DNA of 64,000 nt from Maribacter cobaltidurans. GTDB taxonomy: Bacteria > Bacteroidota > Bacteroidia > Flavobacteriales > Flavobacteriaceae. The DNA lies in assembly GCF_002269385.1 (NCBI RefSeq), contig NZ_CP022957.1:3463001-3527000 (forward strand), in the 5' to 3' direction. Below the pieces are notes generated by a model. That model did not search any database and was not told the origin of the DNA. It saw only the letters and a list, made by a program, of their open reading frames with translations. Shown here piece by piece: positions 1 through 64,000 of this stretch. The translations under genes were made by a program, and so were the position numbers. Position 1 is the first letter of the stretch. Every line of letters starts with the position of its first letter.

Positions 1-56
1 GAACTTGAAAGAACACTTGTAGGGTTGCCCAAAAATCTAGATTGCCCGGTCGTCCT

Positions 57-84
57 AAAAATAAAAAGCCCCTAAAAAGGGCTT
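57..84 (-). terminator. Rho-independent-like terminator downstream of the leftmost cassette gene
   Basis: Read on the minus strand, a 6-bp stem (AAGCCC/GGGCTT, at 66-71 and 79-84) is followed by a T-rich run. It lies 70 nt past the stop of the leftward gene at 152-1456. Seen in sequence; function inferred. Confidence 0.5.
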
Positions 85-116
85 AAAAGAGGTCTCTTTT
101 TTGCTGTTCAAGGGCT

Positions 117-146
117 TGCGCAACGGTTACCATTGTTGTGGTGTCG
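117..146. repeat. Partial attC-like cassette boundary (array site 0)
   Basis: The segment ends CATTGTTGTGGTG, like the right arms of the complete palindromes further along. GTTGTGGTG (135-143) is the exact inverse complement of CACCACAAC (1500-1508), so it bounds the zinc-ribbon cassette. The expected left arm is not recognisable in bases 1-116, so this may be a degenerate or terminal site of the array. Confidence 0.6.
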
Positions 147-151
147 TTTTT

Positions 152-1456
152 TTATTCTTTTGATAATTTATATTCTGTTGGATTTAACCCGTGTTTTTCT
201 AGTGATTTTTTAAAAAGTTCGGTGTGGAATTTTTCGTATTCGTTTATAGTCAAATCAATTTTACTCGATGTATGAATTGAAGCAACTTTATCCATATTTG
301 GTTCGGTTTTTGGATTATCCCAAGGAATTATGAAGCCACTAAAGGAAATTTCTTTAATTATTTTGCTAAAAACGAATAAAAATTTGAATATATATTTAGG
401 TTGATTATTTCTGTCAAATACTATTTGTGTATGACCACAAACTTTATTTCCCATATTATCAATAGAATTGTCAACTAATGCTAATTTAGTATTATTTTCG
501 TTTTCGAATTTTGTGATAAATTCAATAAAATTAGGAAATTCTTCTACTGAAGAAATATTCTTTTTATTGGTTATGTCTTCTTTATTAGGTTCATTTTTAT
601 CATTTGGAATAATTTTTTTGCCAACTTCAGTATTCATTTTATCTTTTGGAATAAATGAGCCTATTTTAAAAAAGGATAGAAGCATAGGGTCAAAAACATC
701 TTTATCATAGGTTGTGAATATTAATGTTGTTTTATCTAAAAGTTTGTACCATTTTGCATTTTTGTTTTTAATAGAAAATTCATAAGGATTAAATGATGAT
801 GAATTATATCCACGATAAGATGGCATCCAAGTTAATTCATCACTATCATTTGCTTTTTTGAGATTTCCTTTTATTTCGCCATCAACTTCTAAATCTCCAT
901 TTTTATGAAATAAATATTTGTTTTTATATGTAAAATATCCTTTTTGGATTAACTCATCTCCATATTTTAAAACTCTTTTTTTGAAAGTCATTTTTGAAAT
1001 GAAATTGTAAGCAAGGTTAACTTGCTCTTTCTCTTTTTTTGAACTATTTGAGGAAATGATGCCATCTTCAATATCCCCAATTATTATGGTTCGAGTAATT
1101 TTATTTTGAGAAAGATGATGAAGAGCAAACAATATTCTAGTGTTTGATGAAAAGTTTATTGTTGTAGTTTCTGCTTTAAACTCAATTGTTTCAATATCCG
1201 CATAATTTATTGTCGTGTTAGGAAAAACACATTTGTCAGGGTAAAATTTAATAGATTGCACTATTAAAGGATTATCTGCCGTTGGAATGTATAAGTGTTC
1301 ATTTTTCTTTTTCTCAACTTTGGCTTTTTGTTCTTTTATAAAACTTTTAGCTTGAGAAAAAAGATTAGTTTTCTTTTTGTTTAACCATTCTCCGCAATGC
1401 TTACATTTAATAGCATCGTCTTGAATTAATTCTGAACAATAAGGACATTTTTTCAT
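152..1456 (-). CDS. Zinc-ribbon hypothetical protein (cassette 7)
   Basis: A 434-aa protein. The N-terminus carries a double CxxC zinc ribbon (CPYC near residue 4, CKHC near residue 18), followed by a lysine-rich linker. Residues about 55-190 are rich in beta strands and could form a PH-like fold; the rest is not recognised. It has no signal peptide or membrane segment, so it is probably cytoplasmic. It is the only gene in its cassette, is transcribed leftwards like all the others, and is followed by a terminator-like hairpin. Function unknown. Zinc-ribbon proteins of this sort are common among single-gene accessory cassettes, but that does not identify a role. Confidence 0.75.
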   Translation of the reverse strand: MKKCPYCSELIQDDAIKCKHCGEWLNKKKTNLFSQAKSFIKEQKAKVEKKKNEHLYIPTADNPLIVQSIKFYPDKCVFPNTTINYADIETIEFKAETTTINFSSNTRILFALHHLSQNKITRTIIIGDIEDGIISSNSSKKEKEQVNLAYNFISKMTFKKRVLKYGDELIQKGYFTYKNKYLFHKNGDLEVDGEIKGNLKKANDSDELTWMPSYRGYNSSSFNPYEFSIKNKNAKWYKLLDKTTLIFTTYDKDVFDPMLLSFFKIGSFIPKDKMNTEVGKKIIPNDKNEPNKEDITNKKNISSVEEFPNFIEFITKFENENNTKLALVDNSIDNMGNKVCGHTQIVFDRNNQPKYIFKFLFVFSKIIKEISFSGFIIPWDNPKTEPNMDKVASIHTSSKIDLTINEYEKFHTELFKKSLEKHGLNPTEYKLSKE

Positions 1457-1498
1457 CTTTGGTCGGTTAGTTTAATTTTTTTCGGTTGGTTGTAAAAT

Positions 1499-1635
1499 GC
1501 ACCACAACGGTCTCGGCTATGAGTAGTTGCGTGGTTTAGCACTTAACTTAGCAAGTACACACCAAACTGAAAATCTGCGAGGATTTTCAGAAGTAGGCGA
1601 GAACAAGCAATTACTTATAGCCATTGTTGTAAGCC
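1499..1635. repeat. attC-like cassette recombination site 1
   Basis: A 137-bp imperfect palindrome between two leftward genes. The left arm runs ACAACGGTCTCGGCTATGAG; the right arm is its inverse complement apart from a GGTCTC-versus-AAT unpaired stretch just inside the outer arm, like the unpaired central spacer of integron attC sites. An inner perfect 9-bp hairpin (CTGAAAATC at 1567-1575, GATTTTCAG at 1582-1590) resembles a variable terminal structure. The outer bases belong to the neighbouring cassettes: CACCACAAC closes cassette 7 and GTTGTAAGCC (1626-1635) opens cassette 6. Confidence 0.8.
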
Positions 1636-1640
1636 GTTTT

Positions 1641-2870
1641 TTATTTAATTTTTATTTTGTCCAGTAAATTCTTTAGTCTTTCGAGAAGTTCATCGTATAA
1701 TACAAATTCAATGTCTTTTAGACTTTCTCGAAGGTTTTTAAAGTGATTAAGCTTTTTCGTTGTATTCAGCTCTTTTGTTGAACCTGCTACAATTATTACT
1801 CTTGGATTAATGATGTTAACATCAATTCCTTCTTCACTTTCTGTTTCAGTTTCTTCCTTAATTGCTTTTGTATAGCTAATTGCATTTTCCTTTGATTTTT
1901 GTAAATAATCAGTTGCTTGTGCGATTACCATAGAAACATCTTTTGTCCAATACCAAGTTTTATGACTTGAATCGTATTGAATTAAAGGCGTACTACTTTT
2001 TTTAAGTTCATAAAAGTCAATGTATCCATAAATATCAACCAAAACCAAATCAGGATATTTTGTTATTCCTGTAGCAATATTTTTATAGTTGATTTTATGT
2101 GCGTATCGTGTGTCAAAAAGTGTAATGTATTCATCAAAAAATTTCTGCCAAGAACTTTCTGGTGGATTTTCCTTTAACAAAGATTCATATTTAGCAATGA
2201 TTTCTTGAAGTGTTAAGATTTGAGCATTTTTTTGAAGACCAAATGTCATTCTTTTGACTAAATCTGCTCTTTTATATTTTTTCGAAGCATCAACATAAAA
2301 ATCCCCAATTTTTTCAATGTCATCAGCTGTTAGTTGGTCAATTAGTTTTTGATTAAGGTTTCTTAAAATCAGTTTTTTGTTATTATTTGTCTCTTTATAG
2401 TCAAAAGCGATTTCAGGAAATATATCCACTAAAAAATTTTTAATTAGAATTTTTTTAGTGTCATTACAAGCTCTTTGTTCTTGATTTGTACTTGAAATTA
2501 ATGCCGAAAGGTCATTTAGATTTAGAAAAAGGGTTTTTCTAACTTTTTTAGACTCAATTTCTTCAGATATTATGATTTTATTTATTCGCTTATCATCGAA
2601 TTGATACCTAAAAAAACTGTTTACAGTATTGTCACTAAATCCATAACCAAATGAACTAAACAGATAAGGAATTTCTTCAAAATCTCTTAATTCAATTTGT
2701 TTTATAGTTTGTCCATCGTAGTCGAAAAAATAATCTTTTCCTTTTTGTTCATAGATTTTAACGAATTCCTTTTCTTCATCTTCTTTGTGTTGACGATATA
2801 CGACTTTTTTATCTCCAACTTTTTCTTCGAAGAGGATTAACTTTTTAGTTTCTTGGAATTGTTCTTTCAT
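1641..2870 (-). CDS. Shedu-type nuclease, DUF4263 family (cassette 6)
   Basis: A 409-aa protein whose C-terminal half (about 235-405) matches the DUF4263/SduA nuclease of the Shedu anti-phage and anti-plasmid system. PD-(D/E)XK-type residues are visible: P273-D274 in a hydrophobic strand and E288-L289-K290 after a YGYIDFY strand. The N-terminal 230 residues are probably the variable sensor part usual for Shedu proteins. As is typical for Shedu, it is a single-gene system. It stands alone in its cassette between two attC-like palindromes. Known for the family: DNA cleavage after activation. Inferred here: phage or plasmid defence. Confidence 0.8.
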   Translation of the reverse strand: MKEQFQETKKLILFEEKVGDKKVVYRQHKEDEEKEFVKIYEQKGKDYFFDYDGQTIKQIELRDFEEIPYLFSSFGYGFSDNTVNSFFRYQFDDKRINKIIISEEIESKKVRKTLFLNLNDLSALISSTNQEQRACNDTKKILIKNFLVDIFPEIAFDYKETNNNKKLILRNLNQKLIDQLTADDIEKIGDFYVDASKKYKRADLVKRMTFGLQKNAQILTLQEIIAKYESLLKENPPESSWQKFFDEYITLFDTRYAHKINYKNIATGITKYPDLVLVDIYGYIDFYELKKSSTPLIQYDSSHKTWYWTKDVSMVIAQATDYLQKSKENAISYTKAIKEETETESEEGIDVNIINPRVIIVAGSTKELNTTKKLNHFKNLRESLKDIEFVLYDELLERLKNLLDKIKIK

Positions 2871-2888
2871 ATGTTGGTTTTCTCAAAT

Positions 2889-3024
2889 GGCTTACAACGG
2901 TCTTGTATATGAAAAGTAGCGGATTTTTAGCACTAACTTTTCGGATTTTTACAGACCTTTAATTTATTCATTTTCTTTCGATTAAGCGATTAAACCGCTA
3001 TTTTTTATATACGTTGTTGTACGC
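2889..3024. repeat. attC-like cassette recombination site 2
   Basis: A 136-bp imperfect palindrome. The arms pair TATATGAAAAGTAGCGG with the inverse complement of CCGCTATTTTTTATATA, with an unpaired GGTCT-type spacer next to the outer arm. GGCTTACAAC (2889-2898) is the exact inverse complement of GTTGTAAGCC at 1626-1635, closing cassette 6. GTTGTACGC (3016-3024) opens cassette 5 and pairs with 7590-7598. Confidence 0.8.
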
Positions 3025-3053
3025 TGGCTTTTTTCTGTTTCAGTTTGTCATTC

Positions 3054-3140
3054 AGCGTTGGCAAAGACATACTCTTTTGCAATTTTTGGCTGTGTGTTGG
3101 CTGAAGCGAATTGCAAATGTGTATGGCTTTTAGCGTTGGC
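3054..3140. repeat. Second-type hairpin repeat at the 3' edge of the RM operon
   Basis: The long inverted repeat has arms GACATACTCTTTTGCAATT and AATTGCAAATGTGTATGGC around a 24-nt loop. AGCGTTGGC stands just outside both ends (3054-3062 and 3132-3140). A related hairpin occurs at 7507-7562, at the other edge of the operon. It overlaps the last codons of the RAMA-like gene. Confidence 0.55.
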
Positions 3141-3435
3141 TCTCCATCCGCTTAAATTTTTCCTTATAATAACTCAAATCATTATAAACTCCGTTGTCTA
3201 AAATTCTCCAGTATTTCCATCCGTTTATACTTGTTTTCGTTATCGCTCTTCCAGCTCCGCTTGGAAAAGGAAAAGTTTTTATTTCGTTATCGATTTCGAA
3301 TGTTATGGCTCCTTCCTTGTCTAAAGTGCCAATTATTTCATTATTAGGTGATGAATAGACTTTGGTTCCACTTTTAATAATTCCTGCGTTTATAATCATT
3401 TTTAAGGTTATGTCTGGTACTTCTTTGTATGTCAT
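3130..3435 (-). CDS. Small RAMA-domain protein of the RM operon
   Basis: A 101-aa protein. The segment around GIIKSGTKVYS, the middle beta strands and the closing NGWKYWRI match the RAMA domain (restriction enzyme adenine methylase associated), usually fused to or encoded beside adenine methyltransferases and thought to help read target or modified DNA. It starts 4 bp after the stop of the methylase-nuclease gene, so it is co-transcribed. Inferred role: specificity or accessory subunit of this restriction-modification system. Family call by pattern only. Confidence 0.65.
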   Translation of the reverse strand: MTYKEVPDITLKMIINAGIIKSGTKVYSSPNNEIIGTLDKEGAITFEIDNEIKTFPFPSGAGRAITKTSINGWKYWRILDNGVYNDLSYYKEKFKRMESQR

Positions 3436-3438
3436 ATT

Positions 3439-6192
3439 TTAATCTTTAACGGCAAAACGAATTCGATACAATTGTTTCAAAGAATTTTTAATGGGTTCGT
3501 AATATTCAGAAATCCCATATATTTCCATTAATGCGTTCTCAAAAGCAATTCTATCTTCTGATTCCAATTCTTGTACCAATGGTAATCTGTTACGTTGCAT
3601 AATTGGGCTAAACAATTCCGCTATTTGGTTTTTTTCCTCTTGTGATAAAATATTTGGGTTAAGAATTTTAAAGTCTCTTTCAAATTTCGTTGCTCGTAAA
3701 TCCAATGCGCCCAAGCCACGACCAAAACCAAAACTTTCAATCAAGAACAGACTTGCAGTACTATTTAAAAGTGCTAAGAATAATGTTTTGTTTTCCTCTT
3801 GGTACTCGTCTCTTATTGAAAAGCCAATCATTCTTTGGTCTATAAATGAACGATTTTCAAATTTTGCGATGAAAAGGCTTTTGTCATAATTTACATTAGC
3901 TACAAAGTCAGCCATATTTTCGGTTGACATTTCATACCAATTCATATTTGGTTTTGCTAAAACTTCAGGTAAAGGTCTATTCGTCCCATTTCGTTGGTTT
4001 TCAAATGACCTAATCCAAGCAATAGCACCATTGTGTCCTAAATTTTCAAGTTCCTCAATACTACGTGAACAACAAAATGCTTCAGCGTTTGGAACGCATT
4101 CTAAATTGGTGGTATCTCTCAAATGTTTAAGGACTGGCTTAATATATTCTTCCTCTATATTGTGACCTGATGCAGGATAAAACATAGGATTCCAACCACG
4201 CCTTTCACCTCGCGTAAAATGGAAAATATCACTAGTATTAATAAAACTGTCTCTAACATTTTCCACCCAAATTAGATTAGAAAAATAGCCTGACCAAGGA
4301 ATCCCAAAATCTTCAAAAGAATTTATTTGTGCAATTGAATATCTATTAATGGTTAAATTTTCAGATTCAACATTGACAATTATATTGTCACTTAAAGTCC
4401 TGATGTCATCAATTTCTTCTAGCTTATTCTTTAAAGTACAAAATGAGATTTCACTATCATTCGAGGTAGGTGTTTGCGGGTCTTTTTTTGACGCAACTAA
4501 AATTGTTGTTACAACATCTGCATTATCAAACCATTTCCCTTTACCAGAGATTACTACTAATTCAATTTTGAAGAATTTTTGGAAAAGCTCTAAAAATATT
4601 TCTCCATAATCGGTACCCAACCAAGCATTTGATAAAATAAGACCAATTTTACCATTTTCGGATAAAAATTGATGAAGATAGAAAGGGATGTATGCGAAAA
4701 TATCGCTTTTTCCACTTAATGTGTCCGTTGTATCTGCTTCTTCTTTTATCCAATCATTTATATCAACTATATGTGGATTCAAGACTTTCATTTCCTTACT
4801 CTTAATAAATGGTAAATTGGAAACAACATAATCTACGGTTGGGAATTCCTTTTCAACTAGTTCCCCATTATTTGGATTTCTAAATTGTATTGTTTCTCCT
4901 TGATTTAGTTCAATTACATCAGAGTTAAAAACATTTATTATTCTGCCAATATTTGAGGGTTTAGCCATTGACAAGGTAGAAAGTTGAATAGGAAACGAAT
5001 GTTTATCAGATGCCCAAATGGTATTAAGAATCTCATTAGGGTTTATTTCGTATTCTTCTTTTAATTCATAGGCTTGTTTTATAATTGTACCTGTTCCGCA
5101 ACAAGGGTCAATTACTATTTTTGTTTTGTCATCAATGGTCAGGCGAGTTAATAAATCCGCTAATTTTTTAGGTGTCGAAAATTGACCTGCTACCTTTCTT
5201 TTAGCCGTTGCGATAGTACTTTGAAGTAATTGATGAAGAATTTCAATTTCAATAGCCTCAATATTTACAGTTGAAAGGAATTGATTCAATTCTGTCAATT
5301 CGCTCCAAGCTGTTTCAGAAATATATTGCTGACCAAGGTTTGGACTGAAAATATTCCAGAAATTACATTTTTGAGAAATAGACGTTAGGATTTCCATTGC
5401 ATCAACTATTGAAGTTGACCTTTCTATAGTTTCAATTTCTTTTGCTTCGTTAAAATGCCTTTTTAGTATATGTGCAAAAATTATTTTGAAAACCCAATCT
5501 GTCAAAACTACCATTGACAAAGTAGCTAGTTTATGTTCAGTTTGAGTTGAAGAAAAACCATATTCACTTGAGGATGAATTCCACCAAAGATTAATTTCTG
5601 CATCTAATTGCCGATTGGTTCTAGCTCTTGCTTTTAGTGTGTCAGCAGTATTGTTGGTGTTTTCTAAGACAACATCTATTACTTCATCAATAGACAAAAT
5701 TTCTTGAGAAGTAACTTCTGGGATTTCTCCCGATTCAAAAAAGTTATTAAGGTCTGCAAGAATTTCATACAACAATTCTTTCCAGAGTTGTTCGTTAGGT
5801 TTTACCTCTAATCGAGAATTGATATTAATATCATTCCAACTTTTATGAATTTCAAAGTTTTCCCCATTTCTTACGTAAAGCACAGCACTTTTTACATTCC
5901 ATAAAAGAAAACTATCTCTTTTTAAAATTTGAGCTTTCTTGATTGCATTACTTATTAGTTCTGCATCATTTATTTGGGTGTCAGGCATTTTTAATTCCCA
6001 ACCTTGTACAATTATATCTTTTGTCTGGTCTTTAAAAAGTAAAACGTCAGGAAAAAGGCTTTTTTTATTATTGCTTATAGTGCTTTCACCACCAGCACCT
6101 TTGAAATGCCAACTTTTATTTGCCAAGAAAACTTCGATTGCACTAATAACGTCAATAGCCCAACTTCTTTCATTATACGTAACTTTCGCCAT
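3439..6192 (-). CDS. Restriction-modification enzyme: PD-(D/E)XK nuclease fused to N6-adenine methylase
   Basis: A 917-aa protein with both activities. The N-terminus has P48-D49 followed by E66-L67-K68, a PD-(D/E)XK nuclease core. The middle is an HsdM-like N6-adenine methylase: SAM motif DPCCGTG at 362-368 and catalytic NLPF at 459-462 (NPPF variant). The C-terminal third is likely target recognition. The layout resembles a type IIG or BREX/PglX-like single-chain enzyme. Its start overlaps the end of the upstream methyltransferase by 20 bp, giving one operon: regulator, methyltransferase, this gene, RAMA protein. Activity on DNA is inferred from motifs. Confidence 0.85.
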   Translation of the reverse strand: MAKVTYNERSWAIDVISAIEVFLANKSWHFKGAGGESTISNNKKSLFPDVLLFKDQTKDIIVQGWELKMPDTQINDAELISNAIKKAQILKRDSFLLWNVKSAVLYVRNGENFEIHKSWNDININSRLEVKPNEQLWKELLYEILADLNNFFESGEIPEVTSQEILSIDEVIDVVLENTNNTADTLKARARTNRQLDAEINLWWNSSSSEYGFSSTQTEHKLATLSMVVLTDWVFKIIFAHILKRHFNEAKEIETIERSTSIVDAMEILTSISQKCNFWNIFSPNLGQQYISETAWSELTELNQFLSTVNIEAIEIEILHQLLQSTIATAKRKVAGQFSTPKKLADLLTRLTIDDKTKIVIDPCCGTGTIIKQAYELKEEYEINPNEILNTIWASDKHSFPIQLSTLSMAKPSNIGRIINVFNSDVIELNQGETIQFRNPNNGELVEKEFPTVDYVVSNLPFIKSKEMKVLNPHIVDINDWIKEEADTTDTLSGKSDIFAYIPFYLHQFLSENGKIGLILSNAWLGTDYGEIFLELFQKFFKIELVVISGKGKWFDNADVVTTILVASKKDPQTPTSNDSEISFCTLKNKLEEIDDIRTLSDNIIVNVESENLTINRYSIAQINSFEDFGIPWSGYFSNLIWVENVRDSFINTSDIFHFTRGERRGWNPMFYPASGHNIEEEYIKPVLKHLRDTTNLECVPNAEAFCCSRSIEELENLGHNGAIAWIRSFENQRNGTNRPLPEVLAKPNMNWYEMSTENMADFVANVNYDKSLFIAKFENRSFIDQRMIGFSIRDEYQEENKTLFLALLNSTASLFLIESFGFGRGLGALDLRATKFERDFKILNPNILSQEEKNQIAELFSPIMQRNRLPLVQELESEDRIAFENALMEIYGISEYYEPIKNSLKQLYRIRFAVKD

Positions 6193-7087
6193 TGAGAACT
6201 TTTGTGTTATAGTTTAACGTATGATATTTTGCTATTGGTTCATTAAATAAACGTAATGTAGATTTTTCAATTTCTTTACTCTTCAAAGTTTCTTGAATTC
6301 TATCAGTACAAATTTTAATATAATCTACCTCTTTGACTTTGTGCAAAAGGACATCTTCATTTTTTTCTATTCCAATGAAATTTCTATTTTCAAGGATAGC
6401 AGAAAGCAAAAAACTACCACTACCACAAGCATTGTCAAGTACAACGTCTCCAGGTTGTGTAAATGTTCTAATTAAATATCTGCCTAATTCAATTGGCTTT
6501 TGAGTCGGATGATAAACAGTTCCTTCTGATTCTGCTGTTTTAACATAGACAAAATCTTCAATAGATTGTTCTTCATAAGCAATCACGTCTGTTGGATATC
6601 TATTGCCATTACTTTTCACGTGATTAGACTTAAAGTCTCCATAACTACCTGTAAGTTGGTCTTTTCTGAATCCCTTGTCATATGCTTCACCCTCTGTCAT
6701 TTGAGGATTATAGTTCGGCTGTTTTTTATAGAAAACACAAATATCTTCGTGCTTTCTCAATGGTTGTTTTTTTGCGTTTAAGAAGTTTGTTGCTTTTGAT
6801 TTTATCCAAACAATTTTGTATTTGAAATGCTTTTCATTACTTAAAATCAATTTTGCTGTAAAAACACCCTGAGATGTTAATACTATTGCCCCGTTGTCTT
6901 TAATTATTCTGTAATATTCAGTCCAAAGCTTATCGAGGTCGATAACTGAATCCCATTTGTTTTGAGTTGTTCCATAAGGTAAATCGCATAAAATCATATC
7001 GATACTTTTACTTGGAATTCCCTTCATTTCTTCAAGGCAATCGCCTTGAATTACTTTATTTAAGTATTTATTTAAATTGTTTGGCAT
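6173..7087 (-). CDS. Site-specific DNA methyltransferase (N4/N6 type)
   Basis: A 304-aa protein. Catalytic motif DLPY is at 35-38 near the N-terminus and the SAM-binding motif (LDNACGSGSF) is near residue 218. That order, catalytic motif first, is the beta class of amino-methyltransferases. It likely provides protective methylation of the site recognised by the 917-aa enzyme encoded next. It begins 3 bp after the upstream XRE regulator ends and overlaps the downstream gene, so it is translationally coupled. A second methylase next to a methylase-nuclease fusion suggests an asymmetric recognition site needing two methylases; that is inference. Confidence 0.88.
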   Translation of the reverse strand: MPNNLNKYLNKVIQGDCLEEMKGIPSKSIDMILCDLPYGTTQNKWDSVIDLDKLWTEYYRIIKDNGAIVLTSQGVFTAKLILSNEKHFKYKIVWIKSKATNFLNAKKQPLRKHEDICVFYKKQPNYNPQMTEGEAYDKGFRKDQLTGSYGDFKSNHVKSNGNRYPTDVIAYEEQSIEDFVYVKTAESEGTVYHPTQKPIELGRYLIRTFTQPGDVVLDNACGSGSFLLSAILENRNFIGIEKNEDVLLHKVKEVDYIKICTDRIQETLKSKEIEKSTLRLFNEPIAKYHTLNYNTKVLNGESYV

Positions 7088-7090
7088 ATT

Positions 7091-7474
7091 TTAAAGTTTG
7101 AGACTTTCTTGTTTAGCATTAATCTGACGTAGGTATTTGACTTTTTTTTCGGCAACTATCAAAGCATCTGTTGAAGAACTACTTTCGTAAAGTTTTTTTG
7201 CAAATAGGTCGCCAAAAAATTCTGTCTTGAGTTCTTCTAAATTCAAATCAAAAACTTGAGCGAGTAGAGTTAAACGTTTTTCGTCAAAATCTCTTTTACC
7301 GTTTTCAATCTTGCTCAAATTAGCAGAATCTAAATCAAGTTTTGCTCCGAGTTGGGTTAAAGTAAGTTCTTTCTTTGTCCGCAAATGTCTGATGTATTCA
7401 CCGAAGGATTGTTTCATTTGACTTGAATTTTTAGACTTGTCATTGTTTGACAAAACTAAGAAAAAATTTTGCAA
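7091..7474 (-). CDS. XRE-family controller protein of the RM operon
   Basis: A 127-aa protein with a helix-turn-helix at about 22-80 (LTQLGAKLDLDSANLSKIENG). As the first gene of the operon directly before the methyltransferase, it fits the C-protein role that delays nuclease expression after the system enters a new host. That is a sensible feature for a mobile cassette. The tail (81-127) is helical and of unknown role. An earlier in-frame Met (residue 21, MKQSFGEYIR) is a plausible alternative start. Confidence 0.8.
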   Translation of the reverse strand: MQNFFLVLSNNDKSKNSSQMKQSFGEYIRHLRTKKELTLTQLGAKLDLDSANLSKIENGKRDFDEKRLTLLAQVFDLNLEELKTEFFGDLFAKKLYESSSSTDALIVAEKKVKYLRQINAKQESLKL

Positions 7475-7506
7475 ATTCCAATTCGGGTGGCGGTGGGGAA
7501 GTGAAA

Positions 7507-7562
7507 GCTCTTTTGGTTTTTCAGCGTTGGCTTTGAGCGTTGGGAAAAACCAAATGTGCTTG
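7507..7562. repeat. Second-type hairpin repeat at the 5' edge of the RM operon
   Basis: Arms AGCTCTTTTGGTTTTT and AAAAACCAAATGTGCTT enclose a loop with AGCGTTGGC (7523-7531) and GAGCGTTGGG. The outer CTCTTTTG/CAAATGTG and the AGCGTTGGC motif are shared with the hairpin at 3054-3140, so the two belong to one repeat family that brackets the operon inside cassette 5. Confidence 0.5.
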
Positions 7563-7589
7563 AACGTGTGGTGGCTCTTTTTTCAGCTT

Positions 7590-7726
7590 GCGTACAACGG
7601 TCTCGTATAACCGTCAGTTACGGGTTTATATGCGTTAATTTTCGGTTAAGCACTGACGTTAGCAATTCCGAGTGGATTCGGACGTAGTCGAATCCGCCGT
7701 AATTGTGGTTATACATTGTTGTGCTT
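7590..7726. repeat. attC-like cassette recombination site 3
   Basis: A 137-bp imperfect palindrome with the same architecture as sites 1, 2 and 5. The arms share TATAACC/GGTTATA near the outside, and there is an inner hairpin GGATTCG/CGAATCC (7674-7695). GCGTACAAC (7590-7598) closes the RM cassette (pairs with 3016-3024). GTTGTGCTT (7718-7726) opens the next cassette (pairs with 8511-8519). Confidence 0.78.
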
Positions 7727-7729
7727 TCG

Positions 7730-8488
7730 TTATTTTTTAATTTCGGTTTCCAAGAGATTAATTATTTCCTTATTCAGTTCGAGACATTTTACATGCCTAT
7801 CAAGTAATAATAATTTATATACTATCATGTTTTCAATGATATTTTCGAATTCAATGTTTTTTAGCAAATCATTATTGTTTATTTCAAATCCTGATTTAGG
7901 AAATCTTATTTTTGTTATTTCTTCGTCATTGGTTTTTTCATCAGAATTTAACCAACTACCATTTTTAATAATGTACCTAATGAAGTCATCAGAAAAGTCA
8001 ATTACAGATTTTTCTCTGTCTTTTAAAGTTTCAAGTGTTGGTAGCCAAGAAGAAAGTTTGTTTCGTAAAATACCGTTTTTTATTACACCGAGATTACCAG
8101 AGTTAATTAAATCCAATAAAAATCCATTTTGAGGATAGTATTTTGGAACGCTTCCAACCGATTGTAGTAAACTATCGATATCGAATGAAGCTTGATATTT
8201 ACTACCTGTATTATCAAGAATTATAAGACTGTTTTTTTTGATTTCTTCTAACTCTTTAATAGATTTATTTAATTCTGATTGATTATACTCAAAATCAAGT
8301 TTAAGGTTCAAAAGTGCATTTCGTTCAAAATCATTTTTATTTAAGGTATCATTATAATTATTCAATTGCAATGCAATCAAAATTCCAATAACCACTAGAA
8401 TAATCTCACCAATTGCATATTTAAAATACTTTCCAGTTTTTCCTTCTGAAAGTAAATTTTGTCTAATTTTTCTAAAGAATTTTATCAT
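7730..8488 (-). CDS. DUF6090-family membrane protein (cassette 4)
   Basis: A 252-aa protein. It opens MIKFFRKIRQ and has one membrane helix at about residues 27-43 (IGEIILVVIGILIALQL) followed by NNYND. This start is the signature of the flavobacterial DUF6090 family. The remainder is a helical, probably periplasmic domain with coiled-coil tendency at about 60-90. Function unknown in the family. Single gene in its cassette; the stop lies 4 bp from the attC-like site. Confidence 0.8.
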   Translation of the reverse strand: MIKFFRKIRQNLLSEGKTGKYFKYAIGEIILVVIGILIALQLNNYNDTLNKNDFERNALLNLKLDFEYNQSELNKSIKELEEIKKNSLIILDNTGSKYQASFDIDSLLQSVGSVPKYYPQNGFLLDLINSGNLGVIKNGILRNKLSSWLPTLETLKDREKSVIDFSDDFIRYIIKNGSWLNSDEKTNDEEITKIRFPKSGFEINNNDLLKNIEFENIIENMIVYKLLLLDRHVKCLELNKEIINLLETEIKK

Positions 8489-8510
8489 AGGTTAGTGGTT
8501 GGTCATAATG

Positions 8511-8704
8511 AAGCACAACGGTTTGTGTAAGAATAGTAAGGGATTTCGAAGGACTGAACTTTCAATTTATCACTTAGCCAAATTTGCAATTTTTTCTTTA
8601 ATTAATAGACATGCAAAATTGTAAATTTTGCGGACTTTGTAAAATGCACTTCACTTTGGGATAAGCACTAAAACCCTTATTATTTTTACACTTTGTTACC
8701 TGTA
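8511..8704. repeat. attC-like cassette recombination site 4 (long variant)
   Basis: A 194-bp imperfect palindrome, the longest in the array. The left arm GTGTAAGAATAGTAAGGG pairs with the inverse complement of CCCTTATTATTTTTACAC. AAGCACAAC (8511-8519) closes cassette 4. GTTACCTGTA (8695-8704) opens cassette 3 and pairs with TACAGGTAAC at 9192-9201. The extra length is in the central part. Confidence 0.75.
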
Positions 8705-8723
8705 GGCTATTTTGTTTCAGTTC

Positions 8724-9161
8724 CTATTTTTCCGTTGATTTGTTAATTCGTATGAAATTATATACGCCTTTTCCTTCTGCAATTAATTCATCATTCTGAA
8801 AGGCTTTCATTTTCGTTACAAGTATTCTATTACCTAACCTAACTATTTTACCTTCCACAATTATTTCAGATGCTTCAGCACCTTTTAAATAATCTATTCT
8901 TAAATCAATAGTTACTAATTTATCTTCCAATGACGTAAAGTGAGTGCTTCCTGCAATACCACCAACAGAGTCCATTATTGTAGCAATAATTCCTCCGTGC
9001 CACCTGTTTGTTCTCATATCTCCAACAATTTCATCTCTAAAGGGAACTTTAACTTTTACAAACCCTTTTTCAAGTTCCAATAATTTTAGTCCTAAAAATT
9101 TATGAACTGGAATACCTTCTTCAATTATTTGTTTAATAAATCCTATGTTTTTTTCTATCAT
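8724..9161 (-). CDS. PaaI-family hotdog thioesterase (cassette 3)
   Basis: A 145-aa protein with the hotdog-fold core. The segment RWHGGIIATIMDSVGG matches the HGG..(A/T)..D signature of PaaI/YdiI-type acyl-CoA thioesterases, followed by the beta strands VTIDLRIDYLKGA. It probably hydrolyses acyl- or aryl-CoA thioesters; the substrate is unknown. It is the lone gene of its cassette, the only clearly metabolic cargo in the array. Confidence 0.87.
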   Translation of the reverse strand: MIEKNIGFIKQIIEEGIPVHKFLGLKLLELEKGFVKVKVPFRDEIVGDMRTNRWHGGIIATIMDSVGGIAGSTHFTSLEDKLVTIDLRIDYLKGAEASEIIVEGKIVRLGNRILVTKMKAFQNDELIAEGKGVYNFIRINKSTEK

Positions 9162-9187
9162 TTATTTTGATTCTAATTATTGTTCTT

Positions 9188-9327
9188 GGCTTACAGGTAA
9201 CGGTCTCGGCTATGAGTAGTTGCGTGGGTTAGCACTTAACTTTGCAAGTACACACCAAACTGAAAATCCGCGAGGAATTTCCAAAGTAGGCGAGAACAAG
9301 CAATTACTTATAGCCATTGTTGTGTTT
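9188..9327. repeat. attC-like cassette recombination site 5
   Basis: A 140-bp imperfect palindrome nearly identical to site 1 (both share GGTCTCGGCTATGAGTAG and the inner CTGAAAATC hairpin start). The outer bases differ: TACAGGTAAC (9192-9201) closes the thioesterase cassette and GTTGTGTTT (9319-9327) opens the next one. This is expected if the palindrome core is shared but the outer bases travel with each cassette. Confidence 0.8.
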
Positions 9328-10437
9328 TCGTTTTTTTATTCAGTTTGTAAGATATTCAATTCCTTTAATTTTTCTACTTTTTCAAGTCTCAAACTCTTGT
9401 GTTTATAATTTGCTCTCTGTTGGTTTATCCATTCGTAAAGTTCTTTATCAAATTCAGATGTTATTTTTTTGTCTCCATATTCCTCTCTGAATAACTCAAT
9501 AATTTCAATATATTCTTCCCATTTTTTTCTTTTTTTACTTTTTGCAGGAAGTTTTACATTTAGTTTTTTCAACTCTTTTATTTGTTCATCTTTCAATCTG
9601 CCATATCTAAAAGTTCTTTTTTGATTATGCAACCATTTAGCAAGTTTGGGATATTCTTTACTGTCTTTTGGCAAATTAGGATTCGATAGTTTTTTCAGCT
9701 TTTCAAGATTATTATACCAATTTTGAGTAACGTGCCCCTCTTTTTCCTTTTTAGTTCGAGTACCAATTTCGAAGAATCCTATGTCTTGTAGTTTTTTGAT
9801 TTTCCAATCTTCTTTAAGACCTTTCGTTCTTATTCTATAAATATAATTCCCAAAATTCTTGTTTGGTTTGTAGTTAGAAGGAACTTCAAAATTTCCGTGT
9901 GTCTTTTTGTATTCTAATAATTCTAATATTTTTTGGTCAAATTTGTAAACATCCATATCCCATACTACACCAAGGTCTTCAAGAAGTTCGATTCTCTCCT
10001 TTGTTAGGATTTTTCTTTTTTTCTTATAGTTGAACCTTTGGTCATTAAGCCACTTTCCGAGTCCTTTGTATTTTGGGTTTTTGTTATTTTGAGAAACGTT
10101 ACAATCTCCGAATTCTTTTTTATAGTCTTCTAGTAATGCAAGTTTGTCTAACCAATCATCTACAACTCTGTAATTATTTGGTGTACGTGTCATTACCCAT
10201 TTAAAACCAATGCTTTCCAACTTTTCAATTTGCCAATCTTTTAGCTTGCCTTTTTTATATTTTCCTCTCTCGAGTGCAACCCAGTTAGAAATGTAAAAAA
10301 GAGGATGAGTATTATCTTTATATCTTTTTATATTGCTATCTCCAGTCTCTTTATATATTTCTAAAAGTTGTGTAGCCTTCCCTAAAAATAGGACAGCTTA
10401 AAATTAGAATTTTCTAACTTTAAATTTTAACTGTCAT

Positions 10438-10704
10438 ATGAAAAAAAGCAAGTTTACCGAGAGCCAGATCATCAAGGCATTAAAAGAGAACGAACAAGGA
10501 AGAAGTGTCGGGGACATCTCCCGCGAGATGGGTGTTGACAAGAGCACCTTTTACTATTGGAGGAAGAAGTACGGGGGCATGGAAGTGGCCCATATGAAGC
10601 GGCTCAAAGAGCTCGAGGATGAGAACCGCAAGCTCAAACAGATGTACGCCGATGTAAGTCTGGACGTTCGTATGTTAAAGGATGTACTGTCAAAAAAGTT
10701 CTAG
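10438..10704 (+). CDS. IS3-family transposase OrfA
   Basis: An 88-aa protein. The N-terminal helix-turn-helix (FTESQIIKALKENEQGRSVGDISREMGVDKSTFYYW) is DNA-binding HTH_8/HTH_21 type, followed by a leucine-zipper helix (about 55-85) for multimerisation. AAAAAAG (10692-10698) just before the stop is the canonical IS3 frameshift signal. A -1 slip enters the OrfB frame (KKVLGPSDKKH...), which stays open to 11576, so the OrfAB fusion is the likely transposase. Confidence 0.95.
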   Translation: MKKSKFTESQIIKALKENEQGRSVGDISREMGVDKSTFYYWRKKYGGMEVAHMKRLKELEDENRKLKQMYADVSLDVRMLKDVLSKKF

Positions 10705-10799
10705 GGCCTTCCGACAAGAAGCACCGCGCAAAATATCTCCAGGAGGCCTATTCGGTCTGCGTATCGCGTTCCTGCCGGGTAATCGGGCTTGCCCGTTCG

Positions 10800-11576
10800 A
10801 TGTGGTACTACCGTACCAAAAAGGACGATACGGAAGTCATCGATGCGTTATCGAGGTTGGCGGAAGAACTGCCGACCAGGGGTTTCGAGGTATATTTTAA
10901 ACGGCTTCGTCGCGAAGGCCATAAATGGAACAGGAAACGTGTACTTAGGGTCTACAGGAACATGGGTCTAAAGTTGCGCAGAAAACATAAGAAAAGACTC
11001 CCGGCAAGGGTAAAGAACCCGTTGGAGGCCCCGATCGAGCTCAACGAGGTATGGAGCATGGACTTCATGGCCGATGTACTGTCCGATGGAAGAAAGGTAA
11101 GGGTGTTCAACGTCATGGACGATTGCAACCGTGAGGCACTGGCAATGGACGTTGGCCTGAACTACCCGGCAAGAAAGGTCGTGGAGACCCTTGGGCACCT
11201 GGAAGAGGAGATAGGCCTTCCCAAAACGATACGGTGCGACAACGGTCCCGAGTTCATCTCCAAGACCTTGGCGGCATGGTGCAAAAAGAAAAGGGTCGAA
11301 CTCAGGTTCATCCAACCGGGCAAGCCCATGCAGAATGGATATATGGAACGCCTGAACAGGTTTTACAGGGAGGACGTACTCGATGCATACTGGTTCAACG
11401 ACCTGCACCAAGTAAGGGCGCTGACCCAAAAATGGAGGGAGGATTACAATACAAGGCATCCCCATTCATCCATCGGGGATATGCCGCCTAGGGAATACAA
11501 GAACCGTTTCGGGGAAGAATTCTTCCCCGAAACGGACAACATTAATGATAATTTTATGAATTTAGCGATGTCCTAA
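10800..11576 (+). CDS. IS3-family transposase OrfB (DDE integrase core)
   Basis: 258 aa from the first ATG; the frame is open upstream to the A6G slip site. The rve integrase core shows the three catalytic acidic residues in SMDFMAD, CDNGPEF and GYMERLNR, in the D-D(35)E order of IS3. An HTH_21-like part (ELPTRGFEVYFKRLRREG) precedes it. Produced mainly as the OrfAB fusion; on its own, OrfB is not expected to transpose efficiently. Confidence 0.95.
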   Translation: MWYYRTKKDDTEVIDALSRLAEELPTRGFEVYFKRLRREGHKWNRKRVLRVYRNMGLKLRRKHKKRLPARVKNPLEAPIELNEVWSMDFMADVLSDGRKVRVFNVMDDCNREALAMDVGLNYPARKVVETLGHLEEEIGLPKTIRCDNGPEFISKTLAAWCKKKRVELRFIQPGKPMQNGYMERLNRFYREDVLDAYWFNDLHQVRALTQKWREDYNTRHPHSSIGDMPPREYKNRFGEEFFPETDNINDNFMNLAMS

Positions 11577-12576
11577 GAAGGGGAAGGCTACAGTTGATTG
11601 TAGCTATTCATCCATTTTCTATCCCAAAATATTGTATGTCCATCTCCAAAATAGAAATTTATGCTTTTTAATTTTTTGAAATGCTCATCAGGTAATAATT
11701 CGGCTTGGTGTAATAATTTTTGTTTCCTATACCATCCATAAAGTGTTCTGTCTTTATAATCTCTCGGAACAGTACAATGTTCATTTTCTGTATAAAAGCG
11801 TTCCATTTTTTGGAACATAAAATCCCATTTCTCTAGATATTCATCTGTGATTTTCAATATGGATTTATATTGTTTGACAGGTCTTTTTTCTGTTATTTCA
11901 ATATTTCCTAAATCTGTAATTTCTGGATTTCTGCCTCTCTTTTTTGATTTGTCGTGAATATTTGAATTATAGTCAGAACCATCAGAAAAAGCTTCTGTCG
12001 AAACTCTTTGTTCCTTAATTAACTTTTCTAAATATTCATTCGTTAAAAGTTCAATATTTGGGTCTGTGAAATCTAATAACGTGGAATAGAATTCTTTTAA
12101 TTGTTTCAAAACTTTTAATCCACTTTTATCGCTATTTGTAAAATCTAAAAGAATTGAAGACTCAACGTTATAGAAAAGTCCTGATTTTGTGAGATTAGAT
12201 GAGCCAGTTATGATTCTGTTTTTTTCTCCCTCAAACAAATAAACTTTTGGGTGATAGATAAACCTTTCAGAAAAGTAGATGTAAGTTTCAATTTCTAGTT
12301 CTAGTAATAATTCTAAAGCTTCTTTAGAAGTAACTCTTTCATCAATTCCGACATAAAAAGTTATGTTTCTGTTTTCATTTTTTGCTTGTTCTAAAAAAGG
12401 TTTTAAATAGTCTAAACCGGGTTTTCTCAAAAAAGCAATAAAAAAGGTAATTTGCGTGAATGACTTTTCTTGAATAGCAGAACAAACGTGATTTCCGCAC
12501 GTTTCATCTTCTTCGAAGTGTAAACCTTGTCCAAGAAATTCTACTATCATTCTTTCACGAATCTTTTTTTAAAATG

Positions 12577-12713
12577 AAACACAACGTGTTTGTATATGAG
12601 CTGTGGCGTGTCTCGGCACAGGCCTTTCCAGATAAAGACCGGCTTTGGAAAATCCGCAGGATTTTCCAAGTGTAGACTGACCAAGCCATAGCTTATATAC
12701 GGTGTTCTACACC
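12577..12713. repeat. attC-like cassette recombination site 6
   Basis: A 137-bp imperfect palindrome: left arm GTGTTTGTATATGAGCTGTGG, right arm CCATAGCTTATATACGGTGTTC, and inner hairpin TTGGAAAATC/GATTTTCCAA around 12645-12669. AAACACAAC (12577-12585) closes the PLD-HA cassette. GTTCTACACC (12704-12713) opens cassette 1 and pairs perfectly with GGTGTAGAAC at 13251-13260. Confidence 0.8.
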
Positions 12714-12717
12714 GTTT

Positions 12718-13236
12718 TTATTCCGCCGACTTTTTGTAAACTAATATATAATCTTTTTCATACTCAATTTTCATTTCCGATTCTGTCAGCTCAATAATTC
12801 GGTCAGTTGATGCATCAAGAAAATTACCTTTTTCATCTTTTCGCCATTTTTTATCGGGAAAAAATTTTTGAGTTTGAATTATAATTTGACCTTGCCTTGA
12901 GTTTTCTGGAATAACCATTTCATATTCAATTTCATTTGGTGACTTTATTCGCCAAACTCCGTAATCCGAATTTTCAGGTGTAAATATTTTGGTATAAGTT
13001 CCGTCTGATTTTATTATTATATCAGGTCCATTTGCATTAAGTGTTATTGGTTTTCCATCAGGCGTATTTCTGTCAAGAGCTATCTTCTTAATCTCTTTTC
13101 CATTTTGGTCAAGTGTTTTTACAAACTCCCAATTCCCGACAAGATATTGTTCCGAATTGGTTATATCTATTCTATTATTTTCTTGTCCAAAAGTAATTAC
13201 AGAAATAAAAAGCGATAATGTAATTAATATTCTCAT
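12718..13236 (-). CDS. Secreted lipocalin-like protein (cassette 1)
   Basis: 172 aa from the ATG at 13236, chosen because MRILITLSLFISVITFGQ is a clean signal peptide; a longer reading frame back to 13299 would cross the cassette boundary. The mature part (LVGNWEFVKTLDQNGKEI, then SDGTYTKIF and WRIKSPNEIEYEM) has the lipocalin-like beta-barrel pattern of small Bacteroidota envelope proteins. Role and ligand unknown. It is the first cassette after the integrase, expected to be the most recently acquired in an integron. Confidence 0.7.
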   Translation of the reverse strand: MRILITLSLFISVITFGQENNRIDITNSEQYLVGNWEFVKTLDQNGKEIKKIALDRNTPDGKPITLNANGPDIIIKSDGTYTKIFTPENSDYGVWRIKSPNEIEYEMVIPENSRQGQIIIQTQKFFPDKKWRKDEKGNFLDASTDRIIELTESEMKIEYEKDYILVYKKSAE

Positions 13237-13250
13237 AGTTTTTTTCAAAT

Positions 13251-13292
13251 GGTGTAGAACTTGTTTATATAGATGTAAAATACATCTATATA
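13251..13292 (-). other. Candidate attI: integrase-proximal cassette junction with 27-bp palindrome
   Basis: Read on the minus strand, a palindrome with 12-bp arms (13281-13292 and 13266-13277) and a 3-nt spacer is followed 5 nt later by G^TTCTACACC, the start of the first cassette. It lies between the integrase stop and the first cassette gene, exactly where attI sits in an integron whose integrase points towards the array. The palindrome is AT-only apart from GATG/CATC and lacks a T run, so a terminator is unlikely. Role inferred from position and symmetry. Confidence 0.6.
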
Positions 13293-13337
13293 CCTCCAAT
13301 ATAGGAATAAAACCGATGAAAAGGGTTGTTCATTATT

Positions 13338-14477
13338 TTAAAGGTCAAAATCATCAAAAGGGTTTTTTATTTTATCCAGACTTGTGGTACTTACATGTGT
13401 GTATATCATAGTTGTCTTCGGGCTATTGTGTCCAAGCAGTTCTTGAATAAACCTAAGGTCGGTACCATTTTCCAGTAAATGGGTCGCATGACTGTGCCGT
13501 AGGGTATGCAGCGTAATGGATTTTCGTATTCCGGCCTTTTGCAAGGAGCGTTTAAGCACTTGCCGTGCACTTACCGCGGTATACATACCGCCATTTTGGC
13601 CCTCGAAAAGATAATTCTCCGGTCCATAGCATTCAATATATTCGGTCAAAAGTACAATCATTCGTACCGGTATGGGCACATACCTGTCTTTTGCCCCTTT
13701 TGCTGCTCTAATATGCATGAACCTCCGTTTCCTGTCAATATCCCTTACCTTAAGTTTTAAGGCCTCACCGATTCTTAGCCCACACGAGTATATTAAACTG
13801 AGTAATGTTCTATGTTTTAGGTTGGAGGTAAGCCCCAAGATTAATTTTATTTCCTCTATAGCTAAAACATCTGGTAGCCTCCTTGATTTTTTAGGACGTT
13901 CCAAGTTTTCGGGTACGAGTAGGGAATTACTTTTATTACGGTAAAAAAGTTTAATGGCATTAATGGCCTGATTCTGATAGGTATAGGAAAACCGTTTTGC
14001 CATAATGTAATCGGTATTGAATTTGAATATATCCTTTTCGGTAATGGTATTTATTGCCTTTGGATGTTGAAAACGAAAAAAAAGTAGCAACATGCTTTCA
14101 TAGGTATTCATAGTGTTTTTACTATAGCGTTTTTGACCCATCCACTTTTTAAATTCTTTTATGTCGTTCAATACATCATTAGATATTTCGCGACCTATGG
14201 TTATTGTATTTATGGATCGTTCCATTGCCTTACTTTCCCTTTTGGTCCTAAGTGCGGAGTAATCGATAAAGTAATCCTTGGCCCTAAGATATTTGAACAG
14301 GGTATTTGTGACTTCTTTATCGAATGAAAGATAAAAGCTTCGTAGGTCCGTGCTCCAGCAAATACCCTTGAACTCTTTTAAATATTCCTTGAGCTCAAGA
14401 TTATATTTAAAATTTATTAGAAGAACCTCTTTGCCTTTATGGCTGGCCTTTGAAAAAATTATAACGGGTTTTTGCAT
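13338..14477 (-). CDS. Tyrosine recombinase at the head of the cassette array (integron-integrase-like)
   Basis: A 379-aa protein. An extra N-terminal domain (1-95, containing KGICWSTDLRSFYLSFD) common in Bacteroidota recombinases precedes a SAM-like core-binding domain (about 105-195) and a catalytic domain with the full tyrosine-recombinase set: R in SCGLRIGEAL, K in AAKGAKDR, HTLRHSHATHLL, LGHNSPKTTMIYTHV. The tail KNPFDDFDL resembles IntI/XerD tails (SPLD). I do not see the extra patch near box III that marks classical IntI, so it is XerC/D-like. It reads into the array, same direction as the cassettes. Inferred role: cassette excision and insertion. Confidence 0.85.
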   Translation of the reverse strand: MQKPVIIFSKASHKGKEVLLINFKYNLELKEYLKEFKGICWSTDLRSFYLSFDKEVTNTLFKYLRAKDYFIDYSALRTKRESKAMERSINTITIGREISNDVLNDIKEFKKWMGQKRYSKNTMNTYESMLLLFFRFQHPKAINTITEKDIFKFNTDYIMAKRFSYTYQNQAINAIKLFYRNKSNSLLVPENLERPKKSRRLPDVLAIEEIKLILGLTSNLKHRTLLSLIYSCGLRIGEALKLKVRDIDRKRRFMHIRAAKGAKDRYVPIPVRMIVLLTEYIECYGPENYLFEGQNGGMYTAVSARQVLKRSLQKAGIRKSITLHTLRHSHATHLLENGTDLRFIQELLGHNSPKTTMIYTHVSTTSLDKIKNPFDDFDL

Positions 14478-14568
14478 GATGGATATGATTTAAATGCAAT
14501 TTCAATCATTAAAATGATTTAGTCGTATCTTAAGCGAATAATGTTCGCATAGAAATTCACTTAAGTTA

Positions 14569-14952
14569 ATGGAAATGAGATTACAGCATGAATGTGTGTA
14601 TTGTAAAAAGCCACTTACCGGAAGGACGGATAAGAAATATTGCAACCTGCATTGCAAGAGTGCCTACCAATACCAAAAGGAAAAAGAACGACCGGAAAGG
14701 TTCTATAACAAAGTGGACAATCAGCTGAAACTGAACCGGAAGATTTTAAAGGAATATAATAAAGGGGGGAAGGTCACAATCAGGAGTACTGTACTATCGG
14801 AAGTGGGATTTGACCCGAACTTTTTTACCCACTATTGGAAAAACCAAAAAGGGGATGTCTACCTTTTCGTTTATGAATATGGATTTTTGAAAAAGAATGA
14901 AAATGGGAAGGAAAAATATGTTCTGGTTACTTGGCAAGAGTATATGAACTAG
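14569..14952 (+). CDS. Small zinc-ribbon protein, DUF2116-like
   Basis: A 127-aa protein. The N-terminus holds a zinc ribbon (CVYCKKPL...KKYCNLHCKSAYQYQK), a pattern seen in short Bacteroidota proteins near mobilisation genes. The rest is lysine-rich with no membrane segment. ATG at 14575 is an alternative start. It is transcribed away from the array integrase and towards the Mob genes, so it probably belongs to the mobilisable element. Function unknown. Confidence 0.75.
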   Translation: MEMRLQHECVYCKKPLTGRTDKKYCNLHCKSAYQYQKEKERPERFYNKVDNQLKLNRKILKEYNKGGKVTIRSTVLSEVGFDPNFFTHYWKNQKGDVYLFVYEYGFLKKNENGKEKYVLVTWQEYMN

Positions 14953-15168
14953 AATTTTAGAAAAAAATCCCTGATGAATTTATTTCTGGTGGTCACTTTA
15001 AAGCGGTTCAAGAAGTCAGTATATCATTCAATAAAGAAGAGCCAAACTTTTCTCCTATTGTTTGAAATCCCTGAAATTAGGTGCAATTTTCGAGCAAACT
15101 ATTTTCATCTATTGTCATCTGTTTTCAGATTTGGAAAGACCGAAAATCATTTGCTATATTGGGCGTCT

Positions 15169-15450
15169 ATGAACGTAATCTGTATCGAAGAAAAAGCATT
15201 TTTGACCCTAATTGGGGAAGTAATAAAGTATGTCAAATCCGCAATGGAACCGGATAATTCCGATAAATGGATGGACAAAAAAGAAGCGAAGCGGTTACTG
15301 AGAATAAAATCGGATACCACCTTACAAAAATTGCGTGACGAGGGCCAGATAAGGTATTCACAACCCGAAAAAAAGCACATTCTTTACGACCGCGACTCCA
15401 TCAACGCTTATCTTGAAGCGCATGCCATGGAGCCTTTTGATATCAAATAA
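15169..15450 (+). CDS. Excisionase-like helix-turn-helix protein
   Basis: 93 aa from the ATG at 15169. The longer reading frame from 14974 adds 65 residues that look like translated intergenic DNA. The segment WMDKKEAKRLLRIKSDTTLQKLRDEGQIRYSQPEKKHILYDR is a MerR/Xis-type winged HTH like those of Bacteroidota conjugative and mobilisable transposons. Likely an accessory factor for excision or regulation of mobilisation; inferred from family and neighbours. Confidence 0.78.
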   Translation: MNVICIEEKAFLTLIGEVIKYVKSAMEPDNSDKWMDKKEAKRLLRIKSDTTLQKLRDEGQIRYSQPEKKHILYDRDSINAYLEAHAMEPFDIK

Positions 15451-16036
15451 TTTCTACGTGCACCAATTGAAGCTCAAAAATCTTCGGTCTATACCTTTCC
15501 CATTATTGTTCATTCAGAGGCAATCCCTAAAAAACAGGGTTTACCTTGATGCCAAATAACCTATCATCTACTTAGGACATCGACTTGTTCGGCCATGTTC
15601 CTGCGGAAGTTCAAAAACCTTCCACTCCAAGACTTCCCGAGCGAACCACTTCACCGGTTCGCATTCGGGGCCTTTCCGTTCCATATTTTTGAACCTCCTC
15701 GGCACCGCGCAAAAACCCAAGCGGCGAAAAACCCGCTTGCCTTTTTCTCTCCCTACCCGCAAAATTTTTTTAAGATTTCCCAATTCCGTAATTATTTAGA
15801 GACCATATTGGACCATTTAAACTAGTCGATCGGTCTCATATGGTCTCTATTGGTCTTATATGGTTTTTCGATTTAAAATACTGATTATTAGATTGTTGAA
15901 ATTAAAATTGATATGCTATATTTATCCACGTAGGTGGATAGCAAGTGATGTTTCGCGCCTCGCAAAACGCCTACTTCTGTCGAAGTGAAAAACCTGCCTT
16001 GCCCTCACAGGCAGGCGATAAAAATCGAGTTCAAAA
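15451..16036. other. 586-bp intergenic region before the mob genes, candidate oriT
   Basis: No convincing gene: ORFs at 15568-15783 and 15595-15825 are opposite-strand, GC-rich and without homologous features. At 15798-15868 there is a perfect 11-bp inverted repeat (AGAGACCATAT at 15798-15808, ATATGGTCTCT at 15838-15848) plus further copies of TTGGTC/ATATGGT. It lies about 190 bp before mobC, a usual place for oriT or recombinase arm sites. Role inferred. Confidence 0.45.
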
Positions 16037-16426
16037 ATGGCAATCAACAAAGGTGGCAGAAAACGTCTCGGCGACAAGAAAAGGGAGCATGCCATAACGC
16101 TCAGGTTCAACGGCACGGAACTGGAAAAAGTGAAGACAATTCTACAATCCTATAACATCGATTTTAGGAAAAGGGGAACGGTCGGCCCATTCTTGAGAAA
16201 GCTGATTTTGAACGGAAAGACTACAAAGGAAAAAAGTATTCCCGATGGCATCTCGAACCTCAGTTACCAAATAAATAAGATAGGCAGCAATATCAACCAG
16301 CTCGTCAAGGTGGCAAATTATAAGAATATGCGAAGCCCGAATTCGAACTTCATAAGGGAAGTGCAAAAGGCCAGCGAACTCATGCTCGAACTGATAGAAA
16401 CCATAAACGCCAAAAGCCAAGAATGA
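16037..16426 (+). CDS. mobC: MobC-type relaxosome accessory protein
   Basis: A 129-aa, basic protein. It has a ribbon-helix-helix-like N-terminal part (HAITLRFNGTELEKVKTIL) and the MobC core NKIGSNINQLVKVAN at about 85-100. MobC binds oriT and helps the relaxase melt DNA. The stop overlaps the relaxase start (ATGA at 16423), so the two are translationally coupled. The symbol is by family analogy. Confidence 0.88.
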   Translation: MAINKGGRKRLGDKKREHAITLRFNGTELEKVKTILQSYNIDFRKRGTVGPFLRKLILNGKTTKEKSIPDGISNLSYQINKIGSNINQLVKVANYKNMRSPNSNFIREVQKASELMLELIETINAKSQE

Positions 16427-18708
16427 TAGCTAGGATCCTTTATCGGAAAAACGTACAGGGCGTGCTGAAGTATGTATCGGGCAAAGAAGAAAGCACCGTA
16501 CTCGGATTTCAAAATACCTATTCCGATGCAAATACCGATATGAAGTTTTTCGGGAGGGTTCTTTATCATCTCGGCAATCGACATGATTCGGAAAAACGGT
16601 ATGCACATATCTCCCTTAACCTTCCCCGTGGGGAGCACTTGAACGACAGGGACTTTTTCGAACTTTCCAAAATGTATATGGAACACATGGGCTATGGCGA
16701 ACAGCCTTATGTCGTAATCCGGCATCATGACACCAAGCACGAACATGTGCATATCGTCTCGTCCACCATAAAGGAAGACTGTTTACAGATCAACCTTTCC
16801 AACGATATCAGAAGGAGTATTGCCACCCAGAAATACCTCGAAAAAGAGTTCGGACTTTCCCCTTCCCCCGATACCAAACAGACCAAGGAACTCCCGAAAT
16901 ACGAAATGCCAGAATTCCGAAACCATGACATCAACGGGGTCAGGTTCTATATGCAGGACATCGTGAACAACACCCTTCAAAAGTATAAGGTGCGAAGTTT
17001 TGAGGAACTTACCGGACACCTCAAAGAACATCACATCGAAGTAAGGACTACCGAGCGAAATGGTAGGGTAGGCGTATCCTACGGAGTTGCGGTAAAGGAT
17101 GGCTACAAGTCAAGGTTCATCAACGGTTATACCGTCCACCCACAATTGAGCGGCCCGAAACTGCAAAAGGTCTTTGAACAGAACCAAAGCTCGAAACTGT
17201 TGCCGATGGTCAAAAAACGGCTGGAAAAACAAATTCAGACCACTTACGGATTATTCAAGACGATAAACCCCGAACATCTGCCCGACATCCTGGAATCCTA
17301 TCAAAATCTAAATTGTAAAGTGGATTACGATGAGGAAGAAAAAGCCGTTGATTTTACCATTTATGACAAATCGGGATATGTCCTCAGAGCCGAGGAAATA
17401 ACACCCATTATCGGAATCCGCCAAAACCCTCAACTGTTCAAGGCGGAATACACCCAGATGAACGGGGAAAGCAAGCAACTAAAACTGGAACTTCAAAAGT
17501 GCATCAAGGAAGCCTATAAAAACACTTATCAAAACTCGGGGAGGAAGCTACTTTTCTCCGAACACATCGATAGGATGCCTACAAAACCGATAGTCAATGA
17601 AATGGTCAAATCCGATCGTTTTCTATTTCTCAAGAAATACCTGCACACCGACAACAAGAGCTTGGGCAAGATGGTAGAAGAACAATTCGGTATTGCAAAG
17701 GACAAGCTTTACATTGCTGAATCTGTCAGGGAAGAAAAAGAATTAATAGGGAAGGCCGAACTTATAAAACAGGCCAGCGAAAAACGGTTGTTCGATACGC
17801 CAAACCAGCGAAAAATCCTTTTCGAGCTTGTTCGAAGCCTGGGCACCGATTACGGTAGGGGCGTTCTCCGATATTCGAATTCCCGTCGACATCAGGTCAA
17901 ACTGAACATGGGCCAAATACCGTTGCCCAAGCAAATCGACTTTTACGCTTCCCCTTTCTTCATCAAAGAGAACGAAAAAATATTGGACGGACTTTTGAAC
18001 GACAAGACCGAAAAAGAAATGCACCCAGGCCCGACGGCGATATTCCTGCCCTTGATGTTCCCGAACCTTTACGCGGCCATGACCCAAAGATACAGGCGAC
18101 GGTTCGAACGGTTGAGTTTGAAGACCTATCATAAATTTGCCGAACGTAAGCAGGTATCCTTCGAGAAATCCCCGAAGGACTATATTAAGTTTTTCAATGA
18201 AAAAGGCTTCCGTTTTGAGAAAAAGGAAGGAAAGCTTCAAATCGGTTCAATATATTCCAAGTATCCGGTAAGCGTTCCGATCACACTGAAAACACAGGCC
18301 TATCTGGAATCATCGACCGACCTAAAAAAGACCGTAGTAGAGCAAACAAAAATCTTGGGGAACATTCAAACATCCGGACGCGACAGCTTGAAAAGTCTTT
18401 GGGCGGGTCATTTGGTGGAGACAGGGCAATACAGGAAGGCGGCCTATCTCTTCGTATTGGACGGGGTAAGACCAAACCTCCCGGTGCAAATAGTGGAACA
18501 CCATATGCAGAACGGGTTGAAGGAAGCCCTGGTCGCCGTTTCCCAAAAGCAAGTGAGCCGAAAACAGGCACATCTACTTCGAAAGGGTGTTTACGCCCTT
18601 GGTAACATGTTGGGAAGTAGTAGCTTCAAAGAAGAAGAAATGTTCAACGGCTTTAAGGATGAATTGACCGATTACTCAAAATATAAGGGTAGAGGACTAT
18701 GGCTGTAA
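16423..18708 (+). CDS. Relaxase / mobilisation nuclease
   Basis: A 761-aa protein. The N-terminal relaxase domain (about 1-150) has the metal-binding triad in HHDTKHEHVHIV (about 104-115) and a candidate nucleophile Tyr in the first 20 residues. This is the MobA/VirD2-like fold that nicks oriT and pilots the strand. The long C-terminus (about 200-760) is not assignable by eye. It follows MobC with a 4-bp overlap and precedes a strong terminator. No T4SS genes are in this segment, so the element would need a helper such as the conjugative element to its right. Confidence 0.9.
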   Translation: MIARILYRKNVQGVLKYVSGKEESTVLGFQNTYSDANTDMKFFGRVLYHLGNRHDSEKRYAHISLNLPRGEHLNDRDFFELSKMYMEHMGYGEQPYVVIRHHDTKHEHVHIVSSTIKEDCLQINLSNDIRRSIATQKYLEKEFGLSPSPDTKQTKELPKYEMPEFRNHDINGVRFYMQDIVNNTLQKYKVRSFEELTGHLKEHHIEVRTTERNGRVGVSYGVAVKDGYKSRFINGYTVHPQLSGPKLQKVFEQNQSSKLLPMVKKRLEKQIQTTYGLFKTINPEHLPDILESYQNLNCKVDYDEEEKAVDFTIYDKSGYVLRAEEITPIIGIRQNPQLFKAEYTQMNGESKQLKLELQKCIKEAYKNTYQNSGRKLLFSEHIDRMPTKPIVNEMVKSDRFLFLKKYLHTDNKSLGKMVEEQFGIAKDKLYIAESVREEKELIGKAELIKQASEKRLFDTPNQRKILFELVRSLGTDYGRGVLRYSNSRRHQVKLNMGQIPLPKQIDFYASPFFIKENEKILDGLLNDKTEKEMHPGPTAIFLPLMFPNLYAAMTQRYRRRFERLSLKTYHKFAERKQVSFEKSPKDYIKFFNEKGFRFEKKEGKLQIGSIYSKYPVSVPITLKTQAYLESSTDLKKTVVEQTKILGNIQTSGRDSLKSLWAGHLVETGQYRKAAYLFVLDGVRPNLPVQIVEHHMQNGLKEALVAVSQKQVSRKQAHLLRKGVYALGNMLGSSSFKEEEMFNGFKDELTDYSKYKGRGLWL

Positions 18709-18738
18709 ATTTGATAAGCGGATTAGTAATGTAATCTG

Positions 18739-18760
18739 GCACCCTAAAGGGTGCTTTTTT
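18739..18760 (+). terminator. Rho-independent terminator after the relaxase
   Basis: A perfect 6-bp stem GCACCC/GGGTGC with TAAA loop, then TTTTTT, 31 nt past the relaxase stop. It ends the mobC-relaxase transcript before the convergent AbiE pair. Confidence 0.85.
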
Positions 18761-18921
18761 GTGGATAGGGGGAGGAAAGGTATGGTGCGTCGGGCCAAGG
18801 TCGGTTTGCGCCCTACGAAGTTTCTTCTTTACGCTTACCTGTCGGGACGCTAAAGAAACTCCGTAGGATCCATGCGCAGGTAAGTCATGGTAAGATTTGG
18901 GGTGGGACGGAAAACTAATTT

Positions 18922-19779
18922 TTAATCGCCTCGAAAACCACGCTGAATTTCAATTAATGGTTTTAGACTTTCCTCAACACTAGTATTGGCCCAATTTGCC
19001 ATAATCTTCCCAATTTCACTTGTATTGATATCCATCGTATTTTTTTCTAGAAGATTGGTCAGCCTTTCATATAGTTTTTCATTCTTGATCGCTATTTTCT
19101 TCATCTCCCGACCCATAACCCGTGCGGCAATAAGATATAATCCAAAATCATTGTCGCCAAATAGATCTGAATGATGCTCGTAAATTTGGTCGGTGTACAT
19201 TTCAAAAAAATGAGTCAGTATTGTCAGAATGTCCTTTAGGTCATCCCTCCGGATTTCAGGACGGTCTTCCCAAGCGATGAGCTTTAGAATCACGATTCCG
19301 GGCAAGGTGCAGAACTTGAATCGATATTCCCCTTCCAATTCTACTTCGGGCAATCCGCTCTCATAAATTTCTTTGAAGCCAGGCATGTTCAAACTGGTAA
19401 GCCCTGTACCTTCAAAACTTACCTTGGCATTTTCATCTTCAATGTTTCCGAAGGGAAGTAGGTCAACCTGCATTCTTCCCTGCCACTGCAACACGAAATT
19501 ATTCTCTTTGGAAGGTTGAAAGTGTTCTATTTCAATTAAGTATCGCTTTAAGCTTTCATAAGTTCCCTTGTCCTCGATGAAGACCGCGAAATCGATGTCC
19601 CTTGTAATTCGACTAGGAGGAATCTCATGGATGGCGGTCATCCATACATCACGGGCGACCGCACCAACCAAATAAAAATCGACATGGAATTCATTAAAAC
19701 CTCGTTCCAAAGCTGCCAACATTTCTAAAAAATCGGGTCTTTGGCGGAGTTGTTTAAAATTTATCCTGTAAGTACTCAT
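18922..19779 (-). CDS. AbiEii/AbiGii-family nucleotidyltransferase toxin
   Basis: A 285-aa protein. The nucleotidyltransferase core shows VGAVARDVWM near 38 and the acidic pair in TRDIDFAVF (DID, about 80), then the strand MQVDLLPFG. AbiEii toxins are NTP transferases; relatives modify tRNA acceptor ends to arrest translation and abort phage infection. The gene overlaps the upstream antitoxin by 26 bp, as in other AbiE pairs. The start at 19779 is the first Met. Defence and element-stabilisation cargo of the mobilisable element. Confidence 0.87.
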   Translation of the reverse strand: MSTYRINFKQLRQRPDFLEMLAALERGFNEFHVDFYLVGAVARDVWMTAIHEIPPSRITRDIDFAVFIEDKGTYESLKRYLIEIEHFQPSKENNFVLQWQGRMQVDLLPFGNIEDENAKVSFEGTGLTSLNMPGFKEIYESGLPEVELEGEYRFKFCTLPGIVILKLIAWEDRPEIRRDDLKDILTILTHFFEMYTDQIYEHHSDLFGDNDFGLYLIAARVMGREMKKIAIKNEKLYERLTNLLEKNTMDINTSEIGKIMANWANTSVEESLKPLIEIQRGFRGD

Positions 19780-20755
19780 TATATATTTTTTCTGCAGTTT
19801 CGGTACACCGTCTATCCCCTTTCATTATCAGATCGGCGTAAGCTAGCAAAGGATGTACGGCATTTTTTTCCTCGGTATTGTCCTTCCAGAATTTTTCATA
19901 GATCTTTACATTACCCCCTTCATCGGGAACAAGTCTATAGTTCTTCATCAATTCGTTTCTCGGTTCGGTAGTGTATAGCGTCAACTCCTCCGGTCGAAGG
20001 TAATTGGTATATATGTCTCCGGCGGGTTCTCCTCCCCAGAACGTTTGCCCCTGTTTTAGTTTAATGTCTTTCCAATTTAAAAAAGTATCGTTATCAACAA
20101 ATCGATAAGTTCCAATGGCCAGATTTGGTTTCAACTTTTTTTCATAGGCCATAATCCATTTTTCGAGTAACTTTTCATTGTCCTCTAAGATGTAGGTATC
20201 CTTATTAAGTGGAATGAGGAAACCATCATTCTTTAAGCCATTGAAGATATTCGTGATATTGCCGATACCTGTATCCGTTTTATCGGCTATTTCACGATAG
20301 GTATTATTGATCCACGTTCCGTCCAATAGGAACTCGTAAACAACCTTTAGGCCGGTTTTGGTAAATGCCCTGTTGGTAGTTTTGTGTTTGATTGCGATGG
20401 GTTCGTTGGCATCCAGCCAAAGGAATGTTTCTTTTTCGTGGAGGTAAATATTACCGTTCGCCTCTAGATAGGCAATGTTCCTGTTACGAAGCTCTTGTTT
20501 TATTTTGGGAAATATGCGCTGTGCAACGACCATAAATGGATGATACTCCTTGGCCAATGCCTCTAATTTTGTGAGATGGATATTTCTTAGCTCTTTTTTA
20601 ATTTCTATACCGAGCTTGATAGTCCGGTCGTTTAGCGTAAGGGCTATCGTGCCATCTAAGTCTTTATTGGGGGCATTATCAAGCCATTTGGCTTCGATTT
20701 CGCCTGTTTTCTGAAGGTTGGTCAATGCATGTTGCACAATTCCTTGATCGTTCAT
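19754..20755 (-). CDS. Type IV toxin-antitoxin AbiEi-family antitoxin
   Basis: A 333-aa protein. A wHTH region at about 145-190 (FLLDGTWINNTYREIADKTDTGIGNITNIFNGL) and a large C-terminal domain match the AbiEi-like regulators that repress their own operon and neutralise AbiEii without direct binding. The N-terminal 100 residues look like a small restriction-like or sensor fold. First gene of the pair; upstream (20756-20830) there is an inverted motif around GTTCACGAAAACGTGAAC (20773-20790), a likely operator for autoregulation. Confidence 0.82.
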   Translation of the reverse strand: MNDQGIVQHALTNLQKTGEIEAKWLDNAPNKDLDGTIALTLNDRTIKLGIEIKKELRNIHLTKLEALAKEYHPFMVVAQRIFPKIKQELRNRNIAYLEANGNIYLHEKETFLWLDANEPIAIKHKTTNRAFTKTGLKVVYEFLLDGTWINNTYREIADKTDTGIGNITNIFNGLKNDGFLIPLNKDTYILEDNEKLLEKWIMAYEKKLKPNLAIGTYRFVDNDTFLNWKDIKLKQGQTFWGGEPAGDIYTNYLRPEELTLYTTEPRNELMKNYRLVPDEGGNVKIYEKFWKDNTEEKNAVHPLLAYADLIMKGDRRCTETAEKIYNEYLQDKF

Positions 20756-20772
20756 TGTTCACTTTATTTTAT

Positions 20773-20790
20773 TGTTCACGAAAACGTGAA
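20773..20790. promoter_or_regulatory. Candidate AbiEi operator palindrome
   Basis: GTTCACGAAAACGTGAAC is an inverted repeat with 7-bp arms GTTCACG/CGTGAAC and an AAAA centre, 18 bp upstream of the antitoxin ATG. AbiEi proteins repress their own promoters by binding inverted repeats, so this is the likely operator. Role inferred. Confidence 0.6.
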
Positions 20791-20865
20791 CAAATAAATA
20801 ATATGAACAAATATACTTGATTTTTTCTAAAATAGAAATAACTCGGAAGTTTTTAACCGTCGGAT

Positions 20866-22080
20866 TTAAATTTCCAATCTTTCCTGATATTCGTCCATGA
20901 TATGGGTCGGAAGGTCTTTAATATAGATTTGAGTGGTCTGTAAGTCACTATGACCTAACATTTTACTTAACGCATTGATTGGCACATCACTTAATATAAG
21001 GTTGGTCGCCATGGAATGGCGACTTACATAACTGGTCAAGTTTTCCTCAATATCACAAAGCTTTGCGATTTCCTTTAACCGACGATTGTATTTGATACGG
21101 GCATCCCGAATGTCCCTATGTTGGTTTTCAAGTTTTGTTCGTTTGATTACCGGAAAGATAAAATCATAATCTTTTTTATCAATAAGATAAAAATCCAAAA
21201 TAGGTGAAAGTTGATTTGTAATTTTAATATCATAGGTTTTGCCTGTTTTTTGCCGACGATATTGAATTCGTTCATCGACAATATTGTTTGCTTTGAGAAA
21301 GGCCATATCTATAAATGAAATACCGTTCATAAGGTAGGAGCATATAAAGTAATTACGAGCGTGGAATAGGGGAGAGGCAGGTTTTAAATCCAACTCCAAA
21401 ATCCGTTTTATTTTTTCCTTGGAAATAGCACGTTTGGCCGTAGGTTCTGATTTTATCCTATAACGGGTGAACGGGTATCTATCCCGGGCAACCAACCCAT
21501 GGGTAATCGCCTTATTATAAATTGCCCGCAATGTTCTTAAATACACGGAAAGCCCATTGATACTATTTCCTTTTTTCAAATGAGCTGTTTCAAAGCGTTT
21601 TAGAAACTGATAGGTAATTTCCTCAAATCGAAGGCTTCCTGTTCCGTTAAACGTCTTTAGGACATTATATACCTGCTGATATGCCCGGGCATTCCCAAAT
21701 TTCTTGGCTTCCTTCATCTCGGCGATCAAGGTCTTCGTAAACTCGAAAAAGGAAATACTGTTCGTTGGTCGGGATAACATATTCTTCAATTCCAATATAC
21801 TCAGACCTTTCAATCGGCCTTCTTCCTCCAAAACATTGATACAATCCGTAAATTTGGTCTTCTTTTTGGTGAGCATATTGTTCAGTCGGGTAACCGAGCT
21901 TACACCTTGATAATTTCTTTTGACCTCCCTTTTCTTTTGGTCCCAATATACGGGAGGTACAGAAATACCAGATGGAATAGCTATAGTTTTGCGGTGATGG
22001 CTCAATCGAAATATAATGGGGCAGGTACCATCTTTTCTTTCTCGCCGGGCATCAAGGGAAAGGGTTGTATTTGTTTTCAT
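20866..22080 (-). CDS. Tyrosine integrase of the mobilisable element
   Basis: 404 aa from the ATG at 22080 (MKTNTTLSLDARRERKDG), chosen because the arm-binding domain of Bacteroidota integrases begins there; the frame extends 12 codons upstream. Arm-type domain about 1-95, SAM_5-like core-binding 105-205, catalytic domain 215-400 with SRHSMATNLI, LGHSDLQTTQIYIK. The box I arginine is replaced (NGISFIDMAFL), as known for IntDOT-like enzymes. It sits 142 bp from a tRNA-Pro fragment, its probable attachment site. Confidence 0.88.
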   Translation of the reverse strand: MKTNTTLSLDARRERKDGTCPIIFRLSHHRKTIAIPSGISVPPVYWDQKKREVKRNYQGVSSVTRLNNMLTKKKTKFTDCINVLEEEGRLKGLSILELKNMLSRPTNSISFFEFTKTLIAEMKEAKKFGNARAYQQVYNVLKTFNGTGSLRFEEITYQFLKRFETAHLKKGNSINGLSVYLRTLRAIYNKAITHGLVARDRYPFTRYRIKSEPTAKRAISKEKIKRILELDLKPASPLFHARNYFICSYLMNGISFIDMAFLKANNIVDERIQYRRQKTGKTYDIKITNQLSPILDFYLIDKKDYDFIFPVIKRTKLENQHRDIRDARIKYNRRLKEIAKLCDIEENLTSYVSRHSMATNLILSDVPINALSKMLGHSDLQTTQIYIKDLPTHIMDEYQERLEI

Positions 22081-22491
22081 AACCCAAGATACTAAAAATT
22101 TGCACTCAATTTGCACTCAAAATGTGGTTTTATATGGTCGTTTATGATTTTATAAAATATGTAAATAATTGATTTACAACATAAAAATTATTTTTAAAAA
22201 CCATATTAAATCATAAAAAGGCTGCTTTGGGAGCAGGAGGTCGCAGGTTCGAATCCTGCCACCCCGACAAAATGGGTTTTAAAAGAAATTTTAAAATCTG
22301 TAAATAAATGAAAACCAATGAAATACATTTTATTGGTTTTCATTTGATATCAATTAAGACCATATATCAAGGTGTCCTAATAGGTGTCCTATTTTTTCAG
22401 GCAGGATTTCGTAACTTGCGGATATTGCCCGATTTGACCTTCACAGTGATTTGACTTTCGTTTAACGGATTGTTCCATTTAAACGAAAATC
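22081..22491. other. Intergenic attachment region between two divergent integrases
   Basis: The two integrase genes diverge from here. It holds ATATGGTC-type motifs on both sides of a tRNA fragment (TATATGGTC about 22131-22139, ACCATATT about 22197-22204, GACCATAT 22359-22366), possible integrase arm sites, and TGATTTGACTTTCGTTT (22447-22463), repeated at 40577-40593. No gene seen. Confidence 0.55.
22222..22267 (+). repeat. attachment site: 3' fragment of tRNA-Pro(UGG)
   Basis: These 46 nt are the 3' part of a tRNA: anticodon arm CTGC-TTTGGGA-GCAG (anticodon TGG), variable region AGGTC, T arm GCAGGTTCGAATCCTGC and acceptor strand CACCCCG plus A. The 5' half is absent: AT-rich DNA precedes it, so it cannot make a tRNA. 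Integrative elements that target tRNA genes leave exactly such a 3' duplicate at one end. Confidence 0.88.
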
Positions 22492-23772
22492 GTGAAAACC
22501 TCAAAAACATTCAATGTCTATTTTTGGCTCAAAAGGTCGTGCCGAAAAAAAAACGGGCAGATACCCATCTATGCCCGTGTCAATGTTGACGGCATCCGTG
22601 CCGATATCAGCGTAAAACGTTCAACCACCGAAGAGAATTGGTGCAAGGCATCGGGGAGGTTGAACCCCCGAACTTCTAAGGCGAAGGATACCAACGGATA
22701 TCTGGACGATGTCTACGCAAAATTATTGGACTGCCATAGACAACTGCACTCGGAAAACGGGCTGATTACCGCCCAGGCCATCAAACTGCGTTATCTGGGC
22801 AAGGACAAGAGCTTTGGTACATTGTCGGAACTGGTCAAATACCATACCGACCATGAACTGCAAAAACTCGAACAGGGAACCGCCAAAAACTACTCGGCTA
22901 CAATAAAGTACCTATTAAGGTTTATAAAGAAAAAGTATAATACCCCCGATATCAACCTTGCGGTCATCGATTATGCCTTTCTTGCCAAATTTGAAACCTA
23001 CCTCCAAACCTGTCCCCCGTTGAGGAAATCCCAACCATTGAACAACAATGGCATCATGAAACACATGGAACGGTTCCAAAAATTGATGGGCATCGCCACG
23101 AAATTTGGATGCGTCCGAACAAACCCTTTCAACTTTTACGAATTTAAGTTTGAACAATACGACAGCGATTATCTGGATTCCCAAGAACTGGAAAAATTGG
23201 CCTCTTCCCATATACAGGAGATTGGAATAGGAGTGGTCAGGGACATTTTTATTTTCTCGTGCTATACGGGGCTTGCCTATATAGAAGTAAAGCTGTTGAA
23301 GAAAAACGATATCGTTACGGGCATCGACGGGGAGGAATGGATAAATGTGCGGCGTAAAAAGACGAACACTCCTGTAAAAGTTCCACTTCTTGAAGAGGCA
23401 AAAAGAGTCCTTGACCGCTATTCGGATTTTCCCAATGCCGATAACGGGCACTCTTTATTGCCCGTTTATTCCAATCAAAAAGTGAACGAATACCTAAAGA
23501 TAATTGCCAAACGTACACATATCAAAAAACATTTGACCTTTCATGTGGCCAGGCACACCTTCGCCACAACGGTAACGCTTTTAAACAATGTCCCCGTCGA
23601 AACGGTCTCTAAATTATTGGGGCATACCAAACTGTCCACTACGCAAAAGTATGCCAGGGTTATTGAAAGGAAAATCAGTAACGATATGACCAAATTAAAG
23701 GCAAAACTAAAGGAATCAAAAAGGAGTCCGAACTATAGGGAAACGGCACACGACCATTTGAGGATTGTTTGA
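22492..23772 (+). CDS. Tyrosine integrase of the conjugative element
   Basis: 426 aa from a GTG start. Arm domain (KTFNVYFWLKRSCRKKNGQIPIYARV) at 1-95, SAM_5-like core-binding at about 115-215, catalytic domain at 220-400 with CYTGLAYIEVKLL (box I Arg replaced by Ala), FHVARHTFATTVTLL, LGHTKLSTTQKYARV. The unusual box I is common among Bacteroidota conjugative-transposon integrases. It diverges from the other integrase across the tRNA-Pro fragment, consistent with two elements stacked at one attachment site. Confidence 0.88.
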   Translation: MKTSKTFNVYFWLKRSCRKKNGQIPIYARVNVDGIRADISVKRSTTEENWCKASGRLNPRTSKAKDTNGYLDDVYAKLLDCHRQLHSENGLITAQAIKLRYLGKDKSFGTLSELVKYHTDHELQKLEQGTAKNYSATIKYLLRFIKKKYNTPDINLAVIDYAFLAKFETYLQTCPPLRKSQPLNNNGIMKHMERFQKLMGIATKFGCVRTNPFNFYEFKFEQYDSDYLDSQELEKLASSHIQEIGIGVVRDIFIFSCYTGLAYIEVKLLKKNDIVTGIDGEEWINVRRKKTNTPVKVPLLEEAKRVLDRYSDFPNADNGHSLLPVYSNQKVNEYLKIIAKRTHIKKHLTFHVARHTFATTVTLLNNVPVETVSKLLGHTKLSTTQKYARVIERKISNDMTKLKAKLKESKRSPNYRETAHDHLRIV

Positions 23773-23779
23773 AGTAAAC

Positions 23780-24143
23780 TTGACCAAAGAGTGAACTGAA
23801 AAATTGGAGGTCACAATTTGTGATGTCCAATGAATCAAATAGAATGGGCTTACGGTATGCTCCTTTTGCATTTACCGAACAAGGGGTTGCCATGCTCTCA
23901 AGTGTACTGAAGAGTAAAAAGGCTATACAGGCAAACATTTCCATTGTCCGGGCTTTTGTCATGTATAGGAAACATCTTGCGGACTATGGTAATTTAAAGG
24001 AACAAGTAGCCAAACTTGAAAAAGAAATGAACGTTAAATTCAAGGACATCCACCAAGCGTTGAACTATCTTTACAAAAGGATAAGGTACAGATTGACCAA
24101 CAGAACAGGAAGCGGATTGGGTTTAAGTAACATCTTTGAATGA
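23780..24143 (+). pseudogene. ORF6N-domain protein remnant
   Basis: The frame encodes ELKNWRSQFVMSNESNRMGLRYAPFAFTEQGVAML and a coiled-coil tail, the middle and C-terminal part of ORF6N phage-antirepressor-like proteins. The N-terminal half is missing. Just upstream, a frameshift separates LTKE from ELKNW (stop TGA at 23793 in the other frame), so the gene is broken. It probably decayed after insertion of the neighbouring integrase region. Confidence 0.8.
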
Positions 24144-24144
24144 T

Positions 24145-25161
24145 TTATTTGTAGAGTTCAAAAAAATCTTTTCGATTTATTTTGAAAAAATCGAGCATAA
24201 GGGCTAAAGAGCCTTTTAATTCGATATCAAGGTCATTTGGTTTTGTTAAACTTTTTTCAAATGCTTTTTTTTCAAATGATATTGCCCATTTAAATATTCC
24301 TTTGATAGTTTCAACTTTAGAGTAATATTCTTTTAAAATATCCATTTCGGTTGTGTCTAAAGATTTTTTAATCTGGCTTACAGACATTTTGGAACTGGCA
24401 ATTTTTACTGCCATTTCAATAGTCCTGTCAACTCCTTCTTGCCCCAAATTTCCATATTTAAAGCCATCGCTTAATATTGATTTTCTTTGGTCAGGTTCCA
24501 AAAAAGCAATATCCTTTAATATATAGTCAAGAATTAAAAAGCTATGGGAAAGTATAATGTAAGTAGCTCTTAATGCTATTTCCTTTTTTTGTGCATCAAA
24601 ACACTTTTTTATGAAATAATAAAGAATTATTAAGGTTGAGTTATAACCGCTAAAATCTAGTTCACTTAGTAATCGAGATTTAGATTTTTCATAAAGGGTT
24701 TTCCAAGTTTGATTTTTAAACTCTTTATAACTTTTTATAGAATTAAAAAGTGCTAATAATTCTTCTTCGGAAATTCGTTCTATATTATTATAAGACAGTT
24801 TTTGAAGAAAACTACCGTCTAAAATAGTTGTATCGTGCCTGTGTCCGTATTTTCTAACAACTTCTTTTCTGTCGGTTGTTGCAACCACACAACTGTCGAA
24901 TCCGAGCAATTGCTGTAAACCTTTTGCCCATAAAATTCGTTCAAATGCTTTAGGAGATTTTTTGTTTTTAATATCAACATTTGTTCGTTCCCTACTCAAA
25001 CTTGACACTCGGCCATACAAAAACAAGTCAATATCTGTTATTTCATTTCCTTCAAATACATATTTTATTCCACGTGCTACATAATAACCATTATTTAGAA
25101 AATACAAACGTAATTTCTCTTCCATTAACTCGCCTTTAAAAAGTTCTGTTTGTTTTTCCAT
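24145..25161 (-). CDS. PD-(D/E)XK nuclease-like protein, second gene of an unknown two-gene system
   Basis: A 338-aa protein. The N-terminal 110 residues look like a restriction-endonuclease fold: E15 in the first helix, NGYYVARG, then D43-I-D45 in EITDIDLFLYGR and D63-I-K65 in TNVDIKN, followed by QQLLGFDSCVVATTD. The remainder (about 125-338) is all-helical and not recognised. It follows its partner at 25163-26419 with one intervening base, so they are co-transcribed and likely work together. The location beside an integrase in a mobile element suggests defence; function is inference. Confidence 0.7.
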   Translation of the reverse strand: MEKQTELFKGELMEEKLRLYFLNNGYYVARGIKYVFEGNEITDIDLFLYGRVSSLSRERTNVDIKNKKSPKAFERILWAKGLQQLLGFDSCVVATTDRKEVVRKYGHRHDTTILDGSFLQKLSYNNIERISEEELLALFNSIKSYKEFKNQTWKTLYEKSKSRLLSELDFSGYNSTLIILYYFIKKCFDAQKKEIALRATYIILSHSFLILDYILKDIAFLEPDQRKSILSDGFKYGNLGQEGVDRTIEMAVKIASSKMSVSQIKKSLDTTEMDILKEYYSKVETIKGIFKWAISFEKKAFEKSLTKPNDLDIELKGSLALMLDFFKINRKDFFELYK

Positions 25162-25162
25162 A

Positions 25163-26419
25163 TTAATTTCTCATTGTTCTTAATAATTCACCAACGTTTA
25201 GACTAGGTGATGTTGATTTTTTCCTGCGGACTTTCCATCTATTCTCTTCAGGTCCAGTATAATTTGAAACACTAGTACTGCTAATTCCTGATTCCAATGT
25301 AGATTTTTCCGCAAGGTCTCCTTTCTCAATTACATCAAGAGCTATTTGTGCAATATCATATTTCAATAATCTCATATAAAACCTACTTCCGTGACCATGT
25401 TCCAATTGAATTACTCTATTCATTTCTAATACTTGATAATCTTGCCCAATTGCTGTACATGGACCAACTCTTTCACCTCTTAATAGTTTTCTTAAAGTGT
25501 TTGTAAGCATTGAATAATCCTGAATCTTTCCTCGATTTGAAGTACTAACTTTTAAGCCATAAATCAACGAAGAAATAAAAGCTTTAGCCAAATCCAATGC
25601 ATCATCCTCAAATGGGTTTCCAAATTTTGCAAAAGAAGAAGGTTTCGTTAAAAATATTTTAGAATGCTGATTATTGCTAACCTCATTAAAATCATACATA
25701 GCGATAGATTGTAATTTTGACATTAGAGTCTGTCCAAGTATTGTAAGAGCAGTTTCTATGGTTACACATCCATCTTTAGAAATTAAAATATCTAGATCTG
25801 AAACTTTTTTTGCATCATCGGAACTTAAAGAACTTAATACTTTCGCTGTTTTTTCGACGGAATCTCTTTTGAAAAGATTTCCATTAAAATAAGTTTTTGC
25901 ACCATCAAATTGTTCAAAATCTATTATTCCAATATCTTCGGATTGTTGAAATAGTTTTGTATTAGTTTTACTGTCAAGCTTATAATTATCTCCGATATAT
26001 TCTTTTAATAATTTCTCTTTTATGGGTTTGTCAGAACTATAGTTGGTTAGTTCTAAAGATGCTTTTTGGAAATTATTTGAAGATTCATTAAAAATTTCGG
26101 ATGTGTGAGTTAAAACCCCAGAAGTTGTAATACCTAAGATTGAAATATCACCACTTTGAGAGATGTCAATTAAATGAGCATCTTTGAGAGTTTGTTTTAT
26201 TATAGGTAACTCTAATTTTTTATTAATGTTTAAAGAATCAGAAATTGCATTTACTTTATCCTTATTGAGTGTGCTTTCCTGTTCAGAAGCGGCTAAACTA
26301 GATAAAAGCAAACCGCATTTTCCGGCAAGTTCTATATCTTCAAAATCAGAGGTTCTCGTAACTTCTTGAAGTTTTTTTGTATGGTGAATTATCCAGGCTC
26401 CTTCTGTTCTATTTTCCAT
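25163..26419 (-). CDS. Unknown protein, first gene of the two-gene nuclease system
   Basis: A 418-aa, soluble protein. The N-terminal half reads like a string of winged-helix modules (PIIKQTLKDAHLIDISQSGDISILGITTSG; KLFQQSEDIGIIDFEQFDGAKTYFNG), and the middle has a conserved-looking glycine/histidine stretch LEHGHGSRFYMRLLKYDIAQIA. No nuclease or ATPase motif seen. Probably the sensor or DNA-binding partner of the nuclease-like protein; inferred from operon structure only. Confidence 0.65.
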   Translation of the reverse strand: MENRTEGAWIIHHTKKLQEVTRTSDFEDIELAGKCGLLLSSLAASEQESTLNKDKVNAISDSLNINKKLELPIIKQTLKDAHLIDISQSGDISILGITTSGVLTHTSEIFNESSNNFQKASLELTNYSSDKPIKEKLLKEYIGDNYKLDSKTNTKLFQQSEDIGIIDFEQFDGAKTYFNGNLFKRDSVEKTAKVLSSLSSDDAKKVSDLDILISKDGCVTIETALTILGQTLMSKLQSIAMYDFNEVSNNQHSKIFLTKPSSFAKFGNPFEDDALDLAKAFISSLIYGLKVSTSNRGKIQDYSMLTNTLRKLLRGERVGPCTAIGQDYQVLEMNRVIQLEHGHGSRFYMRLLKYDIAQIALDVIEKGDLAEKSTLESGISSTSVSNYTGPEENRWKVRRKKSTSPSLNVGELLRTMRN

Positions 26420-26496
26420 TAATTTGTTTTGTCATATTGTTATATTTATAACAAATATACTTTTTTAATCACAAAAAAAGGGGTGAAAAATATCTC

Positions 26497-27297
26497 TTAA
26501 ATTTTGGTCTCCAAAATCATCTTCCTGCTCCCGTTCAGTTCCTTCAGCTCCAGCATCAGTTTTTCGTTATCGCCCAGGACAAACTTTGGGAGCACAAATA
26601 CAAATCGTTGCGATTGTCCATTGGCAAGAGACTTGGGCATTTTATGTTTATAGATTACCTCTTGCTGTAACCGTTGGTAGGAGGCCTTACGTTTGCTGTT
26701 CCCGTTGGCACGGTACATATTGAGATAATCGATTTCAAAATCGATTCCGGATTTGTTCTTGACCTCTATGACCAGATACACTTCGGAAGCATCGTAGGCC
26801 ATTTTCTGTAACTTTAACCGGATTCCTTTTTTGCGTTCTGTGGCAATGGTTTCAGAACTGGATCTGAGCAAATATTCGCTTGCCCTTCCAAAATAAGCCG
26901 TTCTGTCCTTATTGGAAGCTGTTATACTGTTTCCAGTTTTGGGTATTTCCATTATAGGACTTTCATTGCCGATGCTTTCATCCTCATCGATGAAATAGTT
27001 GAGTTTAGGAAGTTTTTCGGAATACTTCAAAATATAGGAATACACCTTGCCGTCACTGGTGACGGTCAATAGGTTGCTTTCGGTCCCCTGTTTAGCCTGT
27101 AACAATCCAAAATACTGTTCCTTCTCACGGTTGTAGGTAAATACAAAATGGGAAGCTCCTGTAATACCCTGTCGAATAGGTTTGGGAAAGAACAAAGCAA
27201 CGTTCTTTTGGTCATTGGCATAAATGGTATCGAGTGATCTCTGTGCCTGTATCGAGATTGTAAAAGTCAATAACAGTAAAGTGATAAAAGTTTTCAT
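26497..27297 (-). CDS. traN: Conjugative transfer protein TraN (DUF4138)
   Basis: A 266-aa protein with signal peptide MKTFITLLLLTFTISIQAQ, then the beta-rich TraN domain (DQKNVALFFPKPIRQGI...SHFVFTYNREKEQYFGLLQA) of CTnDOT-type systems. It is thought to be a VirB9-like outer part of the channel. Last gene of the leftward tra operon, 12 bp after TraM. Confidence 0.88.
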   Translation of the reverse strand: MKTFITLLLLTFTISIQAQRSLDTIYANDQKNVALFFPKPIRQGITGASHFVFTYNREKEQYFGLLQAKQGTESNLLTVTSDGKVYSYILKYSEKLPKLNYFIDEDESIGNESPIMEIPKTGNSITASNKDRTAYFGRASEYLLRSSSETIATERKKGIRLKLQKMAYDASEVYLVIEVKNKSGIDFEIDYLNMYRANGNSKRKASYQRLQQEVIYKHKMPKSLANGQSQRFVFVLPKFVLGDNEKLMLELKELNGSRKMILETKI

Positions 27298-27308
27298 AAG
27301 ATTGATAT

Positions 27309-28286
27309 TTAATAATTGCCCATCATGGGCTTTCCTTGAAATTTGGTCTTGGATATTTTTAAAATGAGCCTGTAGTTATCGGTAATCGTTACTTTGACAT
27401 TGCGGTGGTTCCGCTGGAAAATCTTCTTGAACCCGCTGACCTGTGGTACACCGGCAATGTTGATATCGTCAACCATATCGCCAACGATTTCATTGGTGAC
27501 CTCGGCCCTAAAGCTGTTTTCTACATAAATCCCCTCGCTACCGTCTTGATAGTCATGAGCCTTTAATTTTACGGGTTGATGATTGATGTTTTCAATATCG
27601 ATAATTGTCCTATTGGGCTTAAAGCTGACAAATCCATAAATGGGCGTATTCTTGGGAATCCATTTTCCGTAAATAGTCGCATCTTTAAGGAGTCGCATCT
27701 GTAGGCGATAATTGGTCTTGACGGTCTGCGTGCCATCCACACGGACATAGATGAAACCGTCCGTGCTTTTTGCATTCAAATCATCATTCTCAATGGGATG
27801 GGAAGCAAAAAAGAGCTGGTGCTCCAAAGCACGTTCCTTGACTACGACCTCGGTTTCCTGTTCATAAATGACATCGATAGTGTCCTTTTTCTCCTCAATA
27901 GTCGGTTTCGATGGCCTGTATCTCGGATTGATGTTTTCATAGGATTGTTCCAAATACTTAATCTGCCCTTGTTGGTAGATACTGTCCACCAATTGCATTT
28001 TTCTCTTGTCCAACAAATCCGGGTCATATATCCCCGTGGAATCCAATAGCCGTTCATCATAGATGCTTGGTGCGTTGGTCTGCCTGACCTCCTTTAAATC
28101 GTTCAGGGCATCCAATTTGGAATCGTACTGTTTTTGGTCGTCCTCCAGTTCCGGTACGGGAACCTGGTTATTTTCCAAGGTCGGTTCTTCATCCTCTCCC
28201 AATACCAGCATGGCATAGCTACCTATAAAAAGCAGGATGCATACCAATACAATGGAAAAGATGATTTTGTTTTTTTCTACCTTCAT
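27309..28286 (-). CDS. traM: Conjugative transfer protein TraM
   Basis: A 325-aa protein with one N-terminal membrane helix (IIFSIVLVCILLFIGSYAMLVLG), a proline/acid-rich linker and a C-terminal beta domain (ATIYGKWIPKNTPIYGFVSFKPNRTIIDIENI) resembling VirB10/TrbI. TraM is the VirB10-like inner-to-outer membrane bridge of the Bacteroidota T4SS. It lies between TraK and TraN in the standard order. Confidence 0.88.
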   Translation of the reverse strand: MKVEKNKIIFSIVLVCILLFIGSYAMLVLGEDEEPTLENNQVPVPELEDDQKQYDSKLDALNDLKEVRQTNAPSIYDERLLDSTGIYDPDLLDKRKMQLVDSIYQQGQIKYLEQSYENINPRYRPSKPTIEEKKDTIDVIYEQETEVVVKERALEHQLFFASHPIENDDLNAKSTDGFIYVRVDGTQTVKTNYRLQMRLLKDATIYGKWIPKNTPIYGFVSFKPNRTIIDIENINHQPVKLKAHDYQDGSEGIYVENSFRAEVTNEIVGDMVDDINIAGVPQVSGFKKIFQRNHRNVKVTITDNYRLILKISKTKFQGKPMMGNY

Positions 28287-28298
28287 TTTGTACAGGTT

Positions 28299-28913
28299 TT
28301 ATTGTTCATCATTGATTTTTCGTAATGTTTTTTCAAAAAAGGCGGTAATCAGCAATCCGTGGGTATTGTTCGGAAAGTTCCTGTCCACCTTGATAAGGTT
28401 GCCTGTTGTGATAAGCTCGTAGGTATCGGTTATGGAACCCCGATTGATTTCAAATGTGGTCCTGGTCTCAAATCTGTAAGGCTCGTTTTGGATATCCACT
28501 TTGGATTCGATACTCAACACTTTTTGAACGAGCGAATACTGTAACAAACGGTTATAGACCCCATCGGCCTTTTTCTGGCGGTACAGGGCATCCACCGAGC
28601 TATTGCCCAACCACAGCGCCTTTTCCAGATTTCTTTCGTAATTGCTCGCATCGATATTGTAGAAATAGGTATGGAACAGCTCCAGATGGGCCAATGCCTC
28701 CACGTTCAGATTTTCCCGTTGGGAGACCAATTTCAAGGGAATCACGCTACCGTCCGAATTGACCACAAAGGCATTATTAACTGTTTCCTTATGTAATTTG
28801 ATGACCATCAGTACGGAAACAATACAGGTCAGTACGGCCCCTATAACGACCGTCAATATAATAAAGCGGTTGAGCTTTAGAATGTCGTATATGTTTTTAT
28901 AAGGTGTTTTCAT
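28299..28913 (-). CDS. traK: Conjugative transfer protein TraK
   Basis: 204 aa from the ATG at 28913 (MKTPYKNIYDILKLNRF), the conserved TraK start; the frame runs on 13 codons upstream into traJ. One membrane helix (FIILTVVIGAVLTCIVSVLMVI) followed by a periplasmic domain, a VirB8-like T4SS component. Co-transcribed with TraJ and TraM. Confidence 0.88.
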   Translation of the reverse strand: MKTPYKNIYDILKLNRFIILTVVIGAVLTCIVSVLMVIKLHKETVNNAFVVNSDGSVIPLKLVSQRENLNVEALAHLELFHTYFYNIDASNYERNLEKALWLGNSSVDALYRQKKADGVYNRLLQYSLVQKVLSIESKVDIQNEPYRFETRTTFEINRGSITDTYELITTGNLIKVDRNFPNNTHGLLITAFFEKTLRKINDEQ

Positions 28914-28944
28914 TTTAAGTATGGATGAATAATAACCTAATGTC

Positions 28945-29784
28945 TTAGGCACTAAAAAGTTTAAAGGTGAAGGAGATGGCCCTGCGGTACAGTTTGAACT
29001 TCAGGAATACGATAAACCCGATGGAACCCAATTGCAGCAACGGGGCAAAAAAGCTGCTCCCCCAATCCGTTCCGAACAGGTTGCTCCAAAAATTCGTATT
29101 GATTTCGGTGTAGAGGTTGTTCACGAATACATTCACCAAGAAAAAGGCCGGCACCAACATATAGACCCCGGCATACAGCTTGAAGAAATTGTACGCCAAA
29201 GATCTGAACTTTTCAAAGACAGCCAAACTGATGACCAACGGGAAAAAAGCCTGCATGATGCCCAATAGGAAAAACCGCTCCGCCAGAAACAAGGGATAGA
29301 TGAACAAATCCAACAACCAAAGGAACACCCCGATGATAAACGCCAGCATCTTCATCCCGTACAATGGTGTCACCAATGCTTCATATAATATAGCCATTGC
29401 TTTTTTGGCGGCTTCCAAGGCACCCACATCCTGTTCGATGTCAATATCCTGCATCTGCAACGGGAGGAGTGCCGGAGCCGTGTCCCGGTATCGGGTCTCG
29501 ATGGCCACCAAAATGGCATCGAAAACGCCCAATACCTGTGTTGAGAAAATGACCAGAATGACCACGGCGAAGTTCTTGGCCAGTTCCGCAGGGGTTAACC
29601 CCCAGGTATAGCCCTCGTTGTTCGCTACGCCCTCGTTGTATTTTTTCAGGATATTGACCAAGAAGAACAGTACCGCAAGGGCCTTCATGCCCCCAATGGT
29701 ATATTGCGAGAAGTCACTATTTTTTATGGTTTGAAAAATAGTGTCCACATATTCCAGTCCTATGCCCAAAAAAATACCCGACAT
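28945..29784 (-). CDS. traJ: Conjugative transfer protein TraJ
   Basis: 279 aa from the ATG at 29784, which overlaps the TraI stop (TGATG). Polytopic inner-membrane protein with some six helices, including the long hydrophobic block at about 145-205, like VirB6/TrbL. Forms part of the inner-membrane channel. Confidence 0.88.
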   Translation of the reverse strand: MSGIFLGIGLEYVDTIFQTIKNSDFSQYTIGGMKALAVLFFLVNILKKYNEGVANNEGYTWGLTPAELAKNFAVVILVIFSTQVLGVFDAILVAIETRYRDTAPALLPLQMQDIDIEQDVGALEAAKKAMAILYEALVTPLYGMKMLAFIIGVFLWLLDLFIYPLFLAERFFLLGIMQAFFPLVISLAVFEKFRSLAYNFFKLYAGVYMLVPAFFLVNVFVNNLYTEINTNFWSNLFGTDWGSSFFAPLLQLGSIGFIVFLKFKLYRRAISFTFKLFSA

Positions 29785-30365
29785 CAATAATTCGTTTCCC
29801 GGTTATTGATTTTGTGTTGCATTTCCCGAAAGGCGATAATCTCCCGATACCGTCTGGTCTTCGCCTCGATTTCCGCTACCATTTCCTTGGATTCCAGTTC
29901 CTTTTCCTTGAGGACCGCCGCACGTTCGGCATCCGTCATTTTCATACTGTCACTGGACAGGATTTGGTCGATGTATTCCATAGCCGCTATGGAATTTTCC
30001 AAAATGGCATCAAAGGAATCCGATATACGGGTAACTTCATCGGGCTTGATAAACGGGGAATTCAATATTTCCCTTAAATCGCCCTGCACCACTTGGTACA
30101 GGCGTTGGTTGTTCTCGGCAAGTTCCTTGACCGCCTTTAACTGTTTGATGACATTGTTGACCTTATCGATGTTCTCTTTTTGCTGTTTTAGAAACTTGAC
30201 GGTCTGCATCAGGTTGCTGGTCTGTTTAGCGGATTCGACCAACGATTTCATAAAGGAAATAAAGTTCGTGTTGTCATACACGGGCATCCCCTGGGCCGTG
30301 GCACGGCCGGGCAATAAAAAGGCCAAGGTTAGTGCCAATACTAAAATTTTGATTTTGTTTCTCAT
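29784..30365 (-). CDS. traI: Conjugative transfer protein TraI (DUF4141)
   Basis: A 193-aa protein with signal peptide (ILVLALTLAFLLPGRATAQ) and a long coiled coil (about 45-190). Matches DUF4141/TraI of CTnDOT-type systems, a VirB5-like periplasmic factor. Translationally coupled to TraJ. Confidence 0.85.
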   Translation of the reverse strand: MRNKIKILVLALTLAFLLPGRATAQGMPVYDNTNFISFMKSLVESAKQTSNLMQTVKFLKQQKENIDKVNNVIKQLKAVKELAENNQRLYQVVQGDLREILNSPFIKPDEVTRISDSFDAILENSIAAMEYIDQILSSDSMKMTDAERAAVLKEKELESKEMVAEIEAKTRRYREIIAFREMQHKINNRETNY

Positions 30366-30388
30366 TTTTCTGTGTTTTAAAGTGATTA

Positions 30389-32839
30389 TTATTGTGATTC
30401 TTGCAAGAAGCGACCAATGGCCGTTTCCATATCGTTTGTTTCGTTATAGATGGCCATTATGGCCTCGTTTTCCTGTCCGTCGGTGAGGTAAGCGGCAAAG
30501 ACTTCCGGCGGTACTTCCAATCGGAAAATGTTGCTTTCCTTTCCTATCTTGATGAACATCTCGGTGTACTTTCTATCCCCGGTCAGGTTGTTCCGGATGG
30601 ATTTCAATTGGTTCAGGTCATGACTGGAGAGGTTAAGCCTCTTTTGTAGTTCAGAATACCCTTTTTCGTTCCTTAGACTGTATATGACCTGGGTATTTTC
30701 AAGGATGCTTGCCGATGTGGAATTATTGGGCAATTGGTTGATGGACTGGAGAATGATCCCAATGGCCCCGTTCTGTTTACGGATGGCCTGATAGTAGAAC
30801 TCCACGCTTTCCAGTACGTTGCCGAACTTCAGTTGTTTGGCAAACTCATCGAAGAGAATAATGCCTTTTTCGGCCTTGTTCCTCCAAATGGTGCGTTGGA
30901 TAGCGGACTTGATGAGCTTGAGCATTACGGATAGGATTTCCTTGTTGTCCTTCACTTCGTCCAGTTCAAAGACAATCAGCCGTTTGTCCTCGATTTTATA
31001 GGTCTGGTCTTCGTTGACGTTGAACAGGAAACTGTACAGTCCATCATCGACATACTCCGAAAGGATGTGCAGAAAATCATAGATATTGAAATGCTGTTCC
31101 TGGATGTGCAGCTCTTCCAAAAGGCTGTCCTTCTTCACATCGACGAATCGGTATAGGTTTTCTAAAGAATGGGTACTGTTCCTATTCTGTAAATAGTAGT
31201 GTCGCAATACTTTTTTGACCGCAACTTCTTCAGCTTTGGTCGTTGCTTTTCCGGAGGCCAAAAGTTCCAAAATGAAAATGGCTAAATCCTCTAATCGCTC
31301 TGGTGTCAAATCCTTGTCATCGGAGATATAAAAGGGGTTGATGCCCAGATTTTTCCCTTGCTCGTACCGCAGAATGATGTGTTTATCAGGATAAAGCTTG
31401 GCAAACTTGGCATAAGAACCACCTAAATCTATAATGACCAGTCTCACATTTTGCTCGAAATATTGACGTAAGATGTTATTGGCCAAAAAGGATTTGCCCT
31501 CGCCCGTAGGGGCGAAAACGGCAAAGTTCCTGGCTTTGATGCGTTTCTTTTTTTCGTCCCATACATCTTTCAGTACGGGTATGTTATGTTGCCTGTCGTT
31601 AAAGATGATACCCGTGGCATCGGATTGGTAATTGGTATTGTTGATATACAAGCAAAGGGCGTGTTTTAAATCGGTGACGTATAAATCCTCGTTGGAAAAG
31701 TTGGAGGCATGGCAGCAATAGGAGTTCAGAAAATAGTTTTTCCGTTCCTCTCCCTTTGGGTAGTAAGGCACGACGTCCAATTCCTTGAACTCGGTCTTGA
31801 TTTTGGAAGCGATTCTTTCTAACTGTGCTTCCTCCTTATCCCAAAAAACAATGTTCAAATGTCCTCGAATAATCCGCGAACTGTCATCCTCGTTGATTTT
31901 GGCAACGATGTCCTCGATTTTCTTTAGGACAACCTTATTTTGCGTACCGAAATTGGAACTCTTCTTCAGTTCCTCGATTTTTTTATCGAGCAGCTTTCGC
32001 CATTTGTGCTTGTCGTCCAGATAGATGATTTGGTTGACGATATGGTTTTCATTAAGGTTCAGTCCCAATCCATCGATATACCCTTGGTGGAACACAAAAT
32101 CGTCCGAAGTAAATTTTTCATTGGTCTTGCTGCTCTGTACCACATCGCCAAAACACAGTTCGTTATTGATGGCCAGCACATCAAAATGGTTTTCGCCGAT
32201 TTCAATGTTAGATTTCCCACCACGGCGGGCAGGCTTCAATTGAATATCGGTATCGAAGCCGTCGTTGAACCCGTTAAAATAAGTATCGGTCAATTCAAAG
32301 ATTTCTTTTTCCTTTAATGGAAAAAGGGACACCCTCCGGCTATTGTTGACAAAGGAAACGGCATCGTTCACCGAAGCGATGAACTCCTGTACGGTATGGC
32401 CCATCTGTTTATGGATACCCTTTTCGATCTTACGGAACGGATTGGTAAACTTGGCAGCGTTCAATGTCTTGTTGTGAGGAAGGACAAAGAACAGATAGCA
32501 ACTATGTTGCAGGTAATCCCGCCCTTTAAAATAATCGTGGATCGCTTTTTGGAGAAAGGTATCATTGGGCAACTCGTTCGCCGTATAGTGGCTTTTGCGG
32601 TAAACGTCCTGTTTGTGGATTACCGTAGCCACGGGCAATGATTTGAACGCCTGGAACCACGAACCGTGAATGTCCTCAAAGTCTTTTTCCGACAGGGAGT
32701 AGATTTCAGGATTGTCCACTTGGTAGCCCAAGACCACATTGCCATTGTTGGCAAAGATTATATGGCCCTGGATGTCCAAAATGGGATGGTATGCCGATAG
32801 ATTTATTTTATTCATATAGGTTTTCAAATTAATGCCCAT
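30389..32839 (-). CDS. traG: Conjugation ATPase TraG (VirB4 family)
   Basis: 816 aa (808 from the alternative ATG at 32815, MNKINLSAYHP). The C-terminal ATPase domain has Walker A in FAPTGEGKSFLAN (about 455-467) and Walker B IILFDEFAKQL (about 670); the N-terminal CagE/VirB4 domain is present. Powers T4SS assembly and substrate transfer at the inner membrane. The start overlaps the TraF stop (TAATG). Confidence 0.92.
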   Translation of the reverse strand: MGINLKTYMNKINLSAYHPILDIQGHIIFANNGNVVLGYQVDNPEIYSLSEKDFEDIHGSWFQAFKSLPVATVIHKQDVYRKSHYTANELPNDTFLQKAIHDYFKGRDYLQHSCYLFFVLPHNKTLNAAKFTNPFRKIEKGIHKQMGHTVQEFIASVNDAVSFVNNSRRVSLFPLKEKEIFELTDTYFNGFNDGFDTDIQLKPARRGGKSNIEIGENHFDVLAINNELCFGDVVQSSKTNEKFTSDDFVFHQGYIDGLGLNLNENHIVNQIIYLDDKHKWRKLLDKKIEELKKSSNFGTQNKVVLKKIEDIVAKINEDDSSRIIRGHLNIVFWDKEEAQLERIASKIKTEFKELDVVPYYPKGEERKNYFLNSYCCHASNFSNEDLYVTDLKHALCLYINNTNYQSDATGIIFNDRQHNIPVLKDVWDEKKKRIKARNFAVFAPTGEGKSFLANNILRQYFEQNVRLVIIDLGGSYAKFAKLYPDKHIILRYEQGKNLGINPFYISDDKDLTPERLEDLAIFILELLASGKATTKAEEVAVKKVLRHYYLQNRNSTHSLENLYRFVDVKKDSLLEELHIQEQHFNIYDFLHILSEYVDDGLYSFLFNVNEDQTYKIEDKRLIVFELDEVKDNKEILSVMLKLIKSAIQRTIWRNKAEKGIILFDEFAKQLKFGNVLESVEFYYQAIRKQNGAIGIILQSINQLPNNSTSASILENTQVIYSLRNEKGYSELQKRLNLSSHDLNQLKSIRNNLTGDRKYTEMFIKIGKESNIFRLEVPPEVFAAYLTDGQENEAIMAIYNETNDMETAIGRFLQESQ

Positions 32840-33123
32840 TATGGGCCTTCATAGTACAGGTTGGTTTGCTTCTTGTTGCTAATGGTCTGTGGGAATACCT
32901 TTTTGATTTGCATCAAGGCAGGGTTTTTGGTAAGGTGGGCCAGCACTGTATATAATGTCCCGTTCCATAGGAATACGGAAACGATGACCGCAAAACTGAA
33001 CGAAAAGATGATGAACAGTAAAGAGCTGATAACGGATGTCATCATCAAGGCGAACAGGGATATGGGCAACCCCATAATTACAGCCCGCTTACGAATGTTT
33101 TTATAGACCTCGAACCGTTTCAT
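32839..33123 (-). CDS. traF: Conjugative transfer protein TraF (DUF4133)
   Basis: A 94-aa protein with two membrane helices (GLPISLFALMMTSVISSLLFIIFSF and the following SFAVIVSVFLWNG), a VirB3-like inner-membrane protein. Coupled by TAATG overlaps to TraE before it and TraG after it. Confidence 0.88.
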   Translation of the reverse strand: MKRFEVYKNIRKRAVIMGLPISLFALMMTSVISSLLFIIFSFSFAVIVSVFLWNGTLYTVLAHLTKNPALMQIKKVFPQTISNKKQTNLYYEGP

Positions 33124-33410
33124 TAGACCACTATACCAATTAAATAGGTGAAGATGCCCACTACGGCTCCCGCAATGAGTACAAAGACCAGTACCCGCGT
33201 GATTCCTTTTTTCAAATCGGCATTTTCACCAAAGAAATGTCCTGCATTGAACAGGAACCCAATCAAGAATATGACCCCGAGGATAATCGGGAAAATGGCA
33301 CGGATGGTATCGGAAACATCGTTGACGGAATCTTCGATGCCCCCGATCTGGGCAAAAGTCGTACTTGAAATGAGCAGTGAAAGAATGGTTACATACAATG
33401 ATTTTTTCAT
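33123..33410 (-). CDS. traE: Conjugative transfer protein TraE (DUF4134)
   Basis: A 95-aa protein with signal peptide MKKSLYVTILSLLISSTTFAQ and two further hydrophobic helices; matches DUF4134, the VirB2-like pilin candidate of Bacteroidota T4SS. First gene of the leftward tra operon. Confidence 0.88.
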   Translation of the reverse strand: MKKSLYVTILSLLISSTTFAQIGGIEDSVNDVSDTIRAIFPIILGVIFLIGFLFNAGHFFGENADLKKGITRVLVFVLIAGAVVGIFTYLIGIVV

Positions 33411-33575
33411 AATGGAATCGATTTAAAATTTGCTTGATTTTGATATTCGAAAAATACTGTATATTGCAATTCAAATAATTGATAATCAGTAATTTGTGAA
33501 TAAAATAAATTTTAAATTCGATTGTTTTTGTTTGATGTGAATTGGCATCAAATCGTATGGAAATCTGAAAAACCT

Positions 33576-34238
33576 ATGTTGATAACTCTAAAATTTTGGA
33601 AGGGGCCGGGCCTCAAAAACGTCAGTTTTTGGATTTCGCTCCTGCAATTCTGCTTTGTTTTCGGTCAGCAAAAAACAATTGTCATTGACCCCGGACATGG
33701 TGGAACCGATTCCGGTGCCGTAGGTATAAATGATATATTGGAAAAAGATGTGGTTTTGAATGTAGCCAAAGAAATTACCGTACTTAACAAAACCCTTTTT
33801 GATGATAGATTTGCTATCTATTCGACCAGATATACCGATACTTTGATTTCACTAAAGGATAGGGGCCGATTGGCCAGGGCACTCAAAACGGATGTGTTTG
33901 TGTCCTTGCACTGCAATTATTCTGATAACCCAAATGCAAGGGGTGTTGAAGTTTATGTGTCAAATCGGAAAGCCAAATATTCCATTGAAGCCACTTGGCT
34001 AGCATATAATATACAAGCAAACCTGAATAGGAAGCTTGGTTTTGAAAGTAGGGGCGTAAAGTTTGCCAATTTTCAGGTACTTCGGGAGACTGTTGCGCAT
34101 GGCCCAACGGTACTTGTTGAAATGGGCTTTATGACCAATACCGATGAAGCGGGTTATTATTTGAAGCCTAAAAATATTCGGGCTATGGCGTTGGCTATTT
34201 TAATGGGATTATATAACTATTTTAATGCTGGACTATGA
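33576..34238 (+). CDS. N-acetylmuramoyl-L-alanine amidase (Amidase_3)
   Basis: 220 aa from the ATG at 33576, which gives a signal-like hydrophobic start (NVSFWISLLQFCFVFGQQ); the frame is open 18 codons upstream. The zinc amidase motifs are present: VIDPGHGGTDSGA, E in ILEKDVVL, SLHCNYS and the catalytic Glu in VLVEMGFMTN. Cleaves the peptide stem from peptidoglycan. Divergent from traE; probably opens the cell wall for T4SS assembly. Confidence 0.9.
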   Translation: MLITLKFWKGPGLKNVSFWISLLQFCFVFGQQKTIVIDPGHGGTDSGAVGINDILEKDVVLNVAKEITVLNKTLFDDRFAIYSTRYTDTLISLKDRGRLARALKTDVFVSLHCNYSDNPNARGVEVYVSNRKAKYSIEATWLAYNIQANLNRKLGFESRGVKFANFQVLRETVAHGPTVLVEMGFMTNTDEAGYYLKPKNIRAMALAILMGLYNYFNAGL

Positions 34239-34460
34239 AGGAGTTCTTTGTTGAGACTGTCAAAATAATGAAATGGATAATTATTGCTTTTTTTAAACAA
34301 GTTAAAATTATATTTCAGGACAAATATTATAGATAGATTTTTATATGTCGTCTAAATCATTGATAAGAACATTTCGAAAAACCTCAATAATTGAAACTTT
34401 TAAGTTACATTTGTGCGATTGCTTTGTTCGTCTAAAAAACAATAATTTAAAGTTGTTTGT

Positions 34461-34676
34461 ATGAAAATATCTGGTAATAATATAGGTGAAATGCTTAAAG
34501 AAGCAAGAGAGCAGAAGAAATTAACCCAAGAGCAATTGGCCCAAAAAGTAGGTAAAAAACGTGCTTATATTACAAGAATTGAATCAGAACAAGGAAATAA
34601 AATAAACCTCCAGACCTTAAGGGAAATAGTAGAAAAAGGCTTGGATGGAGAATTAAATATTGATTTGGATTTATAG
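34461..34676 (+). CDS. XRE-family regulator of the ABC-3C cluster
   Basis: A 71-aa single-domain helix-turn-helix protein (EQKKLTQEQLAQKVGKKRAYITRIESEQG at 15-43). It precedes the nuclease-like gene by one base, so it heads a five-gene operon and likely represses it. Its own 5' gap (34239-34460) contains no other gene. Confidence 0.85.
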   Translation: MKISGNNIGEMLKEAREQKKLTQEQLAQKVGKKRAYITRIESEQGNKINLQTLREIVEKGLDGELNIDLDL

Positions 34677-34677
34677 A

Positions 34678-35571
34678 ATGGAACAGCTACTTAAAAAGGC
34701 TTTCAAAATTGAAATTGAGGCAAAACAAGGCTCAAACTTCGAGGAGTTTGTTGATGAGTTGTTCCTATTGAAATATGGTACAGAAAACTATATCCCTATT
34801 CGAGGTACAAGGGATAAAGGAAATGATGGAACAATTTTGTCCGAAAAAAAGATATTGGCTTGTTATGCTCCAAAGAAATATAATAAGTCCGATTTTGAGT
34901 TTAAGGTTCTAGGTAGTGATAAAAAAGAAGGAGATTTTCCTAAGTATTTGAATAGTTGGAAAGAACAATTTTCCAATTGGGAAATGCTTGTAAATCATGA
35001 AATCTCACCAGACCAGCTAAGTCTTATTGAAGGACTGGAGGGAAACACTTCTATTAGAGGAATAAAGCAAATTCTTCATATAATTGAGAACGATTTCACA
35101 AGTAACCAAAGGCGAAAACTAGCCACCTTTTTAGGTATTGGTGAATACTTCAAACAAGATTATATTTTGGATATTGTCCAGGATTTATTGGATGGCGCAA
35201 ATAAAGATGACACTATTCCATTTGACAAGGAAGATTTAACCCCTCCAAAAGAAAAAATCGAATTAAATTTTAATGAGCAAGATTGGGATGGAGTGAATTC
35301 CGAAATGATGTTAGTTATGAAAGACTTTACAACAATTTCTAATATTATATCAGGATATGAGGATAATGAAAAAGATTTGATAAAGCGTAGAGTAATTGAA
35401 GATTACAATAAATCTGGAGGCGATTTTAAAGCTAGATTAAACAATTTGACGGAGCAATACACAAAACAGTATAGTAATCTTGATGATGATGGGTATAGAT
35501 TGAATGTTAGAGCAATTTTACTTTATATGTTTGAACAATGTCTAATAGGAAAGAAAACAAGTAAAGAATGA
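34678..35571 (+). CDS. ABC-3C system effector with restriction-endonuclease-like N-terminus
   Basis: 297 aa from the ATG at 34678 (MEQLLKKAFKIE); an earlier frame start overlaps the HTH gene. Residues about 18-60 look like a REase fold: E19 in EEFVDELFLLKYG, PIRGTRDKGNDGTI (D in GNDG) and ILACYAPKK. The helical C-terminus resembles the effector part of ABC-three-component systems. Followed with a 4-bp overlap by the middle component. Role as toxic nuclease is inferred. Confidence 0.7.
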   Translation: MEQLLKKAFKIEIEAKQGSNFEEFVDELFLLKYGTENYIPIRGTRDKGNDGTILSEKKILACYAPKKYNKSDFEFKVLGSDKKEGDFPKYLNSWKEQFSNWEMLVNHEISPDQLSLIEGLEGNTSIRGIKQILHIIENDFTSNQRRKLATFLGIGEYFKQDYILDIVQDLLDGANKDDTIPFDKEDLTPPKEKIELNFNEQDWDGVNSEMMLVMKDFTTISNIISGYEDNEKDLIKRRVIEDYNKSGGDFKARLNNLTEQYTKQYSNLDDDGYRLNVRAILLYMFEQCLIGKKTSKE

Positions 35572-35846
35572 TATTACCGCATCCAGAAAGTAATTTAAGG
35601 ACTAACTTAATGGTTTTAGGGGCTGATATTATAGGAATTATGAGCAAAAGTCCTTTTAAGGGAAAGTATGTTTTGGTCGATGATGTGATGAATAAATTTT
35701 TACAAGTAGATAAAAATAGAACACCAGACCTTTTTTTGTATGCAGTCACTTTTTTACATACTATAGGAAGTATTGAAAAGAAAGAATATAAAATAAGGTT
35801 AGTCAAAAATGAGGCGGATAAAGAGCAATTAGATTTATTTCAATAA
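35568..35846 (+). CDS. ABC-3C system middle component (MC6-like)
   Basis: A 92-aa winged-helix-like protein (HPESNLRTNLMVLGADIIGIMSKSPFKGKYVLVDDVM) matching the small middle component that links ABC ATPase and effector in ABC-three-component systems. It overlaps both neighbours by 4 bp or less. Confidence 0.78.
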   Translation: MILPHPESNLRTNLMVLGADIIGIMSKSPFKGKYVLVDDVMNKFLQVDKNRTPDLFLYAVTFLHTIGSIEKKEYKIRLVKNEADKEQLDLFQ

Positions 35847-37624
35847 TGTTGATAAGACTATATTCAGAAACCAATTTAATAGATAGTGTTCCATTTCTTA
35901 ATGGTATAAATATCATTTTGGGTAAATATTCTGAGGATAAGGAAGCAAGGGGAATAAATGGTATTGGTAAATCATCATTAGTTCGTCTAATCGATTTTGC
36001 TCTTTTAAGTGGAAAAGCGGAAAAAAGATTTTCTCAGAAGAAATATGATTTTTTAAGAGATGAAGAACATAGTTTAACATTAGAATTTGAAGTCCGTGGA
36101 AAGAAATATTTTTTGAAGCGATACTTTTCTGACCTTAAGACTATATTTTTTAGTAATCGCCCAGATAAATACGAAGAATACGAAAAATCAGAAATGCCAA
36201 GAATACTTGAAGCCATCTTTTTCCCGACCGAAAATAGTGAAGTATTTTTCGAAGGGAAAAGATATGGTACTTTAATGGAGTTTTTTGTTAAGGATGACTT
36301 GCAAAATCAGCAACGAATAGACCCTTTAAATTTCGTTTCGTACAACGCTAATGTTAGAGACAAAGCATTATATAATTTTTACCTACTAAATCTACCAACT
36401 AAAAATCTTGTAAACTTTAATGATGTATCTAAAGATTACGAAGAAAAAAGTAAGACAATAAAAGGTCTTACAAATAAAATAAAGGCTGATACAGGGAAAG
36501 AAGTAAAAGAGTTTCGTACAGAAATACTGAAGATAGAAAAGCAAATATCAATAATTGAGAAAAGTCTTAAAGATTATAACTTTCTTGAAAATCATAAGGA
36601 TATTGAAGGTAAACTTACCGAAGTAATTAGCCAAATAAATGAAAAGTCCACACTATATCATATAACAAACAGAAAGCTAGAAAAACTAAAATCATCTTAT
36701 TCTGATGTTTCAAGTATTGATATTGATAAGATTCAAAAGCTATATAATGAAACCTTATCAACATTTGGAAACTTTGTAAAAAAGAGTTTAGATGAAGTAA
36801 TAGAGTTTAAAAAACAACTTTTAGCTAATAGAAATAAGTACTTACTTGATGAAGAAAAGAAACTTACAAAAATTATCCACACTGCACTTAGTGACCTTGA
36901 AATCTTAGAAAAAAACCGTAGTCAGTTATTTTCTTTGCTCAAAGAAAAAGGGGCTTTAGACAGAATCGAAACTACTTATGAAAAATTGATTGAAGAAAAA
37001 ACTCTTTTGGAGAGAAACACTGCCATCATCAAAGAAATTGACGAGATTGAGACTATCATGGCGAATACAGACATTGTTATTTCCGAATTAAAACGTGATA
37101 TAGTAAATGAAGTCAATGAGGTTGACAAGAAGCTGAATGAACTAAGGCTTTTGTTTCAAGATGTTTTAGAGAATGCAATATATCTTGATGAGGAGTTTGA
37201 TAACTCATATTTTGATGTTACCATTAACCCATCTTCTAAAAGAAACCAACTACCTTTTTCAATAAACATCCAAATTCCAAAGGCAGATGCTTTGGGACAA
37301 GAAAGACTAAAAATAGTATCTTATGATTTAATGGTTTTTCTCAATAATAGATTGAATAAGAGAAATATACCTGATTTTTTAGTTCATGATGGAGTATTTC
37401 ACGCAATCTCTAAAAGAACGATATTTAACGTATTGAACTATATGTATCATAAGGCAAATGAACTTCAAAATTTTCAATACATTCTTACTTTTAATGAAGA
37501 TGAAATTGATTTTACTGAAGAAGTGAGTAGCAGATATGGTAAGTTGGAGTTCGATATTTCTGATTATGTAATTGCCGAGTTCTCAGATACAGAAAAAGAA
37601 ACACTATTTAAGCGTTTTTTCTAA
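35846..37624 (+). CDS. ABC-3C system ATPase (DUF2326-like, SMC/RecN-type)
   Basis: A 592-aa protein. Walker A is at 36-44 (GINGIGKSS), followed by a long coiled coil (about 185-440) and a C-terminal half with the DFLVHDGVFH motif typical of DUF2326 proteins, instead of a classical Walker B. It lacks membrane helices. In ABC-3C systems this ATPase is thought to sense aberrant DNA or invasion and release the effector. The start is one base before the stop of the middle component. Confidence 0.83.
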   Translation: MLIRLYSETNLIDSVPFLNGINIILGKYSEDKEARGINGIGKSSLVRLIDFALLSGKAEKRFSQKKYDFLRDEEHSLTLEFEVRGKKYFLKRYFSDLKTIFFSNRPDKYEEYEKSEMPRILEAIFFPTENSEVFFEGKRYGTLMEFFVKDDLQNQQRIDPLNFVSYNANVRDKALYNFYLLNLPTKNLVNFNDVSKDYEEKSKTIKGLTNKIKADTGKEVKEFRTEILKIEKQISIIEKSLKDYNFLENHKDIEGKLTEVISQINEKSTLYHITNRKLEKLKSSYSDVSSIDIDKIQKLYNETLSTFGNFVKKSLDEVIEFKKQLLANRNKYLLDEEKKLTKIIHTALSDLEILEKNRSQLFSLLKEKGALDRIETTYEKLIEEKTLLERNTAIIKEIDEIETIMANTDIVISELKRDIVNEVNEVDKKLNELRLLFQDVLENAIYLDEEFDNSYFDVTINPSSKRNQLPFSINIQIPKADALGQERLKIVSYDLMVFLNNRLNKRNIPDFLVHDGVFHAISKRTIFNVLNYMYHKANELQNFQYILTFNEDEIDFTEEVSSRYGKLEFDISDYVIAEFSDTEKETLFKRFF

Positions 37625-37634
37625 ATGGCTTGAT

Positions 37635-38789
37635 ATGACTAAATCAGAAGAATGGGCGTTTAATTTGTGTGAAAACTCTTTCTTTTCGTTGTTTAGTTTT
37701 GCTAATCCTATAGGTAAAAAAGGTAAAGAACTTTGTGATGTAATAATTATCTGCGGTTCTGATATTGTGCTAATTTCTGTTAAAGAAATTAATATTAAGC
37801 CAAGTGATAATTTTGAAGTCGATTATAGTAGGTGGACTAAAAGGGCCATTGAGAGTTCATTAAAACAACTAAATGGGGCTGAACGGTTCTTAATAAGTTC
37901 TTCTAATTTTAAATTGGAAGACGGAAAAATAGAAATAGAATTACCCAAAGAAAAAAACTTCTACAAAATAGCTTTAGCAATTGGTGGGCAAAGAAAATTC
38001 CCTATGCCTGAATCTATTGAGAACAATGGTTATGTAAATATCATGGATGAAATTTCTTTTCATTGTATTATCTCCGAACTAGATACTATAACCGATTTTC
38101 TTGATTATCTAAAAGAAAAACAAGAGAAACTTACAAGCATTCATTTCTCAGGACAAGGAGAAGAGGATTTATTAGCATTTTATTTATCTAATGGTTTTGA
38201 TTTTCCAAATGACACGTATCTCTTTTTAGATGATGATTTGTATGAAAGTGCAAAAACCAGTGCAGAGTACATCAAAGAGAGAGAAAAAAAGAAAAATAGC
38301 TATAAGTGGGACTTTATAATTAATCAAATTTCCCATAATCACTTTCAAAGAAATGGGTATAATACCGATACTCTTAACAGTATGATAATTGCCTGTAAAT
38401 TGATGGCTCAAGAAACCCGGCATGAAAGGGTAAAATTGGTCAATAATTTAGAACACGTAATAAACTCAAATGTTAGGGCACGAATATTTTATTCACCATC
38501 CTTTAATCATATCATTTATGTCTTCCTTTCCAGTAAGTTCAATAATTCGAATGAAAGAAGAAAAGAGCTGGAAATTAGATGTCTTGTAGCTGCTTTTTTA
38601 TATAACAAGTCAGCCGCAGTAATTGGTATTGCATGGGAAAAACAAAACGATTTAGACACTTATGATGTAGTTTATCATAACTATCAAGAGGTTTGGACGA
38701 ATCAATTTGATAGAAATGCACTGAATGCAATAAACGATTTAGGATACTTTAAGAATCATTATAACGAATTGCAAAACACTGAAAGCTAA
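37635..38789 (+). CDS. NERD-like nuclease-related protein associated with ABC-3C
   Basis: 384 aa from the ATG at 37635, 11 bp after the ATPase stop; the frame is open further upstream but overlaps the ATPase. Early residues CDVIIICGSDIVLISVKEI show a D...(S)VKE core as in nuclease-related (NERD/REase-like) domains. The remainder is not recognised. Same operon as the ABC-3C genes; it could be a second effector or specificity factor. Family call is tentative. Confidence 0.6.
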   Translation: MTKSEEWAFNLCENSFFSLFSFANPIGKKGKELCDVIIICGSDIVLISVKEINIKPSDNFEVDYSRWTKRAIESSLKQLNGAERFLISSSNFKLEDGKIEIELPKEKNFYKIALAIGGQRKFPMPESIENNGYVNIMDEISFHCIISELDTITDFLDYLKEKQEKLTSIHFSGQGEEDLLAFYLSNGFDFPNDTYLFLDDDLYESAKTSAEYIKEREKKKNSYKWDFIINQISHNHFQRNGYNTDTLNSMIIACKLMAQETRHERVKLVNNLEHVINSNVRARIFYSPSFNHIIYVFLSSKFNNSNERRKELEIRCLVAAFLYNKSAAVIGIAWEKQNDLDTYDVVYHNYQEVWTNQFDRNALNAINDLGYFKNHYNELQNTES

Positions 38790-38880
38790 GACATAATTAA
38801 AACATCAAATCAAAATTTTATGTATACTGTTAAGTTGTATCTTTCAATCTTGATGTCAGGAAGAAAGAAGGACTATTATC

Positions 38881-39543
38881 TCATTTTCTCTTATCCCCAG
38901 CTCCCTTATCAAAAGCCACCAAATTAAACAACTGTCGCAAACGTGAGCGTACCCGATTACCGTAGCGTTCCTCCAACTCCTGGGCATTGAGGTTGGTGGT
39001 GGCATGGGTCTGGATGTTATGGTTCAGGAACAGTTCGTAACGAGATAGCAATATTTCTCCAAGTACATTGCAGTCCTTCCCGAAATGTCTACCTGTGGGT
39101 TCTACGCCCAGGTCGTCAAAGCAGTAGAACTTTTTGTCCCCATAAGCCTCAATGATTTTATAGCCGATATTGTTAAAGGCAAAGGCAATGTTCCGGGTGG
39201 GGATGACTTCATAAGGTTTACGGTGGGGTACGATATGACGCAATAGTTTCATCAGACTGGTCTTGCCGCAACCCACGGGACCGGAAAGCAAAATGCCCTT
39301 ATGAATGTCGATACCGAGTTTTTTACAGTTCGCCTCGTCCTTAATGTAATAATTGCACAGCTTAAAAAGTATGTTCTGGTCTTCCTCATAAATCCTGAAT
39401 TTTTTGCCAAAGAGCAATTTCCCCTTTGCATTGAGATAAATGAGCATTTTATCAAAATCGTAAATGATTTCGTTGTTCTTGAATGTTCCCAAGGTATATT
39501 GAACACTGCCCTCGATGATGATATGTGGTTTATGGGAACTCAT
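38881..39543 (-). CDS. DnaC/IstB-like AAA+ ATPase
   Basis: A 220-aa protein. Walker A is GPVGCGKTSLM (about 80) and Walker B YCFDDLGVEP (about 140), then THATTNLNAQELEERYGNRVRSRLRQLF, a sensor/Arg-finger region. Matches helicase-loader-type ATPases found in Bacteroidota conjugative elements. Overlaps the upstream replication-type gene by 4 bp. Inferred role: replication of the excised circle. Confidence 0.85.
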   Translation of the reverse strand: MSSHKPHIIIEGSVQYTLGTFKNNEIIYDFDKMLIYLNAKGKLLFGKKFRIYEEDQNILFKLCNYYIKDEANCKKLGIDIHKGILLSGPVGCGKTSLMKLLRHIVPHRKPYEVIPTRNIAFAFNNIGYKIIEAYGDKKFYCFDDLGVEPTGRHFGKDCNVLGEILLSRYELFLNHNIQTHATTNLNAQELEERYGNRVRSRLRQLFNLVAFDKGAGDKRK

Positions 39544-40226
39544 AGGGGATCACTATAATTTTTATTGGAACTTGTCTTTAGGTTGTCCGTATTTTGGCTA
39601 ACTGCAACCACTGTCTTAACTGTTTTGAGCTCGTCGGCTTTTAGCATCCAGTTGCGGGCGGTAGCCTGCCAATCGATAATCTTTGTTTTACCGCCTACTT
39701 TCCAGCCGATGCCTTGGTAATGGTTGTAAAATTTTTTGGCCTCCAGTTCCGGCCAATTTTCTTCTTGAAAAAAAACGATGACCTCATTTTCATTTTTGGG
39801 CCGGTCAAGTTTATTCCCGTTTGTATTGTTTATTACTGTTTGTATATGTTTGTTTATAGGTACCACCGCTTGTCCATTGCTTGTCCCGATATTGGTATGG
39901 CTTGGGTACAGAACTTGTCCATCACTTGTCCCAAAATTGAACATCTTGATTTTGCTGCCGTGGAATGGATTGTGGGAAGGTTCGTATAGCAGGTATTTCC
40001 AATGGTGCAGTTCTTTGATACAACGGTGGTAGGTGGTCTTTGAACCGATTTTTGAAAACTGAATCACTTCTTCCCGGTTGATATGGAAATTAACGGGGAA
40101 GTGGTAATTGTTCCACAACTGGAACAAGGTCACGTACAGACTGATGTGCGTGGGATTCAAACGGCCGTCTTTCGAGAATTGCAGGAACACGGCATTCAGG
40201 TGCTTGATGTAATTTATCTGCTCCAA
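39540..40226 (-). CDS. Replication-initiation-like winged-helix protein
   Basis: A 228-aa protein. The N-terminal winged helix (RLNPTHISLYVTLFQLWNNYHFP, then KTTYHRCIKELHHWKYLLYEP) resembles DnaD/RepA-like N-terminal domains, and the C-terminus (WPELEAKKFYNHYQGIGWKVGGKTKIIDWQATARNW) resembles a DnaB-2/DnaD C-terminal motif. Followed by the DnaC-like ATPase, so probably a primosome-loading pair. Confidence 0.78.
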   Translation of the reverse strand: MEQINYIKHLNAVFLQFSKDGRLNPTHISLYVTLFQLWNNYHFPVNFHINREEVIQFSKIGSKTTYHRCIKELHHWKYLLYEPSHNPFHGSKIKMFNFGTSDGQVLYPSHTNIGTSNGQAVVPINKHIQTVINNTNGNKLDRPKNENEVIVFFQEENWPELEAKKFYNHYQGIGWKVGGKTKIIDWQATARNWMLKADELKTVKTVVAVSQNTDNLKTSSNKNYSDPL

Positions 40227-40233
40227 AGAAATA

Positions 40234-40512
40234 TCAGAATTTGTTATGGATTTTGTTCTTTTCCATCACGTTCATAATTTCCTCATAATCGTAATAGAGT
40301 ACACCACCCACTTTGGTATAGGGTAATGTGCCATTGATTCTTAGGTTCTGTAAGGTGCCGGAAGAGATTCCCAAAAGCTTTTTTACCTCTGGGGATTTTA
40401 GCCATTTTTTAGAAACGTGTCCTGATTGGTTTTGTAAAAGTTGTTTGATGTCATCGAGCAATTCTGTTTTGAATTCCCGAAGATCTTCGGTGGTAATGAT
40501 GGTTGCTGCCAT
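40234..40512 (-). CDS. Helix-turn-helix excisionase/DNA-binding protein
   Basis: A 92-aa protein with a MerR/Xis-type HTH at 40-85 (KKWLKSPEVKKLLGISSGTLQNLRINGTLPYTKVGGVLYYDY). This small protein heads the rep operon in many Bacteroidota conjugative elements and may act in excision or rep control. Confidence 0.85.
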   Translation of the reverse strand: MAATIITTEDLREFKTELLDDIKQLLQNQSGHVSKKWLKSPEVKKLLGISSGTLQNLRINGTLPYTKVGGVLYYDYEEIMNVMEKNKIHNKF

Positions 40513-40576
40513 AATAAAACGATTTAAATAAAAGAGACCATCGCATTACTGTCACCTAATTTGATGGCCTCTTTGC

Positions 40577-40593
40577 TGATTTGACTTTCGTTT
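40577..40593. repeat. 17-nt repeat shared with the integrase promoter region
   Basis: TGATTTGACTTTCGTTT occurs here, upstream of the excisionase-like/rep operon, and again at 22447-22463, upstream of the conjugative-element integrase. A shared control site is possible. Confidence 0.5.
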
Positions 40594-40758
40594 TACAAAA
40601 TTGATGGGCTTTGGTGAGTTTTATTCACAAGACAGGACATCTTGGGTATTATTTTTTGTTGATTTTAAATGACTTATATTGTATTCGTTTGGGTGTTTGC
40701 AAGTTTTGATAGTTAGCTAAAAGGTATCAAAGAAAATGAGCGTTGTCCCTTAAAACGG

Positions 40759-40788
40759 AAACACCCAAGTTATCGAACTTTGGTGTTT
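40759..40788 (-). terminator. Terminator of the rteC-like gene
   Basis: An inverted repeat with arms AACACCAAAGTT/AACTTGGGTGTT (minus strand, one mismatch) begins immediately after the stop of the leftward gene at 40789. No strong T run follows, so moderate confidence. Confidence 0.55.
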
Positions 40789-41613
40789 TTATTCATCGAT
40801 TTCATCCATGCGTTTTTCGAGATTTTCCTTTAGTGCATCAAGGAATTTGGTCCTTCCTTTTTTTCGCATTCGTATTTCCAAAAAAGCTCTGTAATAATCA
40901 CCAAGATCGACTTTGAAAATACGTTCAGCGGCGTATGCAATATCTTTGATATCCGCCCTTCCTTTGTTTACACAATTGGTACTGTACAAAGCATAAATAA
41001 GTTCTATCAAATCTATTTTATTGTTGGTCCACATCATTCGAGACTCTCGAAGGGACCCATTATTTTCTAATCTATCTATCTCTCTTTTTATATATATAAT
41101 GAGCAAGTCGTAAGCCATAATCTGGGCTACCATGCTATCATGGCTTGTTGAAAATTGTTCGTCTGTTAAAAAGTGGAAAGTTCCAGGGAAGAGCTTAATT
41201 GTTGCGTTACCTCTCAAAAAGTAATACTCATCGAAAATAGATGATTCCCTTCGATAATAAGTATAGAAATCCAGATTGTCATTCAGATACGTTTGCAGTT
41301 TATTTATCTGGGAATTAAAATATTTGATTTGTGATTTCGTACTTCCTCTTGGTCTTTTGTTTTCAATATCAAATAGTTTAAGATGGTAAATGAGTTTACT
41401 GTAGAGCTTGGGCTTGATTATTTTAAAAAAGTAAATCTCACTTTCCTTATTGTCAAACCCTTGAGAAAGCACGATTTTCCGAGCCTTTTTAAGACTTTCC
41501 TTAGCCTTCTCAATAATTTTTTCAGCTTTGAATATTATTGAGGTACTATTGTCAAACTCCAAGAATTCAATATGCCTTTCAAGGTCGCTTAATATGTTTG
41601 CGTACTTTTTCAA
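40789..41613 (-). CDS. rteC: RteC-family protein
   Basis: A 274-aa protein of mostly helices. Segments such as ESEIYFFKIIKPKLYSKLIYHLKLFDIENKRP and YYRRESSIFDEYYFLRGN are typical of RteC, which in CTnDOT activates excision genes downstream of tetracycline signalling. No RteA/RteB genes are seen here, so its control may differ. Confidence 0.85.
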   Translation of the reverse strand: MKKYANILSDLERHIEFLEFDNSTSIIFKAEKIIEKAKESLKKARKIVLSQGFDNKESEIYFFKIIKPKLYSKLIYHLKLFDIENKRPRGSTKSQIKYFNSQINKLQTYLNDNLDFYTYYRRESSIFDEYYFLRGNATIKLFPGTFHFLTDEQFSTSHDSMVAQIMAYDLLIIYIKREIDRLENNGSLRESRMMWTNNKIDLIELIYALYSTNCVNKGRADIKDIAYAAERIFKVDLGDYYRAFLEIRMRKKGRTKFLDALKENLEKRMDEIDE

Positions 41614-41731
41614 TGAGAATGTTATGGATTCTGTTAAAATTATTAAAAATGAGCCCGATTGAAACTACACTTATGGGTAGGATTCAATTCAACTATTAAC
41701 CCTAATTTTGATATCAAAACAATAAACAGGA

Positions 41732-42487
41732 ATGCAAGAACGATACCTGCGAAATAGAATATACATTAGTGATGAAGAGCAAAAAATCATTAAGGATTGT
41801 CCCATAATATTGGGGGGTAGCGGAATAGGAAGTGTAATTGCCGAGTGTGCCCTACGTTTGGGGTTTGAGAATATCACTATTATAGATGGCGACAAGGTAG
41901 AGCTATCCAATTTGAACCGACAGAATTATACTGAAGAGGATATCGCCTCCGAGAAAGTAGAGTCCATAAATGCTAGATTGAAGGCTATCAATAAAGAAGC
42001 TAATATTGAGGTTTATAACAGTTTTATAACTGAAACCAATGTTGAAAAGTTTATAAAAGGCCATGCAATTGCTATTAATGCCTTGGATTTTACAACAGAT
42101 ATCCCATTACAGTTTGACAAAGTTTGTCAAGAAAATAATATTCCTGTAATTCACCCGTATAATTTAGGTTGGGGAGGACTTGTTACGGTAATTGCTCCAG
42201 ATGGTATGTCATTATCTGCTATTGCAAAACCAAATGAGAAATTTAATGAGGTCAATATGGTTGAATACATGTCAACGTATATGAGATTTTGGGGAAATCC
42301 TCAAGATTGGATCGATGAAATCATCGAGAAATACAAAAGCGAAAAGGAAAATTTGCCACCTCCACAACTTTCAATTGCCTCTTGGAAAGTTGCCGCCATG
42401 TGTACCCATATCCTCTTTGATATCGCTACAGGAAGAGCAGTAAAAAAATTTCCTGAATTTTATTTATCGACGATATTGAATTCTTGA
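41732..42487 (+). CDS. ThiF/MoeB-family E1-like adenylyltransferase
   Basis: A 251-aa protein. The nucleotide-binding motif GGSGIGS is at 28-34, the acidic strand IIDGDKVELSNLNRQNY at 50-66 (D52, D54, N60, R63, Q64) and the basic K75 follow the E1 pattern. No CxxC zinc ribbons are visible. Convergent with the LuxR-like gene, next to the acyltransferase and peptide locus. E1-like enzymes activate C-termini or carboxylates; here it could act on a peptide, an amino acid or a signal molecule. Substrate not known. Confidence 0.8.
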   Translation: MQERYLRNRIYISDEEQKIIKDCPIILGGSGIGSVIAECALRLGFENITIIDGDKVELSNLNRQNYTEEDIASEKVESINARLKAINKEANIEVYNSFITETNVEKFIKGHAIAINALDFTTDIPLQFDKVCQENNIPVIHPYNLGWGGLVTVIAPDGMSLSAIAKPNEKFNEVNMVEYMSTYMRFWGNPQDWIDEIIEKYKSEKENLPPPQLSIASWKVAAMCTHILFDIATGRAVKKFPEFYLSTILNS

Positions 42488-42532
42488 ATAATGGACTAAC
42501 ATAATTATGTTTGTTTGCCAGAGCCTTACAAT

Positions 42533-43291
42533 CTAAATGAGTTTATTATTGGTGGCATACATAATAGCTTCGGATATATTGGTCACTTCCAGTTTGTCGA
42601 ATAACTTTCTTCTATGGAATTTTACTGTATCCGGAGACACATAAATTGATTCGGATATTTCATTTATGGTAAAACCTCTGGTCGATAGCTGTAATATTTC
42701 TTTTTCCCTCGATGAAAGTTTTATTTTTTCATCGGCTTTCCAAAAGTCACCATCAAGATCATACTTGAAAATTTTATTGTCCCCCTTTTTGTAAATTTTT
42801 ATGTTTCCTGCTTGTCGTTCTGCAGATAAGGAAACAATACATATGGCTTTCCATATTTTGCCATTATTGGTCAAGAACATGGGGGTCAATTTTTGATTTA
42901 TCAAAATGGTTTTTCCTTCTTGGTTTTTTATATGAAAATCATATGAGATAGTATGATTCTTTCTTTCCTCCATTGGGATTTTATCATAAAATTCGAACCC
43001 TGCCGTGTTGATTTTAATCAGCAGATCCAAATCGGACTTTATTACATATTTAAAGTAAAATGCGTACCCCATCTCCTTAATTTCTTCGGCAGTATGGCCA
43101 CAAAGAAACAATGGGTTGTCCGATACATACTCAAAGCCCCTTTTCTGATAATCAATCACATAGATGCTTTTGTATGTAGTCCTTGAGAAAGCTTTTATAG
43201 CTTCTAAATAATCTAATGTTTGTCCTTGACTTCCCTCTGGAATTTCATTAACCGAATTCTTAAAGGAAAAGAAGTCTTTCATGTCTGCCAT
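42533..43291 (-). CDS. PAS-LuxR transcriptional regulator
   Basis: A 252-aa protein. An N-terminal PAS-like domain (about 30-150, YVSDNPLFLCGHTAEEIKEMG) and a C-terminal GerE/LuxR HTH at about 190-252 (LSSREKEILQLSTRGFTINEISESIYVSPDTVKFHRRKL). Different from the classical LuxR autoinducer domain, but this PAS-LuxR layout is common in Bacteroidota. Divergent from the LuxI/FeeM-like gene with a 16-bp palindrome in between, so it likely controls both itself and the synthase. Confidence 0.86.
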   Translation of the reverse strand: MADMKDFFSFKNSVNEIPEGSQGQTLDYLEAIKAFSRTTYKSIYVIDYQKRGFEYVSDNPLFLCGHTAEEIKEMGYAFYFKYVIKSDLDLLIKINTAGFEFYDKIPMEERKNHTISYDFHIKNQEGKTILINQKLTPMFLTNNGKIWKAICIVSLSAERQAGNIKIYKKGDNKIFKYDLDGDFWKADEKIKLSSREKEILQLSTRGFTINEISESIYVSPDTVKFHRRKLFDKLEVTNISEAIMYATNNKLI

Positions 43292-43351
43292 ATAGTGTAG
43301 GTATAAGTGTTTACTGTTACAAATGTAACTTTTTTCTTAACATTTTAAAAA

Positions 43352-43367
43352 CTACACTTTAGTATAG
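43352..43367. promoter_or_regulatory. lux-box-like operator 1 (CTACACTTTAGTATAG)
   Basis: A 16-bp near-palindrome with 7-bp arms and TT centre (one mismatch), in the divergent promoter region, 61 bp from the regulator start and 85 bp from the acyltransferase start. The same element recurs at 44121-44136 with two base differences. Role as binding site of the PAS-LuxR protein is inferred. Confidence 0.65.
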
Positions 43368-43452
43368 TTTTTATGTAACTAACTAACAACTACCATTTTG
43401 TGTAAAAATAGAGCTATGTAGTCCCAATAGATTTGGAAGTAAAACCAGAATT

Positions 43453-44136
43453 ATGATACTTCCAAAAAATTATTTAAAAAGATTAGAGTTAGAACAACTA
43501 TTTGACCTGGCCAAGTTTGTGGTCAATGAAAACTTCAAGCATCACACAAGTAGTATTTACCCTGAAAATTATGAAAATGACATAAGTTCAATTTTCCAGG
43601 AAGAGATGCTTTATTTTAAAAATGCTGGAATTTTTGTTTCCAAAGACGAGGATAATTCCATAATAGGATCGATTAGGGTACTACGGTGGAATTACAAGGA
43701 CATATTGCCTATCCAGAAAATATTCGGTATTAATCCATTACTGTTAAATGGTTATGACATTAATAAATCCATTTGGCATATTGGCAGATTCGCCATAAAA
43801 AAAGGAGTTAAGGATATCAATTTATTTAAGAGGCTTATGGTTTGTGCCATAGCTCCTATATGTCAAGATAAAAACGCTGTAGCTTATGCAGAGTGCGACA
43901 GTAAACTTTTAAGGGTCATGCTAGCGTTGGGAATTAAGGCCACTCCTGTAGATAAACCTATCAATTATTTAGGTTCCGAAACCATTCCCGTGAGTATGCG
44001 GTATAAAGACTTAATTGGCTTCTATAATAAAAACAAGTCTTTGGTTCCTGTAGATTTTTTGACTTCAACCATGAATTCAGAACTACCCAAAAGGGTAGTT
44101 TCTCCTGTTCATCAATACAACTACTCTTTAGTGTAG
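43453..44136 (+). CDS. LuxI/FeeM-like N-acyltransferase
   Basis: A 227-aa protein. The GNAT/autoinducer-synthase pattern is visible: IIGSIRVLRWN (the V-G-x-x-R-x-L strand), WHIGRFAIKKG (E/x-x-x-RFAV strand) and LLRVMLALGIKATPVDKPINYLGSETIPVSM. Enzymes of this superfamily join acyl chains from acyl-ACP to amino acids or homoserine lactone. Acting with the neighbouring LuxR-type regulator it may make a signal. Its final codons overlap operator 2. The product is unknown; membership is by pattern. Confidence 0.7.
   Translation: MILPKNYLKRLELEQLFDLAKFVVNENFKHHTSSIYPENYENDISSIFQEEMLYFKNAGIFVSKDEDNSIIGSIRVLRWNYKDILPIQKIFGINPLLLNGYDINKSIWHIGRFAIKKGVKDINLFKRLMVCAIAPICQDKNAVAYAECDSKLLRVMLALGIKATPVDKPINYLGSETIPVSMRYKDLIGFYNKNKSLVPVDFLTSTMNSELPKRVVSPVHQYNYSLV
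44121..44136. promoter_or_regulatory. lux-box-like operator 2 (CTACTCTTTAGTGTAG)
   Basis: 14 of 16 bases match operator 1. It covers the last codons of the acyltransferase gene and lies 149 bp upstream of the first precursor peptide. The two sites together give the perfect palindrome CTACACTTTAGTGTAG. Suggests that the peptide operon belongs to the same regulon. Confidence 0.6.
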
Positions 44137-44239
44137 CATTAAGTAAAGTACTAAAATATAGTTTTATACACGAAGAGTTGATTGTAAAAACAAACAATAT
44201 ACTCTTGGCCGAGAGATAGACCGAAGAGCAATTAATGTC

Positions 44240-44267
44240 TTGAAACTAAAATTGAATCTTATATAAT
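44240..44267 (+). promoter_or_regulatory. Candidate promoter of the precursor operon
   Basis: TTGAAA (44240-44245) and TATAAT (44262-44267) with a 16-bp spacer, 18 bp before the first precursor ATG. The match is to the classical sigma-70 form and not to the Bacteroidota TTTG/TAnnTTTG form, so treat with caution. Confidence 0.35.
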
Positions 44268-44284
44268 TATAAATTTTTTTAAAA

Positions 44285-44416
44285 ATGAAAAATTCGAATC
44301 CAGAAAAATTCTTGGACACTCAGGAGCTATCAGCTTTGGAAAACGAAACCTTAAAGGGTGGAAATGCCGAAACTGATGTTAAGGTAGAAAAGAAAAAGGA
44401 GAAAAAACAAGAGTAA
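44285..44416 (+). CDS. GG-leader peptide precursor 1
   Basis: A 43-aa ORF. Residues 1-26 form a leader with the pattern ELSALENETLKGG ending in a double glycine; the core (27-43) is short and Lys/Glu-rich (NAETDVKVEKKKEKKQE). Leader residues 1-26 are identical in the next ORF, while cores differ. This is the form of bacterial RiPP or bacteriocin-type peptides cleaved by a C39 exporter, which is encoded downstream. Core chemistry unusual: no Cys, Ser or aromatic residues. Confidence 0.82.
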   Translation: MKNSNPEKFLDTQELSALENETLKGGNAETDVKVEKKKEKKQE

Positions 44417-44440
44417 TAACCAATCTTAAATTTTTTAAAA

Positions 44441-44581
44441 ATGAAAAATTCGAATCCAGAAAAATTCTTGGACACTCAAGAACTATCAGCTTTGGAAAAC
44501 GAAACCTTAAAAGGTGGAAATACCGCTGTTGATGATGTTGAAGTAAAAAAGGAAAAGAAGAAGGAGAAAGCTTCCGAGTAG
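44441..44581 (+). CDS. GG-leader peptide precursor 2
   Basis: A 46-aa paralogue of the preceding ORF. The leader (1-26) is identical and the core (NTAVDDVEVKKEKKKEKASE) is related but different, again Asp/Glu/Lys-rich. It lies 24 bp after the first copy with a repeated untranslated leader (TTTTTTAAAAATG), so the duplication included its translation signals. Aspartate/asparagine-type residues in the core are plausible hydroxylation targets for the downstream oxygenase. Confidence 0.82.
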   Translation: MKNSNPEKFLDTQELSALENETLKGGNTAVDDVEVKKEKKKEKASE

Positions 44582-44597
44582 GGAGTCTTTGATTATT

Positions 44598-44627
44598 AAG
44601 GAGGTGTTTATAAATATACGCCTCCTT
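44598..44627 (+). terminator. Intra-operon hairpin (attenuator-like) after the precursors
   Basis: Arms AAGGAGGTGT and ACGCCTCCTT (one G-T pair) form a 10-bp stem with a 10-nt loop. There is no T run, so it may be an attenuator or mRNA-end stabiliser that keeps precursor transcripts abundant relative to the enzymes. It could also contain an anti-SD sequence (AAGGAGG). Role inferred. Confidence 0.55.
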
Positions 44628-44656
44628 ATTACCAATAACCAAAAAATCACTTAAAA

Positions 44657-44794
44657 ATAGAAAATAAGATAAAGGCACCAGATAACTTTTTAGAAACTGA
44701 AAAACTATCAGCACTTGAGAAGTTGACTATAAGAGATGGTATTGATGAACAGGATGATAAGAGGGTTGGAAAGAGAGTAGCCATAGTTAAATAA
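44657..44794 (+). pseudogene. Decayed third precursor copy
   Basis: In frame with TAA at 44792-44794, the sequence reads APDNFLETEKLSALEKLTIRDG, clearly related to the two leaders (NFLETEKLSALE versus KFLDTQELSALE). The expected ATG is ATA (44657), the GG site is changed to DG, and the core is DEQDDKRVGKRVAIVK. Without a usual start codon and cleavage site it is probably non-functional; an ATA start cannot be excluded. Confidence 0.6.
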
Positions 44795-44829
44795 TAATGA
44801 CAGAAGAAATGATCAATTAAAAATATATT

Positions 44830-46128
44830 ATGAAGACAAAAAATTTTACAAAGGATTGGTGGTTCTCATTTATCGAGAAAAATCTCTCTTTCTCAGAAAC
44901 ACAAGTTTATAAAAAGGCAATCTCTGAAGATACTTTAGATGCATTAAACAATGGAGCTAGAGAAATGTTAAGATCAAGGATAAATAGACTTGATATTACG
45001 AATGGGTTCAGACTTTATATAGATGATAAGGAGTTGAGTGACTCAGAAATAAGAAGGCTGATTAAAGATAATAAACTTAACGATTCGGAAAGTATCGAAT
45101 CATACTGCACCCGTGTGTTTGGCAAAAAATTTGGAATAATCACCAATTATGGAGAAAAGCATTCAGAAATTCTTGCAAGTACTATTTTAAAAACGATTCG
45201 TCCTCTATTCGATATTGTTGGAATTCCACCGTGGGGTTTAGAGTTAACAACTTTTATAGGAAACTATGGGTGGACACCACTGGGAATACATACTGATAAT
45301 AGAGGGGAAAATGTATTACACTATCATTTGGGTCCTGGTAATAAGAGTATGTATGTGTGGGATGAAGATTTGTATGAAAAGGTAGGAAAGGGAATTTCTA
45401 ATAATAAAAATGTTGACCCACTCCTAAAATATGCAAAAAAATATGAGTTTGGCTCTGGGGATTTATATTATATGCCTTGGAACAAACATCATATTGGGTA
45501 TTCCGGGGATTTCTCAATTGGAGTAACATTATGGTTTAATAATCCTACCAGGTATGATTTTTCCAAATTAATGATTGAGACCATTAAAAATTTATTTCTC
45601 AAAAATGATCAAAGTATTATAGAAAGTCAGTTAGATTATTTAAGTAACGAAAATACGTTTACTGATTTTGTTAATACCCTAAATATTGATAAAGACATTT
45701 TAGAAAAGCCTTTATTGGATTTTTTAAAGCTAACTTATAATGAGTACAAAAAATGCTTAATCAGTAATGGAGGGTGGCAAAATATACCTCTTAGTTACCA
45801 TAAAAAAATAGATAGTCAAAAAGAGTATTTCCCGAATCTTGAAACCAAATTCATAATTCCAAACGATTTATTTGAAATTAATTCGGAAAAAATAGAAGAT
45901 AGATTATATGTCTATGTCAGAGGTTCAAGATTATCATTCAAGTATTTTCCAGAACTCGTATCCATACTAGATACTATCAACACATGCAAAGTTGGCGTTG
46001 AAGTTAAATCAATTATTGATGAACATAAGAGTTTACCAAAAGAAGTAACACTGTATTTCTTAAAAGTCTTGATCAATAATAAAGGGGTTAGGGTGAAAGA
46101 ACTGGAATTAATAGAACCATTACCATAA
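44830..46128 (+). CDS. JmjC/cupin-like putative 2-oxoglutarate oxygenase
   Basis: A 432-aa protein. A metal-binding facial triad is suggested by H154-x-D156 (GIHTDNRGENVLHYHLGPG) and H220/H221 (GDLYYMPWNKHHIGYSG), with the FSIGVTLWF strand after it, the pattern of JmjC/cupin_4-type Fe(II) hydroxylases such as ribosomal oxygenases. The C-terminal 180 residues are helical, possibly a leader-binding part. It is the first enzyme after the precursors, followed with overlapping stop/start by the unknown 167-aa protein. Probable peptide maturation enzyme; substrate inferred. Confidence 0.75.
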   Translation: MKTKNFTKDWWFSFIEKNLSFSETQVYKKAISEDTLDALNNGAREMLRSRINRLDITNGFRLYIDDKELSDSEIRRLIKDNKLNDSESIESYCTRVFGKKFGIITNYGEKHSEILASTILKTIRPLFDIVGIPPWGLELTTFIGNYGWTPLGIHTDNRGENVLHYHLGPGNKSMYVWDEDLYEKVGKGISNNKNVDPLLKYAKKYEFGSGDLYYMPWNKHHIGYSGDFSIGVTLWFNNPTRYDFSKLMIETIKNLFLKNDQSIIESQLDYLSNENTFTDFVNTLNIDKDILEKPLLDFLKLTYNEYKKCLISNGGWQNIPLSYHKKIDSQKEYFPNLETKFIIPNDLFEINSEKIEDRLYVYVRGSRLSFKYFPELVSILDTINTCKVGVEVKSIIDEHKSLPKEVTLYFLKVLINNKGVRVKELELIEPLP

Positions 46129-46631
46129 TGAATAGTTATAACATTAATAAGGAAGGAAGGAACAAATACGTCTTTGTGACTGATGATAATGTTGAATATC
46201 AGTTAGTGATAAAGCCTTCTGGAATTATATACAAAGACTCAAAGGGAGCTAATAAAAATGTTATTGAACTGGCTCTTAATTGTGATATCAATACAGCGAG
46301 TAAAGATTACAAAACCGTGAAAACTCTAGCAAAATTCTATGCCGAAGTTTCTAGTATGTATGATGCTATTTATATGCAAATACACAATCAACCAGAAAGT
46401 ATTAATAATGGCAAAATTGAAAGAAGGGGATTGTCAAGAGTTAAACTTTGGAATCGTTCAATATCAAGATATTATGGTAATTATATACTGCTAACAAATT
46501 TAATTCTTAGTCCTAACAAGAATAGTGATATTTTAAGTATCCTGATAAAAAAGGACTCCCTTTACTTTAAGCAATTCGTAACGAACTTTTATAGATTCTG
46601 TTACTCTAAGATGTACAAAACGGCTTCTTGA
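46128..46631 (+). CDS. Unknown 167-aa protein of the peptide locus
   Basis: Not recognised. The ATG overlaps the stop of the oxygenase gene by one base, so it is translationally coupled and likely a partner protein. Alternating beta strands at 1-45 (KYVFVTDDNVEYQLVIKPSGIIYKD) then helices; no membrane segment or catalytic motif visible. It could be a leader-recognition or immunity protein. Confidence 0.65.
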   Translation: MNSYNINKEGRNKYVFVTDDNVEYQLVIKPSGIIYKDSKGANKNVIELALNCDINTASKDYKTVKTLAKFYAEVSSMYDAIYMQIHNQPESINNGKIERRGLSRVKLWNRSISRYYGNYILLTNLILSPNKNSDILSILIKKDSLYFKQFVTNFYRFCYSKMYKTAS

Positions 46632-46640
46632 TTAATAATA

Positions 46641-48839
46641 ATGTTCAGAAAAAAAGACCAGCATATCGAATTAATCCGTCAACATGATTTAATGGATTGT
46701 GGGCCAGCTTCATTAAGTATGGTGACTAGCTATTTTGGAAATAAATTCTCACTTCACAATCTTAGAGAATTTTGTCAAATAGGTAAGGATGGTGTTTCTA
46801 TGCTAGGAATTATTCATGCAGCAAAAAAAATTGGATTTAAGACTCAATCTGTTAAATTGGATTTAAGACAGCTCGTAAATAATTTTAATTCGCCATGCAT
46901 ACTATATTGGAACAAAAACCATTTTTTGGTTTTAGAGGCAATCTCTTTCACAGGTGAAAATAGGACTTTTAAGATTGCAGATCCAGCTCATGGAAAAGTT
47001 ACTTTGGATGAAGAACAATTTAAACAATCATGGCTGAAAGGGGAAGAAAAAGGAATTGCTCTATTTCTCGATCCTACTGACAAGTTTTATTCTTTAAAGG
47101 ACCAAAACGATTTCAAAGAACGGATAAATCACATATTAAGATTATTTCTTCCATACAAGAAAAAGATTTTCTTGTTGATGTTTTTTGTATTAATAGGCAG
47201 CCTTTTAAGTATAGCTCTCCCTTTTTTGACGGAAGCTTTGATAGATAAAGGAGTAAGCAAGAAGGATTTAAACTTTATTACCTTAATTCTCTTGGCTCAA
47301 CTGTTTGTTTTTCTTGGAATAATGGGAATCAATATTCTGAGGAATTGGTACACTCTAGTCATTGGGGCAAACTTTAGCATTGATGTTATTTATTCGTATT
47401 TGGATAAGATTCTAAAACTTCCCATCAGTTTCTTTGATACTAAAAATTCAGGTGATTTTAATCAAAGAATACAGGACAATGTAAAAGTTGAAGAGTTTTT
47501 TACTTCGGACAGCATATTAACTGTTTTTTCGATTTTAACGTTAATTATTTATTCCATTATTCTATTCTACTATGACATTTACCTGTTTGTAATATACTTA
47601 GGACTTACTTCCTTATCTGTAGTATGGTCATTCTTTTGGTTAAGAAGAAGAAAAACTTTGGATTATCAATTATTTAGGGCAAAATCAGAAAACCAGGAAG
47701 CGGTTTATGAGTTTTATAATGGTATCAAGGAGATGAAACTTAACCAATATGAGGATTATAAGAAAAATGAATGGATTGACCTTCAAAACAATTTATTGAA
47801 AATTAATATTAAATCACTTAAGATTGATCAATTCCAATCTATTGGATTTACATTTTTTAATCAACTCAAAAATATTTTGGTCACGTTCTTGGCGGCTAAT
47901 TATGTTGTAAAAGATACAATGACATTGGGGGCTTTATTGAGTGTTTCTTTTATAATTGGTCAAATGAATTCCCCAATACACCAACTATTGAACTTTATAA
48001 AATCTCAACAAGATGCTTTTTTAAGTTTTAATAGACTGAGCGAAGTATATACTCAAAAAAATGAGGAAAAAGAGTCAGATAAGAAACTTAATCCGGAAAT
48101 AGTTCCAGTTGATATTAAAATACAAAATGTCAATTTCAAATACAATATACTTTCTCATAAATATATCCTTCAGGATATCAATTTGATGATCCCAAAAGGG
48201 AAGGTTACAGCAATTGTAGGCCATAGTGGAAGTGGAAAAACAACTTTAATGAAGTTGTTATTGAACTTTTTTCCTCCATTATCTGGAAAGATTTTATATG
48301 GCTTGGATGAAATAAGTGAAATATCGGCGAAGAGTATCAGAGAGAATTCGGGAATTGTGATGCAAGACGGATATATATTCAATGATACTATTGAAAGAAA
48401 TATTGCTATGAACGATACAAATGTTGACAAAATAAAAATGAATAATGTTTTAAAAGCTGTCAATCTATTTGATTTTGTCAATTCATTAGCACTTAAAGAA
48501 TTCACTAAAATAGGTTCAGGGGGAAATGATCTTTCAGGAGGCCAAAAACAAAGAATATTAATTGCAAGGGCAATCTATAAAAATCCAAAGTATATTTTCT
48601 TGGACGAAGCAACTTCAGCTTTAGATGCTACTAATGAAAAAGAAGTACATAATAATTTGCAGAAGTTGTTTAGGAATAAAACGGTTGTCATAATAGCTCA
48701 TCGTTTAAGTACCGTTCAAAAGGCAGACCAGATAATAGTTTTATCTGAAGGAAAAATGGTAGAACAAGGTACACATACAGAGTTAATAGATAAGAAAAAT
48801 TTTTATTACACATTAGTTAAAAATCAATTAAATATATAG
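46641..48839 (+). CDS. Bacteriocin-type ABC exporter with C39 peptidase domain
   Basis: A 732-aa protein. The C39 domain (1-140) has catalytic C20 (DCGPASL), H94 (NKNHFLVL) and D114 (KIADPAHG). Then five or six membrane helices at about 165-420, and a nucleotide-binding domain with Walker A GHSGSGKTT, Walker B/signature LSGGQKQRI and YIFLDEATSALDA. These transporters cut GG leaders and export the core peptide through the inner membrane. It follows the 167-aa gene by 9 bp. Substrate assigned from the adjacent GG precursors. Confidence 0.93.
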   Translation: MFRKKDQHIELIRQHDLMDCGPASLSMVTSYFGNKFSLHNLREFCQIGKDGVSMLGIIHAAKKIGFKTQSVKLDLRQLVNNFNSPCILYWNKNHFLVLEAISFTGENRTFKIADPAHGKVTLDEEQFKQSWLKGEEKGIALFLDPTDKFYSLKDQNDFKERINHILRLFLPYKKKIFLLMFFVLIGSLLSIALPFLTEALIDKGVSKKDLNFITLILLAQLFVFLGIMGINILRNWYTLVIGANFSIDVIYSYLDKILKLPISFFDTKNSGDFNQRIQDNVKVEEFFTSDSILTVFSILTLIIYSIILFYYDIYLFVIYLGLTSLSVVWSFFWLRRRKTLDYQLFRAKSENQEAVYEFYNGIKEMKLNQYEDYKKNEWIDLQNNLLKINIKSLKIDQFQSIGFTFFNQLKNILVTFLAANYVVKDTMTLGALLSVSFIIGQMNSPIHQLLNFIKSQQDAFLSFNRLSEVYTQKNEEKESDKKLNPEIVPVDIKIQNVNFKYNILSHKYILQDINLMIPKGKVTAIVGHSGSGKTTLMKLLLNFFPPLSGKILYGLDEISEISAKSIRENSGIVMQDGYIFNDTIERNIAMNDTNVDKIKMNNVLKAVNLFDFVNSLALKEFTKIGSGGNDLSGGQKQRILIARAIYKNPKYIFLDEATSALDATNEKEVHNNLQKLFRNKTVVIIAHRLSTVQKADQIIVLSEGKMVEQGTHTELIDKKNFYYTLVKNQLNI

Positions 48840-48844
48840 AAATT

Positions 48845-49177
48845 ATGAATTTAAAAATATTAAAAATCAGTTTGTTAATGATGGTTGCTGTTAGTTGTAG
48901 CACAACGAACTCTATCGTACCATCTAAGTATGAAACGGTATCTTCTACAACCATAGATAATGATGAGTATTCTTCAATCTATCAAATACTTAAGAGCAAT
49001 TTTGATGATTTTCCAGAGAAGAGTAATAGGAAAATTAATTATGAAAAACACAATGAAGATTATTCGTTTCAAATAAGATTGAAAAAAAATCACTTCAAAA
49101 TGAAATATAGTAGTGATAAGGGATATAATGACAAAATAAATTCAATCAAGTCAAAGATTGAAAATATAGTGAAATAA
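48845..49177 (+). CDS. Small lipoprotein of the peptide locus
   Basis: A 110-aa protein with a lipoprotein signal (SLLMMVAVSCS; Cys after AVS). The mature part is charged, Lys/Asp/Ser-rich, no known domain. It starts 5 bp after the exporter. A possible immunity or periplasmic chaperone protein; that is inference. Confidence 0.75.
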   Translation: MNLKILKISLLMMVAVSCSTTNSIVPSKYETVSSTTIDNDEYSSIYQILKSNFDDFPEKSNRKINYEKHNEDYSFQIRLKKNHFKMKYSSDKGYNDKINSIKSKIENIVK

Positions 49178-49186
49178 AGAAAATTT

Positions 49187-51553
49187 ATGAGAATTAGTAT
49201 AATAATATATGTTTTGCTGAATACGGGATTATTGTATTCTCAAAATAGCATTTCTGGTAAGATTGTTGATAAATCAGAAGAGCCATTACCTTTTGCAAAT
49301 ATTGTCTTATATCATGCGGATACTGATAAGGTGGTAACAGGAGCCGTGAGTGATGATAAAGGGGTATATTCCTTTATGGATATTCCTAATGGAAATTATT
49401 TACTGGAGGTTTCTGTCCTAGGTTTTAAGACCCAAAAATCAGATTCCTTTACCCTTTCTGATGAAAACCAAAATGTAACATATAGTTTTACCTTAGAGGA
49501 AGAAGCTCAAGCATTAAACGAAGTTGTTGTTAAAAGTAATCGTCCCATAATTCGGCAAACAGCGGAAAAATTGATAGTTAATTTGGAGCAATCTGAAATG
49601 GTGAGTTCCAATTTACAGGATGTCATGAAGAAAGTACCGGGTATTATCGTTACCAATGGAAATATTACTTATGGCGGACAACAAGGCATAACCATTTTAA
49701 TAAATGGAAAAACAACCGAGTATATGGATATTTCATCCTTATTGCGAGACCTCCCAGCGGACAATATCTCAAAGGTTGAATTGGTTCAACAACCTGGTGC
49801 TGAGTTTGATGCCGAAGGGTCAGGTCCATTAATCAATATTATCCTCAAAAAAAATGTTAGACTAGGCACTAATGGAAACCTTAAACTTTATACGGGATAT
49901 GATAATCGACCTGAATATGGGGTGAGTGGCTCAATTGCAAGCTATAAGAATAAACTTAATTGGCAATTAGGTGCAGGGTATAGAAAATCAGCATGGAGAG
50001 AAGACCTTTTTATAACTAGAAGGGTAAATGGAGAAATTTATGACCAATCGACTATTTCACCATATAATCCAAAAACTTATAGATTCAATGGAGGGCTAGA
50101 CTATTACATAAATGAGCATCATACCATAGGATTTGGAACAAGATTTATTAATACAGATTCCGACAGGATAGCATCTAACAGTACCCAAATTATTGAAACG
50201 GGTTCATCAGAATCCTTACTCACTGAAAATAGTTTTGATCGTAATAGAAAAACTTATAATATAAACCCATACTATAAGTTTGAAGATGAAAAAAATAAGT
50301 TCATTCTAGATTTTGATTACGTTGATTACAACAATGATAATATTAACAATTTATATAAAGTCGGACAGAGTCCAATTTCATACGATGACCAACGATATTT
50401 TCAAGATGGAAAATATCAAATATTGACTTATAAAGGAGATTATAAACGTACTTTAAATCAAGATTTTAATTGGATGTTCGGAACAAAATACTCAAGGGTT
50501 TCCACGGATAGTGACTTACGTTCTTTTGTACAAAATACGAATGGGGATTTCACTTTGGATGCTGACCAAAGTAACCGTTTTTTGGTAGATGAAGACATCT
50601 TGGCCATATACTTAAAAATGGTGAAAAAGTGGGAAAATTGGTCATTTTCTGGTGGGTTACGTTGGGAAAACAGTAATACAAAGGGAACTTCCACCAATAC
50701 AAATGAAGTAAGGAGCAGGAGAATTTCGAAATTATTTCCAAGTGCTAGCATCGATAGAAAAATTAATGACAAATTTGGAGCTAATCTATCTTATAGCTAT
50801 CGAATTTTAAGGCCTTCTTATAATTCCCTAAATGCATTTGTCTATTATTACGACCCTTATACTTTTGAGCAAGGAAATCCAAACTTAAAACCTGAATTCA
50901 CCAATAGTTTTCAATTTAATCTTACTTATGATAATCAACCCTTTTTTAGCATAGGATACAAGAATACAGACGACGCCTTATTCGAAATTATATCTCAAGA
51001 TGATGCCACGGCCCAAACCTCCAGGTCGGTAATCAATCTTGCCAAGAGGGAAAATTGGAGCTTTAGGGGTTTTGCACCTGTAAGTTTTCTTGATGGTTTG
51101 GATGGCTATACCGGAATTATAGTAAATTATAATAAATACGAATCAGAAAATTTGACCCCAAAACTCGATTTGGATAAATGGAGTTTGACATGGTACACAA
51201 ACCTGGAGTATCAACTTCCCTGGGATATGAATTCAGAATTGACGGGATACTATACCACCGGCGGACTTCAGGGGCAAATAGAACACGATTGGTTGGCCGG
51301 ACTTAGTTTTGCCATAAGCAAAAAGTTTATGGATGATAAATTCAAAATCAATTTGGGTATTGAGGAGATTTTGAATCGCAAATTCTATGGCAATATTATT
51401 TATGATAATATTGATGCCGATATTATAAGCGATTGGTCCCGTCAAAATGTCTATTTTCAATTGACATACAATTTTGGGTCGAATTTTAATAAGGAAAAGG
51501 ATAAAAGAAACCCTTCTGAAGAAGAGCAGGGCAGAATAAAGGATAATAATTGA
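49187..51553 (+). CDS. Outer-membrane beta-barrel receptor (OMP_b-brl_3 / TonB-dependent-like)
   Basis: A 788-aa protein with signal peptide, an N-terminal carboxypeptidase-regulatory-like domain (ISGKIVDKSEEPLPFANIVLYHADTDKVVTGAVSDDKGVYSFMDIPNG), a plug (VMKKVPGIIVTNGNITYGGQQGITILINGK) and a long beta-barrel domain. The family of outer-membrane barrels acts as export or uptake channels. Last gene of the peptide locus; it may carry the peptide across the outer membrane. Confidence 0.85.
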   Translation: MRISIIIYVLLNTGLLYSQNSISGKIVDKSEEPLPFANIVLYHADTDKVVTGAVSDDKGVYSFMDIPNGNYLLEVSVLGFKTQKSDSFTLSDENQNVTYSFTLEEEAQALNEVVVKSNRPIIRQTAEKLIVNLEQSEMVSSNLQDVMKKVPGIIVTNGNITYGGQQGITILINGKTTEYMDISSLLRDLPADNISKVELVQQPGAEFDAEGSGPLINIILKKNVRLGTNGNLKLYTGYDNRPEYGVSGSIASYKNKLNWQLGAGYRKSAWREDLFITRRVNGEIYDQSTISPYNPKTYRFNGGLDYYINEHHTIGFGTRFINTDSDRIASNSTQIIETGSSESLLTENSFDRNRKTYNINPYYKFEDEKNKFILDFDYVDYNNDNINNLYKVGQSPISYDDQRYFQDGKYQILTYKGDYKRTLNQDFNWMFGTKYSRVSTDSDLRSFVQNTNGDFTLDADQSNRFLVDEDILAIYLKMVKKWENWSFSGGLRWENSNTKGTSTNTNEVRSRRISKLFPSASIDRKINDKFGANLSYSYRILRPSYNSLNAFVYYYDPYTFEQGNPNLKPEFTNSFQFNLTYDNQPFFSIGYKNTDDALFEIISQDDATAQTSRSVINLAKRENWSFRGFAPVSFLDGLDGYTGIIVNYNKYESENLTPKLDLDKWSLTWYTNLEYQLPWDMNSELTGYYTTGGLQGQIEHDWLAGLSFAISKKFMDDKFKINLGIEEILNRKFYGNIIYDNIDADIISDWSRQNVYFQLTYNFGSNFNKEKDKRNPSEEEQGRIKDNN

Positions 51554-51608
51554 ATTTAAAATTTACTAACCTATTTTTAGATAAAGCTCTGGGTGTATGA
51601 ACAATAAT

Positions 51609-51875
51609 ATGATAAGAAAGAAATTTTAAGGTATTCTATTTTTAATAATCTGTATTTCTGCAAAAGCACAATTGGATACAATTTCTTTGGTATTTGGAAA
51701 GAAGCTAGCATTAAAATCAGAAATACTAAATGAAGAAATAGAAACTTGGTTAAGATTTCCAACTGATTTTGAAAAACATAAAGGCAGTTTATCAATCCTT
51801 GTTCTTTTGGATGGAGATGAATATTTTAAAATAGCTTCAGACGTCATAGAATTATATGAATGCACAATCTTCTAA
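51609..51875 (+). pseudogene. Decayed secreted esterase-like gene
   Basis: The frame MIRKKF*GILFLIICISAKAQ is a signal peptide broken by TAA at 51627-51629. It continues with LNEEIETWLRFPTDFEKHKGSLSILVLLDGDEYF, the start of the putative-esterase (PF00756) pattern, and ends early at 51875. The remainder of the gene is missing before the IS (51933). A dead remnant next to the peptide locus. Confidence 0.7.
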
Positions 51876-51999
51876 GTCGAAGTTCCAATTTTTAGAACCA
51901 ATTATCACATCTAGTAAAGGCTTTAATTGCCTTGTAGCCTTCCCTAAAAATAGGACAGCTTAAAATTAGAATTTTCTAACTTTAAATTTTAACTGTCAT

Positions 52000-52266
52000 A
52001 TGAAAAAAAGCAAGTTTACCGAGAGCCAGATCATCAAGGCATTAAAAGAGAACGAACAAGGAAGAAGTGTCGGGGACATCTCCCGCGAGATGGGTGTTGA
52101 CAAGAGCACCTTTTACTATTGGAGGAAGAAGTACGGGGGCATGGAAGTGGCCCATATGAAGCGGCTCAAAGAGCTCGAGGATGAGAACCGCAAGCTCAAA
52201 CAGATGTACGCCGATGTAAGTCTGGACGTTCGTATGTTAAAGGATGTACTGTCAAAAAAGTTCTAG
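52000..52266 (+). CDS. IS3-family transposase OrfA (copy 2)
   Basis: 88 aa, identical to the OrfA of copy 1: HTH plus leucine zipper, with the A6G slip heptamer at 52254-52260 for -1 frameshifting into OrfB. Confidence 0.95.
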   Translation: MKKSKFTESQIIKALKENEQGRSVGDISREMGVDKSTFYYWRKKYGGMEVAHMKRLKELEDENRKLKQMYADVSLDVRMLKDVLSKKF

Positions 52267-52361
52267 GGCCTTCCGACAAGAAGCACCGCGCAAAATATCT
52301 CCAGGAGGCCTATTCGGTCTGCGTATCGCGTTCCTGCCGGGTAATCGGGCTTGCCCGTTCG

Positions 52362-53138
52362 ATGTGGTACTACCGTACCAAAAAGGACGATACGGAAGTC
52401 ATCGATGCGTTATCGAGGTTGGCGGAAGAACTGCCGACCAGGGGTTTCGAGGTATATTTTAAACGGCTTCGTCGCGAAGGCCATAAATGGAACAGGAAAC
52501 GTGTACTTAGGGTCTACAGGAACATGGGTCTAAAGTTGCGCAGAAAACATAAGAAAAGACTCCCGGCAAGGGTAAAGAACCCGTTGGAGGCCCCGATCGA
52601 GCTCAACGAGGTATGGAGCATGGACTTCATGGCCGATGTACTGTCCGATGGAAGAAAGGTAAGGGTGTTCAACGTCATGGACGATTGCAACCGTGAGGCA
52701 CTGGCAATGGACGTTGGCCTGAACTACCCGGCAAGAAAGGTCGTGGAGACCCTTGGGCACCTGGAAGAGGAGATAGGCCTTCCCAAAACGATACGGTGCG
52801 ACAACGGTCCCGAGTTCATCTCCAAGACCTTGGCGGCATGGTGCAAAAAGAAAAGGGTCGAACTCAGGTTCATCCAACCGGGCAAGCCCATGCAGAATGG
52901 ATATATGGAACGCCTGAACAGGTTTTACAGGGAGGACGTACTCGATGCATACTGGTTCAACGACCTGCACCAAGTAAGGGCGCTGACCCAAAAATGGAGG
53001 GAGGATTACAATACAAGGCATCCCCATTCATCCATCGGGGATATGCCGCCTAGGGAATACAAGAACCGTTTCGGGGAAGAATTCTTCCCCGAAACGGACA
53101 ACATTAATGATAATTTTATGAATTTAGCGATGTCCTAA
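52362..53138 (+). CDS. IS3-family transposase OrfB (copy 2)
   Basis: 258 aa, identical to copy 1. DDE triad in SMDFMAD, CDNGPEF and GYMERLNR. The frame is open upstream to the slip site, so the active product is OrfAB. Confidence 0.95.
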   Translation: MWYYRTKKDDTEVIDALSRLAEELPTRGFEVYFKRLRREGHKWNRKRVLRVYRNMGLKLRRKHKKRLPARVKNPLEAPIELNEVWSMDFMADVLSDGRKVRVFNVMDDCNREALAMDVGLNYPARKVVETLGHLEEEIGLPKTIRCDNGPEFISKTLAAWCKKKRVELRFIQPGKPMQNGYMERLNRFYREDVLDAYWFNDLHQVRALTQKWREDYNTRHPHSSIGDMPPREYKNRFGEEFFPETDNINDNFMNLAMS

Positions 53139-53269
53139 GAAGGGGAAGGCTACAGCCTAACTTCGTTTTCTGAATTTACTGATGTACGAAAAATTGATAT
53201 TTCTTTTTTTGAAGTTTCTTTTATTAAATCTGCCATTTAATTTTAAGCGAATTTTACACCCCGTTTTAA

Positions 53270-53692
53270 TTATACTCTTATATTTTTAAACTTCCATTTT
53301 TTTAAACCTCCAAATAAAAACAGTAACCCTATGCCTAAAGCAACAATAGAATAAATTGTTTCTAAACTGGATACAGCCTTTTGTTGAGGAATACCAAACA
53401 ATAATTCTCCAGCACCGCGAATTATATACACTCCTGAAATTATAAATATTCCATATTTTAAATTTGGGAGTTTTTTAATTTTTCCATCTGCGGAAAGGCC
53501 ATAAAGTCCAAAAATGAAAAAGACAATAGCAACAAAAATCGTCAATAGGTAAGGTAATGAGAAATGTATTTGAGAAAGCTTAACCATTTCTTCTCCTATC
53601 CCTGTTATCTCAAACATTTTTTCTGCCCAAAATAGACCGATAATGTGAGCAAATGCTATTATTATATTTATATATCCACCAAGTCTTAACAT
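53270..53692 (-). CDS. Four-helix inner-membrane protein
   Basis: A 140-aa protein with four hydrophobic helices (about 5-22, 45-65, 80-95, 115-130), like small DoxX/DUF4345-type membrane proteins. It lies 15 bp after the SRPBCC-fold gene, so they are probably one operon. Function unknown. Confidence 0.7.
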   Translation of the reverse strand: MLRLGGYINIIIAFAHIIGLFWAEKMFEITGIGEEMVKLSQIHFSLPYLLTIFVAIVFFIFGLYGLSADGKIKKLPNLKYGIFIISGVYIIRGAGELLFGIPQQKAVSSLETIYSIVALGIGLLFLFGGLKKWKFKNIRV

Positions 53693-53707
53693 AACAATCC
53701 TACTTTA

Positions 53708-54199
53708 CTACTGTTCTACTAATTCTTTAAGTTCTCTATTCATTTTCTTAAAAATTTCTAATTCTTTAAAAATCTTTTTTCTAAACAGAGAGGCAATAAT
53801 TCCTTTTAATTCCCATTTTTGAATAAAAACAACATTCTGTTTGTCTACCTCTTCAATTATAAAACTATGTGTTGCCTTAAAAAAACAATTCAGCATAACA
53901 ACTTGAGTAGCAGAAAATGATTTAAAATCATTTTTACTAACTGCCTTAGCTTTAAAATTTGAACTTTTGCCATTTGGTTGTGTAATTGTTACTTTGAATT
54001 TATTCCCCATAATTAAGTTATTGTTACTTTCCATTTTTAAAACAGAATTCCAACTAGGATAATTTTCAAAATCTGTTATCACCTCCCAGGCTTTTTCTTT
54101 TGAAGCTTTTACAGCTATTTCAATTTTATATTCTTTCATTTTTTGAGCATTAACATTAATAAAGAAGGCACTAGCAAATAGGACTAATAAAACTTTCAT
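53708..54199 (-). CDS. SRPBCC-family protein with signal peptide
   Basis: A 163-aa protein with an N-terminal signal (VLLVLFASAFFINVNAQ). The domain IEIAVKASKEKAWEVITDFENYPSWNSVLKMESN... is the START/polyketide-cyclase-like ligand-binding fold (SRPBCC). Extracytoplasmic, binding small hydrophobic molecules is possible. Confidence 0.82.
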   Translation of the reverse strand: MKVLLVLFASAFFINVNAQKMKEYKIEIAVKASKEKAWEVITDFENYPSWNSVLKMESNNNLIMGNKFKVTITQPNGKSSNFKAKAVSKNDFKSFSATQVVMLNCFFKATHSFIIEEVDKQNVVFIQKWELKGIIASLFRKKIFKELEIFKKMNRELKELVEQ

Positions 54200-54703
54200 A
54201 ATAAACAGTTTGTAATTTGGTTAACTTTATCTAATTTTTGATTTACTTCTTTTTAAGAAACATCCTTACACTATCATTTTATTACTTAAAAAAACCCATA
54301 AATATTATTAGTCCTCTGCTTTATATTTTTTCAATTAACTCATTTATTCTTTCTTCAGGGTAAATCGCGAACCAAAAAATTAAACCTTCATATTTTGATA
54401 TTAACCAATTGCATCCATTGAAGCATTTTGAGACTCTTCCTTTCTAAATGCTTCTTCTAAAATGGATTTTAGCTTTTTGTATATTTCCCTAACTTCTTTT
54501 TTGAATTTAGGATAGAAAAACCTAAATAGATTTAACAAATCACCTAATGTATTTCAATACACTCAAACCCCATTTTATTTATTTCCTCAATTAAAAAGTT
54601 ATTCATGATTGAATAATAAATTGATATTTGTTTTTTCATAGCCACTTTTCTTAAATCTTTCATTGAACCTCGTGTAAATTCGCAAAAGACAGGTAATTAA
54701 ATT
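54200..54703 (-). pseudogene. Intergenic region with gene remnant
   Basis: There is no intact gene in these 504 bp. Minus-strand fragments such as MKDLRKVAMKKQISIYYS and YPKFKKEVREIYKKLKSILE are interrupted by stops and frame changes, like a degraded gene (a TetR-type C-terminus is possible). Not assigned further. Confidence 0.35.
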
Positions 54704-55879
54704 CTAAAAACTATATCTAAACCTCAAGTAAACACTGTTTCCTAAATTAGAAAACTGTTCTTCTTGTTTACCATAATATAACTGACCTGTGACATCAAAG
54801 TCCCAGTTTTGTGATATGCTATAGGTAAATTGTGGCATAAAAAAAACCATATCAATATCAGCAGCATATATAGAAGCTATTGAACCTGCTATTGCTGGTG
54901 TAAATGTTTTAGAAGCTTGACCAAAAAAGGACCATTTATTTGGCATCAGGTGTTTTACGTCAATAGATTCACTGTATAATTGAGAAGTATCATAAGCATT
55001 TGTGTTACTTATACCATCACTATTATATAATGTAGAAACATTTAAGGAAATATCATTTTTGAAATAATAATCAAACGAAATGGAACCTACAAAAGCATTG
55101 TCTTCGATGGAATTGCCATAGGGCATAAAATAACTTAATTCTCCTTTGAAACCCATATCTTTTATAACACCTTCCCAGCCTAACCCCAAGGTGTAATTTT
55201 CCAAATATTTGGCGACTATCATTTGAAAATCATATTGAAATTTGTTGAAATTATACTTTATAGCCACTGTATTATTTTTCCATTCATCTGTATAATTAAT
55301 AGCAATTTCTAAACTGGAATTTCCAGAAGTGAAATATTTTGCTCTTAAGGCATCTGTCCCTGGTCGCTCTTCGTAATCAAAATCAAAAAAGCTGTAAGCA
55401 TTAAAAAGGTCATTTGGATTCCAAACCAAATTCTTACCCCAATTTATACGCTGACGACCTAAAACCAACTGCCATTTGTTTGAATGATAATCTACATACA
55501 ACCGGTCAATATTTGAAAGCATAATAAGTGCTGGCCGATTTATCAATAAAGCAGTCATATCTATATCTTGGTTTGAATTTTCAACCATTGACGCATAGTC
55601 TGGAATTGATTTAACTGAAGTACCCCAAAATATCCTGTTACGTAATTCGATTGCTAGTGTAAGATTATCGTTGGCATACATCTTAAAGTTTAATCTATTA
55701 TGAATTAGGTTGTCATTTCCTATACTATCCAAGGAAGTAAAACTAGAAGTGTTTAAATACTTTACATAACCCGAAAAGTCTACATGTTCAGAAACCCAAT
55801 TTTGCTTTTCCTGTGCCGTCATATTGATTATTGATGCAATAACCAAAATATAGAATACTATGTGCTTTGTTAACTTCAA
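54704..55879 (-). CDS. Outer-membrane beta-barrel protein of the export operon
   Basis: A 391-aa protein with signal peptide (HIVFYILVIASIINMTAQ) and amphipathic strands throughout, ending in a C-terminal aromatic YLRFRYSF, a barrel-insertion signature. The segment WQLVLGRQRINWGKNLVWNPND is typical of porin-like Bacteroidota barrels. Last gene of the operon, 5 bp after the ATPase. Confidence 0.8.
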   Translation of the reverse strand: MKLTKHIVFYILVIASIINMTAQEKQNWVSEHVDFSGYVKYLNTSSFTSLDSIGNDNLIHNRLNFKMYANDNLTLAIELRNRIFWGTSVKSIPDYASMVENSNQDIDMTALLINRPALIMLSNIDRLYVDYHSNKWQLVLGRQRINWGKNLVWNPNDLFNAYSFFDFDYEERPGTDALRAKYFTSGNSSLEIAINYTDEWKNNTVAIKYNFNKFQYDFQMIVAKYLENYTLGLGWEGVIKDMGFKGELSYFMPYGNSIEDNAFVGSISFDYYFKNDISLNVSTLYNSDGISNTNAYDTSQLYSESIDVKHLMPNKWSFFGQASKTFTPAIAGSIASIYAADIDMVFFMPQFTYSISQNWDFDVTGQLYYGKQEEQFSNLGNSVYLRFRYSF

Positions 55880-55884
55880 CTTAA

Positions 55885-56568
55885 TTACTTGGTATCCTTA
55901 ATTATTTTACCATCTTCCAATGTTACTATACGATGTGCCCTATCAATAACGCGTTGATCATGCGTTGAAAAAACAAATGTTATTCCTTCTTTTTCATTGA
56001 GTTGCTCCATAATGTCAAGAAGATCTGATGTGGATTTTGAATCTAGATTAGCAGTAGGTTCGTCAGCTAATACAAATTTAGGTTTAGAAGCCAATGCTCT
56101 GGCCACTGCAATGCGCTGTTGTTGACCACCACTCATTTCATTGGGGCGTTTTGATGCTTGACTATCCAAACCAACCGATTTTAACAGGGCTTCAACTCTA
56201 TTATCAATTTCTTTCTTTGACTTATGCTGCAAAAGCATAATGAAACCTACATTTTCCTTGGCATTAAGGACTGGGATTAAATTATAGGCCTGAAATACAA
56301 AACCAATATTTTGTAATCTGAAATTGATAAGTTCGTTTTCCTTCATTCCAATGATATCAATTTTGTCGACAAACACCTCTCCTGAATGGGGTCTGTCCAG
56401 CCCACCAATAATGTTGAGCAAGGTGCTTTTTCCAGACCCAGAAGGTCCAACAATAGCAGTGAATTCTCCTTTTTCTACATCCAAGGAAACGCCATTAAGC
56501 GCTTTCACTTCGTTACCTTTACCCTCATTATAAACCTTTATTAGGTTTTCTGTTTTTATAACATTCAT
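55885..56568 (-). CDS. LolD/MacB-type ABC transporter ATPase
   Basis: A 227-aa protein. Walker A GPSGSGKST (about 40), signature MSGGQQQRIAVARAL and Walker B FVLADEPTANLD are intact. The type drives FtsX-fold permeases for lipoprotein release or periplasmic export. Co-transcribed with the two permeases. Confidence 0.93.
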   Translation of the reverse strand: MNVIKTENLIKVYNEGKGNEVKALNGVSLDVEKGEFTAIVGPSGSGKSTLLNIIGGLDRPHSGEVFVDKIDIIGMKENELINFRLQNIGFVFQAYNLIPVLNAKENVGFIMLLQHKSKKEIDNRVEALLKSVGLDSQASKRPNEMSGGQQQRIAVARALASKPKFVLADEPTANLDSKSTSDLLDIMEQLNEKEGITFVFSTHDQRVIDRAHRIVTLEDGKIIKDTK

Positions 56569-56591
56569 TTTTGTTGAGTTTTAAATTTTTA

Positions 56592-57803
56592 TCAAATAGC
56601 TTTCACGGCTTCTGCTGGATTTAATTTTAAAGCTCTTCTTGCTGGTATAATGGCTGCAATCAAAGCTACAGAAAGTGTCATTAGTGTAATATCTACATAC
56701 ATGGCAAATGGCAGTTTGGTAAATACTCTTGCACCCATACCTAAACTTTCCAGTCCTTTGGCCACAGCCGATAAATTGATGCCATTCCTACCAAAATATT
56801 CAATCGTCCATATTGACAACAATACACCTAGAAGCGCCGCTATAAAAGCCAAGAAAAGTGTTTCCAAAATAATCATGGTAAAGACTTTTCGTTTATCCAT
56901 ACCAACAGATAGCAACATCCCTATTTCTCGTTTTCGTTCCAGAACCGCCATGAGCATAGTATTAACAATGCCAAAAGCCAAGGCTAATAAGATAATCCCC
57001 ATAAAAATGTAAATAAAGTTGCTCATGGCTTCTTGGGCATAGCCCAATTCTGGTGAAAGTTGATCCCAACTTTCAACGGAATTGTTTGTTTTGATTTGGT
57101 TCTCTACAGTTTCAGTTTCAGTAATGTTATCACACAAGATGGCTATTTCATGGTATTTGCCACTTAAACTAACTAGTGGAGCTAAATCATCATACTTCAC
57201 AAATACATTTTCCTCATCAAACGAACTGTTTATGGTTTTAAAAATTCCTTCAACCCTAAAACCAGTTGAAACGGTATTATTATTGGAATCTTGAAAGTTG
57301 AGTACCACCTTGGAATTGACTTTAACACCTAATTTATTGGCTAGTTTTTCCCCAATGATAATTGGATTTCTTTTTAGTTTGTACAAATAGGTTCCTTGCA
57401 CCAGTTTTTCTGAAATATCTGTGACATTTTTTTCTTTATCAGGGAATATTCCCATAATCTTCACACCATAATTACCATGAGCTGTAGATGCCATTCCTTG
57501 TAATACCAACCGTTTCGTATAAGCCGTTACATGACTCATGGTGTCTATTTCTTTTAAAAGAGTATTACTTCCTATGATAGTATCTTTTTTATCAAAATTT
57601 TCCTGAAAACCAGCATTGTGAATTTGGATGTGGGACAAATTTGTATTTATAAAACTACTCAAACGCTGATCGTTCATACCGGAGACCATGGCCATGATAA
57701 ACAACCCAGACCAGATGCCTAAAACTACCGAAGCAATGACAATACTGCTTCGTAGTTTATTACGCCAAACGTTTCTCCAAGCAATCATTAATAATGTTTT
57801 CAT
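56592..57803 (-). CDS. FtsX-like ABC transporter permease 2
   Basis: A 403-aa protein. Membrane helix near the N-terminus (SSIVIASVVLGIWSGLFIMAM), a large MacB-type periplasmic domain, then three C-terminal helices with the FtsX pattern (LERKREIGMLLSVGMDKRKVF). Paralogue of the permease encoded upstream; together probably a LolCE-like pair. Confidence 0.9.
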   Translation of the reverse strand: MKTLLMIAWRNVWRNKLRSSIVIASVVLGIWSGLFIMAMVSGMNDQRLSSFINTNLSHIQIHNAGFQENFDKKDTIIGSNTLLKEIDTMSHVTAYTKRLVLQGMASTAHGNYGVKIMGIFPDKEKNVTDISEKLVQGTYLYKLKRNPIIIGEKLANKLGVKVNSKVVLNFQDSNNNTVSTGFRVEGIFKTINSSFDEENVFVKYDDLAPLVSLSGKYHEIAILCDNITETETVENQIKTNNSVESWDQLSPELGYAQEAMSNFIYIFMGIILLALAFGIVNTMLMAVLERKREIGMLLSVGMDKRKVFTMIILETLFLAFIAALLGVLLSIWTIEYFGRNGINLSAVAKGLESLGMGARVFTKLPFAMYVDITLMTLSVALIAAIIPARRALKLNPAEAVKAI

Positions 57804-57820
57804 TTTGTTACTTTAAAAAG

Positions 57821-59032
57821 TTAACCTCTCATAGCATGCAGAGGATTCAGTTTTTTAATAATTAAGATAGGATATAGAGATACCAACAAGGCTATTATGA
57901 AAATTAGTGAAGCATGCACCAAGGGCAGGTCAGGTTGTATGTAAAATGGAATTTCTGCAGTAAACCCGAAGTTCTCCATCATTTCGGCTTGTGTACCAGG
58001 TAGTACCAAAGGGTCGTAGTGTTTCCACAACATGATTGGATACGCAAGAAGAACACCCATAATTACTCCCAACAATGATAGTATAATGGTTTCTATAAAC
58101 ACCATAAACATTAACTTGCCTTTTTTCATCCCAATAGAGACGAGCACACCAAATTCATATTTTCTTTCTTGTGTCATCATTAGTACGGTGCCAAAAATTC
58201 CAAAGATGAGAATCATGTACAGGATAGCTATCATCAACAATCCACCAACACTATCTGCTAAAATGGTTTGTTGCAATTCAGGCATCATTTGTTGCCAGTT
58301 CATTACTTCATAGTTACTGTCCAACTTGCTTGAGATTGCTTTTTGCAACGACTTAAGTTGGACATTGTCATTTTTATCTACCACAAGACTTGTAACAATG
58401 CCAGATGCACTAAAAAGATTTTGGGCATCTTCCAAGGACATCATAGCCGTAACTTTATTCAAGGCAGGGTTTTTCAAGTCTATAATTCCAGAAATATGAA
58501 ATTTATCAGCAGCCAACATTCCATGGTATCCCTGTCCTACAAAAACCAAAGTATCATTGGTTTCTACTTTAAAATAAGAGGCTACTCCTTTTCCTATAAT
58601 AATATCCTTTGGGTTTTGAGGAAGGAAACCTGTTATCAATTTTGAATTTATATCCTGTAATTTTTGCTCCTTTTTAAAATCAACCCCATTGAGACTAATT
58701 ACTTTAGTAAGGTCGCCAAAGGACAATAAACCATAATTTTCCAATCTTGGTAAAATCGTTTCAACACCTTCTGTGTTTGACAATTGATTAATTAAGTTAC
58801 TAGTTACAATTATTGAATTATCTATTGATCGATTATCCCAATATCCTTTATGATGTAGCTGTATATATCCTGTATATGAACCTACCACATTGTCTATCAT
58901 ACCCTTATAAGTACCCAACTGCATAGAACGCATGATTAAGGAAAGGAATATTGCTATGAGTATAGAGGCTACAGTAATTAGACTCCTTTTTTTATTACGC
59001 CAAATGTTTCTCCAGGCAATTTTTAGAATCAT
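57821..59032 (-). CDS. FtsX-like ABC transporter permease 1
   Basis: A 403-aa protein with the same architecture as its partner: N-terminal helix (SLITVASILIAIFLSLIMRSM), periplasmic domain, three C-terminal helices with TQERKYEFGVLVSIGMKKGKLM. Starts 17 bp after the LolA-like gene. Confidence 0.9.
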   Translation of the reverse strand: MILKIAWRNIWRNKKRSLITVASILIAIFLSLIMRSMQLGTYKGMIDNVVGSYTGYIQLHHKGYWDNRSIDNSIIVTSNLINQLSNTEGVETILPRLENYGLLSFGDLTKVISLNGVDFKKEQKLQDINSKLITGFLPQNPKDIIIGKGVASYFKVETNDTLVFVGQGYHGMLAADKFHISGIIDLKNPALNKVTAMMSLEDAQNLFSASGIVTSLVVDKNDNVQLKSLQKAISSKLDSNYEVMNWQQMMPELQQTILADSVGGLLMIAILYMILIFGIFGTVLMMTQERKYEFGVLVSIGMKKGKLMFMVFIETIILSLLGVIMGVLLAYPIMLWKHYDPLVLPGTQAEMMENFGFTAEIPFYIQPDLPLVHASLIFIIALLVSLYPILIIKKLNPLHAMRG

Positions 59033-59049
59033 TGTTTACTAATTAATAA

Positions 59050-59790
59050 TTAATGGATGCGTTTCATGTAATTGGTGGTAAAGTATTCATCAGGTATATC
59101 GATACCAAACTTCCACTGACTATAACTAATTACCGTAGATTGTCCCGGTTTATCGACCGGCACAACAGTTAGTTTTGAAGGAAGTAACTTGCTATCAAAT
59201 GTTTTTACGTCCGATCCTATCATTTGGTTGACCAAAAACATATCTTCATCATAAAAATCTGTCTGCATCTGCATGTATTCTTTTTCATCAATCCAAATGA
59301 TTATTTTTCCCCAAACAACAGCGGCATTAGGCTTTGGGGTCAACTCTATTTTCCAGCAGGTGTAACCTTCCTTTTCTTCTTCACCAATAATTTTTTTATC
59401 ATAATCTGTCACCAGTGAAGATTGTTTTACCAAATCATCATTTGTTAAATCGGTGCCCATCCAATTCTGTAACATCATTGAAGGCGGAAACTTTACTGTT
59501 CTTTCAATTGTTGGCAGGTAATTCCAAACCTCTTTTTCTCGCATGAGAAAAACAGTGCCCTTTTCTTTTGCTGGACTGGTTATTACTGAAACTGAATAAT
59601 CTGAACCTTTTGACCAATATTTCATTTTCAATTCTTTGGACCACTTTGGTCTATTGATATTGATGGTGATCTCAGAATAGGACGATTTTCCCCTTAATTT
59701 ATCATCAGCATTTTTAACAATTTCATCAGCATTTTGACTAAATGAGAAGTTAGAAACAACCATTAACAATAATAATAACTTGTATTTCAT
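59050..59790 (-). CDS. LolA-like outer-membrane lipoprotein-sorting protein
   Basis: A 246-aa protein with signal peptide (LLLLLMVVSNFSFSQ). The body (MKYWSKGSDYSVSVITSPAKEKGTVFLMREKEVWNYLPTIERTVKFPPSMM) matches the LolA-like (PF17131) fold. With the ABC permeases it probably carries a lipid or lipoprotein through the periplasm. It overlaps the TetR gene by 4 bp. Confidence 0.88.
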   Translation of the reverse strand: MKYKLLLLLMVVSNFSFSQNADEIVKNADDKLRGKSSYSEITININRPKWSKELKMKYWSKGSDYSVSVITSPAKEKGTVFLMREKEVWNYLPTIERTVKFPPSMMLQNWMGTDLTNDDLVKQSSLVTDYDKKIIGEEEKEGYTCWKIELTPKPNAAVVWGKIIIWIDEKEYMQMQTDFYDEDMFLVNQMIGSDVKTFDSKLLPSKLTVVPVDKPGQSTVISYSQWKFGIDIPDEYFTTNYMKRIH

Positions 59791-60389
59791 GGTAAATTTT
59801 TTTTAGAATTTATGTAACCTTTTATAATGTTTTCTTTAATCGAGTTTAAAGGATATGATTCACCAAAAATCATATATTGAATACCAATGCCATCCATTAG
59901 CGCCCCTAGTTTGACAGCTTCATTTTCAGGATCATGGTGACCTATCATGGTAAAGAGCTCACTCAATTGTTTGGTGAGTTCTTCATATATGGATGAAATT
60001 GTTTTATGAACTGATGGTATTGACCCTACATGTATGGCCAAAGACACTATAAGACTCCAAAGTTCTTTTTTTTCTTCAAGCAACTTAAAGTATCCCTCAA
60101 CTACTGCCTTGAATATTTTTTCAGGGCTTAAATCTTTTAAATCATCTTCAGACAAGTTTAATTCTGATGCTTCTTTTAAAGCAAAATCAACAGCCTCATT
60201 TAACAATCGCTCTTTATTATCAAAATAGTTGTAAAGAGATCCTTTTGATATGTTCAATTCATTGGCAATGTCACTTATTGAAGTATTGAAATACCCCTTG
60301 GTTGCAAATAGCCGTAGTGCCCCTCGTATGATTTTTTCCTTCTTTTCTTTTTTATGGGCTTCTAATTGTTTTTCAGTTCTTGGACTCAT
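59787..60389 (-). CDS. TetR-family regulator of the export operon
   Basis: A 200-aa protein with an N-terminal TetR HTH (KIIRGALRLFATKGYFNTSISDIANELNISKGSLYNYFDNKERLL) and a helical ligand domain. First gene of the operon; likely a ligand-responsive repressor. Confidence 0.92.
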   Translation of the reverse strand: MSPRTEKQLEAHKKEKKEKIIRGALRLFATKGYFNTSISDIANELNISKGSLYNYFDNKERLLNEAVDFALKEASELNLSEDDLKDLSPEKIFKAVVEGYFKLLEEKKELWSLIVSLAIHVGSIPSVHKTISSIYEELTKQLSELFTMIGHHDPENEAVKLGALMDGIGIQYMIFGESYPLNSIKENIIKGYINSKKNLP

Positions 60390-60477
60390 ATTTTAAAATG
60401 AACGATTGGTCAAAATTAAAAAATTAATCCAAAGAAAAAAAATAAAAGAATTGTTTTTAGATTAAGTTTATAACTTA

Positions 60478-61917
60478 TTATTTTACTATGTTTTGAGTCT
60501 CTCTATAAACTCTCTCAAAATTCAATCTTAAATCTTCAGTTGAAAATAGATTTGCTTTTTTAGGAAATAGCTTTTGAATTGGTTGCAGTTTGAAATGAAG
60601 TTTCTTATCCTTCCCATCCGCAAAAGTGATAAATTCCCCTTGTTTCAATCTAAAGAAAGCGTCTGCCCTCCGTTTGGATACCTCTCTTTCGCCTTTGGTG
60701 ATTCGACTCTCAAAACTCAACCCACTGCTTTTACTTATGCTTTTGGTCGGCGTTTTGATAATTTCAAAAAATCGTTCATAATATTTTGCAGTATCCGGGT
60801 CATTGACCTTACCAAAGAATTGATAAGATAGGTTGCTCAAAATGGCCTTACTCGCTTTTTCACCATAGAGCATATCGTTCTGGATCTTATCCTGCATTAC
60901 ATAAATGGTAGCAATATCATAGCTTCGAAGTGTAGCCGGAATACGGTGCATATTGAGCAACTTTATAGTAGGTGCTTCTTCCATCATCAAAAATGAGGAT
61001 TTCTGCCCCCTGATGCTCATTTGTTTAATTACTGTATGAATGATTGCGGCAATAATAGGCGAATATGCGGATTCATATTTAGGGTGGTTCACTATGGAAA
61101 GTACCGCAGGATTTTTTTCATTATTGACATTAAGAGGCACTTCATCTTTTGACAGTGCCATGAACAGTTTTTGTGAACTGATTTTTTTAAAGGCATTGGC
61201 CAGAGTGCTTTTTACTCCGGCGGTCTGTTTTTCCGATTCGATACCATTTAAAAAAGCACTTGCCATACTTTGGGAAGTCAAATCCGATTTCAGGAAGGCA
61301 ACCAGTTTTTTGGTGCTGAGCGATTGGAACAGAGCGATGATGTGGGGCAGGGTGCAAAATTGGGGATAGCTCGTTTTTAACTTCCATATCATTCCACCCA
61401 ACAAGCCTTCCACAGCATCATTGAAAAATTTAGAAGTACTGTTTGTACTTGACTCATCTAATCCCAGAAGATTTTCAATCAAGACTTTTGAAACTTCATG
61501 CACGCTTTCCTCATTAGGTAAATATCTCGGTGCTATGGGATTCACCCGATAGTGGATCTGGTCAAAAGCAATGGTGTAGAATTTCACCCCATTCTCCTTA
61601 AATAAAGGATAGGCTATTTCCGTCAATTCAAAATCTTTATAGTCATGAAGAATACCGCAAAATTGATGTTTGCTAAAATGCTGCAATAAATTATAGATAA
61701 CGCTTTCTGTTTTACCACTACCTGCAGAACCTATAATAGACACACCTCTTTTGATGTTGTCTATTTTAAACTTCCCATATTTCAATTTAAAATGTACCTG
61801 ATACTTTTTATCCATTGGTTTTTTCCATTCTGCAAAGAACAAACCATAGAGTACAGTTCCAGCAAACAAAATAGGTACAACGATATACAGGGCGATATGT
61901 TCCCATTGCCAGTTCAT
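60478..61917 (-). CDS. Type IV coupling protein (VirD4/TraG-like)
   Basis: A 479-aa protein. An N-terminal membrane helix (HIALYIVVPILFAGTVLYGLFF), Walker A GSAGSGKTE (about 64) and Walker B SFLMMEEAPTI (about 310). It links the relaxosome to the T4SS. The start overlaps the stop of the upstream mobilisation gene by 4 bp. Its place far from the tra genes shows that cargo lies between the mob and tra modules of the element. Confidence 0.9.
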   Translation of the reverse strand: MNWQWEHIALYIVVPILFAGTVLYGLFFAEWKKPMDKKYQVHFKLKYGKFKIDNIKRGVSIIGSAGSGKTESVIYNLLQHFSKHQFCGILHDYKDFELTEIAYPLFKENGVKFYTIAFDQIHYRVNPIAPRYLPNEESVHEVSKVLIENLLGLDESSTNSTSKFFNDAVEGLLGGMIWKLKTSYPQFCTLPHIIALFQSLSTKKLVAFLKSDLTSQSMASAFLNGIESEKQTAGVKSTLANAFKKISSQKLFMALSKDEVPLNVNNEKNPAVLSIVNHPKYESAYSPIIAAIIHTVIKQMSIRGQKSSFLMMEEAPTIKLLNMHRIPATLRSYDIATIYVMQDKIQNDMLYGEKASKAILSNLSYQFFGKVNDPDTAKYYERFFEIIKTPTKSISKSSGLSFESRITKGEREVSKRRADAFFRLKQGEFITFADGKDKKLHFKLQPIQKLFPKKANLFSTEDLRLNFERVYRETQNIVK

Positions 61918-62948
61918 ATCCCGATGGAGCCTGATTCAATAGCCTTGCCGATTCCCTTTTTCAGTTGGTTGATGGCCTTTATGGTGAGCTGGAGCTTGTT
62001 CGTAGGGATACTCAACAATGTGGTGTTCACCCCGGATTTTTGAAGTAGTTTAAAAGCTACGGCCTTTTCGTTGGTCGGTAATTTGGTTATCATAGAAAAA
62101 TATAGTTTGGGGTCTTTTAAAAAGGTCTTACGGGCGGTATAGGTCTCCACATAATTGCGCCGATATTTGAACAAGGTATCAAATGTCTTTTCCGAATTTT
62201 TAAAAAAAGTGTCCCTATCAAAGCCCCGTTTTACGGACTTGCCGTGCATTTCCACTTCGGAGGCTTTGTGCTTGCTCCCCGGGGAAAGACCATGCCGGTT
62301 AGAGGCATCTCTACGGCTGACGATGATATGTACATGGCTCTGTGGTCCTGGTTTGGCCATTCCCCGAACGATACGTTTGCCGTTCAATCGGTGTGGGGCC
62401 TTTGCCTCCAGTTTTTGGATTTCTTTGTTCAGTTTACGGATATTGCCCGATTGTTGTCCGGCCTCGATGCCACGTATCTCTTTCCTTAATTCCAATATCC
62501 GTGTGGCATAGGGTTGGTTTTCCCGGATTTCCTTGTCTGTTCCCTTGAACGTGCGTTGCCGTTCTACCTTGGCATAGTATTTAATATCATCCACATTGAT
62601 TGGCCTTCCGTCTATTTCCCTGTTAAAAGCTTTGGCGTACTCCTTCATGGCTTCCCGTGTATAGTTTTTGAGCGCTTCGGGGGAATCCTGTATGGCTTTC
62701 AGTTCTCTGGCACTTGGGTTCAGGGTGATGGAATAGAACTTGGGCTCGGTCTTTTTGAGCTTGGCCGTATTCCCGTCTATTTCCCTGATGACCTCTTCCG
62801 TGGATATTTCTTCCCCAAATTGATTGAAGAAGTGTTTCATTTCTTCTACGGTCTTGCCCTCGTTTTCCTTTTCCAGATAGGAAACGAAGTCTGCTGAACT
62901 TTGGGCATAGTTGCCATCAGTTTTTTGTGCCGTGATGGTAATGTACAT
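61914..62948 (-). CDS. MobB-like mobilisation protein (DUF5712)
   Basis: 344 aa from the ATG at 62948 (MYITITAQKTDG), the conserved start; the frame continues 23 codons upstream into the previous gene. The motif SHVHIIVSRRDASNR gives the HxH metal pair typical of DUF5712 relaxase-like proteins of Bacteroidota conjugative elements. Candidate relaxase of the conjugative element. Confidence 0.85.
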   Translation of the reverse strand: MYITITAQKTDGNYAQSSADFVSYLEKENEGKTVEEMKHFFNQFGEEISTEEVIREIDGNTAKLKKTEPKFYSITLNPSARELKAIQDSPEALKNYTREAMKEYAKAFNREIDGRPINVDDIKYYAKVERQRTFKGTDKEIRENQPYATRILELRKEIRGIEAGQQSGNIRKLNKEIQKLEAKAPHRLNGKRIVRGMAKPGPQSHVHIIVSRRDASNRHGLSPGSKHKASEVEMHGKSVKRGFDRDTFFKNSEKTFDTLFKYRRNYVETYTARKTFLKDPKLYFSMITKLPTNEKAVAFKLLQKSGVNTTLLSIPTNKLQLTIKAINQLKKGIGKAIESGSIGI

Positions 62949-62949
62949 C

Positions 62950-63486
62950 CTATAATTCTTTTTTGAGTTTTTCAAATTCATCCTTGCCCATATCCAGCTT
63001 AAAATGCCCTTTGCCAAATGTTCCTTTTACATAGGTCATTTGTTCCATTACATTCTGAACACGGTTTTTATACTGCCCGAGTTCTTGCCGCATTTCCACA
63101 TAGCGGTTTTGGTAATGCTCCAGTTCCCTGTCCCTGCTAAAAGGTTCCGGCGTTCCGAAATCAAAGCTTTCTTCCTTTTCTTGGTCTTCCACTTGTGACA
63201 TTTCCTGGAACAGGGTATTCAACATGACCTTGGTGGGCAGGGTCTGTTGCTTTTCGATGTTCTTCAGGATGGCAATCACGGCATTGATACGTTTGTTGGT
63301 ACGATTATTTCGGATTCCTAGGTCATCGTTTGGAGAAAGGTCGTTCCGTTCAAAAAAGTCCATCACGATCTCTAGGGTACGGGTATGGGAATCCGACACC
63401 AGACGGGAAAATGTCCGAAAGCGCACGGCCGTTTTCTTTTTGATGCTGATGGCCGAAAAGCGATATTTTTGATAGGTATCTCCCAT
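62950..63486 (-). CDS. BfmA/BtgA-family mobilisation protein
   Basis: A 178-aa protein. The N-terminal part (SIKKKTAVRFRTFSRLVSDSHTRTLEIVMDFF) matches the BfmA/BtgA family, oriT-binding accessory proteins; a coiled coil follows (about 115-150). It starts the mob operon and ends just before the DUF5712 gene begins. Confidence 0.85.
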   Translation of the reverse strand: MGDTYQKYRFSAISIKKKTAVRFRTFSRLVSDSHTRTLEIVMDFFERNDLSPNDDLGIRNNRTNKRINAVIAILKNIEKQQTLPTKVMLNTLFQEMSQVEDQEKEESFDFGTPEPFSRDRELEHYQNRYVEMRQELGQYKNRVQNVMEQMTYVKGTFGKGHFKLDMGKDEFEKLKKEL

Positions 63487-63946
63487 TTTTACTAGATAAT
63501 CGAGATTTAAGTATTCGAGATTTGTCCTGTCTCCGAATTATTTTCCTTTAAATTCTTTACGGGTTCATCCCAGTGGTTTTTTACAGTAAAAAATTCCCTG
63601 TTTTCGGGCGATCTGGCCGCATTTACTGTAAAAGGCCTTGCTAATCAAATACTTGTATGTTTTTAAGATATTGATTAACAATGCTTTATGAGCAAACAAA
63701 TAATTATAACACCGCTATGCGTGTTACCCTCTTGCTTCTCCAAATTTCGTCCCGCAGGGACCAAAATTTTCCGAACAACCCGATTAAAAATCGGTTGCCG
63801 ATTTACGGAAACTGCGTTCCGTTCAAATTGCTTTTATAATGGGTGTGGTCATCAAGGAAAGTCAAATCAAAAAGGGGTGATGACCGTTGGAAATATATCC
63901 CGTTCCAACTCTATAAAGATATGGAATTTAGGGTATTGGACATAAA
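63487..63946. other. Intergenic region upstream of the mob operon, candidate oriT
   Basis: No convincing gene; the ORF at 63688-63945 has no recognisable domain. A 12-bp inverted repeat (TTTTACAGTAAA at 63579-63590, TTTACTGTAAAA at 63622-63633) with a 31-nt loop lies about 95-150 bp upstream of the mob operon, the usual oriT place. A smaller hairpin (AACCCGATT/AATCGGTT) is near 63777-63796. Confidence 0.5.
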
Positions 63947-63949
63947 AAA

Positions 63950-63971
63950 AGCCCATCATAATAAATGGGCT
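63950..63971 (-). terminator. Terminator for a leftward gene beyond the window
   Basis: AGCCCAT (63950-63956) and ATGGGCT (63965-63971) form a 7-bp stem. On the minus strand it is followed by TTTTTT, so it ends transcription coming from the right of the window. Confidence 0.75.
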
Positions 63972-64000
63972 AGTTTAGTGCTGTTTGACATTTCAGATTC

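Follow-up and report, generated by a model that had tools for sequence, protein, structure and literature searches.

Integrons and related systems

Classical IntI/attI/attC integrons, including superintegrons, combine a head recombinase, an attI site, one-way cassettes, complementary R' and R'' cassette ends and a G^TT core, and the array described here is like them in each of these respects. A domain additional to the rest of the enzyme and specific to IntI is one of three filters for integron integrases in the available text of one source (PMC7784347). Complete integrons are described as very few in Bacteroidetes, with one in Salinibacter and In0 only in the authors' earlier study, in the accessible part of another (PMC9024848). 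The Salinibacter ruber integron and the Bacteroidetes In0 have hosts of the same kind as the present array; unlike it, they were found by an IntI profile and, from that partial description, are presumed classical. In the available text of PMC9892861, the 'CALIN' sites of the Polaribacter phage P12002L are treated as ordinary attC and no head recombinase is mentioned; IntI1 recombined the bottom strand of P12002L_attC2, the top strand gave no recombinants, and IntI1 had no success with P12002L_attC1. The phage carries 12 sites at E<1e-3 of the covariance model used here (R1), 11 of them in one orientation and with ends that match at 8/10 or better in 6 of 10 neighbouring pairs; P12002L_attC2 may or may not be among these 12. 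XerA/XerD resemble the head recombinase of the present array in core fold and sequence, and we know of no cassette arrays belonging to them. The literature searched, with preprints and most subscription papers outside it, gave no description of a non-IntI recombinase heading Bacteroidota cassette arrays, and none is described in the available parts of PMC8618304, PMC9668308, PMC8352920, PMC8138268 and PMC2426708.

Layout and contents of the array

We analysed a 64-kb stretch of DNA (the window), for which a sequence-only reading had proposed a Bacteroidota cassette array with its own recombinase. Judging from sequence, we consider it highly probable (roughly 0.87) that the window holds an integron-like platform on the chromosome, with a tyrosine recombinase other than IntI as its driver. 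The order is recombinase, attI-like site past its stop, and one-way cassettes each ended by an attC-like hairpin, all on the minus strand. The tyrosine recombinase (379 aa, 13338-14477, Pfam PF00589 and PF13495) heads the array and points into it, as that reading had it, and the same arrangement extends to dozens of loci. The attI-like site (13251-13301) lies 77 nt past the recombinase stop and consists of the palindrome TATATAGATGTA..TACATCTATATA followed by AACAA|GTT; its GTT side matches the R'' of the first cassette at 10/10. Each of the seven R'/R'' pairs proposed for the cassettes proved on checking to be an exact inverse complement. The right-hand boundary (13251-13300) is a site of attI type and not a cassette site. 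Six of the seven proposed separating palindromes, from 1500-1635 to 12577-12713, are intact, while the leftmost (117-143) is the end region of an insertion sequence.

This insertion-sequence end (1-130, plus strand) sits inside the cassette-1 site and lies outside the cassette system. It has severed the R'' end of cassette 1 (131-143), an exact complement of 1500-1508, from its hairpin, the remainder of which is found beyond the window (L027:16262-16398). A 547-aa transposase ORF lies just left of the window (L027:16432-18075), and the same insertion-sequence end was located six times in those portions of the genome that were fetched; we take the element to be of IS1182 type.

Cassette 1 (144-1508) is hypothetical, and its ORF (152-1456) has no NCBIfam or PADLOC match. 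Cassette 2 (1636-2898) carries a defence gene of Shedu (SduA) type (ORF 1641-2870; PF14082 at 93.9 bits, PADLOC SduA). Cassette 3 (3025-7598) is a four-ORF restriction-modification unit (PADLOC REase_MTase_IIG at 984 bits and MTase_II at 224 bits) with a type IIG enzyme (3439-6192), a methyltransferase (6173-7087), an HTH protein (7091-7474) and a small ORF (3130-3435); searching plasmids with this type IIG enzyme gave no lead. A DUF6090-like protein is encoded in cassette 4 (7727-8519; ORF 7730-8488, PF19578 under its cut-off) and a hotdog-fold thioesterase in cassette 5 (8705-9201; ORF 8724-9161, PF03061 and TIGR00369). Cassette 6 (9328-12585) contains PLD-like and helicase-associated-repeat ORFs (PF13091 and PF03457 on 11588-12550, PF03457 on 9336-10220) with an insertion sequence between them, presumably of IS3 type (ORFs 10438-10704 and 10800-11576). 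Cassette 7 (12714-13260) is hypothetical, and its ORF (12718-13299) matches nothing in Pfam or NCBIfam. The listed start of this ORF lies upstream of the cassette border.

The attC-like hairpins

The R1 model was aligned from 50 of 54 chosen sites, leaving out three from L070 and one from L121. Across the 64 kb of the window it finds exactly six sites, all with E <=3.6e-15, the next match having E 0.63; four of the six belonged to the training set. They end cassettes 2 to 7, in order: 1500-1635 (116.5 bits; not a training site, although its near-copy at 9192-9327 was), 2889-3024 (120.1 bits, training), 7590-7726 (86.3 bits, training), 8511-8704 (73.1 bits, not training, with a long terminal part), 9192-9327 (103.9 bits, training) and 12577-12713 (100.8 bits, training, R'/R'' exact). 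An Rfam search of window positions 1-15000 gave 0 matches.

Stem pairing was assessed in the top 150 of 179 matches from sources without training sites, which amount to 149 distinct sites; L196-L198 belong to a genome from which training sites were also taken. Paired cells amount to 98.4%, an upper bound because passing the model selects for pairing, compared with 77.7% after shuffling and 32-48% after sliding, and compensatory changes occur at 13 of 19 stem pairs. As in classical attC, the sites have the R''-L''-L'-R' order, the GTT/AAC core and a predicted bottom-strand hairpin (from covariation and folding energies), an uneven unpaired central spacer (5-6 nt vs 3 nt in 50/50 training sites) and a G that follows AAC on the bottom strand (335 of 337 sites). 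Folding as single strands, proposed earlier as a check, gave a more stable bottom strand in 140 of 161 sites, and these energies point to a probable bottom-strand preference; the 96-site set used for stems and folding energies includes three sites later set aside as doubtful. The 9-10-bp pairing, which had been thought longer than usual, falls within the 9-11 of classical attC in the available text of PMC2727003.

The build of the stem differs from that of classical attC, of which extra-helical bases on one stem arm are a feature (PMC2727003, available text). Here, such bases are in the minority (in the first part of the stem, 3/50 and 5/50 training sites at two columns, and 30/150 independent sites), and there are instead G.T pairs at fixed positions, seen as G.U in the folded bottom strand (147/149 at one pair, 127/149 at another). 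Likewise, R' is mostly not GTTRRRY, the motif being found in 25 of 337 sites. These features bear on whether the array is a classical integron with a merely divergent IntI and nothing new in mechanism. The GTT core, the G after AAC and the uneven spacer are common to attC (PMC2727003) and favour such a reading; against it stand the scarcity of GTTRRRY and the R1 model's 0 sites in 20 canonical IntI loci and 0 in 7 longer ones. A home-made detector of classical attC marked one place each in 2 of 10 loci; it thus does not serve as a positive control, and no weight is placed on it.

Cassette ends and movement

In 236 of 280 adjacent site pairs the cassette ends match, with at least 6 of the 7 positions past GTT in agreement. 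This is far beyond chance: non-adjacent pairs within an array reach 109 of 2,644, and pairs from different loci 2,674 of 110,308. The 44 adjacent pairs without a match are partly explained by sites that are missed or broken. The set comprises 337 sites, that is, 364 used of 372 matches (302 + 70; two were unlisted, and six were truncated or partial where their locus ends) minus 27 without exact AAC/GTT. As in integrons, the units run one way with pairing ends and mostly hold a gene, with an ORF of at least 60 aa in 220 of 247 cassettes and the longest on the site's strand in 213.

Cassettes of 1418, 982, 765, 704 and 595 bp recur at 100% identity in non-adjacent places in three genomes, and the identity overruns G^TT by only 2-9 nt on the left and 2-4 nt on the right. 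Two identical cassettes in G049 adjoin in one array and lie ~27 kb apart in the other, and the window's genome has an exact 719-bp tandem cassette duplication that begins at its second array's attI. Copies of one cassette are found both at attI and at cassette sites. The sequence-only reading had named palindromes scattered without cassette exchange as evidence against itself, and the opposite is seen, with cassettes in differing places and borders at G^TT.

If the palindromes were scattered REP- or MITE-like repeats chancing to flank genes, the cassette units would be illusory. Their great abundance (up to 117 sites in one genome) and the recurrence of near-identical stems in separate loci speak for this, but the ends of a unit agree with one another, whereas those of a single site do so in just 23 of 337, entire units recur with exact borders, and site strand and order are mostly uniform. 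We therefore give this explanation almost no credence.

Spread, and linkage of sites to the head gene

The covariance search over relatives, another check proposed earlier, found R1 sites in 85 of 120 genomes, the window's own included (E<=1e-4). In a sample of the phylum, 124 of 296 genomes have sites, which reach beyond the class of the window organism. The attribution to Bacteroidota agrees with the named recombinase relatives, from which (the best 80 of 588) this phylum is inferred.

With recombinase presence set at E<=1e-70 and site presence at E<=1e-4, 66 of the 120 genomes have both, 2 the recombinase only, 19 sites only and 33 neither (Fisher p 8e-14, genomes counted as independent of kinship). 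The two with a recombinase only are G085 and G116, yet G085 has two weak sites in its locus L075. G005 has a near homologue of the window recombinase with no site in the 20 kb fetched (L068). In 80 loci picked by recombinase sequence alone, 65 of 70 R1 matches (14 of them training sites) lie downstream of the head and on its strand, the opposite of the arrays with no recombinase nearby that had been named as counter-evidence. Classical integrons differ in this layout, since here the head is mostly on the cassettes' strand with attI just past its stop; sites on the strand opposite to the head, as in the classical layout, occur in L185, L116 and L207, and also in L209 with a single site.

A predicted entry point beside the recombinase gene was found by matching the first cassette to the region downstream of 42 heads, the second head of the window's genome being left out. 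At least 8/10 positions match in 36 of 38 heads having downstream sites, 34 of the 36 falling 27-178 nt past the recombinase stop; each is the best match that any GTT of the interval gives, so chance may account for the weaker ones.

The cassettes might instead be moved by another recombinase, such as XerC/XerD or that of an IS91-like element, the head gene being a bystander. The 19 genomes with sites but no close head gene would fit, as would the many tyrosine recombinases of the window's genome (22 matches). However, where the sites lie with respect to the head, and on which strand, is strongly non-random, an attI-like sequence comes straight after the head's stop, and the window's genome has two separate, paralogous heads, each with its own array. 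Headless arrays exist for classical integrons too (CALIN; PMC9024848, available text). A bystander role is thus improbable, and we retain the head recombinase as the candidate driver of the platform.

The head recombinase

The recombinase consists of an extra N-terminal domain (about residues 1-75), which IntI does not share, a SAM-like core-binding domain and a catalytic domain. It scores 210.5 bits against NCBIfam XerA_Arch (cut-off 220) and 199.6 bits, in two stretches, against the IntI profile TIGR02249, whose 265-bit cut-off is not exceeded anywhere in the window's own genome. At 379 aa, it exceeds the length limit of 280 aa applied to IntI, and the conserved residues expected of the catalytic site are present: R235, H324, R327, H350 and Y359 are invariant in alignments A3 and A5, and we take them to be the catalytic ones by their position. 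By sequence, a PDB profile search ranks XerA (5hxy and 4a8e) best and IntI4 (2a3v) third, and by fold 5hxy comes first, then 2a3v. The fold search, made with an AlphaFold model (pLDDT 84.4, with values below 50 for residues 356-368 round the tyrosine; pTM 0.61), confirms a predicted Xer/IntI-type fold of the core.

The absence of the IntI patch, suspected earlier, is borne out by motif spacing. Between the KDR and RHS motifs, the part of the catalytic domain that holds the additional domain in IntI, the window recombinase has 61 aa and 44 of 44 array-head rows have 61-66 aa, compared with 103-105 aa in each of the 18 IntI rows, out of 19, that could be measured. In the tree, from which two short rows and later three long-branch rows were omitted, the IntI rows group in a single clade (support 99-100), and no array head falls inside it. 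Deeper, IntI and array heads are not clearly separated. Nesting of IntI within the array heads was put to a test in which a single clade of array heads is not rejected (p-AU 0.474), so that either branching order may hold; the tree is rooted on Xer rows, so the position of Xer cannot be read from it. For a merely divergent IntI, the TIGR02249 match, the third rank of IntI4 and the poor deep separation are favourable; the uniformly short spacing and the separate IntI clade are not. Together with the site data, they make such an integron unlikely, if slightly less so than a bystander head, and a non-IntI recombinase remains the reading that we prefer.

Proposed mechanism and significance

We infer that the head recombinase is the acting enzyme, with single-strand use, circular intermediates and present-day activity. 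It would join a circular cassette to the attI-like site past its own stop, or to another attC-like site, with the crossover placed at G^TT. Like IntI, it probably takes the cassette site as a folded single strand, the bottom one. The correct strand would probably be chosen by the fixed-position G.T pairs, which the top strand would have as A.C mismatches, in combination with the unequal arms of the unpaired spacer, and probably not through extra-helical bases as in classical attC.

The plan of the system is that of known integrons; the enzyme and the build of its docking sites, as far as sequence comparison goes, differ from theirs. We lean towards a second kind of integron, with a separate recombinase lineage widespread in probable Bacteroidota, recombining folded single-stranded hairpins without the domain regarded as essential for this in IntI and choosing the strand by fixed G.T pairs. 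This lineage may be sister to IntI or ancestral to it. Standard tools search for IntI and may for that reason have overlooked a large reservoir of mobile genes, among them the phage-defence genes in the window. The system is also a natural test of whether the extra domain of IntI is needed for recombination of folded single-stranded DNA, and bears on how the correct strand gets chosen.

Cassettes and hairpin sites

The sequence-only reading had proposed seven leftward cassettes with matching ends, and all seven end pairs are indeed exact inverse complements; the tyrosine recombinase it placed at the array head likewise stands, with core-binding and catalytic domains of the Xer/IntI type. Of the palindromes described between the cassettes, six are intact and are exactly the sites recovered in the window by R1, our covariance model of the attC-like hairpin (four of the six are training sites). 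The leftmost 'palindrome' had to be given up: an insertion sequence, presumably of IS1182 type, sits within the cassette-1 site, its end making up window bases 1-130, and the remainder of that site is found at L027:16262-16398. The boundary closest to the recombinase is an attI-type site. The cargo includes a Shedu-type gene, a type IIG restriction-modification set and a thioesterase, the rest being unknowns. An insertion-sequence copy at 10800-11576 is within cassette 6, and the same 258-aa ORF translation occurs in a copy at window 52362-53138.

On the bottom strand, the site reads AAT-N7-AAC, a 5-6 nt spacer, a stem, a variable end, the second stem arm, 3 nt and GTT. Stem pairing was 98.4% in 149 distinct sites (from the best 150 of 179 matches, in sources without training sequences), compared with 77.7% for shuffled and 32-48% for slid controls, and compensatory changes were found at 13 of the 19 stem pairs. 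One stem pair is G.U in 147/149 of these sites and another in 127/149 (G.T in 49/50 and 41/50 of the training set), and these fixed G.T pairs turn into A.C mismatches on the top strand. The bottom strand folds more stably in 81 of the 96 first-collected sites (93 for the arms alone), three of which were later excluded because they looked doubtful, and in 140 of 161 further sites. In classical attC, the strand is chosen by extra-helical bases, according to the available part of PMC2727003, whereas extra stem bases occur in just a minority of array sites. Several genomes also have the site in shortened form (about 60-90 nt), its core unchanged, at L065, L074, L090, L186, L189 and L210.

Cassette ends were compared using the 337 of 364 R1 matches with exact AAC and GTT cores. 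The two ends of the same cassette agree at no fewer than 6 of the 7 further positions in 236/280 neighbouring pairs, compared with 109/2,644 other in-array pairs, 2,674/110,308 pairs between loci and 23/337 for the two ends of a single site. Of the 233 well-matched pairs listed, 195 have A facing G at the next position, which amounts to one extra A.C or G.T pair. Extracted cassettes (n = 247) have a median length of 852 bp; 220 contain an ORF of at least 60 aa, and the longest ORF is co-oriented with the site in 213. Identical full-length cassettes occur in differing neighbourhoods in genomes G049 (1418, 765 and 704 bp), G001 (982 bp) and G009 (595 bp). Their identity stops within 2-9 nt leftward and 2-4 nt rightward, and the flanking 60-mers match at 14-45 positions. 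As judged from sequence, these identity borders are the apparent trace left by recombination at G^TT.

Recombinase and attI

Recombinase sequence was the sole criterion for choosing a set of 80 loci. Of the 70 site matches around them (14 of the 70 being training sites), 65 are downstream of the recombinase and on its strand; the exceptions are L116 (two), L117, L110 and L122. Downstream sites are present for 38 of the 42 heads inspected; no site was found beside the head at L068, and L078 stops at a contig end. In 36 of the 38, the first cassette's end matches a GTT between stop codon and first site at 8/10 or better, scored as the best among all GTT in that interval; L062 (7/10) and L182 (6/10) fall below. 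The matched GTT sits 27-178 nt past the stop in 34/36 and further away at L121 (300 nt) and L065 (806 nt). Two attI forms recur: in one, ATATAACAA directly precedes GTT, and in the other AATT and then GTT come after a near-perfect palindrome. At L185, L116, L207 and L209 the head is divergent from the array, as in the classical integron layout, and those of L185 and L116 were measured to be without the IntI domain.

In 44/44 array-head rows, the spacing that houses the IntI-specific domain measures 61-66 aa, versus 103-105 in 18/18 measurable IntI rows. In the accessible portion of their comment, Roy, Partridge and Hall (PMC7784347) use this IntI-specific domain as a filter for IntI, and by that test the window recombinase is therefore not an IntI. 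At the N-terminus, an additional domain of about 75 residues is predicted with fair model confidence. IntI rows form a single clade in the tree; the array heads require two changes, with one array-head clade not rejected (p-AU 0.474). Canonical IntI is above cut-off in 84 of 296 sampled genomes of the phylum, G155 alone belonging to the window's class, and R1 found no sites in 20 canonical IntI loci or in seven longer ones.

Distribution and mobility

Among 120 genomes, the window recombinase matches 23 at E<=1e-70 (own included), A3, the protein profile of its family, matches 68, and R1 matches 85 at E<=1e-4. Combining the A3 and R1 lists, 66 genomes have both, 19 sites only, two the recombinase only (G085, G116) and 33 neither, as raw counts that ignore relatedness. 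Named carriers (sites at E<=1e-3) include Algibacter onchidii (36), Winogradskyella ursingii (37), Seonamhaeicola aphaedonensis (30), Zunongwangia mangrovi (60), Mesonia aestuariivivens (39), Algoriphagus ornithinivorans (10), Flavobacterium aciduliphilum (8), Rufibacter sp. (16) and Flavobacterium quisquiliarum (1); one Sphingobium and one Oceanirhabdus have none at this threshold. In the 296-genome sample, R1 detects the site in 124 at E<=1e-6: 24/30 in the family (own included), 1/6 in the rest of the order, 20/37 in the rest of the class and 79/223 elsewhere.

The window occupies 3463001-3527000 of its own 4.64-Mb, one-contig genome, which holds 55 sites (R1, E<=1e-3). A second recombinase (3639190-3640305), 43% identical to that of the window, likewise fronts a leftward array; at the start of this array a 719-bp cassette is exactly duplicated in tandem, copy one being at attI. 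Genes for mobilisation and conjugation adjoin the window array (relaxase, TraM, TraG-type ATPase and coupling protein; window 16037-32839 and 60478-63017), so the platform may be carried by an integrative conjugative element or lie at the edge of one.

attC is a known target of some insertion sequences. Eight copies (L003-L008; G000:C1 3447803, 3453110, 3594154, 3603719, 3606785, 3815899, 1486408 and 2870288) belong to a mobile element that encodes a tyrosine recombinase of its own as well as a transposase that we take to be IS91-like. This element seems to target cassette sites, since its left flank ends in GTT in 8/8 copies and is, by eye, a cassette-site arm in at least five. The insertion-sequence end of window 1-130 was found at six places in fetched stretches of the same genome (G000:C1 3440383, 3447777, 3463112, 3614354, 3631185 and 3636325); the adjoining bases, ATTGTT at five and GTTGTT at one, resemble a cassette-site arm.

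For Bacteroidetes, the available part of the IntegronFinder authors' account reports a single complete integron, that of Salinibacter, besides In0 elements (PMC9024848). Polaribacter phage P12002L is listed with attC sites, one recombined by IntI1 via the bottom strand, in the accessible part of PMC9892861; R1 finds 12 sites in this phage, so that an R1-type site may already have proved functional in a heterologous assay. At 29999-40958 of P12002L (L210), a run of sites lies between methyltransferase and small genes, and because the phage genome carries this run, phages may ferry cassettes. We file the platform, on sequence grounds, as integron-like in its predicted workings and as a new variant on account of its enzyme and sites.
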